Shown: positions 1 through 64,000 of the stretch, in pieces
How positions within the stretch are numbered: the first letter of the stretch is position 1
Layout of the letters: each line of letters opens with the position of its first letter
Source of the DNA: Acholoe squamosa
Taxonomy: Eukaryota > Annelida > Polychaeta > Phyllodocida > Polynoidae
Length of the DNA stretch: 64,000 nucleotides
NCBI GenBank assembly: GCA_949317995.1
Contig: OX439046.1
Location: 76,074,786 to 76,138,785 of the forward strand
Direction of reading: 5' to 3'
Position numbers and translations under genes: made by a program
The notes under the pieces: model-generated
Told to the model about the DNA's origin: nothing
Database searches by the model: none
The model's input: the letters and a program-made list of their open reading frames with translations, nothing else

Positions 1-1
1 C

Positions 2-757
2 TGCTATGATAATTAATGCATCATTTAATACTTGCATTTTCTCCCTTTGAGTTTTCTCGTGCCTTGAATATGAGTCAAGTGACCTGGACATGTTAGAGGC
101 CCACAGGTTGATGGTGTCACCTATGGTGTTGATTGTGCTGTCCAGTACCTTCTTATCTTGGATGTATGCTTTAACAAACTTATCTTGTCTGTCTGTGATC
201 TTTTCAATGAGACTAGCTGCTTCCTGATCTTGTTTAGCAAATTTTCTTAGTATTTCATCTATGTTCTTGAGCTGTCCCATTACTTGGTTTACATCTTCTA
301 CTGTGGCTAGACCTAGCACACCGCGAAACAGGGGTGCTAGAAAACCCAGTATGGCCTCTCTTTTGGCCTTGTCCAATGTGTTTATGGGGTTGGACAGGAA
401 CAATTTGATGGAGGCTAGTGTTTCATTTATCTCCTTGTCTGCAATTTCCAGCAAGGTGTCTAGCTCCTTAGCTTGTTGGATAATTTGGCCAGAGGTATGA
501 TCTTGTAGAGTAGGAGTGGTCAAATGGAGTATTCTATCCCTTATGGATCCTTGGGTAACGGGTGCCCGAGGTATCTTGTAGGGAATAGCTAACAACAGTG
601 TTGTGGTTGTATGTCCATTGACCAATGGTTGAGGGCTAGGTTTGAATACTACTCCTATGTTTTGTCTCACCACAGGTGTATAACCTGCAGTAAGTGGTTT
701 TATAGTATATAATAACAGCATAGTTAGCAGTATGGGTGAAACTCTCAGTCTCCCCAT
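2..757 (-). CDS. Env-like fusion glycoprotein of Gypsy-1, N-terminal 252 codons, continues past the left edge
   Basis: The frame starts at an ATG (757) and stays open to the edge. Residues 1-25 are a hydrophobic leader ending KPLTA, a plausible signal peptide. Residues 131-134 (KAKR) could be a protease site. They are followed by an apolar stretch at 136-152 (ILGFLAPLFRGVLGLAT) and then a long charged helical region with heptad-like spacing (VMGQLKNIDEILRKF). Signal peptide, basic site, apolar peptide and heptad helix in this order is the layout of F-type class I fusion proteins known from baculoviruses and errantivirus-like Gypsy elements. The transmembrane anchor would lie outside the window. 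Env identity is inferred from layout and from its place after integrase. Treated as a fossil part. Confidence 0.6.
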   Translation of the reverse strand, partial: MGRLRVSPILLTMLLLYTIKPLTAGYTPVVRQNIGVVFKPSPQPLVNGHTTTTLLLAIPYKIPRAPVTQGSIRDRILHLTTPTLQDHTSGQIIQQAKELDTLLEIADKEINETLASIKLFLSNPINTLDKAKREAILGFLAPLFRGVLGLATVEDVNQVMGQLKNIDEILRKFAKQDQEAASLIEKITDRQDKFVKAYIQDKKVLDSTINTIGDTINLWASNMSRSLDSYSRHEKTQREKMQVLNDALIIIA

Positions 758-1585
758 GGTGCTTGTGTAAAGCAAGTTTGCTGTTTAAAGTCTTGTCAAA
801 TTTGTAGTGATTTGGTGCTGGTAAGTCTAAGTGTATGGTGTAACACTTTAAATGAAGTGGTTCAAACTGTACCTTTGCAAGATTGAGCTGTCTTGGCAAT
901 ATGTCCGGTGAGTCTATAGAGATTGACCAGTAAATGGTAAGGTCAGGTTGAAGGTGAAGTAGGTGTGTTCTTTATCCTAGTGCAGTCTCTCCTAATGGAG
1001 AAGTGGGCTGGCTAATTCCCAAGTGGGGTCCTGTAGACTTGTGTTCCAGACTGCAGCTGGATGAAGACTGATGGTGGGCTATGGTCCACAGTGCTTCTTA
1101 TGTAGCCTACCCTACCCACATCCATTGTGGGCCTGGTATTGTTTCTCTGGAGTCAAGGCCTTGATCTCCAGTGTCTGCAACTGTGGGGGTCTATTGTGTA
1201 CTCTGTGTACTGGTAATTAGCTCCTCCTGTCATCCAGGACAGCCATTCATGACCGTCTAGACAGTTGTCTGAGTGTAGCTTATAAGGTCAATTGATCTCT
1301 ATAGACTGCTGTGTTGGCATAGCGCGCTCTTTCATGTGGGGATTAGGCTTTAGACACTCCATTGTGTTACCCTTACTCTTCTTAGACTTCATGTCTGCTT
1401 TACTTGGGGGGTCCCAGTCTTTGACCCTTTCAGAGGCAATAACCTACTAATATATTTACAAATTTGATTGGCTTTATATACATATAAGTAATTCATTATC
1501 AGTCACACATGTCTTATGTGTGGATGAAGAGAATTTGTAATACATTTTGAAAATCTTATGTTCTTTTGGTATCTCAATCTTGTTT
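758..1585. other. Non-coding gap between Gypsy-1 integrase and env
   Basis: There is no convincing frame on either strand; a short minus-strand frame at 636-899 is a shadow overlapping the env start. In env-bearing Gypsy elements env is usually expressed from a spliced RNA, so an acceptor would be expected near 760-900 on the minus strand. I did not find one I would defend. Confidence 0.4.
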
Positions 1586-3817
1586 CTAATTTCTTGAAAC
1601 TGCACCACACCTAGATGTCTTTCTTAGTATGTGGTGTGCAGGCCTAGGCTTGATAGGGCCTATGCCTGTGGTTTCTCTTGTAAGGGTGATATCATTTTTG
1701 TTCCTTACAATTTTGCTGTAGTATTTGGCCTCATGTGGAATAAGCCTGTGTGCAAATTCATTGTTTCTGACAGCCACAACCTTTTTCAGTCTGTCTATGT
1801 GCACTGGTCTAGCCACCAATAGATTGGTGTCCAAGTTTTTGAGTTTGGCACTTGTCAAACTAGGTCTATCTACTACAACATATGGTCCCATAAAAAGGGG
1901 TTGAAGTTTCTTACACTCTGTGTTGGTCAGGATTCTTGGTATGTTTAGGTACACCATGTCGGTGACCTTGATTTCCTGTGGTGTAAGTTTCTTATCATAT
2001 CTATCCTTCCTTTCCTTTTGTAGCTTGGCGACCCTTTCTATAGCTTTCCTCCTAGAGGTATCTTGATTTGTTATCATGTTAGGTACATGGTCAGCTACTG
2101 TGGATATGTCTTCCTGTATTCCCAGCCCTAAGTCCATTGGGGTGGCTGGGTTTCTTCCATGGAGTAGGAAGAAAGGGGTGAATCCTGTGGTTTGGGATTC
2201 AGTGTTGTTTAATGCAAAAGTTATGGGTTCAATAAATGAATCCCAATTGTTTTGGTGCTTTGAGCAGAATGCTCTGAGTGCTGTGCCTATGCTAGCATTG
2301 AATCTCTCTACAAGCCCATTTGATTGTGGCCTGTATGTACTTAATGTAGAGTACCCGGAAATGCCCCCATGGACATATCACAAACCAGAGGTCAGAATGG
2401 ACCTTACCGCGCTTAAGAAAGGGGTAACATCTAGCACCACATATCAAGCAGCATTCAATGAACTGCGTGATAGTTACAGAGATCACGTACCAATCTACAC
2501 CGACGGATCACATATGGCAGACAAAACAGCATCTGCAGCCGTTCTAGGACCCCATGCCTTCAAAGAATGCCTGCCAGACGAAGCCTCCATCTACACAGCA
2601 GAGCTACATGCGTTATACCTAGCACAAGATCACATTGAGACATCAGAAGGCAACAACTACCTGATTGTATCTGACTCCAAATCATCACTGTCAGCAATGC
2701 AGCATAGCAAGTGGACACACCCTCTCGTGAAAAGAGTGTTGGAACGACACAATAGTCTTGCTCTAGCTGGAAAGAAGATAGCGTATGCTTGGGTACCAGG
2801 CCATGAAGGAATCCATGGCAATGACCTAGCAGACGTTGCTGCCAAGGATGCAACAAATCAAGTTCCAATAGATATGCCTCTACCATCAGAGGACCTCAAA
2901 CGGAAAATCAGGAAATACATCCACCAAAAGTGGCAAGAGTCATGGGACGCTGAAAGAGACAATAAACTCTACAAAATACAGCCCAAGATAGGCACAACCA
3001 AGAAAGCCAAATGCAAGAGCAGAAGAGAAGAAATTGTCATGAACAGACTAAGAATAGGCCACACCAGACTAACGCATTCACACCTGATGAAGAGAGAACC
3101 CAGACCGCTTTGCAACAGGTGTCAAAAACACCTGACGGTGGAACATTTCCTTGTGGAATGTAGCCAGTGCCCCATCAGGGCACAATACCATCAATGTACA
3201 ACACTGAAAGAGTTATTTGATACCTGCAGACCGGATACAATACTTGCATATGTCAAGAACCTGGGATACTACAGTCAAATTTAAACAGTAGAAACTTTCT
3301 TCCATAAAACCTTTAGGCACAAATAGCCATCACCAGTAGCTGACGTGCCGTTAAACACTAACAAACTAACTAACTGTGGCCTGTATGGTGAGGAGAATTT
3401 ATGTTTGATCTTGAGGTGTTTAGTTAACTTTGTGAACTTTGCACCTGTATAACATGTTCCATTGTCTGTTTGAAGAGTGGCTGGTGTTCCATGATGACAG
3501 ATTATATTCTTGTAGAACTCTGCTGCTGTTGTCTCAGCTTTTAAGTCAGTAGTAGCCCAAGCTGTTGCATATCTGGTAGCATAATCTATGCAGACTTGTA
3601 TATGTTTGTTTCCCCTGGCAGTTGTGGGAAGTGGTCCCACCGCGTCTAGGTTTAGGAACTTCATTGGTGAAGTCATGTACTCTCTCACTGTCATTGGTGT
3701 TTTGTGTGAGTGTACTTGCCTTTTTGCTGTGAGGCATGTGTGGCAGGTGGAAACATATTTTGTTGTGTCTGCTAGCATAGACTTCCAATATACCCTAGGT
3801 CGGAGTGCTGACAGCAT
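1586..3817 (-). pseudogene. Gypsy-1 integrase region, split by a LINE insertion
   Basis: The right part (about 3388-3817) reads as integrase zinc-binding and catalytic core: CHTCLTAKR for the end of the zinc motif, then LDAVGPLP with the first catalytic Asp and LQTDNGTCYTGAKF with the second. The left part (1586-2137) reads as the integrase C-terminal region, with VYLNIPRIL and LQPLFMGPYVVV (a GPY/F-type module). The two parts are separated by the I-type LINE at 2338-3374. Described as a fossil: recognisable, several breaks, not functional as it stands. Confidence 0.8.
2338..3374 (+). mobile_element. 5'-truncated I-type LINE inserted in Gypsy-1
   Basis: Open coding sequence runs to a stop at 3284. 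It holds an RNase H domain: IYTDGSHM (first Asp), YTAELHAL (Glu), SDSKSSL (Asp) and VPGHEGIHGNDLAD (last Asp). A C-terminal Cys/His segment typical of I-superfamily LINEs follows, with NRLRIGHTRLTHSHL, CNRCQKHLTVEHFLVEC and the end AYVKNLGYYSQI. The 3' tail ends in TAAC repeats (3362-3374). The insertion is flanked by perfect 13-bp duplications TGTGGCCTGTATG at 2325-2337 and 3375-3387, which fix both edges. Endonuclease and RT are absent, so this is an ordinary 5'-truncated copy. The RNase H frame is open, so the insertion is fairly young and postdates Gypsy-1. Confidence 0.9.
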
Positions 3818-3851
3818 CCTACTTGAACCAAGATGGCCGCCAGTAGGTGAG

Positions 3852-6800
3852 TCATGGAAATACTGTAGTGTACTTGTTTACCCATTGCTGTGGTATAACA
3901 ATTTGAAGTGGTACAGTATTGGTTTTTCTCCAATTTATGGGGCATATATGGACTAATGTACCATTTACCAAGGTGTATGTCTGGCCTTGGTTGATGATTC
4001 TATTTCCTTGTGCTTTTGGTGCAGGCAAGGTCCCATCCTCAAGATATTGTATGAGGGGCAATAGGTCCTTGTCTTTCCTTTGTTCCAAGCCAAGGTTTGT
4101 ACCTGAGATGGATGTGTCGGGAATCTGATCCAGCAGTTGATTTATATCTAGCACATGTTGTTTTATTCTGTCTCTTTCTTTTTCTTTTTCATCGACTATT
4201 GGCCTATCTTGTGCCTTTTGTTGGGGTGTGTCACTCTTGTTTTGGTGTGTAGGCTCCTTTGGAGGGCCTATTCTCGCCTTGATGGGAGTGGCAACCTTTT
4301 TCTTTAAGGGCACAATTTGCTTTTTGTCATTCTTCTTTGTCTCAGAGTTCTTTGACTTAGTAGATGCAGTGTCTTTTGTGACATTTTTCCTGGCAGGTGG
4401 GGTTTTGGTAGGTTTGTTTCCTGTGACCTTTTTCTCATTTAGAATAGTTTGTGATTGTGTGGGGGGTTTTGGTGTGCCCTCCTGAATCATTTCTCTAGTC
4501 TTTGAGCGTGTGGTCATAGGACACAAATGGTTTGATGTTTCCTCTCCCCGCATTGGTTCAAAGAATCTGACTGATTTAGAAGTTGCTTGAGTAATAGCAT
4601 ATATTGTGTCTTCTGGATCTTCATCATCTGAGTCAGGTGGGGTGAAGGGTGGCTCCTTAGGAGTTGCCTTCAGCATCTGATTGAGTGATGAGAATTCAAT
4701 AGGCTCGAAGTCATTATCTGGAAAGAGTTGTGAGTATTCTCTCTCACAGTGGCAAAACACATAGTGTGTAGATTGCTTCAAGATACCCCTAATGGGTGTC
4801 TCTGGCCTTTCAATGGTGTTGGGTGGATCATCCCTTTTGAATGGTACTTTCTTTGTTACTTTTGCAAACTTGGTTCTACTGGCTGCTCTAACTCTCCTTG
4901 GTGGGGGTGGAGGGTTAGTCATGGGTCCAGAATCTGGGTACTCTCTTCTAGACATAGCATCTGGTGGTGTGTTATCATCACCTTTCACATGTTGGATGGT
5001 GAATGAAAATTGTTGTATGTCTAGAGCCCATCTGGCCCATCTATGTGTGAGTCCTGTATTGGTTAATAGTGGGATTAGGGCTGCATGGTCTGTGTATAAT
5101 TGGAAGTGTCTGGTCTCTAGATAGTGTCTGAAGTGTAATACTCCATACACTACTCCCAGTAGTTCTCTCTCTGTGGTATTGTAATTTCTCTCATGTTTGG
5201 AGAGGGTTCTACCTGCAAAGGCTACTGGTCTGAGCACTCCTTCATTATCTCTCTGTGAGAGTACAGCTCCTAAACTCACATTGGAAGCATCAGTTGCCAA
5301 ACTGAACTCTTTCTCATAGTTTGGATATCTGAGAAGAGCATTGGTACAGAGGGCATGCTTTAATGTTTTGAAAGCATTATCTGCCTCCTCTGTCCAGACA
5401 AATGCTTTGAGATGTGTCTGTAGATCATATAATGGTCTAGCAATTTGGGCATAACCTTTGATAAACTTTTTGAAGTATTGGCATAGGCCTGTGAAGGATC
5501 TGACATTTTTGACTGATTTTGGTGTTGGGAAGGTTTTGATTGACTCCACCTTTGTGGGAGATGGTTGCAGTCCCATGGGTGTGACTCTCATTCCCAAGAA
5601 GTCTATTCTGTCTATGAAGTATTCACATTTTGATTTCTTCAGTTTGAGTTTACCAACTCTTAGGCTGTTGAACACATCTTCCAGGTCATGGAAGTGTTGT
5701 TCGATTGATGGTGATAATACCAATATGTCATCTAGGTATGGTAGGGCACATTTGTACTTGAGTTTGTTCAGAATTAATGTGACTAGATGGCAGAATCCCG
5801 CCGGTGCCGTCGCTAAACCCATCGGCATCCTTTCATAGACATATTTTTTGTCATTTGCTATGAATGCGGTTTTATGCTGATCCTCCTGTCTTATAGGAAT
5901 TTGAAAAAATCCCTGTTGGGCATCTAGCTTACTGAATACTCTTGGCCTGAGTGACCCTATCATGTCTAGAGTGTCATCGGCCCGGGGTGTAGATAAGGCT
6001 TGATTTATCGTGTTCTGGTTCAAATAACGAAAATCTGTGACGAGCCGATGGCCTCCCGATGATTTTTGTACTAAAAAGGATCTGGAGGCCCAGGGGCCTT
6101 CAGCACATTCTCTCAGAATGCCCTGTTGTACTAGCCTTTCACACTCTTCCCCTATTGCGGCCTGTTTTTCTGGTGTTTGTCTATATGGTAGGAAATGACA
6201 TGGTACTGCCTCAGGTTTTACATGTATTGAGTGTGTATACAGGTGTGTGGCACCAATGTCTCCATCTTTTCCTACAAATACATCATCATACTTGGTCAGC
6301 AGTGATCCTAATCTATCATGCTGATCTTTGGATGTGAGCACAGATTTTGGTGGAACATTCTCTTCCAATTCTGGCTCGAGGTCATGTGCCTCACTATGTA
6401 TAGCAGCTATTTCAGAGAGTCTGATTGAGTTGGGTTCAGGGTCAGCATATGTGGACTCACAGTCTGAGTCTGTGTCACTGAATTGAGTTACATCCTCAGG
6501 CCGTATGGCTGAGATGGATTGATCAGTGTGTGGGGTAGTGTCTGACACCTGTTGAGGTTTTTCTAAATCAGATTCCTTGACTTCCTGAAATAGAGCTATG
6601 ATGGCACCCTTTTTGATTTTATGTGGGCGCCTGCTGGTGTTGAGTAACACTAGGGGATGTTTGTTATTTTCCCTGGGGGTTACTGCTGCCCTTTGAACTA
6701 GATATGGGGCATTGTTATTTCTTTGGAGGTTATCTACTACTCCAGTTTTCCCTTGCAGTGATTGAGTAGATGTGACCTTACCCAATACTGCAAGTTCAGA

Positions 6801-7367
6801 GAATGGAGGGATGGTAAAATCCCTCACTGCCCTAATGGGTTTGAGAATTTGTTCAGGATCAACATTAAATTCAATTTGAGATTTTGTAGTGCTTAAGAAA
6901 TCTGTGCCGAGGACAATGGGCTGTGTGAGGTTGGGAATTACAGCAAATTGGTATTGGAATCTGACACCTTGGATCCTAAAGTTCAGCATAGCTGAATGTC
7001 TAACATGACACACCGATCCATCTGCCAAGTGGATGTTGATTTTAGATTTCCTCAGTTGGATATGGAATCTCTTTTGGAGATCCATGAGGAATGATTGTCT
7101 GACACAGGTGATAGTAGCACCTGTATCAACCAAACATTGTACATCTGAAACATCATATAGATTTGCATTGATACAGCCATTTTGAAGAAGTACAATAGAA
7201 AGCTTGGTACTCTCACCTGTATCCTTTGATGATGAATCTGGTGGGGTGATGTGTATCACTGATGGACGTCTCTGTCTGTTAGATGGTAGATTGGCACTAG
7301 CAATTGTCTCTGGTTGGATCTTTGTTAATCCTGATTGATTGTTTGTATTTGGGGTGTCACAGTGCAC
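3852..7367 (-). CDS. pol: Gypsy-1 Pol: protease, reverse transcriptase, RNase H and integrase N-terminal part
   Basis: Frame of 1171 codons. The aspartic protease motif CLVDTGATITC lies near residue 79. Reverse transcriptase follows, with HRLVTDFRYLN, PMGLATAPAGF and the catalytic YLDDILVLS near residue 543. RNase H is marked by LATDASNVSLGAVLSQ near residue 690. A long Pro/Lys-rich linker comes next, then a segment (LGLEQRKDKDLLPLI) that usually precedes the integrase zinc motif. Order PR-RT-RH-IN identifies Ty3/Gypsy. Gag ends just upstream (7391) in a different frame, so Pol would need recoding or reinitiation, both known in the family. Fossil part. Confidence 0.9.
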   Translation of the reverse strand: MHCDTPNTNNQSGLTKIQPETIASANLPSNRQRRPSVIHITPPDSSSKDTGESTKLSIVLLQNGCINANLYDVSDVQCLVDTGATITCVRQSFLMDLQKRFHIQLRKSKINIHLADGSVCHVRHSAMLNFRIQGVRFQYQFAVIPNLTQPIVLGTDFLSTTKSQIEFNVDPEQILKPIRAVRDFTIPPFSELAVLGKVTSTQSLQGKTGVVDNLQRNNNAPYLVQRAAVTPRENNKHPLVLLNTSRRPHKIKKGAIIALFQEVKESDLEKPQQVSDTTPHTDQSISAIRPEDVTQFSDTDSDCESTYADPEPNSIRLSEIAAIHSEAHDLEPELEENVPPKSVLTSKDQHDRLGSLLTKYDDVFVGKDGDIGATHLYTHSIHVKPEAVPCHFLPYRQTPEKQAAIGEECERLVQQGILRECAEGPWASRSFLVQKSSGGHRLVTDFRYLNQNTINQALSTPRADDTLDMIGSLRPRVFSKLDAQQGFFQIPIRQEDQHKTAFIANDKKYVYERMPMGLATAPAGFCHLVTLILNKLKYKCALPYLDDILVLSPSIEQHFHDLEDVFNSLRVGKLKLKKSKCEYFIDRIDFLGMRVTPMGLQPSPTKVESIKTFPTPKSVKNVRSFTGLCQYFKKFIKGYAQIARPLYDLQTHLKAFVWTEEADNAFKTLKHALCTNALLRYPNYEKEFSLATDASNVSLGAVLSQRDNEGVLRPVAFAGRTLSKHERNYNTTERELLGVVYGVLHFRHYLETRHFQLYTDHAALIPLLTNTGLTHRWARWALDIQQFSFTIQHVKGDDNTPPDAMSRREYPDSGPMTNPPPPPRRVRAASRTKFAKVTKKVPFKRDDPPNTIERPETPIRGILKQSTHYVFCHCEREYSQLFPDNDFEPIEFSSLNQMLKATPKEPPFTPPDSDDEDPEDTIYAITQATSKSVRFFEPMRGEETSNHLCPMTTRSKTREMIQEGTPKPPTQSQTILNEKKVTGNKPTKTPPARKNVTKDTASTKSKNSETKKNDKKQIVPLKKKVATPIKARIGPPKEPTHQNKSDTPQQKAQDRPIVDEKEKERDRIKQHVLDINQLLDQIPDTSISGTNLGLEQRKDKDLLPLIQYLEDGTLPAPKAQGNRIINQGQTYTLVNGTLVHICPINWRKTNTVPLQIVIPQQWVNKYTTVFP

Positions 7368-7390
7368 TGGCCCATCGGCACTGTGACATC

Positions 7391-9412
7391 CTAGTTTTCC
7401 TGGTTCTGTGGGGTGGTTGAGATGCTTGCCACCAGGAGTTTGGAGATTTGATCCATCACATGAGGTGGTATTTGGGGGTTACTTTGTTGGTTCCCCTGGT
7501 AACCTCTTGTGTCAGGTTTGTAATCCTCCCGGCGTGAGTTGGAACCCTGGTTATATTGACCAGAGTTGCTGTATTGACCGGAGTTATTGGATCTCTGGTT
7601 GTTGTAGGCGCCATTGTTGTTGTAGGATCCACTGTTGTAGTTCCTATGTGGACTCTGGCTCCTACTGTTGGATCCTTGATTATAGGATCCAGAGTTGTTT
7701 GAACCCTGGCTGTTGTTGTAGGATCCAGAGTTGTTGTAGGATCCAGAGTTGTAGTTCCTATGTGGACTCTGGCTCCTACTGTTGGATCCTTGATTATTAT
7801 AGGATCTGCCATTACTTGGGGTTCTGTCTCTCCTATCACTGTATGAAGAGTTACCATTGTTGGAGTTGGAAGAGCTGTTGTCTTTCCTACTGTTGTGACC
7901 CCCCCGGTTGTTGTTGTTGCCCCCTCTACCTCTACCCCTATTGGATTGGTAGTTGGGGTCATAGTTATTTCCTCTATATCTACCGGTAGGGTCTCTTGAT
8001 GCAACCTTAGCCTCCTGTTGCCTTACATGGGCGCTAGACATTAGGTTAACATCTTCATCTGCACTAGTGCTGATTTCCTGGACCTTTTTCTTAGTAGGCT
8101 GTGGGTTGGATTCTGCATCCCTCACCTTCCTAGATCTCTCTTGGGTCTCAACCTCTAGGGCTAGGTCTAGGGCTTGGTCAAAAGAGTCTATTTTCTTGTT
8201 CTCAAGAGCTACAGAGATCCAGGGCCTCATGCCTTGGGTAAATGCCTTGCTTAGGATTTCATCGCTCTGGCGTTGGGCATTACACACTTTCCTGAGATGG
8301 CATGCATAGTCTAGGACAGGCTCATCTACCTTTTGCGCACGGAGTGCAGTCCTTGAGATTATATTGTCTCGAGTAGCAAAATACTCTTTTAATTTATTCA
8401 CTACATTGGTCCATGTCAACATATCAGGTGTGGCACTCTCCCTGAAGGATTCAAACCAAGCTAGTGCTTGTCCCTCGAGGTACTTGGGTAAATATGTTAC
8501 CATGGTGTCACTGTCTGTCACTTTGTACTTATCCTTCAGATATTCTGGGAATTTGTGATCAATAAATAATGCTGTTGACATGAGTGGTGATGGGTGTGAA
8601 AAGGTTTTGGGTTTTGTTACCTCATGTAGCCTGATCTTTCTGTCATCCTGTTGTTTTCTGTCTATGAGTTTGGTCATGTTGGACACCATGGAGATTATGA
8701 TGTCATCTTTGGATCCAGAGGCAGATGGTGTGACAACAGGTGTGATGGCAGGTGTGGGAGGTTGTGGGGTCTGGGATGATACCATCTTCATGAGATCTGC
8801 TATCTGTTGTTGTTGTCTCTCTAGGGACTTCAGCTGATCTTCCATGGCCTTCTGTTGAGCATCTATTGCTGCATTCCTCTCTGCCAGTTGTTGGTTGAGG
8901 ATCCTCTCCCTTTCCTCCTGCTGGGACTTGTTGGTCTCTAGGGCAGTAACTGCATCTTGGATGGCCTTCTCATAGGCCCTTATCTTCTCAGCTGTCTGAT
9001 TAGGTTGGGGGCCTTCATCGGTGTCCATGATGGAGGGTGTGGGGGAGGTGTCTCTGGAGGAGTGGCTGTCAAAGGCTGGAGCTGGGGTGGAGGATCTAGA
9101 TGAGGGTGTGGATCCACCCCCTGAGGCAGATCCTTCTTCCCCTGAGGTAGATAGCGTGAGTTGAGCGTCCTGTAGAGATCCCTGGGAAATGTACGATCCC
9201 TGGGAACTGGTTGTTCCCTGAGTAGACAGGGTGGGTGGTGTGGGGTCTACTGAGTGTGGGTCTGTTGTATTGGAGGCTGGTTTGCCTCCTGTGGGCCTCC
9301 TAGATCTAGGTGGGAGGGAGACCTCTTCAACAGGCCCCTGACTACGTAAGGTCTTTGTGTGTTGTTCTGCCAGCTTGACTGATAAGACCTTGATGTGTGG
9401 GGTGGACCTCAC
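7391..9412 (-). CDS. gag: Gypsy-1 Gag with an RGG/Asn-rich tail in place of a zinc knuckle
   Basis: About 670 codons. The N-terminal third is Ser/Thr/Pro-rich, followed by a coiled coil (KSQQEERERILNQQLAERNA) near residues 160-215. A retrotransposon gag (capsid-like) domain follows, with YLPKYLEGQALAWFESFRE and TNVVNKLKEYFATRDN. The C-terminal 200 residues are Asn/Gly/Ser/Arg-rich with RGRGRGGNNNNRGG and a duplicated block around SQSPHRNYNSGSYNN; about 65 bp of DNA is repeated at 7624-7700 and 7735-7800. No CCHC knuckle is visible, so the basic RGG-like tail probably does the RNA binding (inference). The start is uncertain: no ATG lies at the N-terminus and the frame opens into the minisatellite leader. 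Fossil part. Confidence 0.8.
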   Translation of the reverse strand: MRSTPHIKVLSVKLAEQHTKTLRSQGPVEEVSLPPRSRRPTGGKPASNTTDPHSVDPTPPTLSTQGTTSSQGSYISQGSLQDAQLTLSTSGEEGSASGGGSTPSSRSSTPAPAFDSHSSRDTSPTPSIMDTDEGPQPNQTAEKIRAYEKAIQDAVTALETNKSQQEERERILNQQLAERNAAIDAQQKAMEDQLKSLERQQQQIADLMKMVSSQTPQPPTPAITPVVTPSASGSKDDIIISMVSNMTKLIDRKQQDDRKIRLHEVTKPKTFSHPSPLMSTALFIDHKFPEYLKDKYKVTDSDTMVTYLPKYLEGQALAWFESFRESATPDMLTWTNVVNKLKEYFATRDNIISRTALRAQKVDEPVLDYACHLRKVCNAQRQSDEILSKAFTQGMRPWISVALENKKIDSFDQALDLALEVETQERSRKVRDAESNPQPTKKKVQEISTSADEDVNLMSSAHVRQQEAKVASRDPTGRYRGNNYDPNYQSNRGRGRGGNNNNRGGHNSRKDNSSSNSNNGNSSYSDRRDRTPSNGRSYNNQGSNSRSQSPHRNYNSGSYNNSGSYNNSQGSNNSGSYNQGSNSRSQSPHRNYNSGSYNNNGAYNNQRSNNSGQYSNSGQYNQGSNSRREDYKPDTRGYQGNQQSNPQIPPHVMDQISKLLVASISTTPQNQEN

Positions 9413-9680
9413 TGACGTGTGGGATACCTCACTGACGTGTGGGAGACCTCACTGACGTGTGGGAGACCTCATTGATTTGTGGGAGATCTCACTGATGTGT
9501 GGGAGATCTCACTGATGTGTGGGAGATCTCACTGATGTGTGGGAGATCTCACTGATGTGTGGGAGATCTCACTGGTATGTGGGAGATCTCACTGGTATGT
9601 GGGAGATCTCACTGATGTGTGGGAGATCTCACTGGTGTGTTGGAGATCTCACTGATGTGTGGGAGATCTCACTGGTGACC
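9405..9680. repeat. 20-bp minisatellite in the Gypsy-1 leader
   Basis: About 13-14 head-to-tail copies of a 20-bp unit (consensus GGGAGATCTCACTGATGTGT on the plus strand). Early units carry GACGTGT and some later ones GGTATGT or GGTGTGT. It lies directly upstream of gag in element sense, between the presumed primer site and the coding region. Confidence 0.95.
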
Positions 9681-9747
9681 TTGGTGGGTATGGTGTCAAG
9701 GTCAAGGTCACTGGGTGGGTGGAGTGGGTCTTACTGTGTGTATGCGG

Positions 9748-9838
9748 TACCAGCTTTAATTTACTGTGTGCATGATTGTTCTTAGTTGCGGTACCAGCTT
9801 TAATTTACTGTGTGCATGATTGTTCTTAGTTGTGTTAT
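9748..9838. repeat. Tandem duplication of about 43 bp in the Gypsy-1 leader
   Basis: The segment beginning GGTACCAGCTTTAATTTACT and ending in GATTGTTCTTAGTTG occurs twice back to back, with a third partial copy (AGCTTTAATTT) after it. Confidence 0.85.
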
Positions 9839-9881
9839 CAGCTTTAATTTTTATGAGCCTGTGAGAGATGGGATCTTAGTA

Positions 9882-9896
9882 GGATGTTCTCCACCA
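9882..9896 (-). other. Candidate primer-binding site of Gypsy-1
   Basis: In element sense the sequence reads TGGTGGAGAACATCC, three bases inside a possible LTR end (TGACA at about 9900). TGG plus TGGAGA is complementary to a tRNA 3' end reading TCTCCA-CCA, an alanine-type acceptor end. The match fades after ten bases, so this is tentative. Confidence 0.4.
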
Positions 9897-9899
9897 CTT

Positions 9900-10750
9900 T
9901 GTCATACTAGTAATTGGCATGATCAAGTTGTCATATGAGAAATATCATAAGACTAGTGGTATATAGTGTAAATACATCAGGCTCATAATAAATAGTGTTA
10001 TTTCCAGTTGTCACTGGTTTATTCAGCTTTAGGCAACATGTAAGAAATATCAATCATACAGTAGTTAGTATGTAGGTAGTTTGTACATACAGTAAACATA
10101 CAGTAATTTATAAAGTACAATGTTCAGTTCCACTCCACCTGTGAGGTATTAATAATACAGTGTCCAGCATATTTCTAGGTGGGTTCCCACACCTAGCTCC
10201 TGACCTGCTGCTTAGAGGAATAATGTAATAATGAATAACTTTACCCTCTGGTGGAAGTCTTGAAGAAGATAGCCCCTGGCCACTAATGGTAGAAAACCAA
10301 TGCCTGTCTAGCATAGTTTCACCATAGTGCAGTGGTATAGCAGGTAGCAGGAGATGACTGGAGATGTTACCTCTAGAGCGGTTCTTGGTGATCTGTCCTT
10401 CTGGAGGTGCAGACAGGCTATTTGTAGCAAATCTTGGAAAAGCACCTCCAGACTGACTGGAGCCAGCAGCATCTGCCTAACTCTACAATTGTTTGAGGGG
10501 ACTCTTTCAAGTGTCACAGGGGGACAAAGGACCCCCATGGACGCCGCTATGCCCCCCATTGTCTTGGTCGGTTCTGCATCTTCAAACCCTCATAACTCGG
10601 TCGTTTATGCGTGTATAACCGCCATTTTGGGCATGCGCGGAGTTGAATATGCCAAGTTTATAATGCCCGCTGGATAGGCGCGTAACTTGCGCCGGTTCGT
10701 CTGTAGTGCACTCGGAGCTCCTTTCAGTCTCCATGGCATAACTTCCTTAA
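9900..10750 (-). mobile_element. Presumed 5' LTR of Gypsy-1, outer edge undetermined
   Basis: On the minus strand a TATAAA (10657-10662) lies upstream of an AATAAA (10018-10023), the order expected for U3 promoter and R-region polyadenylation signal. The inner edge is placed at TGTCATAC (9900) next to the candidate primer site. Without the partner LTR the outer edge cannot be seen; it could lie anywhere between about 10.7 and 11.3 kb. Confidence 0.4.
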
Positions 10751-11330
10751 TATTAGACCTAGATTGCTCAGGAGCGACGCTAGAGCGACTGGAAGGTTAT
10801 GGCGTTGTGCTTATGTAACCCATTGTTCAGTCATTAGGGTGCTCAGACACTCATGACGGCGTCAGCGGTGCTCAGGCACCCGTGACGGCCGGTTGCATTC
10901 ACTTACAAGTTATTAATTTGTGCATTGAACCATGAGGTCGCACACTGAGACCCTCATTTTTATTATATTGTGCAGTGAACCATTAGGTCGGAGCCTTTGA
11001 TGTCATAAACTCTGTCTAACTGACTGTGGCTGGTGTGCAGTGGGGCATGAACGCTCTTATACAAAGTTTGAGCGCTCTTATAGCTCTTAGAACCAACCTA
11101 TGTATTAATTTCATAGATATTCCTTGATTAATACAATAATATGTTAGAATTTATGGAATAATAAAATGGTATATCATAATACCATAAATTCAATTAATAA
11201 GACATATTTTGTAAACAATAGTAGCAGCCACATAGCTTATGTTGTTTAACTTAACCTACTAGGGTTGATAATAGTAATACACTACCCTAAGTAACAATAC
11301 TGATGTTAACAATAGACTGATGCCTTTTTG
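10751..11330. other. Intergenic or LTR-flank sequence with short direct repeats
   Basis: There is no frame of note. Two short direct repeats occur: GTGCTCAGACACTCATGACG and its variant near 10840-10885, and GAACCATGAGGTCG / GAACCATTAGGTCG near 10927 and 10978. These could be U3 enhancer repeats if the LTR extends this far. Confidence 0.35.
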
Positions 11331-14300
11331 GCTATAATGATGATGAGATGAGATGAGTACATTAATAGAAAGGATATCATAGGTCTATTATCGTTGCTTA
11401 ATCATACAAAACAGTTTGGATAGACTTTTCTAACACTATTTTTGAATTTGTAAATATTATCAATAACTGTAAATTCTGGTTTTAACTGATTCCATCTTAT
11501 AATAGCTCTGTATAGGGCACTTCGTAAAACAATTGGTTTCAAACTATGTGGGACATTTAGTCTCCTACCCTGATGGAAACGTGTAGCAATAGCTCTTCTG
11601 TCCACAAAAGTCATATTTTGAGCTAACATAAAACCATAGGATAGTAAGTGTAGATCTCTTCTAACATATAGTTCCGTACAATTACTTCTTTCTTGTATCT
11701 GTTTGGTTGTCATAACAGGATTTTCTTCTAATTTAACCTTATATACCATTCTTAAGGCTCTATTCTGTAACATTTGCAAATCTCTGTTTTCTCCCCTATA
11801 GTCTCTATCCCAAACATAATCACAGTAGTCAAATATGGGTAATATCATAGGTTTAAAAACAGTCAATGAGGCCTCTTCATCAAGTAGCGCTCTCACTCTA
11901 CCCATTTGGAAAATCCTATGTCGTATATTTCGCATGGTATTTTCTCTATGTTTTACAAATTTCATCTCTGTATCCATTCTTAAGCCTAAGTAAACGAATT
12001 CTTTCACTTTTTCAAGGTTCACATTGTTCATAGAGAAACTAATATTATCATTTATGTTGGTGTTAAAGGACACTCATTTTGTTTTTTGCACATTGATAGT
12101 AAGGGTATTATTCAGGCACCATGATACAATCTTTTTAATAACTTGATTCATTTTAAATGGAGAGTCAACGGATACTACTGCGTCATCTGCATATAACGTA
12201 ATATCGCAGTCAACTGCTCTAGCTAAGGAGTTAATATATATAGAAAACAAAACTGGACCCAAAACTGAGCCCTGAGGAACCCCATACGTGATGTGTTTCA
12301 AGGATGAGACGATATTGTTTGCCAAGGTACATTGCAAGCGATCTGCTAAATAATTTTTAAAGAAATTACATGTGTTATAACTAAGACCTAAGGCCTGCAA
12401 TTTTCTAAGTAATTTAGGATGAGAAACTGTGTCAAAAGCTTTTTTGAAATCAATATATAGACAATAAGTTGGTTTATCAACTATATAATTGTTAATAATT
12501 GTCGCAAGATGCTCAGTGATAGCGGTCTGTGTAGAACGTCCCTTTCTATAGCCATGTTGAGTTGGGCACAATAAATTTTGATCTTCCATATAGCATTGTA
12601 GTCTTTTACAGACAATTCTCTCAAGTAATTTACCTGTAATAGGTAATAGACTAATAGGTCTAAGATCTTCAACATTCATAGAATTTGCTTTTTTAGGTAG
12701 AGGTATTACGGTAGCAATTTTCCAATCATCAGGGAAAGTGGCAGTAGCTAGGCATCTATTATATAGCGATCTGAAGATATCAGGAATAGCAAACATAGCA
12801 TCCTTAATAATAAAAGATTTGCAGTGTTCAATGGCGGATGGTTTCTTTATATCAATTGCTTTAACTAGCTTAATAAAGTCTATATATGACAGCTCAAACA
12901 GAAGATTAGTATTTTCTAAAATAGTACCGTATGGGAGAACTACATTGTCATTTCTATCGCCCGGTGGGAGTGCATTTGCTAGTGTTTCTCCAATACCAGT
13001 GAAAAAACTATTTATATATTCAGCGCAATTCTCAGGAGGGATTACTAAGTTCGTTGTACTATTTCTAAGTTTAATTAGAGAAGCACATGTTCTGTTAGGT
13101 AATACTTTCTTAATTGCTTCCCAATATTTTGCAGGATCATCTTTCCTGTGCTCTAATAAATTTGTCATCTCTTTTTTCTTATTATTAAAAATTTCTACTT
13201 GGACCCTATGTTTATAAAAATTGGCTGTTCTCCAGTCGTCTTCCTTCATTGTGTTCTTCGCTGTCCTATACAAACTATCTCTAACTTTCATCAGATCCAA
13301 TATATCTTCAGTCAGCCATATTGGGGTGTGCTCTGGTATAATAATCGTTCTAATAGGACACATGACATCTAGATAGTCCTTTATCACTTTCAGGATACTT
13401 CTCCATATATCATTTAGGTTTTCCAATAATAATATTTCATCCCAGTTATAGTTGACTAGAGTATTTTTTAGAGTTAGAAAATCATAATTCCTGTATGATC
13501 TAGCCTTAACCCTCTTCTTTTTAATTTTATGTCTCTCGCATTTGATAACCAGGTAAATAGGAGTGTGGTCAGAAATGTGATAATCTAGAGTACCATAAGC
13601 AGAGGCATTATGAACATTGGTATAAATATGGTCTAATAGTGTACCTGACTTAGGGCGAGTAACTACATTGATCAGCTGGAAAAGATTATTGTCAGTACAA
13701 AAATCATCAACAGAGGAGTCATTTACATCTTTTTTGTTAAAGAGGTTCACATTAAAATCGCCTATAATAATTAGTTTCCTATTTTTTGTTACTGTATCTT
13801 TTAATTCACCAAGTTTGGTATAGATTGCTTTGAGATCATTACTGTCAGGTGGTCTATAACATACAGACACCTTATATTTGACTACATTAATTTCGATATC
13901 CACACAGAGAATTTCATAGTTATCTGTTATGTAAGAAGAGTTTAAGTCAGGGCAAGCGATATAATGGTCTTTTAGATATAACATTAAACCACCCGCCGTC
14001 TTATCTCTAAGAGGAAATCTATCCAAGCGAACAAATTGATAGCCTGGTACATGTAGATCAGCATCCAATACAGATGGGGTGAGCCATGTTTCTACTATTC
14101 CAATTATATCTGCTCCAGTTACTAGCTTAAAAACATCCGTTCTCTTCTTATACATTGATCTAGTGTTAGTACAAATTATTTTCAGTCCCTTCATAGGGGT
14201 TAGTTCATGTAGGAAAATCATGTATTTTTAACAGAAATTAACCAGGTAGATGCAGTTGAGAATGAGGGTGAAAAGGAATGATACCTAATATGAGTAAAGC

Positions 14301-14427
14301 ATATATGTTGGTTCCCAAGCATGGCAGTCATCATATAGAAAAGGGTCAGCTGGCGCTCTCCTGGTCCAGTTATTACAATCAACATTATATATGTATATTC
14401 TTAGTCTTTAACTAAATAACATGATAT
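11330..14427 (-). mobile_element. LINE-2: near-intact non-LTR retrotransposon
   Basis: Contains ORF2 (11402-14221), a short 3' UTR and a microsatellite-like tail; CATCTCATCTCATCATCAT on the minus strand near 11330-11358 looks like the 3' end. No ORF1 is visible on the 5' side, and the body stops where LINE-3 begins in the opposite direction, so the two are head to head. No target duplication was found by eye. Confidence 0.8.
11402..14221 (-). pseudogene. LINE-2 ORF2: AP endonuclease and reverse transcriptase, one in-frame TGA
   Basis: 940 codons in one frame. Residues 10-235 are an apurinic-type endonuclease: ICTNTRSM with the active-site Asn, GIVETWL with Glu, IGDFNVN with the Asp/Asn pair and ISDHTPIYL with Asp/His. 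Reverse transcriptase follows, with LRPISLLPITGKLLERI, YIDFKKAFDTVSH, GVPQGSVLGPVLFS and LYADDAVV near residue 675. The C-terminal region (LQMLQNRALRMVYK, LYVRRDLHLLSYG) resembles the CR1-group (L2/Crack/Daphne-like); the clade call is tentative. The frame is interrupted once, by TGA at 12074-12076 (codon 716) just after the RT core, and continues openly for 223 codons to the final stop. A lone stop in an otherwise clean frame means a recent copy. Confidence 0.88.
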
Positions 14428-17400
14428 ATGTCAATTCTAAATTATTATAAGGATATCAATATAATCGAACAATGTGAAGTATGTGTAATGAGAAAACATG
14501 AGACAACAGTAATAAGGGTAGAACACTATGTACAAGTCCAGGCACAAATCCTGCAACCAACCTTTACTGGGGTTATTGGGCTCACACAGGTAGTGCCCCA
14601 TGTCCAACCACCAAACCTAGCTCAGATGCCCTACCAACAAATGCCTTTTGCACAGCTACAGAGTGGGTTTGGTCAATTTTCATCTAGTACCCCTGCTCAA
14701 CCTGGCATTTTCTATAATGTTAGGCTACAGCCATCCAACACCAGCGAATCCTAGGACTGAACGTCTGTGGCCTTATCTCAAAGCTTAACTATGCAGACTA
14801 GAAGATTATATCTATGATAACTTTGATGTCATCATCCTATCAAAGACAAAGCTTGATGCTCTTGATGAGGCAAATATAGACTTAGAAGGTTTTACCCCGT
14901 TTTATCATCACAGGGAGAAATTCTCAAGGAAGTCAGGGGGCATATCCACACTTGTTAAAATTGAAATAGCAAAATATGTTAGCTCCCTCAAACCTAGTGA
15001 GAATGAATTTTGGTCAGTGGTTAAATCTAGACCAAATAATCCTAGGCTATAGCCTTGTTCTGGGAACCATTTACATTCCCCCCACAGACTGCCCCTATAG
15101 TATAGGTGAGGAGTTTGAAAGCATACTGTCTGACCTTATTGATATAAAGAGTTTGGACTCTGATTGTGAAATATGTCTGGTTGGTGACTTCAATGCAAGG
15201 ACTGGTAGTGCATGTGACTTTACAGAACCAGGTAAACATGTGCAACAGGAAACAGGTCTGGAGGACATAGCAGGTGAAATCCACTTAGACACTACCGCTC
15301 TAAGAAGGTTGGGTATAGAAGTAGAAAGAATGTACACTGACCAGAAGCTTGACTTAAATGGATAGAAGCTTATTGACCTCTGCATAAGTGCGGGCCTCCT
15401 TCTCGCCAATGATAGATTTGGCAAAAGATCTATAGACTATAGACTATGCTGTTGCAACTGCATCATTGTTTCCCACTATAAACACTTTCTCTGTTGGTAC
15501 TTTTGACTCCTGTCTGTCAGATGTGCATTCCCCTATCATCTTAGAGCTCTCTGCATTAAGTGCACCTGTGGTAACACACAATGAGCCTATGACTCGGGAT
15601 ATTGACCTTCAGGTGCCATTCACTAGAGTATGTTGGGAAGCTGGTAAGGGCCCAGAGTTTAAAGAATCGTTTAATGTTTAATATAGATTCTGTTTGGAAG
15701 ATAAGTACATTTATCAGAAACATGCAAGTGGCAAGTACTGAAGTAGCACAGGCAGATATTGACCACATTTCAAATTTGGTCACCCAGGTTTATATGGAGA
15801 GTGGTAAGCATTCCAGGGTCATTAAAACTCTACCCCACAGAAGGGCTAGAAATGATAACACAGATACATACCTGAAACGAATGATATTCAGAAAACCCTG
15901 GTTTACAGATGAATGTGAGAAAACCAGAAAGGAAATGTTCAAGGTAAAAAATCGCTGTTCCATGAGCAAAGACCCTGCGGATAAATCTCTCCTAAAACAG
16001 TTAAACAAGAAAACTATAAGACTTGCCATCTAACTACCACAGTAAGTTAACTACAAAGCTAGGGGGTATAAAAAGTACAAACCCTAAAGAATACCGGAAG
16101 ATCATTAATAATGCCCAGGTTACGGAAAGGAGGTGTGCCCTAATCTCTCTTGACTCTTTCAAGACCCACTTTGAAAGTTTAAGGACTGATCATGGGGACC
16201 TGTTGCCTGATGCTCGTAATTTACCCTTCAACCAACCAGTAACAGTTGCTGAAATTGAGGCAGCAGTAAAGAGACTAAAAAATGGGAAAGCTGCAGGAAA
16301 TGACTCCATTATCAATGAATTTATGAAAAACAGTCCTCATTTTCTCTTAACTTTGATCTGTGATTATTTTAATCTGGTGCTAGATACTGGTATTGTCCCG
16401 CGAGCTGGTCTGTTGGTGTAATAGTACCTATATATAAGAATAAGGGCGACATTAATAATCCTGACAACTATAAAGGTATAAATTTACTTAGCTGTATGGG
16501 AAAGTTGTTCACTATGTTACTAGATTTACGCCTACATACTTACTTGGAATTTAACAATATGCTAGAAGAGGAGCAAGCGGGATTTAGAGAAGGTTACTCC
16601 AAACTTGATCATACCCAGCAAATTGTTGTCAGTCCTCGTCAACCTGTGTGAAGTGGCTCACACATGTCGTTAGATGGAACACGACGTCGTTATAGCACAA
16701 GATCACCAGGAATAGCAATTGCTATGCCACGTGAGTCTAACACACACTGGCAAAAGATGACGGAATGAGTTATCACTCAAAAAGGTGTCACCATTGATGA
16801 CCAACCATGGCGACAGATGACGACAATTTGCTGGGTATATTTTACTTGCACTTTATAATTGAACCCTTTCTTTCTCAGAAAAAGAGGTTATTTTGTGCCT
16901 TTGTTGTATATAGGAAAGCATTTGATACCATGGACAGGTCATCATTGTGGTCGAAACTTCTTAAAACTAATATTGATGGAAAGGTGCTAACTGGTAATAA
17001 GAATATGTACAAGGCTGCAAAATCTTGTGTTCGGGTTGACAACTCCCTATCTGAGTATTTCAGTCATTTTCTCCAGGGGAAAGGTAAAGAAACTACCAAA
17101 ACTGTTTTACCAGAATGAGCAGCTTGAAGTGCAATATAGTTATACATATCTGGGTATAGAATTCAATTATAATGGAAAATTCACACAAACTATAAAGAAG
17201 CAAGTTACACAGGCTAAGCGAGCCTTGTTCAGCCTACTATCAAAGTCAAGGAAGCTTCAACTTCCAGTTGACATACAGTGCCATCTATTTGATACTTGCA
17301 TTGTCCCAATACTTTTATATGGCTGTGAGGTATGGGGTTTCTCAGACTTGAAAGAGATTGAATGTGTTCAAAGCTATTTTTGTAAATTTGCTCCAAAACT

Positions 17401-18140
17401 AAATGGTCACACAGCCAACTGTATTGCACTAGGAGAGCTTAGCCGATCAAGACTTAGTTGCTGGTAAAACACACGGTAATTTATTTTTGGCACAAGATTG
17501 TTACAGGGAAAAAAAACAAGATTTCTCATATATTGTATAAAATTGTGCATGATAAACAGACTAATAGTGGCCTAATAGTGAATGAATTAAAATGGACTAT
17601 TGGGCATGTGCTACTAACACACCACATAACTAACCTGTTAAGAGCCATAGTTAAAAGAAGACTTACTGACACTGAATATCAGGATTGGTACAGTAATGTA
17701 ATGGGCTCTGGACACTGTTACAATTACAGAATCTTCAAAACTGAGCTCAATCTTGAACCATACCTGCTTAACCTTAACCAAAAGTACTCAGGCCCCTTGT
17801 GTAGATTTCGGTGTGGGAATCACCGCCTACCAGTGGTAACTGGGAGATACACTGGTATTGAGTATTCCCTAAGAAAGTGCCCCCATGTAAGAATGATGAC
17901 ATTGGGGACGAATTTCATTACATTTTTCATTGCCAAGTTTTTGACCATGACTGAGCATTACTTCTTCCCGATGACAGACCACCACGTCCAAGTACAATGG
18001 CTATGGTGGATCTTTTTAATAACAAAAATCCCATTGTTCTTACACACTTATCTAAATTTTGTGCAATTGTCATGTTAAATTTCAAACCCACTAAGAGGAT
18101 AGCCCCAAAAAATAAAAAGCAAGCAAGCAAGAAAAGGTCT
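14428..18140 (+). mobile_element. LINE-3: decayed non-LTR retrotransposon
   Basis: A Pro/Gln-rich frame (14428-14754) may be the remnant of ORF1 or an ORF2 leader. Endonuclease pieces follow (LGLNVCGLISKLNYAD near 14757-14805, YIPPTDCPYS, LVGDFNARTG near 15178-15207). Reverse transcriptase follows (AAVKRLKNGKAAGNDSIINE near 16260-16320, EEEQAGFREGYSKLDHT ending at the MITE, then FVVYRKAFDTMDRSSLWSKL near 16900-16955). The region that should hold the YADD box is missing between about 17080 and 17100, after which the thumb and C-terminal part resume (YTYLGIEFNYNGKF, YGCEVWGF). Several frame changes and stops make this a dead, older copy. The 3' tail near 18105-18137 reads AATAAAAAGCAAGCAAGCAA. 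Confidence 0.8.
16614..16835. mobile_element. 222-bp MITE (family A, copy 1) inserted in LINE-3
   Basis: Ends are inverted repeats: CCCAGCAAATTGTTGT on the left and ACGACAATTTGCTGGG on the right. It is flanked by TA on both sides. It interrupts the LINE-3 reverse transcriptase between the QAGFREGY motif and the next block. A second copy about 95 percent identical lies at 59032-59252. No coding capacity. Confidence 0.9.
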
Positions 18141-18870
18141 ACGCAATAATAGCCCACAGCATAAGGTAACTGTGACCTGCCAATCTTGCTATGATGGATA
18201 GATATAAGTTGGATAGCTAGAGTTGTGTACTATAGTTCATATTGTCATTAGGACACACTAGTCAAATTAGATAGATAGTTAGTCTGGTGCTACTATATCT
18301 CATCTACTATATCTGCTACTATACCGTCTTCAAACCATATACTAGTCAACATGGTCCTCATCAGTGTTTAAAGACAGAGAATCTCAACTTATTTATTGGC
18401 ACTGCCAGATTTGCCTGGCCCTCACATCTGCTGGATGAAGTATCACCAGTAATACTTTTATGTTTCACTACAAATGTACATAGTCAGGCACTAAGTTGAT
18501 CCATTTCTATTAAATATTTGCATTCATTTATATGTAAACTTATTATCACTCTTGTAATGTTTTGCTTGTAATTCAGTGAAGCCATTGTAACTGTCGGCTA
18601 GAGCTGATTTCTTTTCTTATTTTCTTTCCTTTACCTCTGATGAGGATGTGAATAAAGTAAATTGTAAATTGAGGAGGCCGACGCAGCGTGGCATTGTTCG
18701 TTCTCGTCACACCTTCCACATAAACACACTGAGCTTGTTATCTGTCTATAAACAAGGACATGTCCATGGGTTTGTATTGTGCACTTTGACTATCATTGAA
18801 ATATGCGATAAAGAAGCTGGAATGCATGGTCTAGTGAAAATGTCAGATAAACGTGTCAAGTTCACTGTAA
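18141..18870. other. No gene; AT-rich sequence after LINE-3
   Basis: I see no coding signal. The stretch 18340-18670 ends in GAATAAAGTAAATTGTAAATT and resembles the 3' end of an older LINE-like repeat, but no protein similarity is readable. Confidence 0.3.
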
Positions 18871-18871
18871 A

Positions 18872-19035
18872 AAACAACTACTGTTTAATCTACTAGGGAT
18901 GCTCGTAAAACTGTTTTGCAGTCAACCAGTGTAGTATTTACAAGAAGCACCAGGTGGCAGAACAGTGGTACGCAAGTGTACAAGGGTTCTCTGTAAAATA
19001 ATGATGGATATATGGCAACTCTAGGACGAGGATTC
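18872..19035 (+). repeat. Dispersed repeat family X, copy 1
   Basis: Shares blocks with the copies at 19546-19740, 52577-52770 and (inverted) 63125-63300: an AGGGAT...GTAAAACTG start, AACCAGTGTAGT and TTTACAAGAAGC in the middle, CAGGTGGCA, and a GGCAACT end. Non-coding. Confidence 0.8.
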
Positions 19036-19138
19036 GATCGTTATTTTGATATTTCTTTTAACAGTGTGTATAACTGAAACCACAAGTCTCATATTTAAGA
19101 CACACCCCCAGTTCAGACTTTTCATAGAAGGCACACTA

Positions 19139-19436
19139 CCCTAATCTCTCGCGTATAAGGCGCAGCTTGCGTATAAGGCGCACCTAGAATTTTAGAATAT
19201 GGTCAAAAAATTTAAAAAAATCATAACTTAACTTCTACTGAATGGATTTTGAAAATTTAAAAAGCTGTAGCTATGTGTAGCTAAGGCCATCTGGGACTTC
19301 CTGAGCCCCAGTCTTTCATAGTATGACTTACAGGGAGTGTAACATATCAAAATGAAGGTCTTGGTGTCCCCCTTGTGGTTCCAGTGACAACAAAAACCTC
19401 GCGTATAAGACGCTCCTTATACGCAAGAGATTACGG
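19139..19436. mobile_element. 298-bp TA-flanked MITE with GCGTATAAGG ends
   Basis: The left end reads CCCTAATCTCTCGCGTATAA and the right end is its near-exact inverse (TTATACGCAAGAGATTACGG). TA lies directly outside both ends (19137-19138 and 19437-19438). The CGTATAAG motif recurs inside both termini. TA duplications and such ends fit a Tc1/mariner-superfamily (pogo/Tigger-like) non-autonomous element. No transposase is present. Confidence 0.8.
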
Positions 19437-19545
19437 TAGGTGACCATCCTTTAGTGCATGCCACCTCCTTCATGCAGTGTACTCTGGTATCATTTTTTCT
19501 TCCACCATACATTCTGGTGAATGCTGCACATTATGTACAGCGTAA

Positions 19546-19740
19546 AGAAATAACTGTTGAATCTACCAGGGTCATAGTAAAACTGAACAGTGGACCACCA
19601 TAATTGTATTGTAGTGAACCAGTGTAGTTTTTACAAGGAGCCCAGGTGGCAGTACAGTGCTACAAGTAATCAGTGTGAAAACAACAATGGATCTCTGGCA
19701 ACTTTTTGACAAGGATTATTTTAATGACAATTTATCTAAA
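19546..19740 (+). repeat. Dispersed repeat family X, copy 2
   Basis: Best preserved of the two left copies: GTTGAATCTACCAGGG, AGTGAACCAGTGTAGTTTTT, AGGTGGCAGTACAGTGCTAC and ATGGATCTCTGGCAACTTT in the same order as the other copies. Confidence 0.85.
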
Positions 19741-20386
19741 GTGTAATAGATACAAGACCTCTCTCTGTGACAAAAAAAAAAGTCCACAAATTTTTGACAA
19801 ACAACTTGAAATCAAATTGAAGTGAGAAGAGGTAAATAAGAGCACACTCAAATACAATGAGTGACCCCACCTATTTTACCTCAGTCACGACATTTAAAGT
19901 CAAAATATCAAAACGTTTTAGAATTTTAATAAATTACCTTCCTCATGTAGTAATGATATTGAATGACATAAACAATTAATCAGAGATTGAAATATGGACA
20001 CATTAGCAGACATTCCCGGAGGATCTAATTGAATATTATGAGACATGGGTCTGATAATGTATGTAGATATAGCCTTTGACTTTAGCCTATACCACTTCAT
20101 GTCTAAGTATTTCTAATCTATTTGGTTCTCATATCACCGGTGTATAATGATTTCTGCCCTTGTTCATCATAATTGAACTATATTGTCTTCAAGACGTATG
20201 AAACACGCACTTATCATAGAAATGCGTCATAGAAAGATAACAGATTTATCAAACAGTGTACCCTATCTAAGGGTAAAGAGAGGACAGCAGGCTGTTGCTG
20301 TCTGTTCGAATTCTACCTCACCTCGTGCCACCTGTACAGATGACACTCAATGGTGAGAGGCCCCGTGGGTTGTATCCACACCGAAG
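19741..20386. other. No gene or clear repeat seen
   Basis: AT-rich sequence with no long frame, no terminal repeats and no splice-consistent coding signal. Confidence 0.4.
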
Positions 20387-20389
20387 TTA

Positions 20390-20701
20390 GGGAGTGATCA
20401 TTTTTTAACAACAGGGGGGGCTGGTGGGTCTGCGCGCGGATGCGCGAAAAACATTTCGACCCCCCTCTCGAGGGGGTAAAATTTTTTCGACCCCCCCCAT
20501 ATGGGACAAAAATCACGCGTGAACGTCCCCTTTTTGCCTATAGTAACGCACGGGGTTTTCCACTGAAAACAGGTGAAATTATTTTGACCCCCCCATCAGA
20601 GGTATTGAAAAAATTCTGACCCCCCCGGTCAAGGGGTTGAAAAAATTCTGACCCCCTCAAACCCACCGGCCCCCCCCTGTTGTTAAAAAATGATCACTCC
20701 C
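20390..20701. mobile_element. 312-bp MITE with 32-bp inverted ends and TTA duplication
   Basis: Left end GGGAGTGATCATTTTTTAAC followed by AACAGGGGGGG; the right end is its exact inverse. TTA flanks both sides (20387-20389 and 20702-20704). A 3-bp TTA duplication is the rule for PIF/Harbinger. The interior is made of repeated GACCCCCC / AAAAATTCTGACCCCC blocks, giving long C runs on one strand. It sits 10 bp from the left end of the 12-kb Harbinger element but has different ends. Confidence 0.85.
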
Positions 20702-20711
20702 TTAGATTACT

Positions 20712-20732
20712 CAGGGGACTTTTGCAGAACAG
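20712..20732 (+). repeat. Left terminal inverted repeat of Harbinger-12k
   Basis: Matches the inverse of 32725-32745 over all 21 positions by eye; similarity stops abruptly inside. Confidence 0.9.
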
Positions 20733-21161
20733 AATTTATTAGTCTGACTATAATGGTAGTAAACGAATAGAATTGGACGTATACATGGACTAATTAGTTT
20801 AGAAAGTGTTGCCAATGGTGTTAATCGTTTGATATCGTCAATAAGGCCTTTGAGGAGGAGTAAAAGTTATTAGTTTTCAGACGTGAACTAAAAAATTATT
20901 AGTCAAAGGACGAATAAATCGAGGAGCCGGCGATCTTCGTCAGTGTTCGTCTGTTCTCGTTTGATATATACAAACGTAAATGTCAAAGTTTTTCGTTTTA
21001 AATTTCGCGCTGTACACCAGTGTACTACATGGTTTTCCCCGAGAAATTCCCTATGACGTCATTTTCGTTAAGGGTGTTTTCCCGGAATTCCATAAGAAAA
21101 TCTTCGTTTATCACACTACTAACAGAGGGCGTGCCAGTTGCTTAAGAGGCGACACCTATAT

Positions 21162-21170
21162 TATAAAAAG
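21162..21170 (+). promoter_or_regulatory. TATA box of Harbinger-12k gene A
   Basis: TATAAAAAG about 95 bp upstream of the gene A start codon (21264), a usual spacing once a short 5' UTR is allowed for. Confidence 0.5.
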
Positions 21171-21263
21171 AGAGTTAAGACCTCTCGTTTCCTTTCTCGT
21201 TGGGTTCTCGTTTGAATATAGTCTTCCATTTGTTGTTGCGGTGAGTGCCGGTAGTTCACCAAA

Positions 21264-22332
21264 ATGACAAGTAAACGTAAGTACCACCTTATACGTACAG
21301 ATAGGTGTGTCCTTTGTCTCAGTTAGGAAGGGGGAAACTGTAGAATATCATAACTTGTCATTTATTTTAGTTAAACTACTACATTTCGTTGGAATAGAAT
21401 TGGGCGATAATAGGGTAATTTGACCTTGTTTTCTTCGTTTCAATGTCAGACGTCGGACATTCTTGTCTTTTCTTCATGTTAGAAAGTATGGCTTTTTTTC
21501 TTTATTCTTCTATTCTTCTTTTTTTCCAGGTAATCTGAGAGACTCCGTCATTTTGAAATATCACGACAGCAGTGACACTGATTACTTCTACAAGGAGATA
21601 TCGGACAGCGGTATGTACCACAACTACATCCCCTTAGTGTTATAGAAAACGGTAGGATGTAATAGCCTTATGGGTATTTGTACCTATTTACACTGTATGC
21701 TTTTACTTTTCTTTAAAAAATAATTAGTTCTATGTATCTATTGGAATATATAGGTCTTATCTTATATATGGTTAAAAATTGGTTTGAAACCCTTATACAC
21801 TCTTGCATAAACCTTTCGTATTCTAATTATGTATAGGTTCTGACGAAGATGACACCGATAATGATGCGAATTACGACCCCTCCAAAGATAAGCTGCACAC
21901 GTCGGCGGAGGAACATGATCAACGCGAACAAGAAAGAATGGAAGAACACTTGTTAGCAATCCAAGAGAGAAATAGAAAAATTAAAAGTAGCCAAATTAAG
22001 AAATCAAAACTCAAAGCTAGCAGGAAAGAAGCTGTTGAAAAACAGAAAGCCAAGGAAAAGGAGGCTCTCCAAAAAATCCCCATCAATCCTGAAACTAACA
22101 GGCCAGATTGGCAAAAGGAGGAAATAAAGGTGATGCTTAAGATGGCTGTCCCTGGAGCGTACCATTTGAAGAAGAAAAAAGAGACAGATGAAAAAAAGGC
22201 TGTGCTTGCTGCTACCCTCGAAAGAATAAATTCAGTCAGTCTTGTCCCCGGCGGAAGGATGGAGGAGGAATTACGCAAAAAACTATCCCTCTACTGTTCT
22301 GACATGAAGGCTGATGTGAGTGGATTGGAAAT

Positions 22333-22414
<82 letters not shown>

Positions 22415-23854
22415 GAAGTTTTATTCGTACATGTCCTTTTTTTAAAATTGTTGTCATTTTAGACGAAAATTATGTTCGTCCAATATTTATAACACTTGTG
22501 TTCAAATGCTGCTTAAGAAAAAGCATCCCATAACTGTTAAATATAACAAAGTATAAATACTATAGTTAAAAGTGGTTTAGTTATCCATTATACCTTGTAA
22601 CAGCCATTAAATTTCTGTCATAATATACGATTTAACAAATGAATATATTCCTGACGACTATTTTCGTCTTCTTTTTATAGAACAACTATCTTCTGAGGAC
22701 TAGATGCAACTTTGGTTTAGACATCCCCAAACCTCCTGGTTTCTTTGAGATCAATGCCCTGCTATATCTGAACATAAGAACCATTGCAGGTAAATTATGC
22801 AAATAATACCGTTCATTCTTTTTTTCTATTGAAGACAAGCTGAAATTTATATTACATGTCCACTAATTTTCTTTTATCATGTCTACTCCTATGTAATTCT
22901 ATCTTAATGGTATGCTTTGTCTACGAAGATACACACTTTTAGATGTAGAACTGTATTTCATTGTTTAAGGTTATATTATTCAAATTTCAGGGTTAGAGGA
23001 CTGCGAAGATGTGTCAGCGATAGACAAATTTTTACAGGATGAGGCCAAGGCTTCGAGGAAGAAGGTTACTAGTTCTGGGGCTGAATGGAAGCAGGCGTCC
23101 ATAGATAAGAAGGCCCAATTACGTCAACTCTCACAACAACGTGCACAAGAATCTAGTGAAGGGAAAGATCCTCTGCTAGGTGTGTAAAGCTTATATACGT
23201 TTTTTTTTACTTATTCTTTCTACCTGTAGAAAAGTAAAAGTTGGATACTTTTATCATGTGTTCTTATTCAAATTATTACAACCATATGTACATTCTCTGC
23301 ACATACCAGCACTTACTAAGAAGAAAGTAATAGTATCACTTTCGTCTTCTTGTTTATGTGTATAGCGGCAGCACTCGCTATGCCTGAAAAGCCACATTTT
23401 CTTTCTATATCATTTCTATTTTGTGCAATAAATTTTGTCTATACTTTGTTATATACACATGATTTACTGATTATGCTATTCATAACCAGAGAGAAGATCG
23501 TCTAGTCTACCATCCATAGGGGACGATGATGATGTTGTCCTTGTGAATTACTCACCTGACAAAAGGAAGCCAGTCAGAAAAGTCTCTGTTACTAGAAAAG
23601 GTAAATATATAAATCATAATAATTTGGTTTTTATCACAAACCTGTTGTTCATTTGCCATAAAATATTGGTAAAAAATATCCTCACCTTTGTACGCCATCT
23701 GATTGGCCAAAATGTAGTGTAAAATCTTCAGGGGTCTTACTGTCTTGTCTGTCCCTTTACAGCCACACATTCTGGTAGCCACGCCAGTAGATTAAAGGAT
23801 GTAGACCTTGTTAGTGACAAACCAGCTACAAGCAAGAAAAGTAGAAATTCGTGA
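21264..23854 (+). CDS. Harbinger-12k gene A: spliced 357-aa charged protein, function unknown
   Basis: Seven exons with GT-AG introns keep one open frame: 21264-21276, 21530-21610, 21837-22315, 22681-22789, 22991-23179, 23490-23600, 23763-23854 (1074 nt in all). The protein starts MTSKRNLRDSVILKYHDS and has an acidic patch (SDEDDTDNDANYD). A long Lys/Glu-rich helical region near residues 55-130 (RNRKIKSSQIKKSKLK) is probably coiled coil. A more globular part follows (NNYLLRTRCNFGLDIPKPPG, FFEINALLYLNIRTIAGLED), then a Gln/Lys helix and a basic Ser-rich tail. A TATA box precedes it. Intron 3 holds a CA/TA microsatellite (22333-22411). I recognise no family. The open frame over seven exons argues that it is a real gene of the element. 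Nuclear location is inferred from its basic segments. Confidence 0.75.
22333..22411. repeat. CA/TA dinucleotide microsatellite in gene A intron 3
   Basis: About ten CA units followed by some thirty TA units, just after the exon 3 splice donor (GT at 22316). Confidence 0.95.
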
Positions 23855-24116
23855 GGCTACTCTGAAGGTATGTATATGAAAACAATTTTTTTCCAATTTA
23901 CCTATAAATTTGTGTCCATTTTCGTAAGACTTCTTAAGTCTATATGTGTTATAATAATTTTAGTCTTTTCCCAATTACATTTCTAAATGATTCTTGGCTG
24001 GATACTATGTATTGCTTGTACCATCATGCCATAGTGGTATGTTGTAGTTTAAATGCCTAGGTTAAATCCCCTAAACGAACTATGTTATATTTACCTATGG
24101 AATATATTTTGCAGGA

Positions 24117-25680
24117 ATGGATTACTCTAGGCAAATAGCGACAACAACAGGTGATGATGTCAGACATCATAACATGACCCCAGACGAAGATATGAACGAA
24201 TCAGGTGTGTATTTGGAAAAAAAAAAAAGTTATTTGGTTAAGACTATATCAGATAAAGTATATATGTCAGAAATGCATTGTTTTTCTCGTAGCCAAAAGA
24301 TAGGTTATCACAATACCTATGGTACTTTTATTTACTTTACCATTGATGAAATTTCTTGTAAGTAAGGTCCAACTCACCGTCGATCGCACTAGGATACAAC
24401 GCATAACCAAGCAAATCCTTGAACAGAGACGTAATTCAAACTCCAAATTTAATGCCGACACACTTTTGCGTTCTGATGATCCCGCAAGCGCATATTACGA
24501 GGTGGTCCAACCAAACGAACACACAGAACCTGACCTGCCTTTTGAAGAAGCCTCTGTTGCTGACGAACCTACCCCCGCTGTTAGTGAGCCCTCTGTTCCT
24601 GTTCAGGTTCCACCAGTTTTGCAGGAGATGTTGACTACAGTGGTCAATCATATTAAACAAGCTAATCCAAATCCAAATCCTGTGCACATTCCTCCAGTCT
24701 TGCATGAAATGCTGACTCAAGTGATAGAGCAACTAAAACAAGGCCATCTCAATCCAAACCCTGTGCAGATTCCACCAGTTTTTAATGAGATGCTTACTCA
24801 AGTGGTAGAGCTACTGAAACAAGGCAATCAAAACTCCGAAAAAGACATTCAGGCTACCCCAGTTCTAAATTCGTTACTCTCCCGGATCTTAGAGGCCTTA
24901 GAATCGTCCAATGTCAGAGCTATTCAGCAGGGAGAAGTATTGACTGACGTTCTGAAGGGTATACTGCACGCAGTGACCAAAGTATCCACTTCTCTTGAAT
25001 GTGAGTGTAAAGGTTGTTTTTCTATTTGATAAATAAATTATTATTATTTATATAGACGTAAACCTACAAATTTTGGTCTGTTAATTATTGTCCACTCTTG
25101 TCATTTACTTGACCATGCAAGTTATACTATTGTATAAAGAAATGTATAATACCTGTTATAATGGTCTAATTCGTTATATTCTCCCTTATAAACAGCGTTT
25201 ACAACCTTAATTCAAGATTGCTATAATCAAGAGGATGAAGAAAGTGACGACGATGAGTATGTGGAGGTGGAAAATCAAACAAATGATGAGGACACTACGA
25301 ACGGTTATGCACATGATGAAGAGAATGCCGAATTTGAGCAAGAGGAAGAAGAAGCCAGCAAAGGTGAAGAAGAAGAAGAAGAAGAAGAAGAAGAAGAAGA
25401 AGAAGAAGAAGAAGAAGAAGAAGAAGAAGAAGAAGAAGAAGAAGAAGAAGGGGGTGAGGGGGAAGAAGGATATGTAGAACAAACATCAGTACAAGACGAA
25501 GTAGACGAAGAAGGGAATAATGATGAACAAGAAAATGGCCAAGAGGACACTGTTCATGTAGACGAACCAATAGATTTTGTTGAAAATGATGAAAAAAATG
25601 GTGATAATTTACAAGACAAAGTAACCCATACCATAGGTGGTGAAAATCTCCACTGTGATAGTGTTCAGTTGAACGATTAA
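24117..25680 (+). CDS. Harbinger-12k gene B: helical-repeat protein with a poly-glutamate tract, function unknown
   Basis: The two main exons run from about 24367 to 25000 and from 25196 to 25680, joined by a phase-1 GT-AG intron. A possible first exon is 24117-24210 (MDYSRQIATTTGDDVRHHNM, ending at GAATCAG|GTGTGT), but its frame does not join cleanly, so the 5' end is unresolved. The first main exon encodes three near-identical repeats of about 28 residues built on PPVLHEMLTQVIEQLKQ with NPNPV linkers, plus a weaker fourth (TPVLNSLLSRILEALE), all amphipathic helices. The last exon is strongly acidic, with a run of roughly 27 Glu from a GAA/GAG microsatellite (25367-25449). The helices could mediate self-association and the acidic tail could contact basic proteins. 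I recognise no family. Confidence 0.6.
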
Positions 25681-27359
25681 AATGTACCTGCAGAGAGCAT
25701 TGACGAAAAAGTTAAAAAACCCCCCAAAAAAAAATTGCTGGTCAAAATCGTGTCATTCCCCAAAAAGGGAAAGAAACAGTATAATCTGCGTAAAAGTACT
25801 CCCTGATTATTACTTGCACGAATTATTATTTGTGAGTGAGTAAGGGTACGTTTCACATATAACACCATTTGTGTTCTGACTATATATTCATAATTTTGGT
25901 ATTAAGCAGCCAAATGACGTAAGGTTGTAAATTGGTTAGACGTCTTCTTTTGGTTTTGCAATTGTGGTTGCCTTGTTTTCTCACACAATAGCAACAGTAT
26001 AATATTTTATCGTCTAAACTGCCTTATAGTTACTTGCAAGAATTGTTTCTTGTCTTTGATAAAGCGTACGTTTAACATTTAACTGCTTTGCTAGTTAGCA
26101 CCATTTGTGTTCTGACTATATATTCATAATTTGGTATTAAGCAGCCAAAGTTCCTCTTATTTGCCTACTGCTGTCATTGAAGTAATTTTTTGTTTGTACC
26201 ACTTTTTGTGTTCAACAAAGCTTTTTTTAGAAGAAAAATTTGTTGTTGACATAAACTTGTAATTTGGTTATACGTCCACTTTCTCTGCGTCAGCTGACAT
26301 AGTTATGTGGTAAAGACATAAGAAAGAATATTTTTGGGAAGAAATAAGTAGAAGTTCGTTTAAGGGTGGGGTATTGTATATTGATATATCTATTCTTTTA
26401 TGGTAGACTAAAATGTACTTGGTATGAGTGAGTAAGGTTTTTGATTTATGTGCGATACTGTGTGTTGGAATATATTTAAGGAGGTTTTGTTCCAAATAAT
26501 ACAGTAGATATAAGATATAAATATTTCTCATCAGTATTCGACTTGATATTATCATATGGCATTCATTTTGATAAAAAAAATAAAAATAAAGTTTGTTCTA
26601 AATCCAGTCCTACTTATTTTCTATTAAAACAGTTACATCTTAATTATACAGCATGCTTATATACAGGGATGAAAGTATTCAGGAAATTCCCTCTTTTAAT
26701 GTATTTTGACGTTCCAGGTCCAATTCATTTATATAGAAACCCAGGTTTTGGAGGAAAATATTGGACCATTTTAGCGATTTTCATCCTCTCTGACTTTCAT
26801 CCCTGTACATAGTGGTGACTTTATCATGTTATTTCCATACATAAGGAACAACTAAGTATTAGCTGTTACAAATAAACCAACGTATATTGAAATAGTATAT
26901 GTAGGTTTTTTTAGTTAACATCCAAAATTTCGTTGGAATAGAATAGGGCAATAAGAGGGTAATTTCACCTTTTATTCTTCGTTTCCATGTGAAACGTTGG
27001 TTTAAATACCAGGATAGAATATGTTGGAAATCTTTTTTCTTATTTATGGGGTTCTTATTGTACAAAATAATACTGCACTATCTTATATGTATGGGCCAGT
27101 TTAGCTTAAATAATCTTTTTAAGTGAAGGTGTGTCTTATATGAGGGATACATCATACAATATACAAGTTACCTCAGGTCTTATGTATTTTCGTTTCGGGT
27201 GATCTATAGTGGTTGTTCGTCTAAAATGGTGCCAATGGATAGATTGACTGCCACCTAGTGATTTTGGTCACAACAATTATAGGATGTATCCTGTTGTGAA
27301 GCATTGTGGGAAAAACTTGGAGCCCGGCCATTTTGAATCACGCTGGATCAAAGGACAAC
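25681..27359. other. Non-coding interval of Harbinger-12k with two internal duplications
   Basis: No coding signal. A 50-bp block (ACCATTTGTGTTCTGACTAT and following ATTCATAATTTTGGTATTAAGCAGCC) occurs at 25862-25911 and 26099-26150. A second block near 26930-27000 (TTTCGTTGGAATAGAATAGG ... TTCTTCGTTTCCATGTGAAA) repeats 21381-21450 in gene A intron 1. Confidence 0.7.
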
Positions 27360-28722
27360 ATGAAGGTACAATTTATTCTTCTCTGAAATGTAAACCATTA
27401 CTTTGGATTAAGTATACATGTTTGTTCTTTCTAGTAATATATGAATCTTGTTTTAAATCTTCCATATTTCTTATCCTGATGTCTTATTTTTTATTTTTCT
27501 TCGTTTAGCCCAACACTGTGACAAGTAAAAAGGGCAAAGCTCTTGCTACTAAGAAGTCTAATTCAAGGGTTAGAAAACCCAATAAGCCTGCTCGTATTCA
27601 TACACAGGACAATGTAGTCGAGATAGAAGATGAAGATCTAGTCATTGCTGATGAGAACATGGCTGTCGACATTGAGGAACCATGTGCCTCTAAACATACA
27701 ATGACTAGAGCTAAAGTGTGAAGCTTTGTTGAGAAAAGTGCCTTGTTCCTGGCAATTAACGTCAAGAAAGATATTTTGCGAGGATCTTTTGTCTCATATG
27801 CAGATGGTTTGAAGCACAGGAAGAAGGCATGGCAGTCTGTTGCAGGTGATATATATTAAGTAATGTGTATATTGATTCAAGTGCATGAATAGAAGTATAG
27901 TAATTAGATAAACTATAGGCCAAATATATATTTTGGTTTTACGTCCCTTCAAATTATAATTTTTCGTTTTAGGCTATTATATATACTTTTATGATTGGAT
28001 TAAACTGTATTTGTTGTCCATCTATTTTTAGAGTATGTCTCACGATTCTCTACTACTACTCGAACCTGGGATGAATGTGAGAGAAAGGTCTCCAAATACT
28101 GCACTGAAGTCAAGGAGAAGGTGAGACAGTCAGAGAGGTTTTTTTTTTATCATGTGCTTTGTCAACTTTGCATGTTTAGGGGGAGGCTGATTATGAGATG
28201 CCATTTTTCGTTAAAGTCATACTACGTTATCGAATTTGTATATATGTATACTATATGAACATCTCATAATATAACCTTTACTTTGATTATCTCTTATATC
28301 ACACTCTTTTTACTTATAATACAGCATAGGAGGTACAAGAGTCTGCTCTCTCAGACTGGTGGTGGTTGCATAGAAGCCTGCATGGAAATGGATGAGGATG
28401 AGTGGTCCACCTTGGATTATCTCGGAGTGGAAGCTGTCAAAGGTGATTTTTTTTTCTTACTTTAATGTAAGTGGTATTTGGGTTCAGGGGGTATATTTTA
28501 TTTCATATGTTCTCGACATCTTTTGGTATAATATGTGATTTTCTCTGGATTGTACATCTTCTTACTATGGTCAATGTTTTATTTTTAGGTGTAGAAGGAA
28601 TAGAAGGAACTCCTTTGGTTCACTCAAGACCCCCTCCCGCAGTTGAACCAGATGTAGATGTTGGGCCATGGGATCCAAACAGAGCTACAAAGCCACGTTA
28701 TTATCGGATCAAGATCGACTAA
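27360..28722 (+). pseudogene. Harbinger-12k Myb/SANT-like protein gene, one in-frame TGA
   Basis: Five exons join in frame: 27360-27365, 27509-27845, 28032-28120, 28325-28442, 28589-28722 (684 nt, 228 codons with stop). It starts MKPNTVTSKKGKALATKKSN, a basic tail suited to nuclear import and DNA contact. The Myb/SANT-like (trihelix) part reads LRGSFVSYADGLKHRKKAWQ, then RTWDECERKVSKYC and EVKEKHRRYKSLL, with the spaced Trp/Tyr residues expected. The C-terminus is acidic and Pro-rich, ending KPRYYRIKID. In Harbinger elements this protein binds the transposon ends and brings the nuclease into the nucleus. One TGA (27719-27721, before SFVEKSALF) interrupts the frame, probably an old CGA codon. 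Confidence 0.75.
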
Positions 28723-29085
28723 TTCATTGATTATATTCAAGGCGCCTTCTCCGTTTACACTACCAGAGGTTGACTTGTTCAAAAGAAGTACAAATTAAGG
28801 CTAAAAGCAAGTTACTGTCCTATAAAGCTAGCTTTATTCGTTTATCTTAACAGCAAAAAGTGTAATATTTCTCGTCAATAAAATTTATCAATCCATCACC
28901 ATGGATTTTTTTATCCCTCTCCCTCATATAACCCACACCTTCAATTTTTGGGGGGCAATACAAGCCAGATGAAATATGGATGAAATAAGCTTTGCTACTG
29001 TTATATATACAATTAATTAACCCCATATTAGCAGCACTCTGACTTGGCGCATAATTATTCAGCATGCCATGGAAGTAGTTTCCAG
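28723..29085. other. 3' flank of the Myb-like gene
   Basis: No frame or repeat. It contains AATAAA (28878-28883), which could serve as a polyadenylation signal, and ends at the TRIM target CCAG (29082-29085). Confidence 0.35.
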
Positions 29086-29338
29086 TGTAGGGGCCAGCTC
29101 TGGCTGTAAGTCCATGGCGGTAGGCCATCTGCCCCGTTCCGGTTGCACCAGCCCTCAGGGGCTGGTCAGCTAGTATAAGCTGCCCCCCTTGTGTATTATA
29201 CCGATCCAGATGTAGGTGGAAGGTAGAGAACGTCAGGTCTGGGGAAGTAGCTCAGAGGAAGAGCTTCCGCTTCGAAGTTGGAGGGTCCCGGGTTCGAGTC
29301 CCGGTTTCTCCAAAAGACGTTTTCCGCCGACCTCTACA
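29086..29338 (+). repeat. Left LTR of the TRIM
   Basis: 253 bp, TGTAG...CTACA ends, no difference from 29864-30116 by eye. It carries the tRNA-like unit at 29241-29312. Confidence 0.9.
29241..29312 (+). tRNA. tRNA-Ala-like gene inside the left TRIM LTR (anticodon CGA)
   Basis: 72 nt that fold as a full cloverleaf without CCA. The acceptor is GGGGAAG/TTTCTCC with a G3-U70 wobble, the alanine identity pair, and discriminator A73. The D arm is GCTC-AGAGGAA-GAGC. The anticodon arm is TCCGC/TTGGA with one mismatch and one wobble. The loop TTCGAAG places CGA as anticodon. The T arm is CCGGG-TTCGAGT-CCCGG. Internal Pol III promoter boxes are present: A box TAGCTCAGAGG and B box GGTTCGAGTCC. TTTT, a Pol III terminator, follows eight bases later (29320-29323), still within the LTR. 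The body resembles tRNA-Ala, while CGA would read serine UCG. Because it is part of a mobile LTR it should not be taken as an ordinary host tRNA. Confidence 0.7.
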
Positions 29339-29339
29339 C

Positions 29340-29353
29340 TGGTGGAGAAACCG
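29340..29353 (+). other. Primer-binding site of the TRIM
   Basis: TGGTGGAGAAACCG is the exact complement of a mature tRNA 3' end CGGTTTCTCCA-CCA. The tRNA-like genes in the LTRs end CGGTTTCTCCA, so all 14 bases match once CCA is added; the 15th is a mismatch and the 16th matches again. Confidence 0.8.
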
Positions 29354-29863
29354 AGTTGGTCCTGACCCGTGTGAGGGGGGACTACGAGAACTCGGTACCT
29401 GGGCTGGTATGACACAAATGCGATTCGATCTGCTAAGTACTGGGGGACTTGGAAACAGGTGGCACCCTCAGAGATTCCTGGGAACAGGAGTTGACTACGC
29501 TGAAGGTGACTCAGTACTAGTCCTGGGTGTCTGGTTCAGAGCCCTAGGTTGAATCTGATAGGGAGGAGTGTAGGGGCCAGCTCTGGCTGTAAGTCCATGG
29601 CGGTAGGCCATCTGCCCCGTTCCGGGTGTACCAGCCTAGTCACCTGGCACCTGGTGGTAGCTGCCCCTATGTGTGTCATACCAATCCAGGTGTAGGTGCC
29701 TGGAACGGTATAATACAGATACGCTTCGACCCTGGCAGTACTGTGTACTGGTAGGTCAACTGGGAAGTCAGGAGTGCCTCACACTGCTTGATAAAGCCCA
29801 ATCGATCTGGTTGGGAGGAATGCTTGGTGCTGGTTGGCCATGGTTGAAGCTGGTTGGGAGGAG

Positions 29864-30116
29864 TGTAGGGGCCAGCTCTGGCTGTAAGTCCATGGCGGTA
29901 GGCCATCTGCCCCGTTCCGGTTGCACCAGCCCTCAGGGGCTGGTCAGCTAGTATAAGCTGCCCCCCTTGTGTATTATACCGATCCAGATGTAGGTGGAAG
30001 GTAGAGAACGTCAGGTCTGGGGAAGTAGCTCAGAGGAAGAGCTTCCGCTTCGAAGTTGGAGGGTCCCGGGTTCGAGTCCCGGTTTCTCCAAAAGACGTTT
30101 TCCGCCGACCTCTACA
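29864..30116 (+). repeat. Right LTR of the TRIM
   Basis: Same as the left LTR by eye; preceded by the purine tract GGGAGGAG and followed by the duplicated CCAG. Confidence 0.9.
30019..30090 (+). tRNA. tRNA-Ala-like gene inside the right TRIM LTR (anticodon CGA)
   Basis: Same 72-nt sequence and fold as 29241-29312, followed by the same TTTT terminator inside the LTR. Confidence 0.7.
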
Positions 30117-30539
30117 CCAGTATAACCCGGGGTATAGACTTGAGAATTTTAGGTAGTTAACGTCTATAGATCCGACAACTCCCTTATAGGTCATCAGCAA
30201 ATATTATTATGTAAATATCTATCATCCACAGGAAACATGTTAGAATATTCAAAGATCAATTTTAAAACAAGGCTGAAATCGATTTCATAAATCACTTTTA
30301 ATTTTAAAATGAACCAGGACATGTATTTGAATTATTAAACAAGTAATTTTCATTTTTATTTTACATTATTCTACTTGTTTATCCTATCTAGACTAGATGG
30401 TGTCTTTTGTATGCAATTTTCAGTTTAGTTATGCACACAATGGGTTCTCATACTTAGAATTTAACCCATGAATTGGGTTTTTTTTTCAAGTAAACTCAGA
30501 ATTTGTTTTTTTTAATTCTAGATGCAATCATGGTGTGAA
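30117..30539. other. No gene; AT-rich spacer within Harbinger-12k
   Basis: Sits between the TRIM and the 3' end of the transposase gene. No frame or repeat is seen. Confidence 0.35.
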
Positions 30540-32158
30540 TCAAAATTGAGCAGTTATGTAGGCATTTCTCCTCTCATCTTGGTGATCTTGGACTATACGG
30601 TCTGCTGGCATGGCCCTGACTCTGCGTCTTGGCTGGAATGCATCCCTGTCATCGTCTGGTTCAATCGGGATACCCGCTGACTCTGCAAGGTTATGTAAGC
30701 ACGCGCATGCTATGATGATCTTGCAGCAGCGGCGTGGTGTGTGATAGAGATACCCTCCATGATGGTCAAGGCACCTTCAATATATAAAACGTTTACTATA
30801 ATAAAAAAAAACATTTTCGTTTATGACGAAGACCTACATGGTACGGTATTATAGTGAGAAAGCAAATGAAACACTTTACAGTAAAAACTTTGATTTCTTT
30901 AGGTAAATTATTAGGTGTTATTTATAGATAGAACAGATTTTATATTGTTTACTCTTAAACATACCTCCACCTAGCCTTTAGGTTTCCAATAGTGCATTCA
31001 ACAAGAGACCTAGTTTTCTTGTGCCACTTGTTGTAAGCTTGATGTGCAGCATTTTGCTCCTCTCTTACCGGGGTAAAGAGGTTCCGACAACAACCGTATC
31101 TGCATTGGAAAATTCCATATATATTTTAACTAAGTACTTTGGATATAAAAGCTTATAATAATTTGGAAAAACAAATTTGGATGACTTTTAATTTATCCTC
31201 TTATTTACTGAATCTAAAGTATTTGTGCAATCAAATTACCCTGAATCTCCTAGTAGGAGGAAGGGGTCTAACATATCATTGTCAGACTGTATACGAAGTT
31301 CGGATGCATTCCATGCATATGCGTCCTGTACACTTCCTGCCCACTTAATATCTGCATATACTCTCATTTATAAATACATATGTGTATTCTATATAATATT
31401 ACCATGGTATTGAGGGAATGAAATCCCTTGCGGTTCACGTACGCCCCTGCATTCTCCTTTGGCCTACGAATAGCTATATGGGTCCCGTCGATCAGTCCAA
31501 GAACACGTGGTCGTCCAAATTTTGCAGAGAATAACCTGACAGTTTCCAGTTTTTCGTCTTCTGTCTCGGGCCAATGTACATATTTCTAGCTGTTTTCGAA
31601 GAAGTAGTTTGAGACATCCCTCACACATCTGCTCACCGTTGATCTTGAAACTCCTTGATAGTCCGCAACTAAAGAATAGTTGCTACCTGTGGCAAGGTAG
31701 CGTAGACCTAAACAGAACTACAAAAATATATATAAGTATATATTAAAAATTATAAAAACAAATTGTTTCATCTTAGGTCTTACAGAAGTATAAAAAAAGG
31801 TATTTTTCTTGACTGATAATATTATTTCGTACCCTTCTTTTACGTTTAATATTATGGGACATATATATATTTGCCATGTCCAGGTTTTTTTTAAGCAGTG
31901 AATATTAGACCCCATAGTACTTACACGGTCCTCTATGCTCAGTCCCCCACCTTGTGTATGACCTTGTATGTCCACTTCGTTGTAGTAGTCATCAATCAAC
32001 CATTCAGCTTGTCGTTTGGTTATTCTATAGCGTTGTATGAACTTCCTATGGCCAAATTCTTCCAGGGGATGTATTCTCCTCCGGTAATATCTAGCGTCAA
32101 GCTCATCCAAATCTGAGTCTGCCTCTGCATAAGGATCCCAAAATTGGCCAAAATCCAT
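30540..32158 (-). pseudogene. Harbinger-12k DDE transposase (nuclease), one in-frame TAG
   Basis: Five exons on the minus strand: 32158-31925, 31717-31403, about 31351-31240, 31099-30965 and 30774-30540. The N-terminus reads YRRRIHPLEEFGHRKFIQRY. Exon 2 has an HTH-like part (LATGSNYSLVADYQGVSRST) and GLIDGTHIAI with the first catalytic Asp. Exon 3 has KWAGSVQDAYAW with the second Asp (Q replaces the usual H) and LLLGDSG. Exon 4 has KTRSLVECTIGNLKARW with the Glu. Exon 5 has IIIACACLHNLAESAGIP, the usual Harbinger C-terminal block. A TAG at 31586-31588 interrupts exon 2, and the exon 2/3 junction does not keep frame with the visible splice sites. So the copy is probably inactive but recently so. 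Confidence 0.85.
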
Positions 32159-32724
32159 GTCTCCTAAGTTATTTCTACCTTCCTACATCCAGGTTGTTCT
32201 CATAAAGGACCTTCTTCCGGTTATAAAGTACCAGTATGTGGGCTTGGGAGCGCCATCTATATCATCGTTTTTTTTTTTTTTATTTGGGTTAATATATGGA
32301 CGAACTTAAACGAAAACTATATTTGCAAAGTCACTTCAAACCACATTATTACTTGTTTTTTCTAAGTTGTTAGTAGTATTTTGGTAATTTTACTCTTTTT
32401 ATCAAATTTCCTTTCGTCGAATAGTCTAAAACTACCAAAAAAAAACATTTTTGAGTTAAGAATGAGGTTGAACCTTGCTCCTTAACTGAGCTTTTGAAAC
32501 AAAGAAATACATTGAAACGAATATATTTTTCCTAGTCAGACGTTTAGAATTGTTGTTAGATTTATTAAACGAAAACCGGATATTGGTTTTAGAAACACCC
32601 AAAATTCTCTCAAAACTAACAATATTTATTCTTCGTTTCAACTTTCTAGTTTGGTCATGATTATTCTCCTCCAATTTCTTTTGCAACACTTTTTTTAATC
32701 GTTTCTTTTTTTCTTTTTCGTTTC
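32159..32724. other. Right subterminal region of Harbinger-12k
   Basis: No gene. It should hold the transposase promoter; TTTATAA on the minus strand near 32219-32226 is the only TATA-like candidate. Long T and A runs precede the terminal repeat. Confidence 0.35.
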
Positions 32725-32745
32725 CTGTTCTGCAAAAGTCCCCTG
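32725..32745 (-). repeat. Right terminal inverted repeat of Harbinger-12k
   Basis: Inverse partner of 20712-20732. It ends CCCCTG and is followed by TTGACC in the flank. Confidence 0.9.
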
Positions 32746-33389
32746 TTGACCTTATGCCCGGGCCCTAGTCTAATGTGTAGAATTAGACGAACAAAAGTTC
32801 CTGAACATCCGTCACTACATAGGCATAGTGACAGATGGACAGGCCTGTTTTAAGTCATCTGGGGGCTAATTCATAAGTTTGAATGGAAAATCTTTCACCG
32901 AAATTATCAGGATGACATGATCGTTTCATTGAAGAGATAATAGTTTCATGTGAAATGAAAATCTTTCCCTGTGATCATTTGAATGTGAAAGAATTACAAC
33001 ATACTTAATGTCAGTCCCTATTCTAAAGATTTCTTTTGATTGTTTCACAACTACACAGACTAAATCTGTAGCTGGTTACCGTACTTATGGAGCAATTATT
33101 AGGTCGGAGCTATAGTACTAGTATATCTATAAATATTGAAAATGATCTATAGAATAATATAATCAATCTGATGTTGTTACTGTTGTCTTGTGTATAGAAA
33201 GCTGGGTTGTTGGCAGGGGAAGGTGGTAGGTTGGCATGGATGATCATTGAGATTGTGTGTTACTAAGTATGTATCAGAGACTTTTGAGTGTTTCTCTATA
33301 GGATGTGAAAAACTATGTCCAGTGTCCACCTGAGGCGCAGCTATTAGAGCTCAGACGATCATAAGGGCTGATCAGTAATTATGTCACAC
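32746..33389. other. No gene seen to the right of Harbinger-12k
   Basis: Unremarkable AT-rich sequence with no long frame or defined repeat. Confidence 0.35.
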
Positions 33390-33636
33390 CAGTGGGGTGT
33401 TTCAGAAGCCCGACATGATAATGAACATTAGATATCTGTTTCTAAAACTGTTGGCCTCTAAACTTACAACTACAATAATTATCATCTCTCCCCAGTCATA
33501 TAGCTATACACACAGTAAGGTAATGGTAATGCTTTAGAAACGCATGCAGTTATAAGCCAACAATCACTATTAAAACTGCTATCATATCTCCTCATGACCA
33601 GTTGTAAACATCACCTGCTTCTGAAACACCCCACTG
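33390..33636. mobile_element. 247-bp MITE with 20-bp perfect inverted ends
   Basis: The left end CAGTGGGGTGTTTCAGAAGC is exactly inverted at 33617-33636. Ends starting CAGTG are common in hAT elements, but the 8-bp flanks (TGTCACAC and AGGGGGTG) do not match, so the superfamily is open. No coding capacity. Confidence 0.75.
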
Positions 33637-34390
33637 AGGGGGTGGGGATGTCCATGGCTCCTATACATTTCTGTAGTAAAGGCGTGGCAATGGGGAACGT
33701 CCACATACCTTACCCAGAAATGTAATTCAGATCAAATAGGAAAGTAGGAAAGAAACCTAGGCATACCTCAAAACTATGCAGTGTTTTGGTAGTGTGTTTA
33801 CTGGGAAGAGCCCTTGTCTAAATGACCAAGATTGGCTGTGCTATTCTAAGTAAAACGATCACTGCAGACTGAAATGATCAGCTGGGCCAGGACCATAATG
33901 AGCAAAAAACGGTCATGATAACTCTCTAAGGTGTGATCATTTCTAGGGTCAGCATAGTTCTTTCATATCCTGGATGTTGTGAATAGGACCAAAACAATTA
34001 TACTTTTCTATGACAACAACATGATCGTTTGGGATCAGAATTTATGCACCATTTTCGTTTTTACTAATGAATTGCCTTCCTGTCTGCCCAGACCACTGAG
34101 AGACTTTTCAGCACAGCATAGCATGGGGCAGTTTGGTACTTAGATGGCGTGTTTGGCACCACCACTGGGCCCTGCCTGGCAGGGAATTGAACTAGTTCCT
34201 ATGGGCCCGATTGGCCATCAGAAAATATTCTAGGGATATTGGCTAAGGCACTATAGTCATGTTGTATATCGTTGAAAAGATAAAAGTTTCATAAACGTCT
34301 TAAGGTGGCTGGCGGGGATAGAACAAAAGTAATTAAGTTTTCGCCATATTATCACCAGAATCCCAAAATGATATGAACTATTCATATATG
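33637..34390. other. No gene seen between the MITE and Gypsy-2
   Basis: No frame, tandem repeat or terminal repeat that I would defend. Confidence 0.35.
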
Positions 34391-34808
34391 TGTAGTGGTT
34401 CGTCTCGTTAAGTTAGATTAAATCATAACGAAGAGAGAGAAAAGTTTCCGGGTAGGCAACCGAGCTTTTATTTCAGAGCTTGCGTTACATACGATCACAG
34501 CCTCAGAGGACTACATGCTGCTAGTGCATTCGGTTACCCTTTCGGGTAACAACCTGGTTGAGCAGTGGGTAAACCACTACTGAGGAACCTAGGGCTAGGA
34601 CCAGCCTTATATAGGGGAAAAGCCCGCGAAACTCAGACCGGCCACGTGACGTGTGGCGGACGAGTGGTAGGCCCCCTGGTGTAGTGGATACGAACCCAGA
34701 GGCAGGTGCTGCCACCTGCCATCCGGATTCCCCCACCACACCCGAAGGACCTAGGTCTGAGTCTCACGGGTGCATGAACGTTAAAGTGTAAAATACCATA
34801 CCCCTACA
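34391..34808 (-). repeat. 3' LTR of Gypsy-2
   Basis: TGTAGTGG...CCCTACA. In element sense it has a TATATAA promoter box (34607-34613) and downstream an AATAAA signal (34467-34472), giving a U3-R-U5 layout. A 72-codon frame inside appears in both LTRs and looks accidental. Confidence 0.92.
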
Positions 34809-36119
34809 CTGCCCCCCTTAGACAATAACTTGGGGGTAATTAAACCGCAGTGTATTAATAACCTAGTAAGTGATTGTTTACAATACTAAAAAGGGGTATT
34901 AATTACACTTGCTCGATGTGAAATAGGCTATAGTATAAGACTATCCTATTTCTGAAAAATTATACAATAATAGCATCGAGTGTCGTTCATGTTATTTCCA
35001 TCACTAGCTTATAACAACCATAAATGATAAATATACAATTATCACAGATTTATAGTAACGTTTTGACAACAGTAGGGTCCTGAAAAGGACCGGTGGTTGT
35101 TAACAATGATCGTATTATGGTTATTGAACCCGGAAAAAAAAATTTTCGACTTTTTAAATTAACAGCTCTGTCTACTTTACAGAGTGAATTAAATATTAAT
35201 GATCAGATATGGACAATTAATCTGATACTATATGAACACAATTAGGTATTAACCTGAGTAATACAATACTAAGTTTAGAGAAATCCGTTGGACCTTCTCT
35301 TATTTTATAGAAAAATATTTATACTTTTGAGACGCAGCTCAGTTTATACCTTAGTGTTTTATATTTACAAGTTACAGAAGAATTATAGTCTCTTAATATA
35401 TTGAGACCAGGAATGACCTATATAGACAGTTATAGGTCTAGGATTACCTTAAATAACTTTTAGGATTCGCAGATCCAGTATATTTATAGGTACCCTTATA
35501 TAATAATATATCTTTATAAAAGATATTATATAGTTATAAATACAATTTTACATACAATATAATAATATCAACAAAGTTACTTGTTTTCATGATTGGAGGA
35601 TGTAACAGGAGTCGGATGCTGCTGATGGCTTGGTATGGGCGAGCTGAACCCTGATGCCTGAAGTGCTATAGTAAAACTTGTTGGTGGGTGTAGCTAAACC
35701 CTGATGCCTGTAGTGCTAGCTAACTGGAGGTTATAGTAGATCCAGTTGTAGACTGTTGATGGACTCTATGGGCGTAGCTAAACCCTGATGCCTGTAGTGC
35801 TAGCTCACAAATAGTAGTGGTGTAGTAGTAAATCCGGTTTGTAGTTCAAAAGTCCATATTAGTGTAAATTGTCCATGATTTTATAATAGGCACAGTCATT
35901 ACATTGTGGCACAGTACAATTATGGTGTTTACAGCATTCGTACTCCTCCTCCAGAGTGGCTTGTTTGTTTTCTCCTTCTGTTTTCAGTTTCCGGATTAGG
36001 GTACAGTTTGGTACCCGAATCAATACGGGTTGGATAAAAAAATGGTTTCTTATCCAACAATGCATGGGTAATAGAACCCCGGGACACACAATTATGTCCG
36101 ATCTTCATGCAACAGTTTT
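34809..36119. other. 3' non-coding region of Gypsy-2 with three short direct repeats
   Basis: About 1.3 kb between the third ORF and the 3' LTR. A 30-bp block (GTAGCTAAACCCTGATGCCT plus GTAGTGCTAG) occurs three times, near 35637, 35689 and 35770. The rest is AT-rich with no frame of note. The purine tract lies at its left end. Confidence 0.7.
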
Positions 36120-39100
36120 TTACTGTTCCATGTTCTCCTCGGGTGGCTGGTTTGGACCCGGTTGTTGAGCCAGTGGCTGAACAGGGGGGTTCATACCAGT
36201 TCCATCCGTAGGTGCCAATGCGGGGACAGCAGGTGTAAGTTTCACCTTTTGGCGTGCTTCGAACAGCTTCAAAGCATGCTCAGGTGTACCGTCCCAGTTA
36301 TCCATGATAACTCCGAAGACCTTGAAGAACTTTTGCTGGTTCTTCATGTTCGTTGCTCGTTCTAGGTCGAGCATCTGAGAAGCTGTTTCCTTCTCGGATA
36401 GGGCCTCCTGCCGCAGATTAGCAGCTTCCTGCTTATCTTTGGCAACATCCGCTTTGATCTGAGTCGAGATTCGGTTGATCTCTGACTTCTGGATCGCGTC
36501 AATACACTGGAGAGTGCTCGACACGGTCCGACGATACATGTCCAGGTGGAGGTTTTCCAGATGGTGCTGTAGCGTCTCAAATTGTTTGCTCTGGATATTG
36601 CAAGACAATTTGTCCTCCTTCTTGAAGAAGGTCTCCACTGTCTGGATCAGCTTAGGCCGATGAACCACAGCACCAGGTGGGGGTACCTGACCCTGAGGCT
36701 TCGGCTGTGCTCCAGACCCGCTCGCAGTGACAGCTACCTGCGTGTGCGAAGAAGCAACCGCAGTAGTAACCGCACTAGCAGTGGTCGAAGAAGGGCCTTG
36801 AGTTGGTAATCCCTGAACCAGGGGCAACCGTGACAATTCCCTTCTAAGGTCTTTGGCCGTCAACAATGGTGCGGGTGGACGTTGTCTCACCACAGCACTC
36901 ATTGTAGGTCGGGGAGCTTGACCTCCTACTGTCGGCAGTTCCTGCTTGACCCTCCCGTACTGATCAAAGATTTGCATCTCTGGTCCGGGTGGGCCCATAG
37001 CAGGGTACTGCTTCGGGTCTTTGACATTCAAAGGCGCGTGTTTCCGGGCGGACTGGCCACTCGGTCCACTGACACCAAAGAATGTCGGGTTCTGTGCACC
37101 TCGTGGAGTTGGTGCTCGCCCATAATGGGAAGGAGTTCCAGTAGGAGATGGAAGATGTGGCTTCTTCCTTCCCCCATTTGTCTGTCTCTCCAGCGCCTCC
37201 AGTGGTGACCTGGCTCGGCTTGGAGATTCAGACGCCTGTCTCTTCCTATCTGCTACAGAGGGTCCCTGGCGGTAATCCCTGCGGCTTCGGACCTGTTCTC
37301 CGGATGGAGTTACATAAGCCCCACCACGACGGCGGGCCTTGTTGCTTCTCCATTCGTTTAACAGATCGTACTCCTCCTGAGCGTACTCTAGTTTGCCGGA
37401 CCCGGGAGTCTGGGCAAACCGAGCCTTTAGTTTCTGGTTAGTACCAGGAACCGTAGGCGCAAACTGCTTCGTACTCGGTGTGAGGGAAGCCAACTTCTCT
37501 GCATTGAGGCCCCTAAGGTTGCCATAGAGTTCGGAGTGAATTTTCATCACCCGATCTATGGCTGCCTCCAGGCCCTCTCCATGCGAAGTCACATAGTGCC
37601 GGACCATGTCTCCGCGTCGGGGGGTGACACATCCTGTGCATTTAGCACATTTCTTGCCAACCTCTCGGTCGCAGACATATTCCGGCCTCTGGTGCATATG
37701 AACCTCCACGAGATGACGAAGGAACGCGTCTTTCTCGATGAAGAATTCAACCTCACCCTCACTTTGAGTACAACGTTGGAAGGGACAATCCTTACGACCC
37801 TCCCCGTAGTACTCATCTAGAGCAAACTTGAGCTTGCCCTTCTGGTCATAATTGTACAGACCATTGGGCGAATTCTTAACGAATTCCCAATAGATCCAGT
37901 ACATATTGGCCGGCTTTCTATCAGAGAGCTTCTTGCGAAGCCACTCCTCCATATCTTCCTGCCTCTCACAGGTGATCCGAGGGGGCAGTCTCCATACGGA
38001 TTTACTCCCCTTCAGGTGTCCCCTGTGTAGAGGAATGAAGTCGGCAAAGTTGCTATTGGCGTTAGCCCAGATAGCAGCCTCTTGCTCGTCAGTCGGAGTG
38101 ACATCCACAACTGGGTCAACCGGCTCCTCTCCCTCCGGGTCGGATGGTACATCCACAGGTTGCACAACGGGTTGTTGACCCGCGAGGACCTGGGCTGCAG
38201 CATCTTGAGCGTCTCCACTCAAATCGGCCATTACGTCGTGTAGCTTGACGATTGGCACACCGAGCTCAACTTTTACGGTTGGGACAGCCGGTTCAGCTTC
38301 TGTATTATCAGCTTGAACGTCTACCTCGATAGGTTCAGGTTTGCATTGGTCAACCTTCTTCTTATTCCTCCTGCGGGATCTGCCGTTAGTAGAAGTGCCA
38401 GGCTCGGATGCGTCCGTCTCGTTGCCGGAGACATCCGAAGCCTTAGCGCCCTTCTTATTGGCCGAGCGTGGAGACACCCGACGGGTTCGGGTACTGTCGT
38501 CCACACTCGTGCTGGTAGAGGGTTCGGTTCCTGACCGCTTCCCTTTACCCTTACCTTTGGTGGGGGTTGTTTTACCCTTTCCACCAGCTGCTTTCTCCTT
38601 TACTTGCTCAGTCTTCGTAGGGGTAGACTGAGCAGTTTTAAGGGAAACATCTGCATCAGGTAGGGCCTTCTCAGGTACTACTGCTGCGCCTCCCAAGGTG
38701 GGAGCTTCAGCAGGAGACATGAGACGGTCCATCCGATCGGCCATCTTGGCTGTTACTTGCACGGGTGCGGGTCCGGGTACTAACTCCGGATGCGCCAGTG
38801 CATACTGTCTCTCCAATAGACGTACTACGAGGTCTTGTATTACCCCGAGTCTGTCTAGTGGAGACACACCAATACGGGCCTCTTCTGCCTCAATGGTTTG
38901 AGACGTAATAGGGACCCCTGGACAGTAATCCACAACAGCGTTACCTGCTGCTTCATACTCATCCGCTGTGCTTAACAGTAGGATCTGGTCTCTGTCTATG
39001 TATCTAGAGACCTCATCTGCCTTGACACCGGTGTAACCCGTTTTGTCAGACACATAGGAAGGCCTATAAGAGGTATTCCTTCGGAAAGCCATTTCTGCGT

Positions 39101-39833
39101 CCCAGACGGCTTTACGAAACCATAAGTGGACTACCAATCCTTTGGCCATCTGATGGTAATCCATCAACCAGGACTCCGGAAAGGTATTAGCCCACTGCGG
39201 ATGAGCACATTCCCAGATTGCGTTGACAACACGCTCGTCAACCTCTCTGGGCGTCCCATAACAGGTGGGTATCAGCATTTCCTCGGAAATTGCTAACATC
39301 CGTCCGTCATATGGACCGGCTACATCATGCCATTCGGGACTGTCTGGGAAGGGCAGCTCTAGGTGCATTGGCCTGTCAACCGGAGAAGCAGGTCCCAAAG
39401 CACCGAATGAGGTACTCCCACCAAGACGGGGCGGCAGTTGAGGGGGAGGTGGCATCAGAGCCCTGTCAAGAGACTGGGCTCCTGCCGGTTCTCCACTCAA
39501 ACCTTCGGATGGAGGGGCTACATAAGGCTCACCTACATCAATTTGTTGTTGAACGCCTCGGCGTTCAGGACTAACTTGTCTGGAGTTGTCGGATGCGTCG
39601 TAGAACGATTCTACGTCGCTATCGTCTACTCCAGAGAAGTACTGATCAACATTCATTTGTTGATCCATTTGATCACAATCAGCATCGTATTGCTGATCGT
39701 CGTATGTATAAGTGGGACTCTTGGGAGAACCACTTCCATACTCTGGCGGGGTGCTGGCACCGGCACCGCCGCCAAGACGGACGGCCTCTTCTGCCATCGA
39801 CAGAAGTGGCTGTTCGGGGATAAAATATCCCAA
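36120..39833 (-). CDS. Gypsy-2 third ORF: 1237-codon protein with zinc-finger-like clusters, family unknown
   Basis: Lies where env would be but has no signal peptide or membrane segment. Residues 1-160 are acidic, Pro/Gly-rich and probably disordered. Residues 165-360 look globular (NAIWECAHPQWANTFPESWL, QMAKGLVVHLWFRKAVWDAE). A long Lys/Ser-rich linker with RSRRRNKKK near 483 could be a nuclear signal. A second globular part (WRLPPRITCERQEDMEEWL, MYWIYWEFVKNSPNGLYNY) leads into two Cys/His clusters from about 682: CPFQRC...HLVEVH and CAKCTGC...HYVTSH, zinc-finger-like. The last 150 residues are helical (QFETLQHHLENLHLDMYRRT). The layout suggests a nuclear or nucleic-acid-binding accessory protein, but I recognise no family. 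Its long open frame in a young element argues that it is used. Confidence 0.8.
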   Translation of the reverse strand: MGYFIPEQPLLSMAEEAVRLGGGAGASTPPEYGSGSPKSPTYTYDDQQYDADCDQMDQQMNVDQYFSGVDDSDVESFYDASDNSRQVSPERRGVQQQIDVGEPYVAPPSEGLSGEPAGAQSLDRALMPPPPQLPPRLGGSTSFGALGPASPVDRPMHLELPFPDSPEWHDVAGPYDGRMLAISEEMLIPTCYGTPREVDERVVNAIWECAHPQWANTFPESWLMDYHQMAKGLVVHLWFRKAVWDAEMAFRRNTSYRPSYVSDKTGYTGVKADEVSRYIDRDQILLLSTADEYEAAGNAVVDYCPGVPITSQTIEAEEARIGVSPLDRLGVIQDLVVRLLERQYALAHPELVPGPAPVQVTAKMADRMDRLMSPAEAPTLGGAAVVPEKALPDADVSLKTAQSTPTKTEQVKEKAAGGKGKTTPTKGKGKGKRSGTEPSTSTSVDDSTRTRRVSPRSANKKGAKASDVSGNETDASEPGTSTNGRSRRRNKKKVDQCKPEPIEVDVQADNTEAEPAVPTVKVELGVPIVKLHDVMADLSGDAQDAAAQVLAGQQPVVQPVDVPSDPEGEEPVDPVVDVTPTDEQEAAIWANANSNFADFIPLHRGHLKGSKSVWRLPPRITCERQEDMEEWLRKKLSDRKPANMYWIYWEFVKNSPNGLYNYDQKGKLKFALDEYYGEGRKDCPFQRCTQSEGEVEFFIEKDAFLRHLVEVHMHQRPEYVCDREVGKKCAKCTGCVTPRRGDMVRHYVTSHGEGLEAAIDRVMKIHSELYGNLRGLNAEKLASLTPSTKQFAPTVPGTNQKLKARFAQTPGSGKLEYAQEEYDLLNEWRSNKARRRGGAYVTPSGEQVRSRRDYRQGPSVADRKRQASESPSRARSPLEALERQTNGGRKKPHLPSPTGTPSHYGRAPTPRGAQNPTFFGVSGPSGQSARKHAPLNVKDPKQYPAMGPPGPEMQIFDQYGRVKQELPTVGGQAPRPTMSAVVRQRPPAPLLTAKDLRRELSRLPLVQGLPTQGPSSTTASAVTTAVASSHTQVAVTASGSGAQPKPQGQVPPPGAVVHRPKLIQTVETFFKKEDKLSCNIQSKQFETLQHHLENLHLDMYRRTVSSTLQCIDAIQKSEINRISTQIKADVAKDKQEAANLRQEALSEKETASQMLDLERATNMKNQQKFFKVFGVIMDNWDGTPEHALKLFEARQKVKLTPAVPALAPTDGTGMNPPVQPLAQQPGPNQPPEENMEQ

Positions 39834-40351
39834 TCCACCGGATAAGCAGTGAGTACTGCTTACCCAGTGAAAGGCGGGTGCCTTTTAACGAGGGCACACC
39901 TCGGAATATGGCTGTCACGGGCTATCAGACTCCAACAAGAGCAAGACCACCCTCGGCCACGTCTTCTTCCTTCGCAGGAATAAGACAATATGGCGGGATA
40001 CTCGAACTTGAATCGCTGCGCATGATCAAACCGGCGCCTCACGTGACCATTCGAAAATGGGTCAACAACTTTCCCGCGTGCCCTTAATTAGGTCACGCGC
40101 CCTTACATAAAAACAATACAATACCCGATCGGTCGTCCGTCCGTACTCAGGGTTCGACTATGACAATTCGCTAGGTATTCTGGAGTTTATGGATAGCATA
40201 AGCATATCCACCGGATTATCCGTCCAAAACCATGGGTTCATTGTCATAGGACCTTTTCCAGAGACTCTTGACCGGCTCAAATATACATTGAACTAGGTTA
40301 CAACATATAACAGTACACAGTACAGGACAACACACTCGTTGTGTTAACAGG
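39834..40351. other. Gap between Gypsy-2 pol and third ORF
   Basis: About 520 bp with no frame. It presumably holds the signal that lets the third ORF be translated (a splice acceptor or internal promoter); I could not identify one. Confidence 0.4.
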
Positions 40352-43300
40352 CTAGGTTACGGCAGTCTGTAGCAACCTTGGACTGCGTCTAAGAGGTTTT
40401 GAGGCCTCTTTTATTGACCTGGTATCCATAAGAGCCTTTTCCAAGGTCTTCTTAGCCTTAGAGGGACCTTTCCTCTTATTTTTACCTGCGCCTGCCGAGA
40501 CTTTTTGTATCTTCCCCTGCTTTCCGGATGTTACGACAGGGGGCACCACCCTCTTCGGGTCTGCAACCTTCCGTGGCCGCCCGGGTCCTCGCTTTCGGGT
40601 CGGTACCACTTCGAGTTGCTTAACACGACTCTGTTCCATTACTTCCAATAGACCATCGCCGTACATTTCGGTGGAGGTATCCCTCCCCCTCCATGGGCGT
40701 AGTCTCGCTACATTTGACTTGTAACATTTACCAAGCTGTGATTTAATAATCACTGTGCAATCACTAATAACCTGAGTTATAGTGAAAGGTCCATCCCAAT
40801 TACTGGCTAATTTCAGGTTAGCTAGAGGTTGGTGTAGACGCAGTACTCTATCCCCTAGATTAAAAAATCTAGCTTTTAGACCTGTGTCATAGCCAACTTT
40901 CTGCCAACGCGCAGTTTTCTGCAACTCGTCTCTAACCCTCTCATAGGCTTGTTTGAAATTATCCCGTAGGGATTCTACAAACATCACCTGGCAAGGGGCT
41001 TCCGGATTCATTCTTATTACGCCGAACACCAAATCGGCTGGCATAATCAAATCCTCTCCAAAAACGAGGAGATTAGGAGAACAGTTTGTGCTCGAATGCA
41101 CAGTGCCATTATAGGCATGTACCACGAATTCACATTGTTCATCCCAATCATCCATCTGCTCATTTACCAGAGACTTCAATACTTGGATCAAAGTCCTATT
41201 GAATCTCTCTACTTGTCCATCGCTCTGTGGTCTATAGGGATTAGTTCTTGTCTTGCAGATCGCCAGACAATTACACATCTCCTGCCACAGACTAGACTCA
41301 AATTCTCTGCCTTGGTCACTATGTAACATGAGTGGGACACCTAGGTGCAGCACCCACCCTTTTACAAAGGCCATAGCACAAGTAACAGCCTTATGATCCG
41401 GTAAAGGGAACACTCGGGTGTACTTGGTATAATAATCAGACACGACCATCATACACGTGTTGCCACTAGGAGTGGGGGGAATCCCACTAATAATGTCAAC
41501 AGCTATTCTAGCAAACCTTACACCAAACAGTTCCTGGGATAATGGCAGCTTGCCTAACCCGGGTCCTGGTTTGTTCTTACAGCACTCGGGACAGGTCTCC
41601 ACCCATCGGGTGAGATCTGTACTCATGCCGGGCCAATAGTATCGTCTGGTCAGACGTTCTAGAGACCTTTTCTTTCCAAAGTGCCCACTAGTTCTATGTC
41701 CATGACAGAAATACATAATATCTCGTCGCATAGCACTAGGTATGACAACTTGCAAGGTTTTGTTCCTATTAGAATGGTTCTTCCATCGAAACAGAATACC
41801 ATCCCGGACTTTTAGCTCGGCCCATTGAGCTAAGAATCGTCTCATCTCTCTGTTCTCCAATGACACTACGGGTCTTGGGGGACAGATACCCTGATTAAGG
41901 AATTTAATCAAACGTGATGTGACTGCATCAGACTTCTGGAACTGCCTGATGGTCTCCAAGGACCAATTCAAGACATGTTCCGGATGGGTTTCGAATGGAA
42001 CTCGAACCCCTGCCAACACAGCATTGTGTGCTCCACAATCAGTGCACTCAGCATTTGCACATTTCCTCACTGGGATTCTAGACAAAGCATCTGCATTCAA
42101 ATGCTTTGCCCCGGCTCGGTGTTCAATCTGGCTGTGATTTAGACCGAATTCGGATAGGTGCGCTAACCAGCGACCTATCATCCCCTCTGCATCTTTGAAG
42201 TTCAATAACCATCTGAGGGAAGAGTGATCAGTCCGTAGAGTGAAATCACTCCCCCACAAAAAGTGCTTGAACTTCTTCGTATAGACCACCACAGCCAACA
42301 ACTCACGTTTAGTGGTACAATAGTTTCTTTGAGATTTACTCAACGTGTTACTAGCGAAGGCTATAGGAACTTCGACCCCATCCTGGACCTGAGAAAGGGC
42401 GGCTCCTATGCTTTCATTACTAGCATCAGTATCTAGAATGAAATGATCATTCTCCGTGGGGTATCTCAACACAGGTGTGATAGCAAACAAATCCTTTATT
42501 TTCATAAAGGCCTCGTCTTGCTCGGGTCCCCAAGGGAATCGTTCCTTTCTGATCCCGGGTGTCCAGTGGGACAAACTCTGGATAGGAAAGGCAACCCTTG
42601 AATATCCTGGGATAAAGTCCCGGTAGTAGGAACAGAATCCGAGGAAGGACCTAACTTCTTTCGCATTCGTGGGTGCTTGCCAATTTGACACGGCATCCAG
42701 TTTCTCCGGATCGGCTTTAATCCCTTCATTCGAGATTATTCGCCCCAAGTAATTAATAGATCTTTTGAAAAGATCGCACTTCTTGGGTTTCAGCTTCAAA
42801 CCATTAGTTATGATCCTTTCCAGGACCATACCTAAATTTTCCAAGCATTCTTCGTATGTCTTTCCAAAGACAATCACATCGTCTAGATAGACGAGACATT
42901 TCTTCCATAAAAGGTCACTTAATAAAGTTTCCATCATGGCTTCAAATGTCGCCGGTGCATTGCACAATCCAAACGGCATCACATTATACTGGAATAATCC
43001 AATATGACTGGAAAAGGCCGTCTTCTCCATATCTTTCGGATGCATACCCACTTGCCAGTACCCGGATTGTAAGTCTAGAGAGCAATACCATTGCTTACCT
43101 CCAAGGGAGTCTATAGTCTCATCGATCCGTGGTAAGGGATATGAATTCTTCTTGGTCATACCATTCAATTTCCGGTAATCTATGCAGAAACGGATGCTAC
43201 CATCTTTCTTGGTCACCATGCACACAGGGCTAGACCAAGGACTGGTTGATGGAATTATTACATCCTGTTCAAGCATTTTAGCTATCTCCTCCTCAGCTAC

Positions 43301-44545
43301 CTTCTTTTTGGCTAGTGGGAGTCTTCTATAAGGAATCTTAAAAGGTTCATTCTCACCAGTGTCAATCGTATGCAGTACTTTATCGGTACGCCCCAATTGT
43401 TCACTCGGTGCTGCAAAAGCTTTACGGTACTTGTACAACAAGTCAGTTAGAGCTTCACGTTGTTCATCACTTTCTACATGGCTTTCGGCTACTAGAGTGT
43501 CTAGTTCCGGGCTCCTTTCGGGTGAGGAAGGGGCTCCGGGTGCCGAAACATGTTTACAGTCTTCTATCAATTCGGATAAGACAACCGATCCAAGGATCGT
43601 ATCCTTCTGTACATAGACAGTCTTGTTACCGGTATTGGATATAGGAACCACCGTCCAAGCAGCGTTAGCTACTAGAACATCAGCGGATTCCAATCCGATA
43701 CTTGACAACATGGCCATGTCTGGCTCTACAACTCCAGTTTTTCCTGAAAACTGTCTGTCCGCTCGACATAAGACATCACAGGCTGTGCCTGGTGGTATCT
43801 TAACAGTCTGGGCTACACTGGCTACACTGCTTACTTGCCTAAGTACACATTGTACTTCGAGATGGTACGGGTCTCTCACTTCCAATATTCCCCTCTGGGA
43901 ATCTAACCTTGCTCCATATAATGCAGCAAAATCCAGACCGAGTATACCATCATCCGCGATGTTCGCCACAGTAGGGGTAAGGATGAAGTCCTTATCTTCC
44001 TGTAGACTGAACCTCATACATGTTCTACCGAACGTTTGTATCATGCTACCGTCGGCCGTACGAGCATTTCCTTCCGTTGTGAAAGTTTCATGATTCGTAG
44101 GCAAAAGATCGTAGAATCTCTTAGCAATACAGGAGTGGCTAGCACCCGTATCGACAAGAAACTCAGCGGATCTACCACTCACAGATACAACTGCGTACCA
44201 CCTCCTACCTTTCAAGTAGGTAGGACTACTTGCATACTTAGCAAGTTCCGTCTTAGCGCCGAGGTCAAATCCACATCCCTTTAAGAATTCGAGACAAGGA
44301 TGACCCGGGGGGAACTGGGCACACCCCACCCTGGCCAACTCATTGGCCGCTCCCTCTGGACTGATATCGGGTTTCCCCTCTGTGTTCTTCTGCCGGTTCT
44401 TGACACCTGGTGTACTATCAGTCTCCCCAGCCTCATGAGTAAGGAACTGATCAGGCTCCTTAGCTTCACTGCTGGGCGAAATCGCTAGAGGATTCTTGCC
44501 AGTACCGCAAGCTGCGATAGGCTGGCAGTCATGGCAATCACTCAC
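40352..44545 (-). CDS. pol: Gypsy-2 Pol polyprotein (PR-RT-RH-IN) with an AT-hook-like tail
   Basis: 1397 codons. Protease FLVDTGASHSC lies near residue 130. Reverse transcriptase has RFCIDYRKLN, PFGLCNAPATF and CLVYLDDVIVFG near 550. RNase H has LDTDASNESIGAALSQ near 704. The integrase zinc motif (HRTSGHFGKK...CPECCK) spans about 947-990. The catalytic core has AVDIISGI (first Asp), HSDQGREFE (second Asp) and DGQVERFNR (Glu, about 1107). A GPF-type module follows (WDGPFTITQV). Near 1316 the tail has RKRGPGRPRKV, an AT-hook-like motif, rather than a chromodomain. Gag ends 39 bases upstream in another frame, so expression needs recoding or reinitiation, known in the family. Confidence 0.93.
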   Translation of the reverse strand: MSDCHDCQPIAACGTGKNPLAISPSSEAKEPDQFLTHEAGETDSTPGVKNRQKNTEGKPDISPEGAANELARVGCAQFPPGHPCLEFLKGCGFDLGAKTELAKYASSPTYLKGRRWYAVVSVSGRSAEFLVDTGASHSCIAKRFYDLLPTNHETFTTEGNARTADGSMIQTFGRTCMRFSLQEDKDFILTPTVANIADDGILGLDFAALYGARLDSQRGILEVRDPYHLEVQCVLRQVSSVASVAQTVKIPPGTACDVLCRADRQFSGKTGVVEPDMAMLSSIGLESADVLVANAAWTVVPISNTGNKTVYVQKDTILGSVVLSELIEDCKHVSAPGAPSSPERSPELDTLVAESHVESDEQREALTDLLYKYRKAFAAPSEQLGRTDKVLHTIDTGENEPFKIPYRRLPLAKKKVAEEEIAKMLEQDVIIPSTSPWSSPVCMVTKKDGSIRFCIDYRKLNGMTKKNSYPLPRIDETIDSLGGKQWYCSLDLQSGYWQVGMHPKDMEKTAFSSHIGLFQYNVMPFGLCNAPATFEAMMETLLSDLLWKKCLVYLDDVIVFGKTYEECLENLGMVLERIITNGLKLKPKKCDLFKRSINYLGRIISNEGIKADPEKLDAVSNWQAPTNAKEVRSFLGFCSYYRDFIPGYSRVAFPIQSLSHWTPGIRKERFPWGPEQDEAFMKIKDLFAITPVLRYPTENDHFILDTDASNESIGAALSQVQDGVEVPIAFASNTLSKSQRNYCTTKRELLAVVVYTKKFKHFLWGSDFTLRTDHSSLRWLLNFKDAEGMIGRWLAHLSEFGLNHSQIEHRAGAKHLNADALSRIPVRKCANAECTDCGAHNAVLAGVRVPFETHPEHVLNWSLETIRQFQKSDAVTSRLIKFLNQGICPPRPVVSLENREMRRFLAQWAELKVRDGILFRWKNHSNRNKTLQVVIPSAMRRDIMYFCHGHRTSGHFGKKRSLERLTRRYYWPGMSTDLTRWVETCPECCKNKPGPGLGKLPLSQELFGVRFARIAVDIISGIPPTPSGNTCMMVVSDYYTKYTRVFPLPDHKAVTCAMAFVKGWVLHLGVPLMLHSDQGREFESSLWQEMCNCLAICKTRTNPYRPQSDGQVERFNRTLIQVLKSLVNEQMDDWDEQCEFVVHAYNGTVHSSTNCSPNLLVFGEDLIMPADLVFGVIRMNPEAPCQVMFVESLRDNFKQAYERVRDELQKTARWQKVGYDTGLKARFFNLGDRVLRLHQPLANLKLASNWDGPFTITQVISDCTVIIKSQLGKCYKSNVARLRPWRGRDTSTEMYGDGLLEVMEQSRVKQLEVVPTRKRGPGRPRKVADPKRVVPPVVTSGKQGKIQKVSAGAGKNKRKGPSKAKKTLEKALMDTRSIKEASKPLRRSPRLLQTAVT

Positions 44546-44583
44546 TCTGGGGGTAATCCGGTTGCCATTGTGGACACCCCCTC

Positions 44584-47325
44584 TCAGTTTTCCTTCTTCA
44601 CTGAGTCCTCCTTACCCGGATTGCTCCGGTAACGAGTGTTTCTATAAACTGGCTTATCTGCCTCACACTCGGCAGCATAATGCCCAGTTTCCTGACATCG
44701 GAAGCATGTCACAACAGTCCTATCAGGCTTAGGCCTCCTAAGATTTTCAGTAATCTTCTTTACCAAATTGTTAACCAGGTCCTCTGATAAAGAAGGACCC
44801 GTCGTGGGTTTGGTATCGGGTTGAGTCACAGGAGGTTTAGAAGTGATCACTTTCTCCTTGACGTAACCCGGTTTCTTTCCCCAGTTCCGGTTGTACCGGG
44901 GGTTCCCTTGGCCAATGGCCCCAACGTTTTCATCTTCGTCAGGTTCCCCTGATTCGGATGAATCGGTTTCGGGTATTCCCTCCGGGATTATCATTGCTGA
45001 CATCCGTTGGGGTACCTTCCCGGCAAAGATACGGGCCTTTCGATCATAATGATCTAGGGACTGGAACAAATCTGTCAAAGAGGCATCATTCTTCCAAGCT
45101 TCACAGGCTACTGTCCTGTGTTCTTGATTCCGCAATCCTTCAATGAATTGTTTAAACATCTCATCTAGGAAGCATTCATCATCTAGTCTCCATTGAGGTC
45201 TGGCTTTATGCAACAGTCGTTGACATTCTAAGCCGAACACTTTGGCAGACTCCTTGGGCTTCTGTGTTCTTTTAGTGAACGTCAGCCAAGGGTCTTCTCC
45301 AACTATATTCCCATATAAATATGAAGCAATCTCTATGAGTTCATCATACTTCATATGGGCTGAGAGTCCTGTTATTTGAGAATCTCTCCATTGTTCCACG
45401 GCTCCTTTTCCGTCGCCTTCCTTTAACCAGCATACTAAATAAGGCAGAGCTTCCGCTTTACCCCATCCATTGCAGTTAAAGACATCCGCGCAGCCTTGAT
45501 ACTCCTCCTTCCAAGGGTTCTTGGCATTAAAGGGGGTAGGTATCTTAGCTACTCTACGAGCCGGATTCGTGGATCCAGTAAGGGTTAAACCCTTACTCCA
45601 TTCCATGATCTCCGTATCGTCCAGACCTTGATTGTAACAATCAACACCTAAGTTAGCAATCGCTGCATTAGAATCATGCAGCGCTTGTAACCCTGGAGAA
45701 AGAGATACTCGGCGACTGAGTCTCTTTTTCCTTGGAGGATTCGTACCATAAGTACTTCCAAAGCCTCCGGATGGTGGTCCTCCTCCACCTCCTGATCCCC
45801 CTGCTCCGTATGGAGGCACCTGTGAAAAGGTGTATCCACTGGTTTGGGGAGCCGGCCCTGGACCATTGGTGGGTTGTGTATTTCCACCAAAGCTAAAGAA
45901 ACCACTATTGGGATTAGTGTTTCCTCCTGTTCCATACGACTGATTTCCATTATTGAAACCAGTCCCACTGGCAGAGGGTCTGCTCCTGGAACGATCGCTT
46001 GAGGGTCCGGATCCTTGATCACATCCGGATTGCCCCCCAGCTGTACTGGAACCTCCGGGTGCTCGTCCGGTTGTTCCTCCGGACGTGTTCCGGGTGTTAC
46101 CATTGGACGGATTCGTTCCTGTTTGGGACTGATTCCATCCATACTGGGCATACGGGCCATTTGGTCCCCCTAAAGGTGACTGTTGTGGCCATCCGCCGTC
46201 AAAGGTGGAGCTTCCTGCCGAGCGGCTTTGTTTAGCTCCACTCGCAGAATTATCCCCTTTATTTCCCGTACCTAGACCAAGAGGTATAGAGGTATTATCT
46301 GTAAATCTAACCTGATGACTCTTTACTCCTTCATAACGAGGTACAGTTGTCTCTGTTACCCCGTCATTGCCCCTCAAAGAGAACATCTGGTTACTTGTCG
46401 TGTTTAGGGCAATTCCTGAAACAGTGAAGTCTGATTCAAGAGTGCCTACTGCACGACCAGTATCTTCTAGATACTTTGACATCTGGATAGCTTTAGCCTC
46501 CAGTTCGGAATAATCATCCATCATTTTAGTCTGTTTAACAGCCAAATCTGTGGATTCGCGTATCAATTGATCTTTGAGTTTTTCATGCTCATCGGTCTGT
46601 TTTTGGTACGTTTCCCGAGCATCTTTGAAGGCTGATTCTATTTTCTTCAGCTCTTCTTGATACTTGCCGTAGGCCGATTGAGTTGAATTTAACTCTTGTT
46701 TAGTTCTATTCAACTCATCATACGAGGCTCTGTATTCCAGATCCGCCGTATATAGTGCATCACGATACTGTTCGTGCTGGAGTTGAAAATCTTGCTTTTC
46801 TTTCTCCATCTGATCCAACAACAATTGTTGTTGGCGTCTACAACTCTGATCGTAATCGAGACGTTCCGATATCAACTGTTTGTTTTCAGTCAGAATCTTG
46901 TCTCGGGTTCCGGTCAGTGTAATAAGATCCTTCTGGATCTTCTCGTATTCAGCTCTCATGTCTTCAAGCTCGTCCATTTTGTTCTTTTCGAATCCACATT
47001 TTTGGTGTTTAATTCGAGAACTGTATGGAGTTTCAAACATACCTGCACTAGGCTTTGGTACCTCAAATGGTAATTTACCAAATTGAGCAGTACTTTTATG
47101 CATTGGTGCAGGTTTCGAAGTACCTCCTGGCATGAATAAGGAGTCTCCAAATTCATCCAGTTCATGATGTAAGTTTCTTCTTACATCTTCTAACCCATCA
47201 GGGTAGTGTTCTAGTGGATCCCTCCACTCCGTACCTTGGGGTGGTGACTTGATTTCACCATCCTCCATCGGGGAGTCTAGCTCACGATTTGAGCCATTTC
47301 CCCTAACTGGGCTCAGCTCAGTCAT
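44584..47325 (-). CDS. gag: Gypsy-2 Gag with long coiled coil and one CCHC knuckle
   Basis: 913 codons. Residues about 110-290 form a long coiled coil (QIQKDL-type heptads, e.g. YQKQTDEHEKLKDQLIREST). A Gly/Ser/Asn-rich linker follows. The capsid-like retrotransposon gag domain lies in the second half (VFNCNGWGKAEALPYLVCWL, EIASYLYGNIVGEDPWLTFT). A single zinc knuckle CFRCQETGHYAAEC sits near residue 875, for RNA packaging. The C-terminus is short and basic. Gag is unusually long because of the N-terminal coiled coil. Pol follows in a different frame. Confidence 0.9.
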   Translation of the reverse strand: MTELSPVRGNGSNRELDSPMEDGEIKSPPQGTEWRDPLEHYPDGLEDVRRNLHHELDEFGDSLFMPGGTSKPAPMHKSTAQFGKLPFEVPKPSAGMFETPYSSRIKHQKCGFEKNKMDELEDMRAEYEKIQKDLITLTGTRDKILTENKQLISERLDYDQSCRRQQQLLLDQMEKEKQDFQLQHEQYRDALYTADLEYRASYDELNRTKQELNSTQSAYGKYQEELKKIESAFKDARETYQKQTDEHEKLKDQLIRESTDLAVKQTKMMDDYSELEAKAIQMSKYLEDTGRAVGTLESDFTVSGIALNTTSNQMFSLRGNDGVTETTVPRYEGVKSHQVRFTDNTSIPLGLGTGNKGDNSASGAKQSRSAGSSTFDGGWPQQSPLGGPNGPYAQYGWNQSQTGTNPSNGNTRNTSGGTTGRAPGGSSTAGGQSGCDQGSGPSSDRSRSRPSASGTGFNNGNQSYGTGGNTNPNSGFFSFGGNTQPTNGPGPAPQTSGYTFSQVPPYGAGGSGGGGGPPSGGFGSTYGTNPPRKKRLSRRVSLSPGLQALHDSNAAIANLGVDCYNQGLDDTEIMEWSKGLTLTGSTNPARRVAKIPTPFNAKNPWKEEYQGCADVFNCNGWGKAEALPYLVCWLKEGDGKGAVEQWRDSQITGLSAHMKYDELIEIASYLYGNIVGEDPWLTFTKRTQKPKESAKVFGLECQRLLHKARPQWRLDDECFLDEMFKQFIEGLRNQEHRTVACEAWKNDASLTDLFQSLDHYDRKARIFAGKVPQRMSAMIIPEGIPETDSSESGEPDEDENVGAIGQGNPRYNRNWGKKPGYVKEKVITSKPPVTQPDTKPTTGPSLSEDLVNNLVKKITENLRRPKPDRTVVTCFRCQETGHYAAECEADKPVYRNTRYRSNPGKEDSVKKEN

Positions 47326-47347
47326 TTCTGACTGCGCTTACCCGAAG

Positions 47348-47367
47348 ACCAACTGGTCACGGCACCA
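47348..47367 (-). other. Primer-binding site of Gypsy-2 (tRNA-His type)
   Basis: In element sense, one base after the LTR end CTACA, the sequence TGGTGCCGTGAC is complementary to the tRNA-His 3' end GTCACGGCA-CCA. The match ends after 12 bases. Confidence 0.65.
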
Positions 47368-47368
47368 G

Positions 47369-47786
47369 TGTAGTGGTTCGTCTCGTTAAGTTAGATTAAA
47401 TCATAACGAAGAGAGAGAAAAGTTTCCGGGTAGGCAACCGAGCTTTTATTTCAGAGCTTGCGTTACATACGATCACAGCCTCAGAGGACTACATGCTGCT
47501 AGTGCATTCGGTTACCCTTTCGGGTAACAACCTGGTTGAGCAGTGGGTAAACCACTACTGAGGAACCTAGGGCTAGGACCAGCCTTATATAGGGGAAAAG
47601 CCCGCGAAACTCAGACCGGCCACGTGACGTGTGGCGGACGAGTGGTAGGCCCCCTGGTGTAGTGGATACGAACCCAGAGGCAGGTGCTGCCACCTGCCAT
47701 CCGGATTCCCCCACCACACCCGAAGGACCTAGGTCTGAGTCTCACGGGTGCATGAACGTTAAAGTGTAAAATACCATACCCCTACA
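47369..47786 (-). repeat. 5' LTR of Gypsy-2
   Basis: Same 418 bp as 34391-34808, no difference seen by eye. Confidence 0.92.
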
Positions 47787-48608
47787 CTTGCAATAAAAAT
47801 GTGGGGGTCCCAGGCATATTTATGTGATACAGCACTTTTAGTATCATATAGGATTATACAGCAATATGTCATATAAATCCACAGATTCCTATCCAAAAGT
47901 AATTACATTTTCTTATAACTTCCTCAGTACTTAGATTATACACATATCTTTGCAGTGAGTGTAGCTCTGACATATGGTCCCAGCCATATTTCTAATCTTT
48001 TGGATGATTGAACATTTTTCTTAAGGGAAATGGCTAGAACAGGTACATCTAGATTATATGGCACATTCCTACCCCAACTGCCTCTGTGGTGCATGTGTTA
48101 CATCTCTGCCTTGTACACAAGAGATCTGGAGCCCATTCAGAATTTTGCATATTTCGTTCTCATAATTTCTATAGAGTGCAGGAGACCCCTGGTGTTCAAA
48201 TGGTGAACTAACAATCCCGGCCAGCCACCTTAATATGAATAAATGGGATTTAATTCTGTTTTTCCTTTTGATAAACTGAAATATTGGGCCCATAAGATAC
48301 TGTAGCCAAGAATAGCTTCTTGCTGTAGCTATGGGCTCGGGTGGCCCATGACTGAAAAATTTAGTGTCTTCCTCTGCGGTTACCTAACAGCGTCAGGTTT
48401 AAGTCCACCGTGCTGCCGACAGTGCCATGCCACCCAGTCATGGCTGAGTGAAGATAGCTCTGTTTATTCTTGGATTGCAGAGTAAAGGTGTCTATGGAAA
48501 TAACTGCTCGTTAATCCAAACGATATAGGATGTCAAAACCAATCCAATATGTTTAATTATTGCATTGATGTTCTTTCACATGGAATTCCTGATAATGATT
48601 ACAGGTAT
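47787..48608. other. No gene seen to the right of Gypsy-2
   Basis: No coding frame. Two weak tRNA-like stretches (about 48085-48150 and a B-box-like GGTTTAAGTCC near 48397) hint at old SINE remnants but do not fold convincingly. Confidence 0.3.
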
Positions 48609-48642
48609 CTGTGCGGTCTAGATAGACATCTAGACCGCACAG
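48609..48642. repeat. Perfect 15-bp hairpin
   Basis: CTGTGCGGTCTAGAT, loop AGAC, then the exact inverse. It overlaps the start of a B-box-like GGTTCAAACTCC (48642-48653). Confidence 0.9.
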
Positions 48643-49900
48643 GTTCAAACTCCTGTTGTGATGTTATTTTTATTCTCAGTTACTGTCTTTTTCTAAAAAT
48701 AATGTTTTATAATAAATATCCTCTGAATGCCAACAAGATAAACGGGGCTTTGAGGAGGCCCTTTACAGAAACCGATTTTACCTTGTATGTGTATGTTACA
48801 AAAACGTTTTCCTCATACAGTTTTGAACCAACATTCTGTGATTCAAAGTCAAACAGGCTAACTGTTATACTATTGGGATTGCTGCTGATTGTAGCCTGAA
48901 ACTCCATACATTCATCATAACTTTGTATCACAACCAGTGTAGTAGATTTGTTCCTCTTCTAGACCTCTACATTTCATGTCAAAAGATATTCATCGTTTTA
49001 CTGTTATATAAACTTCTGTGGATAGAGTATAAGTAAGAAAACCTCCTCGGTTCTGGAGTATTTGCCATAAAGCAGTGAATTAGCACTGAAACAGTCTGAA
49101 GTTTAGGTGTTTAGGTTATGTAATGGAAAACCTCCTTGCAGCTGAGGATTTCACATTAAAAAAAACGAGGCTAAACAGGCCTGTCCATATGTTATGGCAC
49201 CTCCCAACCCCCACACCTAGGAGACTGGCTCTCTGGCCGTACCCTGCCCCTGATAGCCTTTCCTGATGGTCGTTCACCTTTATCCGTTTTTATGACAAGA
49301 CAATTTGGGCAAATCAAAGTTCAATTTAACTCTCACCCTCTGCCGTTGTGTCTCTTGTAGTCTGATCTTCCTTATCAGAATCGTCCTGCACATTGTCTTT
49401 GGTAGTATCTACATATAAGTCCCCTTCATTAGGGTCATCAGACGAACTTTGCCCCTCGTTTAGCTCCTCATTTACTTCTAGATCTGAGTTTTCCTCCTCT
49501 ATGGCGTCCATGTTTGAGGCTGGAGGGGGTAAGTTCCATGTGGGGGCATCCACCATTAGTGTGTGGGAGACAGACGGAGTAGTCTAAGTACAACCCTGCT
49601 CCATGTAGGTCTATACTAATGAATGGAGATAACCTTGTGTCTACATGCCCTATGTCAGCTACCCATAGCACAGGCCTAAACTGGTCCACTAGGTGCTGTG
49701 GTCTGAAGGTGTTATTTATTTCATGTTGCACGGAGTGGAATACGGGCACCACATTGACTTAACACAGGAGCTCCGTATCTCACACGCCCGTGAGATAACC
49801 CTGCCCCGTATCTCACAGCCAGTAAGAGTATTGCAAATGGTCTTAAAACATGGAAATACTCAACATTTTATGTCCGTTCAAATGAGTTCTAACTCAGATA
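48643..49900. other. No gene; one end of a fold-back repeat
   Basis: Short frames only. GTTATTTATTTCATGTTGCA at 49711-49730 matches the end motif of the fold-back family described from 50035 on, and CCGTATCTCAC occurs twice (49772 and 49807) around GTGAGATAACCC. Confidence 0.4.
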
Positions 49901-50034
49901 AAGCGCTGGTTCCACACGCATAAAATCGGTCGGAATAGTCCTAATCCGACGATTTATAATATATCAAAAGTATAGAAAAAAATCGGTCGGATTAGTACTC
50001 ATCCGACCGATTTACTCCTATGGAACCAGCACTT
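49901..50034. mobile_element. 134-bp fold-back MITE
   Basis: Outer arms AAGCGCTGGTTCCA and TGGAACCAGCACTT, and inner arms AATCGGTCGGA and TCCGACCGATT, are both inverted. Non-coding. Confidence 0.8.
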
Positions 50035-50133
50035 AACATGAAATGAATACAGGGGGTCTGAGTGAGGGTTTGCCTTGTGAGATAACCTCACTCAGACACC
50101 CTACTTGTGAACCTGTGTCTATGTATTCATGTT
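50035..50133. mobile_element. Fold-back family F, copy a
   Basis: Ends AACATGAAATGAAT and ATGTATTCATGTT; internal stem GTCTGAGTGAGG / CCTCACTCAGAC with GTGAGATAACC between. It directly abuts the previous MITE. Confidence 0.75.
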
Positions 50134-50324
50134 TTCTTTACCTACACATGTACATATTTCATTATATTACAGGTTATGTAGATGCATATTTTGTTTTGTA
50201 ATGTTGATGTGGAATATTCTGAACTACAGATGTATCAAATGATTTACCATGACATCAACATTCTAGAAATGATGTGAAAAAATGTGATGGAATTTAGAAC
50301 AAACATTTGAAGAGCCTTGGTCAC

Positions 50325-50430
50325 GCCCATAGGACACTCACCAGCTATTCACTGGTGCATCACGCCGACCCTCATGGAGTGTGAGTATCGGTCCTGTAGG
50401 GACGGCATGATACACCGGTGCACACAGACA
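50325..50430. repeat. Hairpin repeat of the GCATCATGCC family
   Basis: TGGTGCATCACGCCGACCCT on the left and AGGGACGGCATGATACACC on the right form an imperfect stem. Related stems lie near 54990, 56660 and 60535. Confidence 0.65.
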
Positions 50431-50499
50431 ATTCTATATCATGCTTAACTGGTGATTAACTCACCGGTATCGAGTACCACAAGCATCGACAAAAGAGTT

Positions 50500-50600
50500 A
50501 TATAGAGAAAGGTATACCAGTGTTGGGTCTGCCTGCTTCGCCTCATGAGATAACCCCCGGCAGACCCAACACGCGTGAACCTTTGTATTTATTTCATGTT
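50500..50600. mobile_element. Fold-back family F, copy b
   Basis: Internal stem GTGTTGGGTCTGCC (50520-50533) and exact inverse (50559-50572) around ATGAGATAACCCC. The right end TTGTATTTATTTCATGTT matches the family; the left end is degenerate. Confidence 0.65.
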
Positions 50601-51313
50601 ATCTTAGTCAGGAAAGTTAAAAAAATCATTCAAAATTAAAAAAGAAAGATGATTATCAATCAGTTTTAGGAGTATTTAGGGTATCTTTACTGCCTGTGAA
50701 AGACGGCACCAGGTTATTCTATGGGAGGTGTGAAATGCAAAGGTCCAAGGTTAAAGACAAATGCTACCCAGTACAAAAAAGCCACCTTGTGGCAGAAATC
50801 AGAACTCCTCAGTTATACAATTTCAACGATTTTTCTCACCCTAACTGGATCACTTTACCTGTACATATTTTTTCCAGTTCATTTCTGATCACTATAGACA
50901 AGATTCAGATGTTTATGTGCCATTCGAATTCTCATAGGAACCTATAGTTAAGGGAAAATTGATATTTTTGAAAAATTCACAACTTTGTCATTTCAATGGT
51001 GACCCCCTCATTTTTCTATTTTTAAAATATCCTAAAGATGTCTTTTATATATTTAGAGAGTCTTGTAGGTGAATCAATAGAAGGTCATTCACTGTGATGC
51101 AAAATATGAAAAAATATTTTCCGCATTCGTTTCATTAGTTTTCAATTAAATGGTCATAAAATGAAAATAAGCATGGTGACATAGGGATTTTCCTATTCTT
51201 TATATATCCAACTAATACTATCCAGAGTTATTTGTATCAATAGAAGATCTAACATTGGTCAGCCTGTAGCGTTTGTCTTTAAGCCTATGGGGCTGCTGTA
51301 TTCCACTGCTTCC
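50601..51313. other. No gene seen
   Basis: AT-rich, short frames only, no repeat identified. Confidence 0.35.
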
Positions 51314-51470
51314 AACATGAAATAAATAGAGAGAAATATACGACCATGATGTATGAGGTGTCCGATCCACCACAAGGGGGGTGTCTCCCCCAAGGGTGTT
51401 AGACACCCCCGAGGGGTGGATTGGCCACCGAGCGCACTAGGGGATTTTAGTTCTCTATTTATTTTATGTT
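51314..51470. mobile_element. Fold-back family F, copy d
   Basis: Ends AACATGAAATAAATAGAGA and TCTCTATTTATTTTATGTT; internal stem GGGGGTGTCT / AGACACCCCC. Confidence 0.8.
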
Positions 51471-51858
51471 TTTAGAGGGTTTAATTAACTGAAAATTAAC
51501 AAAATCCATTACCGTAGTTCCCTGTACGAGTGGTGGTCCGCCATTTTGAATGTTTACATGCACCCGGAATGAGGCTGCTGTACCAGATCGGCTGCTGTGG
51601 TGGATCAGCACACATTACGCCACTCGGGGTGTGGCGATCGGCCCCGCAATGCTATCTCTATGGGATCAAGTTATTCACATAAAATAATAGATTTTATGTC
51701 ATGGCTGATATGAACGTCACTATAGATTAGTACTAGAACCGCCATATTCAATGGGGGGCATTGAATACAATGTCTTCGTATTCAATGGGTGTCCGCCATC
51801 TTGGATTTTGAACAGATCTGTTTTTCTTTAATTTAAAAGCAAAATAACCCCCTAGGCC

Positions 51859-51977
51859 ATGACATAAATGCAAATGTCCACTTCCATATAATGGCTTCGT
51901 GGGATACGCCAGTCCCACAGAGGGGAATACGATGTAAAAATATCCCATGGTCGTGGGCATTTGCTCATTTATTTCAC
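51859..51977. mobile_element. Fold-back family F, copy i
   Basis: Ends ATGACATAAATGCAAATG and CATTTGCTCATTTATTTCA; short internal stem GTGGGA / TCCCAC. Confidence 0.6.
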
Positions 51978-52380
51978 CTTGAAGCAGCCTAGACTGTACC
52001 TAGTACAATGTATTGACAAGTAGGGAGACAAGATAAGAGTTTCCTTAGTTCTGTGAATACCGATAACAGCACAATCCCTCCTTGTATCCACACCTTCTGT
52101 TATCAGGGAACACAGGTCTGTATCAGTAGTATATCAAATATCTCTATGATTGATACTAAGACACGTGTAGGTAAGACAATTAACTTTCATGTTGGTATGC
52201 CGGGATACTGACAGCCCTTAGCTCTAACACTGTACCTCCGTATCTCACACCCCACCTGTACCAATATCTCATGCCCGGGTCACGTGACCTTTTGATGATG
52301 TCATAGCTTCAAGATGGTGATGTAAACAGTGTGTACAGTAATGAATTAGGGTGAAATTTTGTATTGTATTTCCATGAGGA

Positions 52381-52562
52381 AACATGAAATAAATGCAAAG
52401 GCGCACTTGTGGGAAGATTCTGCCAGGGTTATCGCACTTGCAGGGCAGGTCCTGCATTGCACTCCGCCCTACGGGTGTAGTGCAATACGGGACCTCCCCT
52501 GGGCATGTGATAACCCTGGGAGATTCTTCCCACTCATGTACCTTTGCCTATGTATCACGTTT
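52381..52562. mobile_element. Fold-back family F, copy c, full-length hairpin
   Basis: Ends AACATGAAATAAATGCAAAG and CTTTGCCTATGTATCACGTT. The arms pair over almost the whole 182 bp, e.g. GTGGGAAGATTCTGCCAGGG with CCCTGGGAGATTCTTCCCAC, and an inner GCATTGCACT / AGTGCAATAC. Confidence 0.8.
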
Positions 52563-52576
52563 GTTTTACTGTACAC

Positions 52577-52770
52577 TGTAAAATAAAACCTGTTGAGTCT
52601 ATCAGGGATCCTTGTAAAATTGAACAGTAAAACATGCATAATTGTACAGCTGTGAACCAGTGTAGTTTTTACAAGAAGCCCCAGATGGCACTACGGTAGT
52701 ACAAGTAATTTCTGAAAATAAAGACATCTCTGTGAAAATAATGACGGATCTCTGGCAACTTTGGGATGGG
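52577..52770 (+). repeat. Dispersed repeat family X, copy 3
   Basis: GTTGAGTCTATCAGGGATCC, GTGAACCAGTGTAGTTTTTA, AGAAGCCCCAGATGGCACTA and GGATCTCTGGCAACTTTGGG in the same order as the other copies. Confidence 0.85.
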
Positions 52771-53092
52771 TAGTGTAGTGCCTTGCATGATGAGATGTGT
52801 CTAGACCCTTAAAACCGACAGTGTGACATGTCTGTAACTATAGCAACAAGTACATTCTTTTTAGGAGAAATCAGGATCCATTGATTGGATTGGGTCTAAA
52901 ATAGCTTCAATTCATCTGGTCATATATTACCTCAAATTAAAGCTCTTGAGAGCTCTACCTTCTGAATGACAATTCCTGGTCGCTATAGCAATGTGGTTGC
53001 CATGGCAACCATATAATCTCCAGATATTGACTTAATTTCTCTACATGAGCCACCAAAATGCTCATATGTAGAATATACATTGCTATAAGAGT
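52771..53092. other. No gene seen
   Basis: Short AT-rich spacer with no recognised feature. Confidence 0.35.
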
Positions 53093-53760
53093 TGTTAGTT
53101 GTGATCAGTGCAGCAAGCTACAAGCACATATGATGTGTGTTCAGAGGGGACATAAGTACTACAGAAATCCCGTGCCCTAGGACCTACTGTCAACGAACCG
53201 TTACAAGTCGATGTTGCAATGAACACTGAATCCAGAGAAGTTCTTTGATCCTTGTTTATTGCATGATGACAGAGTGTACATATAGGTGGTAACAATGGTA
53301 CACTCGCCAGCATGCAGGCTCTGCCCCTAAGCTCGTAGCTCAACCTGTCATAGGTCCTAGATACTAGGGAGGTTGTGCGTGGGATAATGTAAGTAGAAAA
53401 GATATCTTAGAATAGGTGACTGGGAGCTGCTCACCGGGTCTTATATACCTAGGTGAGCAGCACACAGGGTGATGAAATGTACCGGTAGGAGCAGGTCAGA
53501 TCTGGTCAGGTCTGGTTGGATCTGGTCAGATCTGATGCGCCATCATACCCTGTAATGATTCTATTTATATGTGGACCAATCAGGGTGAAGGGAGATTGTG
53601 GAATTTCCCTGCATCCTAGAAATGCGTCCACAGGTATGTCGGTATGTTGTGATACTCCCAGTGAGTCAGTGCCCAGAAATTGAATGGGTCCGGCTCTCAT
53701 AACATCCTGGTATGGATGATGTAAGAGTAGCTCACTTTACACACTGGGGGGGGGAGTGAG
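53093..53760 (-). mobile_element. Possible solo LTR (minus strand)
   Basis: On the minus strand a stem with GCTGCTCACC / GGTGAGCAGC arms holds TATATAAG in its loop (about 53437-53444). AATAAA (about 53262-53267) lies 170 bp downstream, and the unit ends ...CTAACA next to a TG on the plus strand. Promoter, polyadenylation signal and no coding sequence fit a solo LTR, but the outer edge and target duplication were not found. A host promoter is the alternative. Confidence 0.35.
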
Positions 53761-53866
53761 CTGTAGGCTTGTGAGCAGGGCCTAAGCATGTGTGGCGAAG
53801 AATTTAATAAATGGTCCATTGACACTACCTATACCTCTTGTTCTGGTGCTATCTCTGATAGCTTAA

Positions 53867-53995
53867 CCCTTTAAAGACCGCTAATGCAGGAGTGCATCAT
53901 GCCCATTGGTCTTCATGATGCACCAATGAAGTGCAGGGTTGGTGCATGATGACGACCAATGGGCATGATGTATTAATGCATCAGTACAGAGGTGT
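53867..53995. mobile_element. TTAA-family MITE, copy 1 (partial)
   Basis: TTAA (53863-53866) then CCCTTTAAAGACCGCTAATG. The interior folds on itself (GCATCATGCCCATTGGTC / GACCAATGGGCATGATG). The expected right terminus is missing. Confidence 0.7.
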
Positions 53996-54900
53996 AGGAA
54001 GGAAATCTTCATTAAGGATGCCCAGCAAGGGCCCCACCAAACCCACCTTGAATTGCCGGCTCAAGCGCCATGACACCTATACAACTGTATATAAATTTAG
54101 TATAGTAAAATAATGTTTGGTGAATTTTGGATCTGATTTTAGCCCAAGGCCCCACTTTACCCTATCCCATCCCCATGGGCGGAAAACTAGTCCCCATTAC
54201 ATTGTCAGTGTAGTCCCCTCTAGTAGTATAGACAGGGTGTGACAGTCAGCAAAGTCCCCGGTCTCCCCTGTGTTTACACAACCCACCCAATCCACATGGC
54301 TACTTTGAATATGCATTATTCCTAGATATCTTGATTAAATTAGATTAATTTAATTTAATTCATTGTAATTAGCATGACCATGTACTTAAACTAATTATGG
54401 TAAACATTTCCCTCGATGAGCAGAATTTGTTGAACAGGTTCCTTATTTGAGCCCTTCATATTGAACACATCCACTTTTAGACACAAAATAACAAACGCAC
54501 GTTTCTAAATACAAAAGGAGAACACTGTAGTAAATAATGATAAACAAGACTGATCATATCAGCAGGGCGTATACAGGGTATAGTATACCCCCTATCCCAC
54601 ATAGGCATTAGCCATTGTCACTTAGGCCAAATAAAAAGCTGTGTTTCCGGTAACATGGTCCAAAAGGTTGAGGCAGGTAGGTCGGATTTTTTTTTTGTTT
54701 TTGCATCTAAGGCCTAAGGTCCTACTTTGCCAGGTTTTTGATGGTTATTATAACAAAGAATCGTTTCCTGTATGAAATATGAGAAAATGATGGGGAAATA
54801 CATGTATATGTTGCGAATAAAAATCTTCAAAAAATGGCTGAGGCCGGTCGGGTGACCGGAAACCTTTTATTTTTTTTTGGCCTTAGATAGAGTAGAATAT
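53996..54900. other. No gene seen
   Basis: AT-rich spacer with long T runs near 54690 and 54870. Confidence 0.35.
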
Positions 54901-55125
54901 CCCTGTAATGGCCGCAGATGTAGAAGTGCATCACACCCATGCATTTGTTGTCATGATGCACCAATGAGGTACTCATGGGACTACTCACCAGCACTTCATT
55001 GGTGCATCATGCCGATCCTCTGGGACTGTATCAGCCCTCATAGTGTCATCATGATGCATGAATGCAGTCCTTGCAGGTCACTCCCCAGGTCTTGATGCAT
55101 TATTGCATTATCAGCTGTTAAAGGG
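54901..55125. mobile_element. TTAA-family MITE, copy 2, flanked by ATAT
   Basis: Left end CCCTGTAATGGCCGCAGATG, right end CATTATCAGCTGTTAAAGGG; ATAT directly outside both. Inside is the GGTGCATCATGCCGATCCTC hairpin shared with other sites. Confidence 0.7.
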
Positions 55126-55814
55126 ATATTGAAAAGTTTCCCCTCTTGTATACTTGTTCTCCACCTGTAAAAGAGACAGGAAAGTAATGAATGAATTATC
55201 TCTGATTATTATCAGCTTTTTTTTTTTAATCTAAATTCTAGCCTACATCTTAAGTATGATTGATCCTAGACCCTGTATTATGACCACGTGATACAAAGTG
55301 TATCAATTAAGATAACATTCAATCTTGGTCCACTTGTGGGAGCTTTTTAAGTTATATCGTGTCGCAGCTGATCAGCTGAATATTTATTTGTATTGCTATC
55401 TTTGTAAACGTTTTTGTAAAAGAGGCTAATGTACTATAATTCAAAGAACAAAATAGCTGTAGTTGTAAGCCAGAACCATGTTCTGTTGAAAATAATAACA
55501 TTTCAGAAACAAAACCGCGATGGAAGAAGCAAGGGGCAAATCAATATAAAACACTCATTGGTTCTTAAGCATGTTTCTGCACTGTGGTATAAACTAGTGT
55601 AAACCCACATGGAGATGAGTGTGTGAACATTAACACTACCCCACCGCCCCCTGGAGGCTAAGGTAGTAACTAACTGGTGCACATACTGTACAGCACAGTG
55701 CTCCCACCTGGTGGTATATAGGAGTAGTACTTGTCATGTGTGTGAACCTTATTATTTACAGGGGACCAACCGTGCTTGCTGCAGAATCATACACTTGCAC
55801 CTAAAATAGTTTAA
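55126..55814. other. No gene seen
   Basis: No coding frame or terminal repeat. Confidence 0.35.
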
Positions 55815-56816
55815 CCCTTTAAGGACCGCTGATATGCATCATTCCCATTGGTTGTCATGAAGCAGCAAAGAAGTGCTGGCTAGACATCATCAGGTTGAAG
55901 ACTGCACTTCTTATGGCCTCAGTCAACGATGTGAGACCATGGCCATTTCTAGCCCTGAATGCAGCATGATAATGGGACTGTGGCCAGATCTAAGGATGAT
56001 TTTAAAATGACATAAAATAGTATATTTTCACAAATTTCTATTACTTTTACATTTTTGACAATCACACACTACACGAAAGAGGAGCATTTATTTTCCTAAA
56101 AAGAGACTCAGTATGATGAATTACAGTATATATATGTGAAGTGAATCATGGATTTTGTTACCACATGGCCATAAAATTTAGCTGTAGGCACCACTAAAAC
56201 ACATTTCCGATTTTTGTGTTAAATTTCCTAAAGAAAATCGTAGGTCAGTGTAAAACTTGAAAGCTTTTTCTACAAGAAAATACTATAATATTTAGGATAT
56301 GTACACTCCTAGTCAAGGAAGTTCAACATTTTCTGAACCTAATCATGTTTAATGTGGTTTCCCTGAGGCTGATGTGAACCTGGGGTTGACCCAGCCTTAC
56401 ACCCATTGTGTGTGAATACTGCAGCCCCCACCCTCTCCCTAGTGACAGTAAAAAATCACACCTCCTATCGTTCTCTTGCACTCACTATACTCATCTCATG
56501 GTCATGGTCCAGTGATCATGGGGGTAGGGCAGGGTTAGAAATGGCCCTAGGAATACATCCAATGCTGTCTACAGTTGTGTCCATGTTGATACTCTTTAGT
56601 ACAAGGTATGCTTCAAGTCTGGGTTTTCATCTCAGCCTCGTCCCAGACCTGATCATTGAAGCATCATGCCGACCCTCTTGGAGAATATGTATCAACCCTG
56701 TAGGGTTGGCATGATGCTGCAATGAAGTGCTGGTGAGCAGTCTTGCCAGCGCTTCATTGGTGCATCATGACAACCAATGTGTATGATGCACTCCTGCATC
56801 AACAGCCTTTAAAGGG
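55815..56816. mobile_element. 1002-bp TTAA-flanked non-autonomous transposon
   Basis: TTAA on both sides (55811-55814 and 56817-56820). Imperfect inverted ends of about 70 bp: CCCTTTAAGGACCGCTGATA on the left, CAACAGCCTTTAAAGGG on the right, with CCCATTGGTTGTCATGA and its inverse inside them. TTAA targets with CCCTTT ends fit piggyBac- or Kolobok-type transposons. No transposase frame is present. Confidence 0.8.
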
Positions 56817-56820
56817 TTAA

Positions 56821-57280
56821 TGCCAGTGTCATGAAGACAGAGCATGGTTATCACATGTTTCAGATGTAGGCTTGTTTCATAGCTGAATTTATTGCCGGTA
56901 TGGAAACTTACCTTGACACTACTGAGGAAGGTAGATATGACACTTTTATAATATTAACATACTCGACCCTGAAGATAGCAAAACTAAGCCCTAGTCCGCT
57001 TTGACGATGCACAACTTCTTAACATACTGTTTAAACACAGTCTTGAATAAGTGCTGAGGGTATAGGGGTATTGAGAACAACCTTAAGCACTAAAATCAGT
57101 GTTCAAATAAGCGCCTGTCTCAAATTTAAGGGCGGGGTACAAAAGTATCAAAATGGTAATAAACATAGGGTGGCCACAGGGTCACACTGATAACACTATC
57201 CCTTTCTGACACTTTATAAACAACACTTTTCCATTTGGAATGTGCAGGTACTGAATGCCCTCACATTTGACACCGGTTCT
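56821..57280. other. No gene seen
   Basis: Spacer between two non-autonomous elements; no frame or repeat identified. Confidence 0.35.
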
Positions 57281-57641
57281 GGAGGGTGTTGCTCCCATAG
57301 TAAAAGGAAGAGCTGGCTAAAAATGCCCTTGTTTCCAGTCCTTTCTTTTCATGTAGCTATAACTTGTCCCTTTTGTTGCTCACAAGTGGTCATTCAAGTA
57401 CGGTGCTAAAAAAGGGGATTTGAGTAGGTACCTAGTTACGAGAAGTCAGTCAGTATAATAAGCTATAGAGCATGTGACATGAGTAGGTGCCTGGTCGTGC
57501 AGCTCTCTCTATTTTAAATAAGGCAGGTGACTTTTCAGACTAATGTAGTGAGTGCAAGTACTTAGGTGAAGCAGTGCATGACTTGTTTAGAAAAGAGGGC
57601 ACATACTCACAGCTCTTTTTACAATAGGAGCAACACCCTCC
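57281..57641. mobile_element. 361-bp MITE with inverted ends
   Basis: GGAGGGTGTTGCTCC at 57281-57295 is exactly inverted at 57627-57641, and similarity goes on inward (CATAGTAAAAGG / TTTTTACAATA, AGAGCTG / CAGCTCT). Target duplication unclear. Non-coding. Confidence 0.75.
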
Positions 57642-59031
57642 GGAGCTCTATTTCTGTCTTCTGTCTGTAAGGTAACAGTTGGGAGAAGGGCTACCACATG
57701 AAGGCAAATCAATGAGTTAGTTTGACCCTGAATGCATCTACACATCAGCATGTCTACAATGTTGTTTGCAATAATACTTCTATTTTAGGCAGAGTCTCCA
57801 AAATTTTTTAATTTTTCAAACTTGGTATTTGTAAAGAAATGATAAAGTGGTAAAAGCAAATGAAACTGCCACAAATAGATCTATATCAATAGGTTGGGCA
57901 CAGAGATACATGTCAAATATGTCACTTTTCCTAACTTTTCTAGAATTCTGAATTTGAAGCTTAGATTCCTATGAGTTCTCATGTTCTGTTTGAAATTCTC
58001 GTAACTCATCATATCATAGTCATGTAATAGTTCAGATTAAAGGTATCACTGACATACATCATTCCATCATGTTTCTACAGTTCTCATCAGTACTGGATTA
58101 CTATAGCAACTGGAAATCAACCTAACTAAAAGCTGTTTAGTATGGCATGGTTCAACAGTAATTGTTACTGTGTTACTGTGTCGACTGGAATTCTACAGAA
58201 ATGGTAGTCATAATAGCCTACAGTGGAAAGGGGGTCAGTATGGAGAAAGAAATGGCTCCTCCTCTAGAGAGGAGAGTAAGGCAAAACTCCATTAACTCAG
58301 AGCAGGCATGACTTAAGATTAACTCCAAGTAGCTTTAGTATCTCTCTGGCAGGGTTATTTTAACAAGCTCTGGGGAGAAGGAGTGTAGTTTTGGTTCTGC
58401 TGCTCTGGAGTGATATTCATCTCTTTCTAACATTTACCCTTATGGCTACCATCTCTGCTACTTTTGATGAAGTCCTTTTATGTTTTATATGACTGAAAAG
58501 AGATCTGCAGCCACTTGATTCACTAGAATACCTATCAATGAAGCATAACCACAATGACATGCTATATTGAGGAAATTGGATTTCTTTTTTCTGTCAGCTT
58601 CATTTGGTAATGGGGTTGTCAGAACTATTTCCACCTAGGCTTTATCTTTATTAGTTATCTTTTTTTACTTGCAGAAAATAGTCTAATACATTAAGGACAA
58701 AAACTCACTCTTAGAAAAAAGGGACCATGAAATTCCTGAAAACCCACAGAAATTCTCTCCAATGGACATTTGTTCCACCTTTGGTAATGCTATGATCGGC
58801 TGCTATCAGTATGGTGGCCGGAGGGTCAGGCTGATTTCCCCTCCCCTGTCTGATGCTATACTAAATGTCACTTTTCTAGAAGCCCCCCATTCTTGATAGA
58901 GGCAATGTGGAGATGTCTAATGACTTGCTCAAAGATTATCTTGGATGGGAGCACCCCAAATATAAAGCATTAGGCTTAATTCTTACTCTTTAATGGGGAA
59001 ATCTATTGAAAAACTTCAACATACCTGCTTC
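57642..59031. other. No gene seen in 1.4 kb
   Basis: AT-rich with no long frame, no splice-consistent coding and no defined repeat. Confidence 0.35.
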
Positions 59032-59252
59032 CCAGCAAATTGTCGTGAGTCCTCGTCAACCTGTGTGAAGTGGCTCACACATGTCGCTAGATGGAACACG
59101 ACATCGTTATAGCACAAGATCACCAGGAATAGCTATTGCTATGCCATGTTAGTCTAACACGCAGTGGCGAAAGATGACGGAATGAGTTATCACTCAAAAA
59201 GGAGTCACCATTGATGACCAATCATGGCGACAGATGACGACAATTTGCTGGG
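59032..59252. mobile_element. 221-bp MITE (family A, copy 2)
   Basis: CCCAGCAAATTGTCGT and its exact inverse ACGACAATTTGCTGGG at the ends; about a dozen differences from 16614-16835. TT lies on both sides here instead of TA. Confidence 0.9.
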
Positions 59253-60175
59253 TTGTTTCACCTTCACGTCAGTTCTATCCATGCCTTCTTGTTTAACCTG
59301 ACCTTTGGGAGAATCAACATTTTAAAAAGATTCTTTTTTTTTACAATATATCTACTCTCTTCAGGCTATCCTCCCAATATTTTTATGTCCACCTATACAA
59401 ATAATTTCTTATCAAAATAAGCACTTCAAAAAAGCTCTTTTTAGGTCAAGGATCATTAGAAAAATAATGATGGGGGAAAAAAGGGGAAACTGCTACAAAT
59501 AGTTCTAAACTAGAAGAACATGATATTTTTGGAGTGAGAATGATAGTGCCAACCCTCAAACAACTTTTTTGGGGTTCCTTTGGGGGCCTATTTACCTAGT
59601 TTTCAATATAATATCAACAGAGGGCTCCACCAGCTGGGCACACACATACATGGAAAAGATGCCACTTTTCATAACTTTTAAGGTGTTTTGCATGTTGTGG
59701 CTTAACTTCCTAAGAGCATTAACTATTGGAAATTGAGAAAATCAGGGTGATTTCTGAATTTTCAGGGACCAGTGAGTGGTATCTCAGATTTATGACTGTG
59801 TAAGAGTCTGGGTAAATGGTACCTGCAATAGTCAATAGGTGGCAGATCTGCGGTAGTGGAGCATGTGTGTTTCCAGTATGGAGACTCAGATCTGTCAGAA
59901 GGAGTTCAGTGGTGACACATTTTCAATTAGGTATAGCTTGGGTTGTACTTAGTGAACCGACTTGACATAACATGTTTATCAAATGTCAATATTAGGCCTA
60001 TAGGTAGGTGCATAGTAAGTGTCAATCATATTGTTTAAAAGAACTACTCCGGCCACCCTAATATGAGCCACAAGTGAATGGGCCTTAGCTGGCCATAGCT
60101 GGTACTGCCCCCTACTGGAGATTAGCTGCACTCTCCTAACACCACCTTCATGCCTCCTGCTCATACTGAACTGGC
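59253..60175. other. No gene seen
   Basis: No coding signal or repeat identified. Confidence 0.35.
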
Positions 60176-60470
60176 TCTTCTCATCTCCATTTTGGGTAGT
60201 TTTTCATCTTCTCATCTCCATTTTGGGAGGTTTTTCATCTTCTCATCTCCATTTTGGGTGGTTTTTCATCTTCTCATCTCCATTTTGGGTGGTTTTTCAT
60301 CTTCTCATCTCCATTTTGGGAGGTTTTTCATCTTCTCATCTCCATTTTGGGTGGTTTTTCGTCTTCTCATCTCCATTTTGGGAAGTTTTTCATCTTCTCA
60401 TCTCCATTTTGGGAAGTTTTTCATCTTCTCATCTCCATTTTGGGTAGTTTTTCATCTTCATCTCCATTTT
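60176..60470. repeat. 31-bp minisatellite, about 9.5 copies
   Basis: Unit CTTCTCATCTCCATTTTGGG followed by a TAGT/AGGT/TGGT/AAGT variant and TTTTCAT. The period is not a multiple of three, so the three overlapping frames over it are artefacts of the repeat. Confidence 0.95.
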
Positions 60471-60605
60471 TAGGAGTGCACATTGTTCATTGGTTGTCAA
60501 TGAAGTGCTAGAAAGGCTTCTCACCAGCACTTCATTGGAGCATCATGCGCACCGTCCTAGTGTATCAGGCCTGAAGGGTTGACATGATGTACGAATGACA
60601 AACCT
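60471..60605. repeat. GCATCATGCC-family hairpin remnant
   Basis: CACCAGCACTTCATTGGAGC and ATCATGCGCACCGTC pair imperfectly with GGGTTGACATGATGTACG. Related to parts of the TTAA-flanked element at 55815. Confidence 0.6.
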
Positions 60606-60814
60606 GGGCTTCCCTAGCCCACTTAAAAGGGTCTATATCTCCTCTTTCCTATCCCCTCGGATGTGTGTGGTGCACATATGCGCGGGCACCGACACATTCC
60701 TCTGTGAAATTGTGTTATCTCGTTCTCGCCATGGATATGACCTTAGCTGTCGAAATGGCGTTAAACATCTATTACTCACTCACTCAAGAATGACAAGCAA
60801 AGGCCATGATGCCT

Positions 60815-61040
60815 TAGTGAATACACACTGTTATCATCTAGTGCTGATGGACTGCCTGTATAGCTCTACATATTATAGCCTATATAGCTATGTCTGGTAG
60901 GTTTGTTACATCATCATTCATACACTGTCTAGTGGCTACATACATAGTGAATATACACTGTTATCATCTAGTGCTGATGGACTGCCTGTATAGCTCTCCA
61001 TAATATAGCCTATATAGCTATGTCTGGTAGGTTTGTTACT
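60815..61040. repeat. Tandem duplication, period 130 bp
   Basis: A 95-bp block (TAGTGAATACACACTGTTAT to ATGTCTGGTAGGTTTGTTAC) occurs at 60815-60909 and 60945-61039 with a few differences; the 35-bp spacer has a partial third copy near 61088. Confidence 0.9.
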
Positions 61041-63124
61041 TATACCACCATCAAGCAGCACACCCTGATAAACCTCACACCCTGCCTCATCATCATTCAT
61101 GTAGTGTCTACAGGCTACAAAGGTATCAAATATACAACCATCATTACATCTATAGGAGCATAATTCTGGTATCTGCTACAACATGGCATTATTGAGAGAG
61201 GCACTGATATAATTAGATATAATTGTATGGCGGGAAGTGATACCGGATAACAGTGCCTGTGCGCATGCGCTAACTTGCCTTCCACCCGGCTGGGTTCATA
61301 TTCGCCATATTGTTTGTTGTACTTATTCAGATCAGCCACTAGCGCATAATTCGATTTTTTTGCTTTTTTTTTTTTAATTTACTACAATATATGGCAGGTC
61401 AGTCTTGGCCTGTTTCAAGTCCAATTAGTGTGTGGTTAACGCTTTGTTAGTATTGTTATATTTCTTTATTGTATTGACCTAATGCAGATAATATCCTCTA
61501 AGAGGTCATACAGTGTTATATTGCATTATGATATCATAATACATGAGTGTGTTCATAATAGATAACTTGGTGATTGTGCACAGTAGAAGCACGCCATGCA
61601 TAGTGCACCAATTACCTGCTCATGCTACACACTGTTGATTAATGAAGTATTTCAAGTTTAGTTTAGCCTATTATAGTTAAAGCTGCAGGCCTTTTTGCAG
61701 ATGCCCCTTTCTAACACTGCATTATGATAATTTCCCTCAGAGAGATGACCTAGATCTATATCTTGTCCCTCAGGGAATACTGCTTCTTTAGGAATACATT
61801 GTACAACTTAGCTTAGCCCACTCCCCATTTGGCATAAGGGAATACAATACAGGTACCATAAAGGGGTCCCTTCAACCCTGCAATGCAGCAGCAGAAATGT
61901 ACAATATGGATACTATAAAGCACGCTGTCCCTAACCAGTTCTCTGATCTCAGAACACCAAATTCAAGAAAAGCAGCTTTACATGTCATAAATATTGCATG
62001 CTGCATAACCCCCTTTCACCTCCCCATGTACTGCCCAGACCTTACCCACACCATGACACTCCCAGGTAGCAAGGATACATTGCGCCAATGTCGGCTTATA
62101 TTGGGCCAATGTCAGCTTATATTGGGACAAGCATGGACAAGCATGGCCCAGTGCTCCATTGCTGATTGGGCTGTATCTCCCATAGTGAAACTTTCTAGTC
62201 CTTTCTAGAGGTAGGTGAAATTCCTATTAACCCTTTTATTGGGATGAATAATGCTATAACATACCATCCTTTCATGTCATCAGCATGCATTAATACAGTG
62301 CTGGTGTGACTTCACAAATGTGGACACAAATCACAACCTCACCATGTTGGGTAGGTAGATACCTGAAAAGCGCCATTTCCTTTTTTCTTTTTTTTTCTTC
62401 TTAGATAAAATGCAGTAATTTGAACATTACCTTGCATCATGTGAGGTATTTTGATCTCTGTTTTTGACCTGATCTGCTGATAAGAAGCACCCATATAATG
62501 ATAAAGGGCTAATGTACTGTGTTAAAGGGGGTCTGTGTCATAGAAGTCTAGTATCGTGCTCAGCACCACATGCTGCCCCCAGATTCACATTCCTTTGTTG
62601 TCATCATGCACCCAGTACAGGCTCCTGAAAACACTATCAGTGGAGCAGTGAGAGGAAAGCATGTTTTTTGCCCAAAAGGCATTGTGCAAAAAGGGTCAGG
62701 GTGAGGGTATAAAGGTAAGGGTTAGTCTCTGGTCAATACCATGAGGAAAATCCCATTGAGCAGTCATAAAAACCGGTTAGAATACAATGTATTATTTAGA
62801 ATAAGAGAAAGAAAAGTATATGTATGTACACTTTAAGTAACATTGTTTACTGCTCAGACTATCAGATACTAGACTGTTATAACCCTTCAATCTCAGCTAC
62901 AGTTTTATAGGTCATACGTCATTACTTAATTTTGTTTCCACGAGATCTATTCAATAAAGTGGCCTCTCACTCTTGCTGCAGTAAGATGATAGAGTCTGGT
63001 ACTATTGTCTGCATCATTGATGAGGAACATGAAGAATAGGGCTACAAGAACAACATGTCTTCTGAAGGCCTCACACATATGTCATAGTGCACTAGTATAA
63101 TGCCACACTATATAAAAAAGATGT
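61041..63124. other. No gene seen in 2 kb
   Basis: Only short frames. A small tandem repeat (CAATGTCGGCTTATATTGGG / CAATGTCAGCTTATATTGGG, then two ACAAGCATGG units) lies at 62086-62146. Confidence 0.35.
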
Positions 63125-63300
63125 CGTCGAAATAAGGGCAGAATTCTTGTCCCAAAGTTGCCAGAGATTCTTCGCCATCTTCAGAGAGATTCCTTGTATG
63201 ACCATAGTGCCACCTGGGGCTTCTTGTAAAAACTACACTGGTTCACTGCAATACAATTACAGTGTTTCACAGTTCAGTTTTATTATAATGGTGTATCACA
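63125..63300 (-). repeat. Dispersed repeat family X, copy 4 (inverted)
   Basis: On the plus strand it reads CCCAAAGTTGCCAGAGATTC, TGCCACCTGGGGCTTCTTGT, AAAAACTACACTGGTTCACT: the inverse of the other copies in inverse order. Confidence 0.85.
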
Positions 63301-63388
63301 GCATGGTGTACACAATCAGACCTGGGGACCAATAATGGTATGAAGCAGTATTCAGCATTTAATTCACATAGTCAGCATAGACTGTTTA

Positions 63389-63499
63389 GGGAATAATGCA
63401 CGGGGCATGGCTGGGGGAGTGCTCTAGACTGTATTGAGACATCAAGGGGCCTCATAGGTCTAGAGCATGATGGCAGCCATGAACAAGTGCATTATTCCC
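63389..63499. mobile_element. 111-bp nested fold-back
   Basis: Outer arms GGGAATAATGCAC / GTGCATTATTCCC (13 bp, perfect), middle CATGGCTG / CAGCCATG, inner GCTCTAGAC / GTCTAGAGC. Confidence 0.8.
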
Positions 63500-63595
63500 A
63501 TTATAACACAGAATAATAACCCATCAGCCACCTGACAACATATGAATATCAACTGTGAAGGCTAAATGTGAGATGAAGTTGACCTCCTGTGCTGG

Positions 63596-63667
63596 GAGTG
63601 CATTATCCATCTAGATAATGCACAGTCAATCAGCCAATCAGAACGCAGCATTCAGGATAATGCACTC
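63596..63667. mobile_element. 72-bp fold-back
   Basis: Outer arms GAGTGCATTATCC / GGATAATGCACTC, and a second palindrome TGCATTATCCATCTAGATAATGCA at the left end (described here in part: 9-bp arms around CATCTA). Confidence 0.75.
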
Positions 63668-64000
63668 TGGCTTCACCCAGCAGTGTTATAACTAGGGCTA
63701 ATGATAACCCATTGATAACCTACAATTCATGACAAATATGCACTAGTTAAGTTTCTGTTTCGCAAAATAGACAGTGTGGTTACTTTTATGGATGATAAGG
63801 CATGATTTAGAAATAGAAGACTCCATTATATATGTGAATTAACTGCCTGTACTAGAAATATAATATATATGTTTTAGTTCTATCGATATGAGAAATAAGT
63901 GACATATAATGTTGTAGCCAGTTCTACACTGGCATACACAGATCCATACTGCAAATAGGATATTTTTGGTATAGACATTGTCTCTGCCACCTTTTACAAA

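Follow-up and report, generated by a model that had tools for sequence, protein, structure and literature searches.

As a rule, LTR elements and retroviruses take their primer, a tRNA, from the host, with a few self-primed exceptions. Among LTR elements, Tf1 needs no host tRNA for priming and uses the 5′ end of its own mRNA. In a man-made case, Lund et al. in 1997 reportedly complemented an MLV vector with an impaired primer-binding site (PBS) by supplying an engineered tRNA-like primer, to go by the title of their paper. The locus described here differs from both: its candidate primer is a tRNA gene rather than an mRNA 5′ end, and it is borne by the LTR rather than man-made and supplied in trans.

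The closest described elements are TRIMs. Those with tRNA-like LTRs were named Helenus (TRIMp3) by Kojima in 2024 and found in six animal phyla, in fungi and in a plant (PMC10886601). Only a few Helenus families, bivalve and fungal, are predicted to encode a tRNA; the bivalve families have primers for Lys, His, Ile, Pro, Glu and Ser, with Ala not listed; tandem arrays were reported for one family, LTR-11_DR; and complementarity between LTR tRNA and PBS was sought but none was found (PMC10886601). Cassandra of plants carries 5S rRNA in its LTR (PMC10886601, introduction). The biv-TRIMs of bivalves are described as having TDRs of 202–218 bp, internal regions of 77–80 bp, a polypurine tract (PPT) GGGGAGA in most, and no unambiguous PBS (PMC6934838).

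How does the present locus compare? As in Helenus, the LTR contains a sequence derived from a tRNA, A and B boxes included, and the element has a PBS and a PPT. It shares a 4-bp target site duplication (TSD) with the animal Helenus families (CCAG in the window; 18/28 and 21/29 two-LTR loci of subfamilies A and B, respectively) and tandem copies with LTR-11_DR. By the features tested it is a Helenus-like TRIM. It resembles Cassandra in being a TRIM with a sequence derived from a Pol III gene in its LTR, but that LTR holds a tRNA, and Rfam gives no 5S rRNA match at or above the gathering score in the 64-kb window. Like the biv-TRIMs, it is a TRIM of animals that occurs in solo and in tandem form; unlike them, it has a clear PBS and LTR/internal lengths of 253/525 or 220/267 bp.

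The original prediction read the locus as a TRIM whose two LTRs each bear a tRNA gene, and that reading stands. Its further claim, that such a TRIM was not known from animals, was wrong, and the idea of a first animal TRIM with a tRNA is rejected by the description of Helenus in six animal phyla (PMC10886601). What sets the element apart from the Helenus survey is instead that its LTR tRNA and PBS are complementary at 14/14 positions, and that the acceptor, D and T stems of the tRNA are fully paired. As read from the DNA, this fit of the LTR tRNA to its own PBS is a new property, sought but not seen in the founding survey, and we found no other report of an LTR-encoded tRNA fitting its own PBS in titles and abstracts of the open-licence PMC literature.

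The element and its tRNA

The window (the whole stretch of 64,000 nucleotides analysed) contains at 29086–30116, on the plus strand, a TRIM of 1031 bp, slightly above the usual 1000. It is flanked by the TSD CCAG (29082–29085 and 30117–30120). The two LTRs (29086–29338 and 29864–30116) have TG...CA termini and are, as predicted, 253 bp long and identical. The PBS TGGTGGAGAAACCG (29340–29353) follows the 5′ LTR after a spacer of 1 nt, and the PPT TTGGGAGGAG (29854–29863) ends at 29863, directly 5′ of the 3′ LTR. Among the frames of the window, none that runs for 150 aa or more from stop to stop overlaps 29086–30116. The element thus has the short non-coding internal region, two LTRs, PBS and PPT of a TRIM, and the original assignment to this class, made from the TG...CA ends, the CCAG duplication, the primer site and the purine tract, was right.

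Each LTR contains a 72-nt tRNA (29241–29312 and 30019–30090). Both match Rfam RF00005 at 50.1 bits (gathering score 29; E = 9.2e-8 in the 64-kb window), they are the only matches in the window at or above the gathering score, and ARAGORN detects both, with the label tRNA-Ser(CGA). The box sequences TAGCTCAGAGG (29248–29258) and GGTTCGAGTCC (29291–29301) agree with the consensus of the A box and the B box. The predicted Pol III terminator TTTT lies at 29320–29323 in the 5′ LTR and at 30098–30101 in the 3′ LTR. The predicted tRNA, with its boxes and its terminator inside the LTR, was therefore confirmed.

In the window copy the acceptor stem is paired at 7/7 positions (two of them G–U), the D stem at 4/4, the T stem at 5/5 and the anticodon stem at 4/5; in subfamily B, described below, a second broken pair of the anticodon stem is seen by eye. 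There is no long variable arm. G3–U70 and A73 are alanine identity marks, and we call the tRNA alanine-type. It is identical at 53/72 positions to the main host tRNA-Ala TGC and CGC genes. The minimum-energy fold of the free LTR tRNA is not the cloverleaf, and its stability is unremarkable (z = −1.07). An origin of the LTR tRNA by read-through from a primer was rejected by reasoning alone: the expected orientation is that of the PBS, and the actual one is opposite.

Copies in the genome

The 1.48 Gb genome was searched with the window element. This yielded 65 matches of what we call subfamily A, at least 19 of them full length at 99–100% identity, with 40 of 3440 candidates scored. Thirty loci (L001–L030) were sampled; L022 and L029 overlap, so that some LTRs were read twice. 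Two or more full LTRs were present in 28 of the 30. An exact 4-bp TSD of its own flanks 18 of these 28 (one, TATA in L025, falls within a TA repeat), and the LTRs are identical in 25. All 59 full LTRs, some read twice through the L022/L029 overlap, contain a full-length tRNA: 41 window-like, 16 with a change in the D loop and two with a change in the anticodon loop.

Beside one A copy, in L019, we found a divergent subfamily B (707 bp; LTR 220, internal region 267). Its own search gave 44 matches, at least 40 of which, at 99–100%, differ by 2 bp or less from full length (40/2613 candidates scored). Two or more LTRs occur in 29/30 loci, with an exact TSD in 21/29 and identical LTRs in 27/29; the tRNA is full length in 60/60 LTRs, and 59 of these tRNAs are identical. 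Since identical LTRs at 25/28 and 27/29 loci indicate recent spread, both subfamilies have evidently been mobile recently. The original prediction hinged on further copies with independent target duplications and on a tRNA unit kept in them at full length; both were found, in A as in B.

With double reads removed, the family provides 127 distinct LTR tRNAs of five sequence types with one common 3′ end; the search pattern behind this set prescribes the first 15 and the last 6 bases. Subfamilies A and B agree at 69/72 positions of the tRNA, at 101/155 of U3 and at 21/26 of the stretch of 26 nt 3′ of the tRNA; judged by these alignments, the tRNA is better kept than the rest of the LTR. The family matters for tRNA annotation: in the first 64 loci ARAGORN makes 137 tRNA calls (overlapping loci counted twice), all from the TRIM family and all tRNA-Ser.

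Tandem copies with common LTRs occur, with three full LTRs in L025 and in L032. A purine tract lies directly 5′ of the first full LTR in L017, L022, L028 and L029. Exact-pattern scans of viral contigs and of genome contigs, together with a phage search, gave no matches.

The primer-binding site

To which tRNA does the PBS correspond? TGGTGGAGAAACCG is the reverse complement of CGGTTTCTCCA, the 3′ end of the LTR tRNA, followed by CCA. The match is 14/14 and ends at 14 nt. CCA is not encoded 3′ of the LTR tRNA, where the DNA reads AAAGACG, and the PBS thus fits the matured tRNA and not the LTR DNA. TGG is a feature that PBSs generally share. When random sequences of equal composition were tried 200,000 times, no anchored match exceeded 10 nt; but any PBS should match one tRNA or another, so this null is not the right one, and the element has to be measured against host tRNA-Ala.

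The same PBS occurs at 64 of the 68 distinct CTCTACAnTGG sites in L001–L064 (30 in A, 33 in B, one unassigned; double reads removed). The other four comprise two sites in target flanks (L014, L046), the PBS of L030, which matches at 13/14 yet is like the LTR tRNA at the base facing tRNA position 66, and the PBS of L031, which carries a deletion and happens to read C at this discriminating base, as for host AGC. At about 2064 in L030 an LTR is followed by the 13-nt PBS and then by unrelated sequence; at about 1230 in L031 lies a copy with a deletion that starts inside the PBS. Pairing in cis between PBS and tRNA within the template RNA was considered and rejected, the expected number of pairs being 0.0 in five folds.

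We propose that this recently mobile, protein-less TRIM may well encode, as the alanine-type tRNA of its LTR, its own primer for reverse transcription. We put the probability of this reading at roughly one half.

Comparison with host alanine tRNAs

Would a host tRNA serve as well? Host tRNA-Ala genes were collected with generic tRNA-Ala queries (40/1455 and 40/179 candidates scored), and the counts that follow cover the tRNA-Ala genes, and this isotype only, in the stretches fetched (L065–L080). Of 52 distinct genes detected there by a sequence pattern, 22 AGC genes match the TRIM PBS at 13/14, 26 TGC or CGC genes at 12/14 and three at 11/14, while one AGC variant matches at 14/14. As partners of the PBS, the LTR tRNA and the main host tRNA-Ala-AGC differ in a single base, at tRNA position 66. 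The predicted duplex with the PBS is −26.5 kcal/mol for the LTR tRNA, −22.9 for host tRNA-Ala AGC and −20.6 for TGC/CGC. The acceptor type of the host TGC/CGC genes is also that of the human tRNA-Ala-CGC 3′ end (PMC12301416) and of fly tRNA-Ala fragment primers (PMC10094720).

The host genes lie in large tRNA-Ala arrays with single-base variants, one on C15 (~5.09–5.14 Mb; TGC and CGC together with Leu-CAG) and an AGC array on C12 (~51.45 Mb). The single-base variants in the arrays include the AGC gene that matches at 14/14.

If a host tRNA were the primer, how should the discriminating base behave? Ty1 is said, in the title of one paper, not to inherit the sequence of its primer. Retroviral PBSs do inherit it (PMC4549124). 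Where the PBS inherits the primer sequence, priming by host AGC should revert the discriminating base to C. The case for a self-encoded primer turns chiefly on the constancy of a PBS base unlike that of host AGC, and we regard this comparison of sequences as moderate but not decisive evidence.

The strongest rival is that the element is an ordinary Helenus, in which the tRNA is a Pol III promoter only and a host tRNA-Ala-AGC primes with one mismatch, or a rare variant without any. The LTR tRNA and the PBS would then be alike because both go back to tRNA-Ala. The margin of a single base keeps this alternative alive: 22 of the 52 host genes are AGC genes that fit at 13/14, and since one variant fits at 14/14 and the main AGC is one base off, a host tRNA could prime. 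Because A and B are related, their common tRNA and PBS are not independent evidence. Further points that count against a self-encoded primer are the end of the match at 14 nt, the lack of a cloverleaf in the best fold of the free tRNA, and the mostly paired first bases of the PBS in most leader folds. The survey of Kojima shows promoter-like conservation and no self-complementarity (PMC10886601), and a tRNA with a broken pair in its anticodon stem is probably not maintained for decoding. Against this, captured tRNA and primer would be of the same isotype only by chance, and the sole base departing from host AGC would have to depart toward the LTR tRNA. Copying from host AGC should revert that base, yet the LTR-type base stands at 64/68 sites and in L030 as well. 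The acceptor stem, needless for a promoter, is paired at 7/7. A promoter-only tRNA with a host primer is accordingly a live contender, at odds clearly below even.

Transcription and priming

With an A box, a B box and a terminator, use of the LTRs by Pol III is plausible. TTTT follows the tRNA after 6 nt in 124 of the 127 distinct LTR tRNAs and after 7 nt in two, and is absent in one. In the window element TTTT occurs at 29320, 7 nt past the 5′ LTR tRNA, and at 30098, and nowhere else. The lack of a further TTTT in the window copy (A) and in the L019 copy (B) is not significant (chance P = 0.18 and 0.37) and was rejected as evidence. At the TTTT 7 nt past the 5′ LTR tRNA many Pol III transcripts should terminate as pre-tRNA, so that a full-length Pol III template RNA would need read-through or another promoter. 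A TATA-driven Pol II start was rejected, since TATAA is present in the U3 of subfamily A and missing from that of B.

How might an LTR-encoded primer work? Pol III would start at the internal promoter of the LTR tRNA. Transcripts that stop at the TTTT 6–7 nt downstream would be pre-tRNAs, to be trimmed, provided with CCA and used as primer. Those that read on as far as the terminator in the 3′ LTR (861 nt in A, 569 nt in B) would be template RNA, with the tRNA region as its terminal repeat. Reverse transcriptase and integrase would come in trans from a Gypsy-type element. Since the primer can serve as template for the PBS of each new copy, the PBS would keep recording the tRNA that was used. 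More tentatively, with odds somewhat under even, we suggest that such a TRIM would be freed from the host primer pool, one Pol III promoter giving either primer or template and the PBS being continually rewritten to the element's own tRNA.

If the proposal of a self-encoded primer is true, an element with its own primer gene would loosen the dependence on host tRNAs; primer, PBS and template could co-evolve within one unit; and the kept acceptor and T arms of a tRNA embedded in an LTR would be explained.

Might the main function of the LTR tRNA instead lie in translation, or be that of a tRNA-like RNA, its alanine identity and CGA anticodon placing alanine at serine UCG codons? The stems and the identity bases agree with such a function, as does the size of the family (3440 and 2613 candidates at first look, 40 scored in each case). 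But the anticodon stem has a broken pair, and by eye another in B; such a tRNA, if expressed, would likely be harmful at this dose; and the match to the PBS would go unexplained. We consider a role in translation very unlikely.

A slimmer chance still attaches to a blocking function, in which 3′ fragments of the LTR tRNA would obstruct a partner element at its PBS and would not act as primer. Fragments from tRNA 3′ ends are reported to act on endogenous retroviruses by exploiting the need of these for a tRNA primer (PMC7472051). An element that blocks itself is not expected to spread, whereas the identical LTRs of 25/28 and 27/29 loci speak for recent spread. That the locus is a product of chance or assembly, a tRNA cluster or segmental repeat that mimics a TRIM, would agree with the tandem copies with common LTRs (L025; L017, L022/L029, L028) but is contradicted by the own 4-bp TSDs of 18/28 and 21/29 two-LTR loci, and its probability is negligible.

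Internal repeat and U3 stem

Besides the complementarity of the PBS to the LTR's own tRNA, one further feature goes beyond the original prediction: the internal region of A holds a second, decayed unit that includes part of an LTR. In order, this decayed tandem consists of unit A (29394–29568), which ends in the purine tract GGGAGGAG, a partial inner LTR (29569–29698; U3 positions 1 to ~131, without tRNA, U5 or PBS) and unit B (29695–29863), which again ends in a purine tract. The alignment of unit A with unit B scores 76; the maximum in 300 shuffles was 54.

In each unit an internal arm can pair over 18 bp with an arm in the next U3. In the window element arm b′ (29399–29416) pairs with arm b of the inner partial LTR (29672–29689), and arm a′ (29700–29717) with arm a of the 3′ LTR (29970–29987), whose copy in the 5′ LTR lies at 29192–29209; subfamily B in L019 provides the third case. 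The pairing is kept in all three units compared, each with one unpaired position, and four pairs are changed on both sides (A–T/G–C, T–A/C–G, C–G/T–A and G–C/A–T). In A the pairing energies are −23.3 and −27.0 kcal/mol for the matched arms, against −16.5 and −17.0 kcal/mol for the crossed ones. We conclude that the stem is a predicted, conserved RNA structure of the TRIM family. It would suit an RNA spanning the internal region and the U3 of the 3′ LTR, such as a transcript from the 5′ LTR tRNA.

The 5′ leader, taken from 29185, folds more stably than shuffled sequences (z = −2.72; 2/200 as good). In the predicted leader folds PBS bases 7–10 are mostly unpaired, and the first 3–6 PBS bases are mostly paired in 4/5 folds, those starting at 29200 or 29205.

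Neighbouring elements

The window contains a Gypsy-like element on the minus strand (34390–47788) with identical 421-bp end repeats and long open frames at 40352–44611, 44584–47337 and 36120–39884. Its identical LTRs mark it as apparently recent. As a partner of the TRIM it was rejected, its PBS TGGTGCCGTGACC, read by eye, not being alanine-type. A second Gypsy-like element (1586–9448, minus strand) has long gag-like and pol-like frames, assigned by eye; within it lies a plus-strand retroelement frame (2067–3284), RNase-H-like by eye. Frames of a non-LTR retrotransposon occupy 11402–14227 on the minus strand, and relatives of 12074–14227, the nearest 53–59% identical, have endonuclease and reverse-transcriptase domains. 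Direct repeats at 60176–60470 and 60815–61039 have spacings of ~62 and 130 bp and are 93–97% alike.
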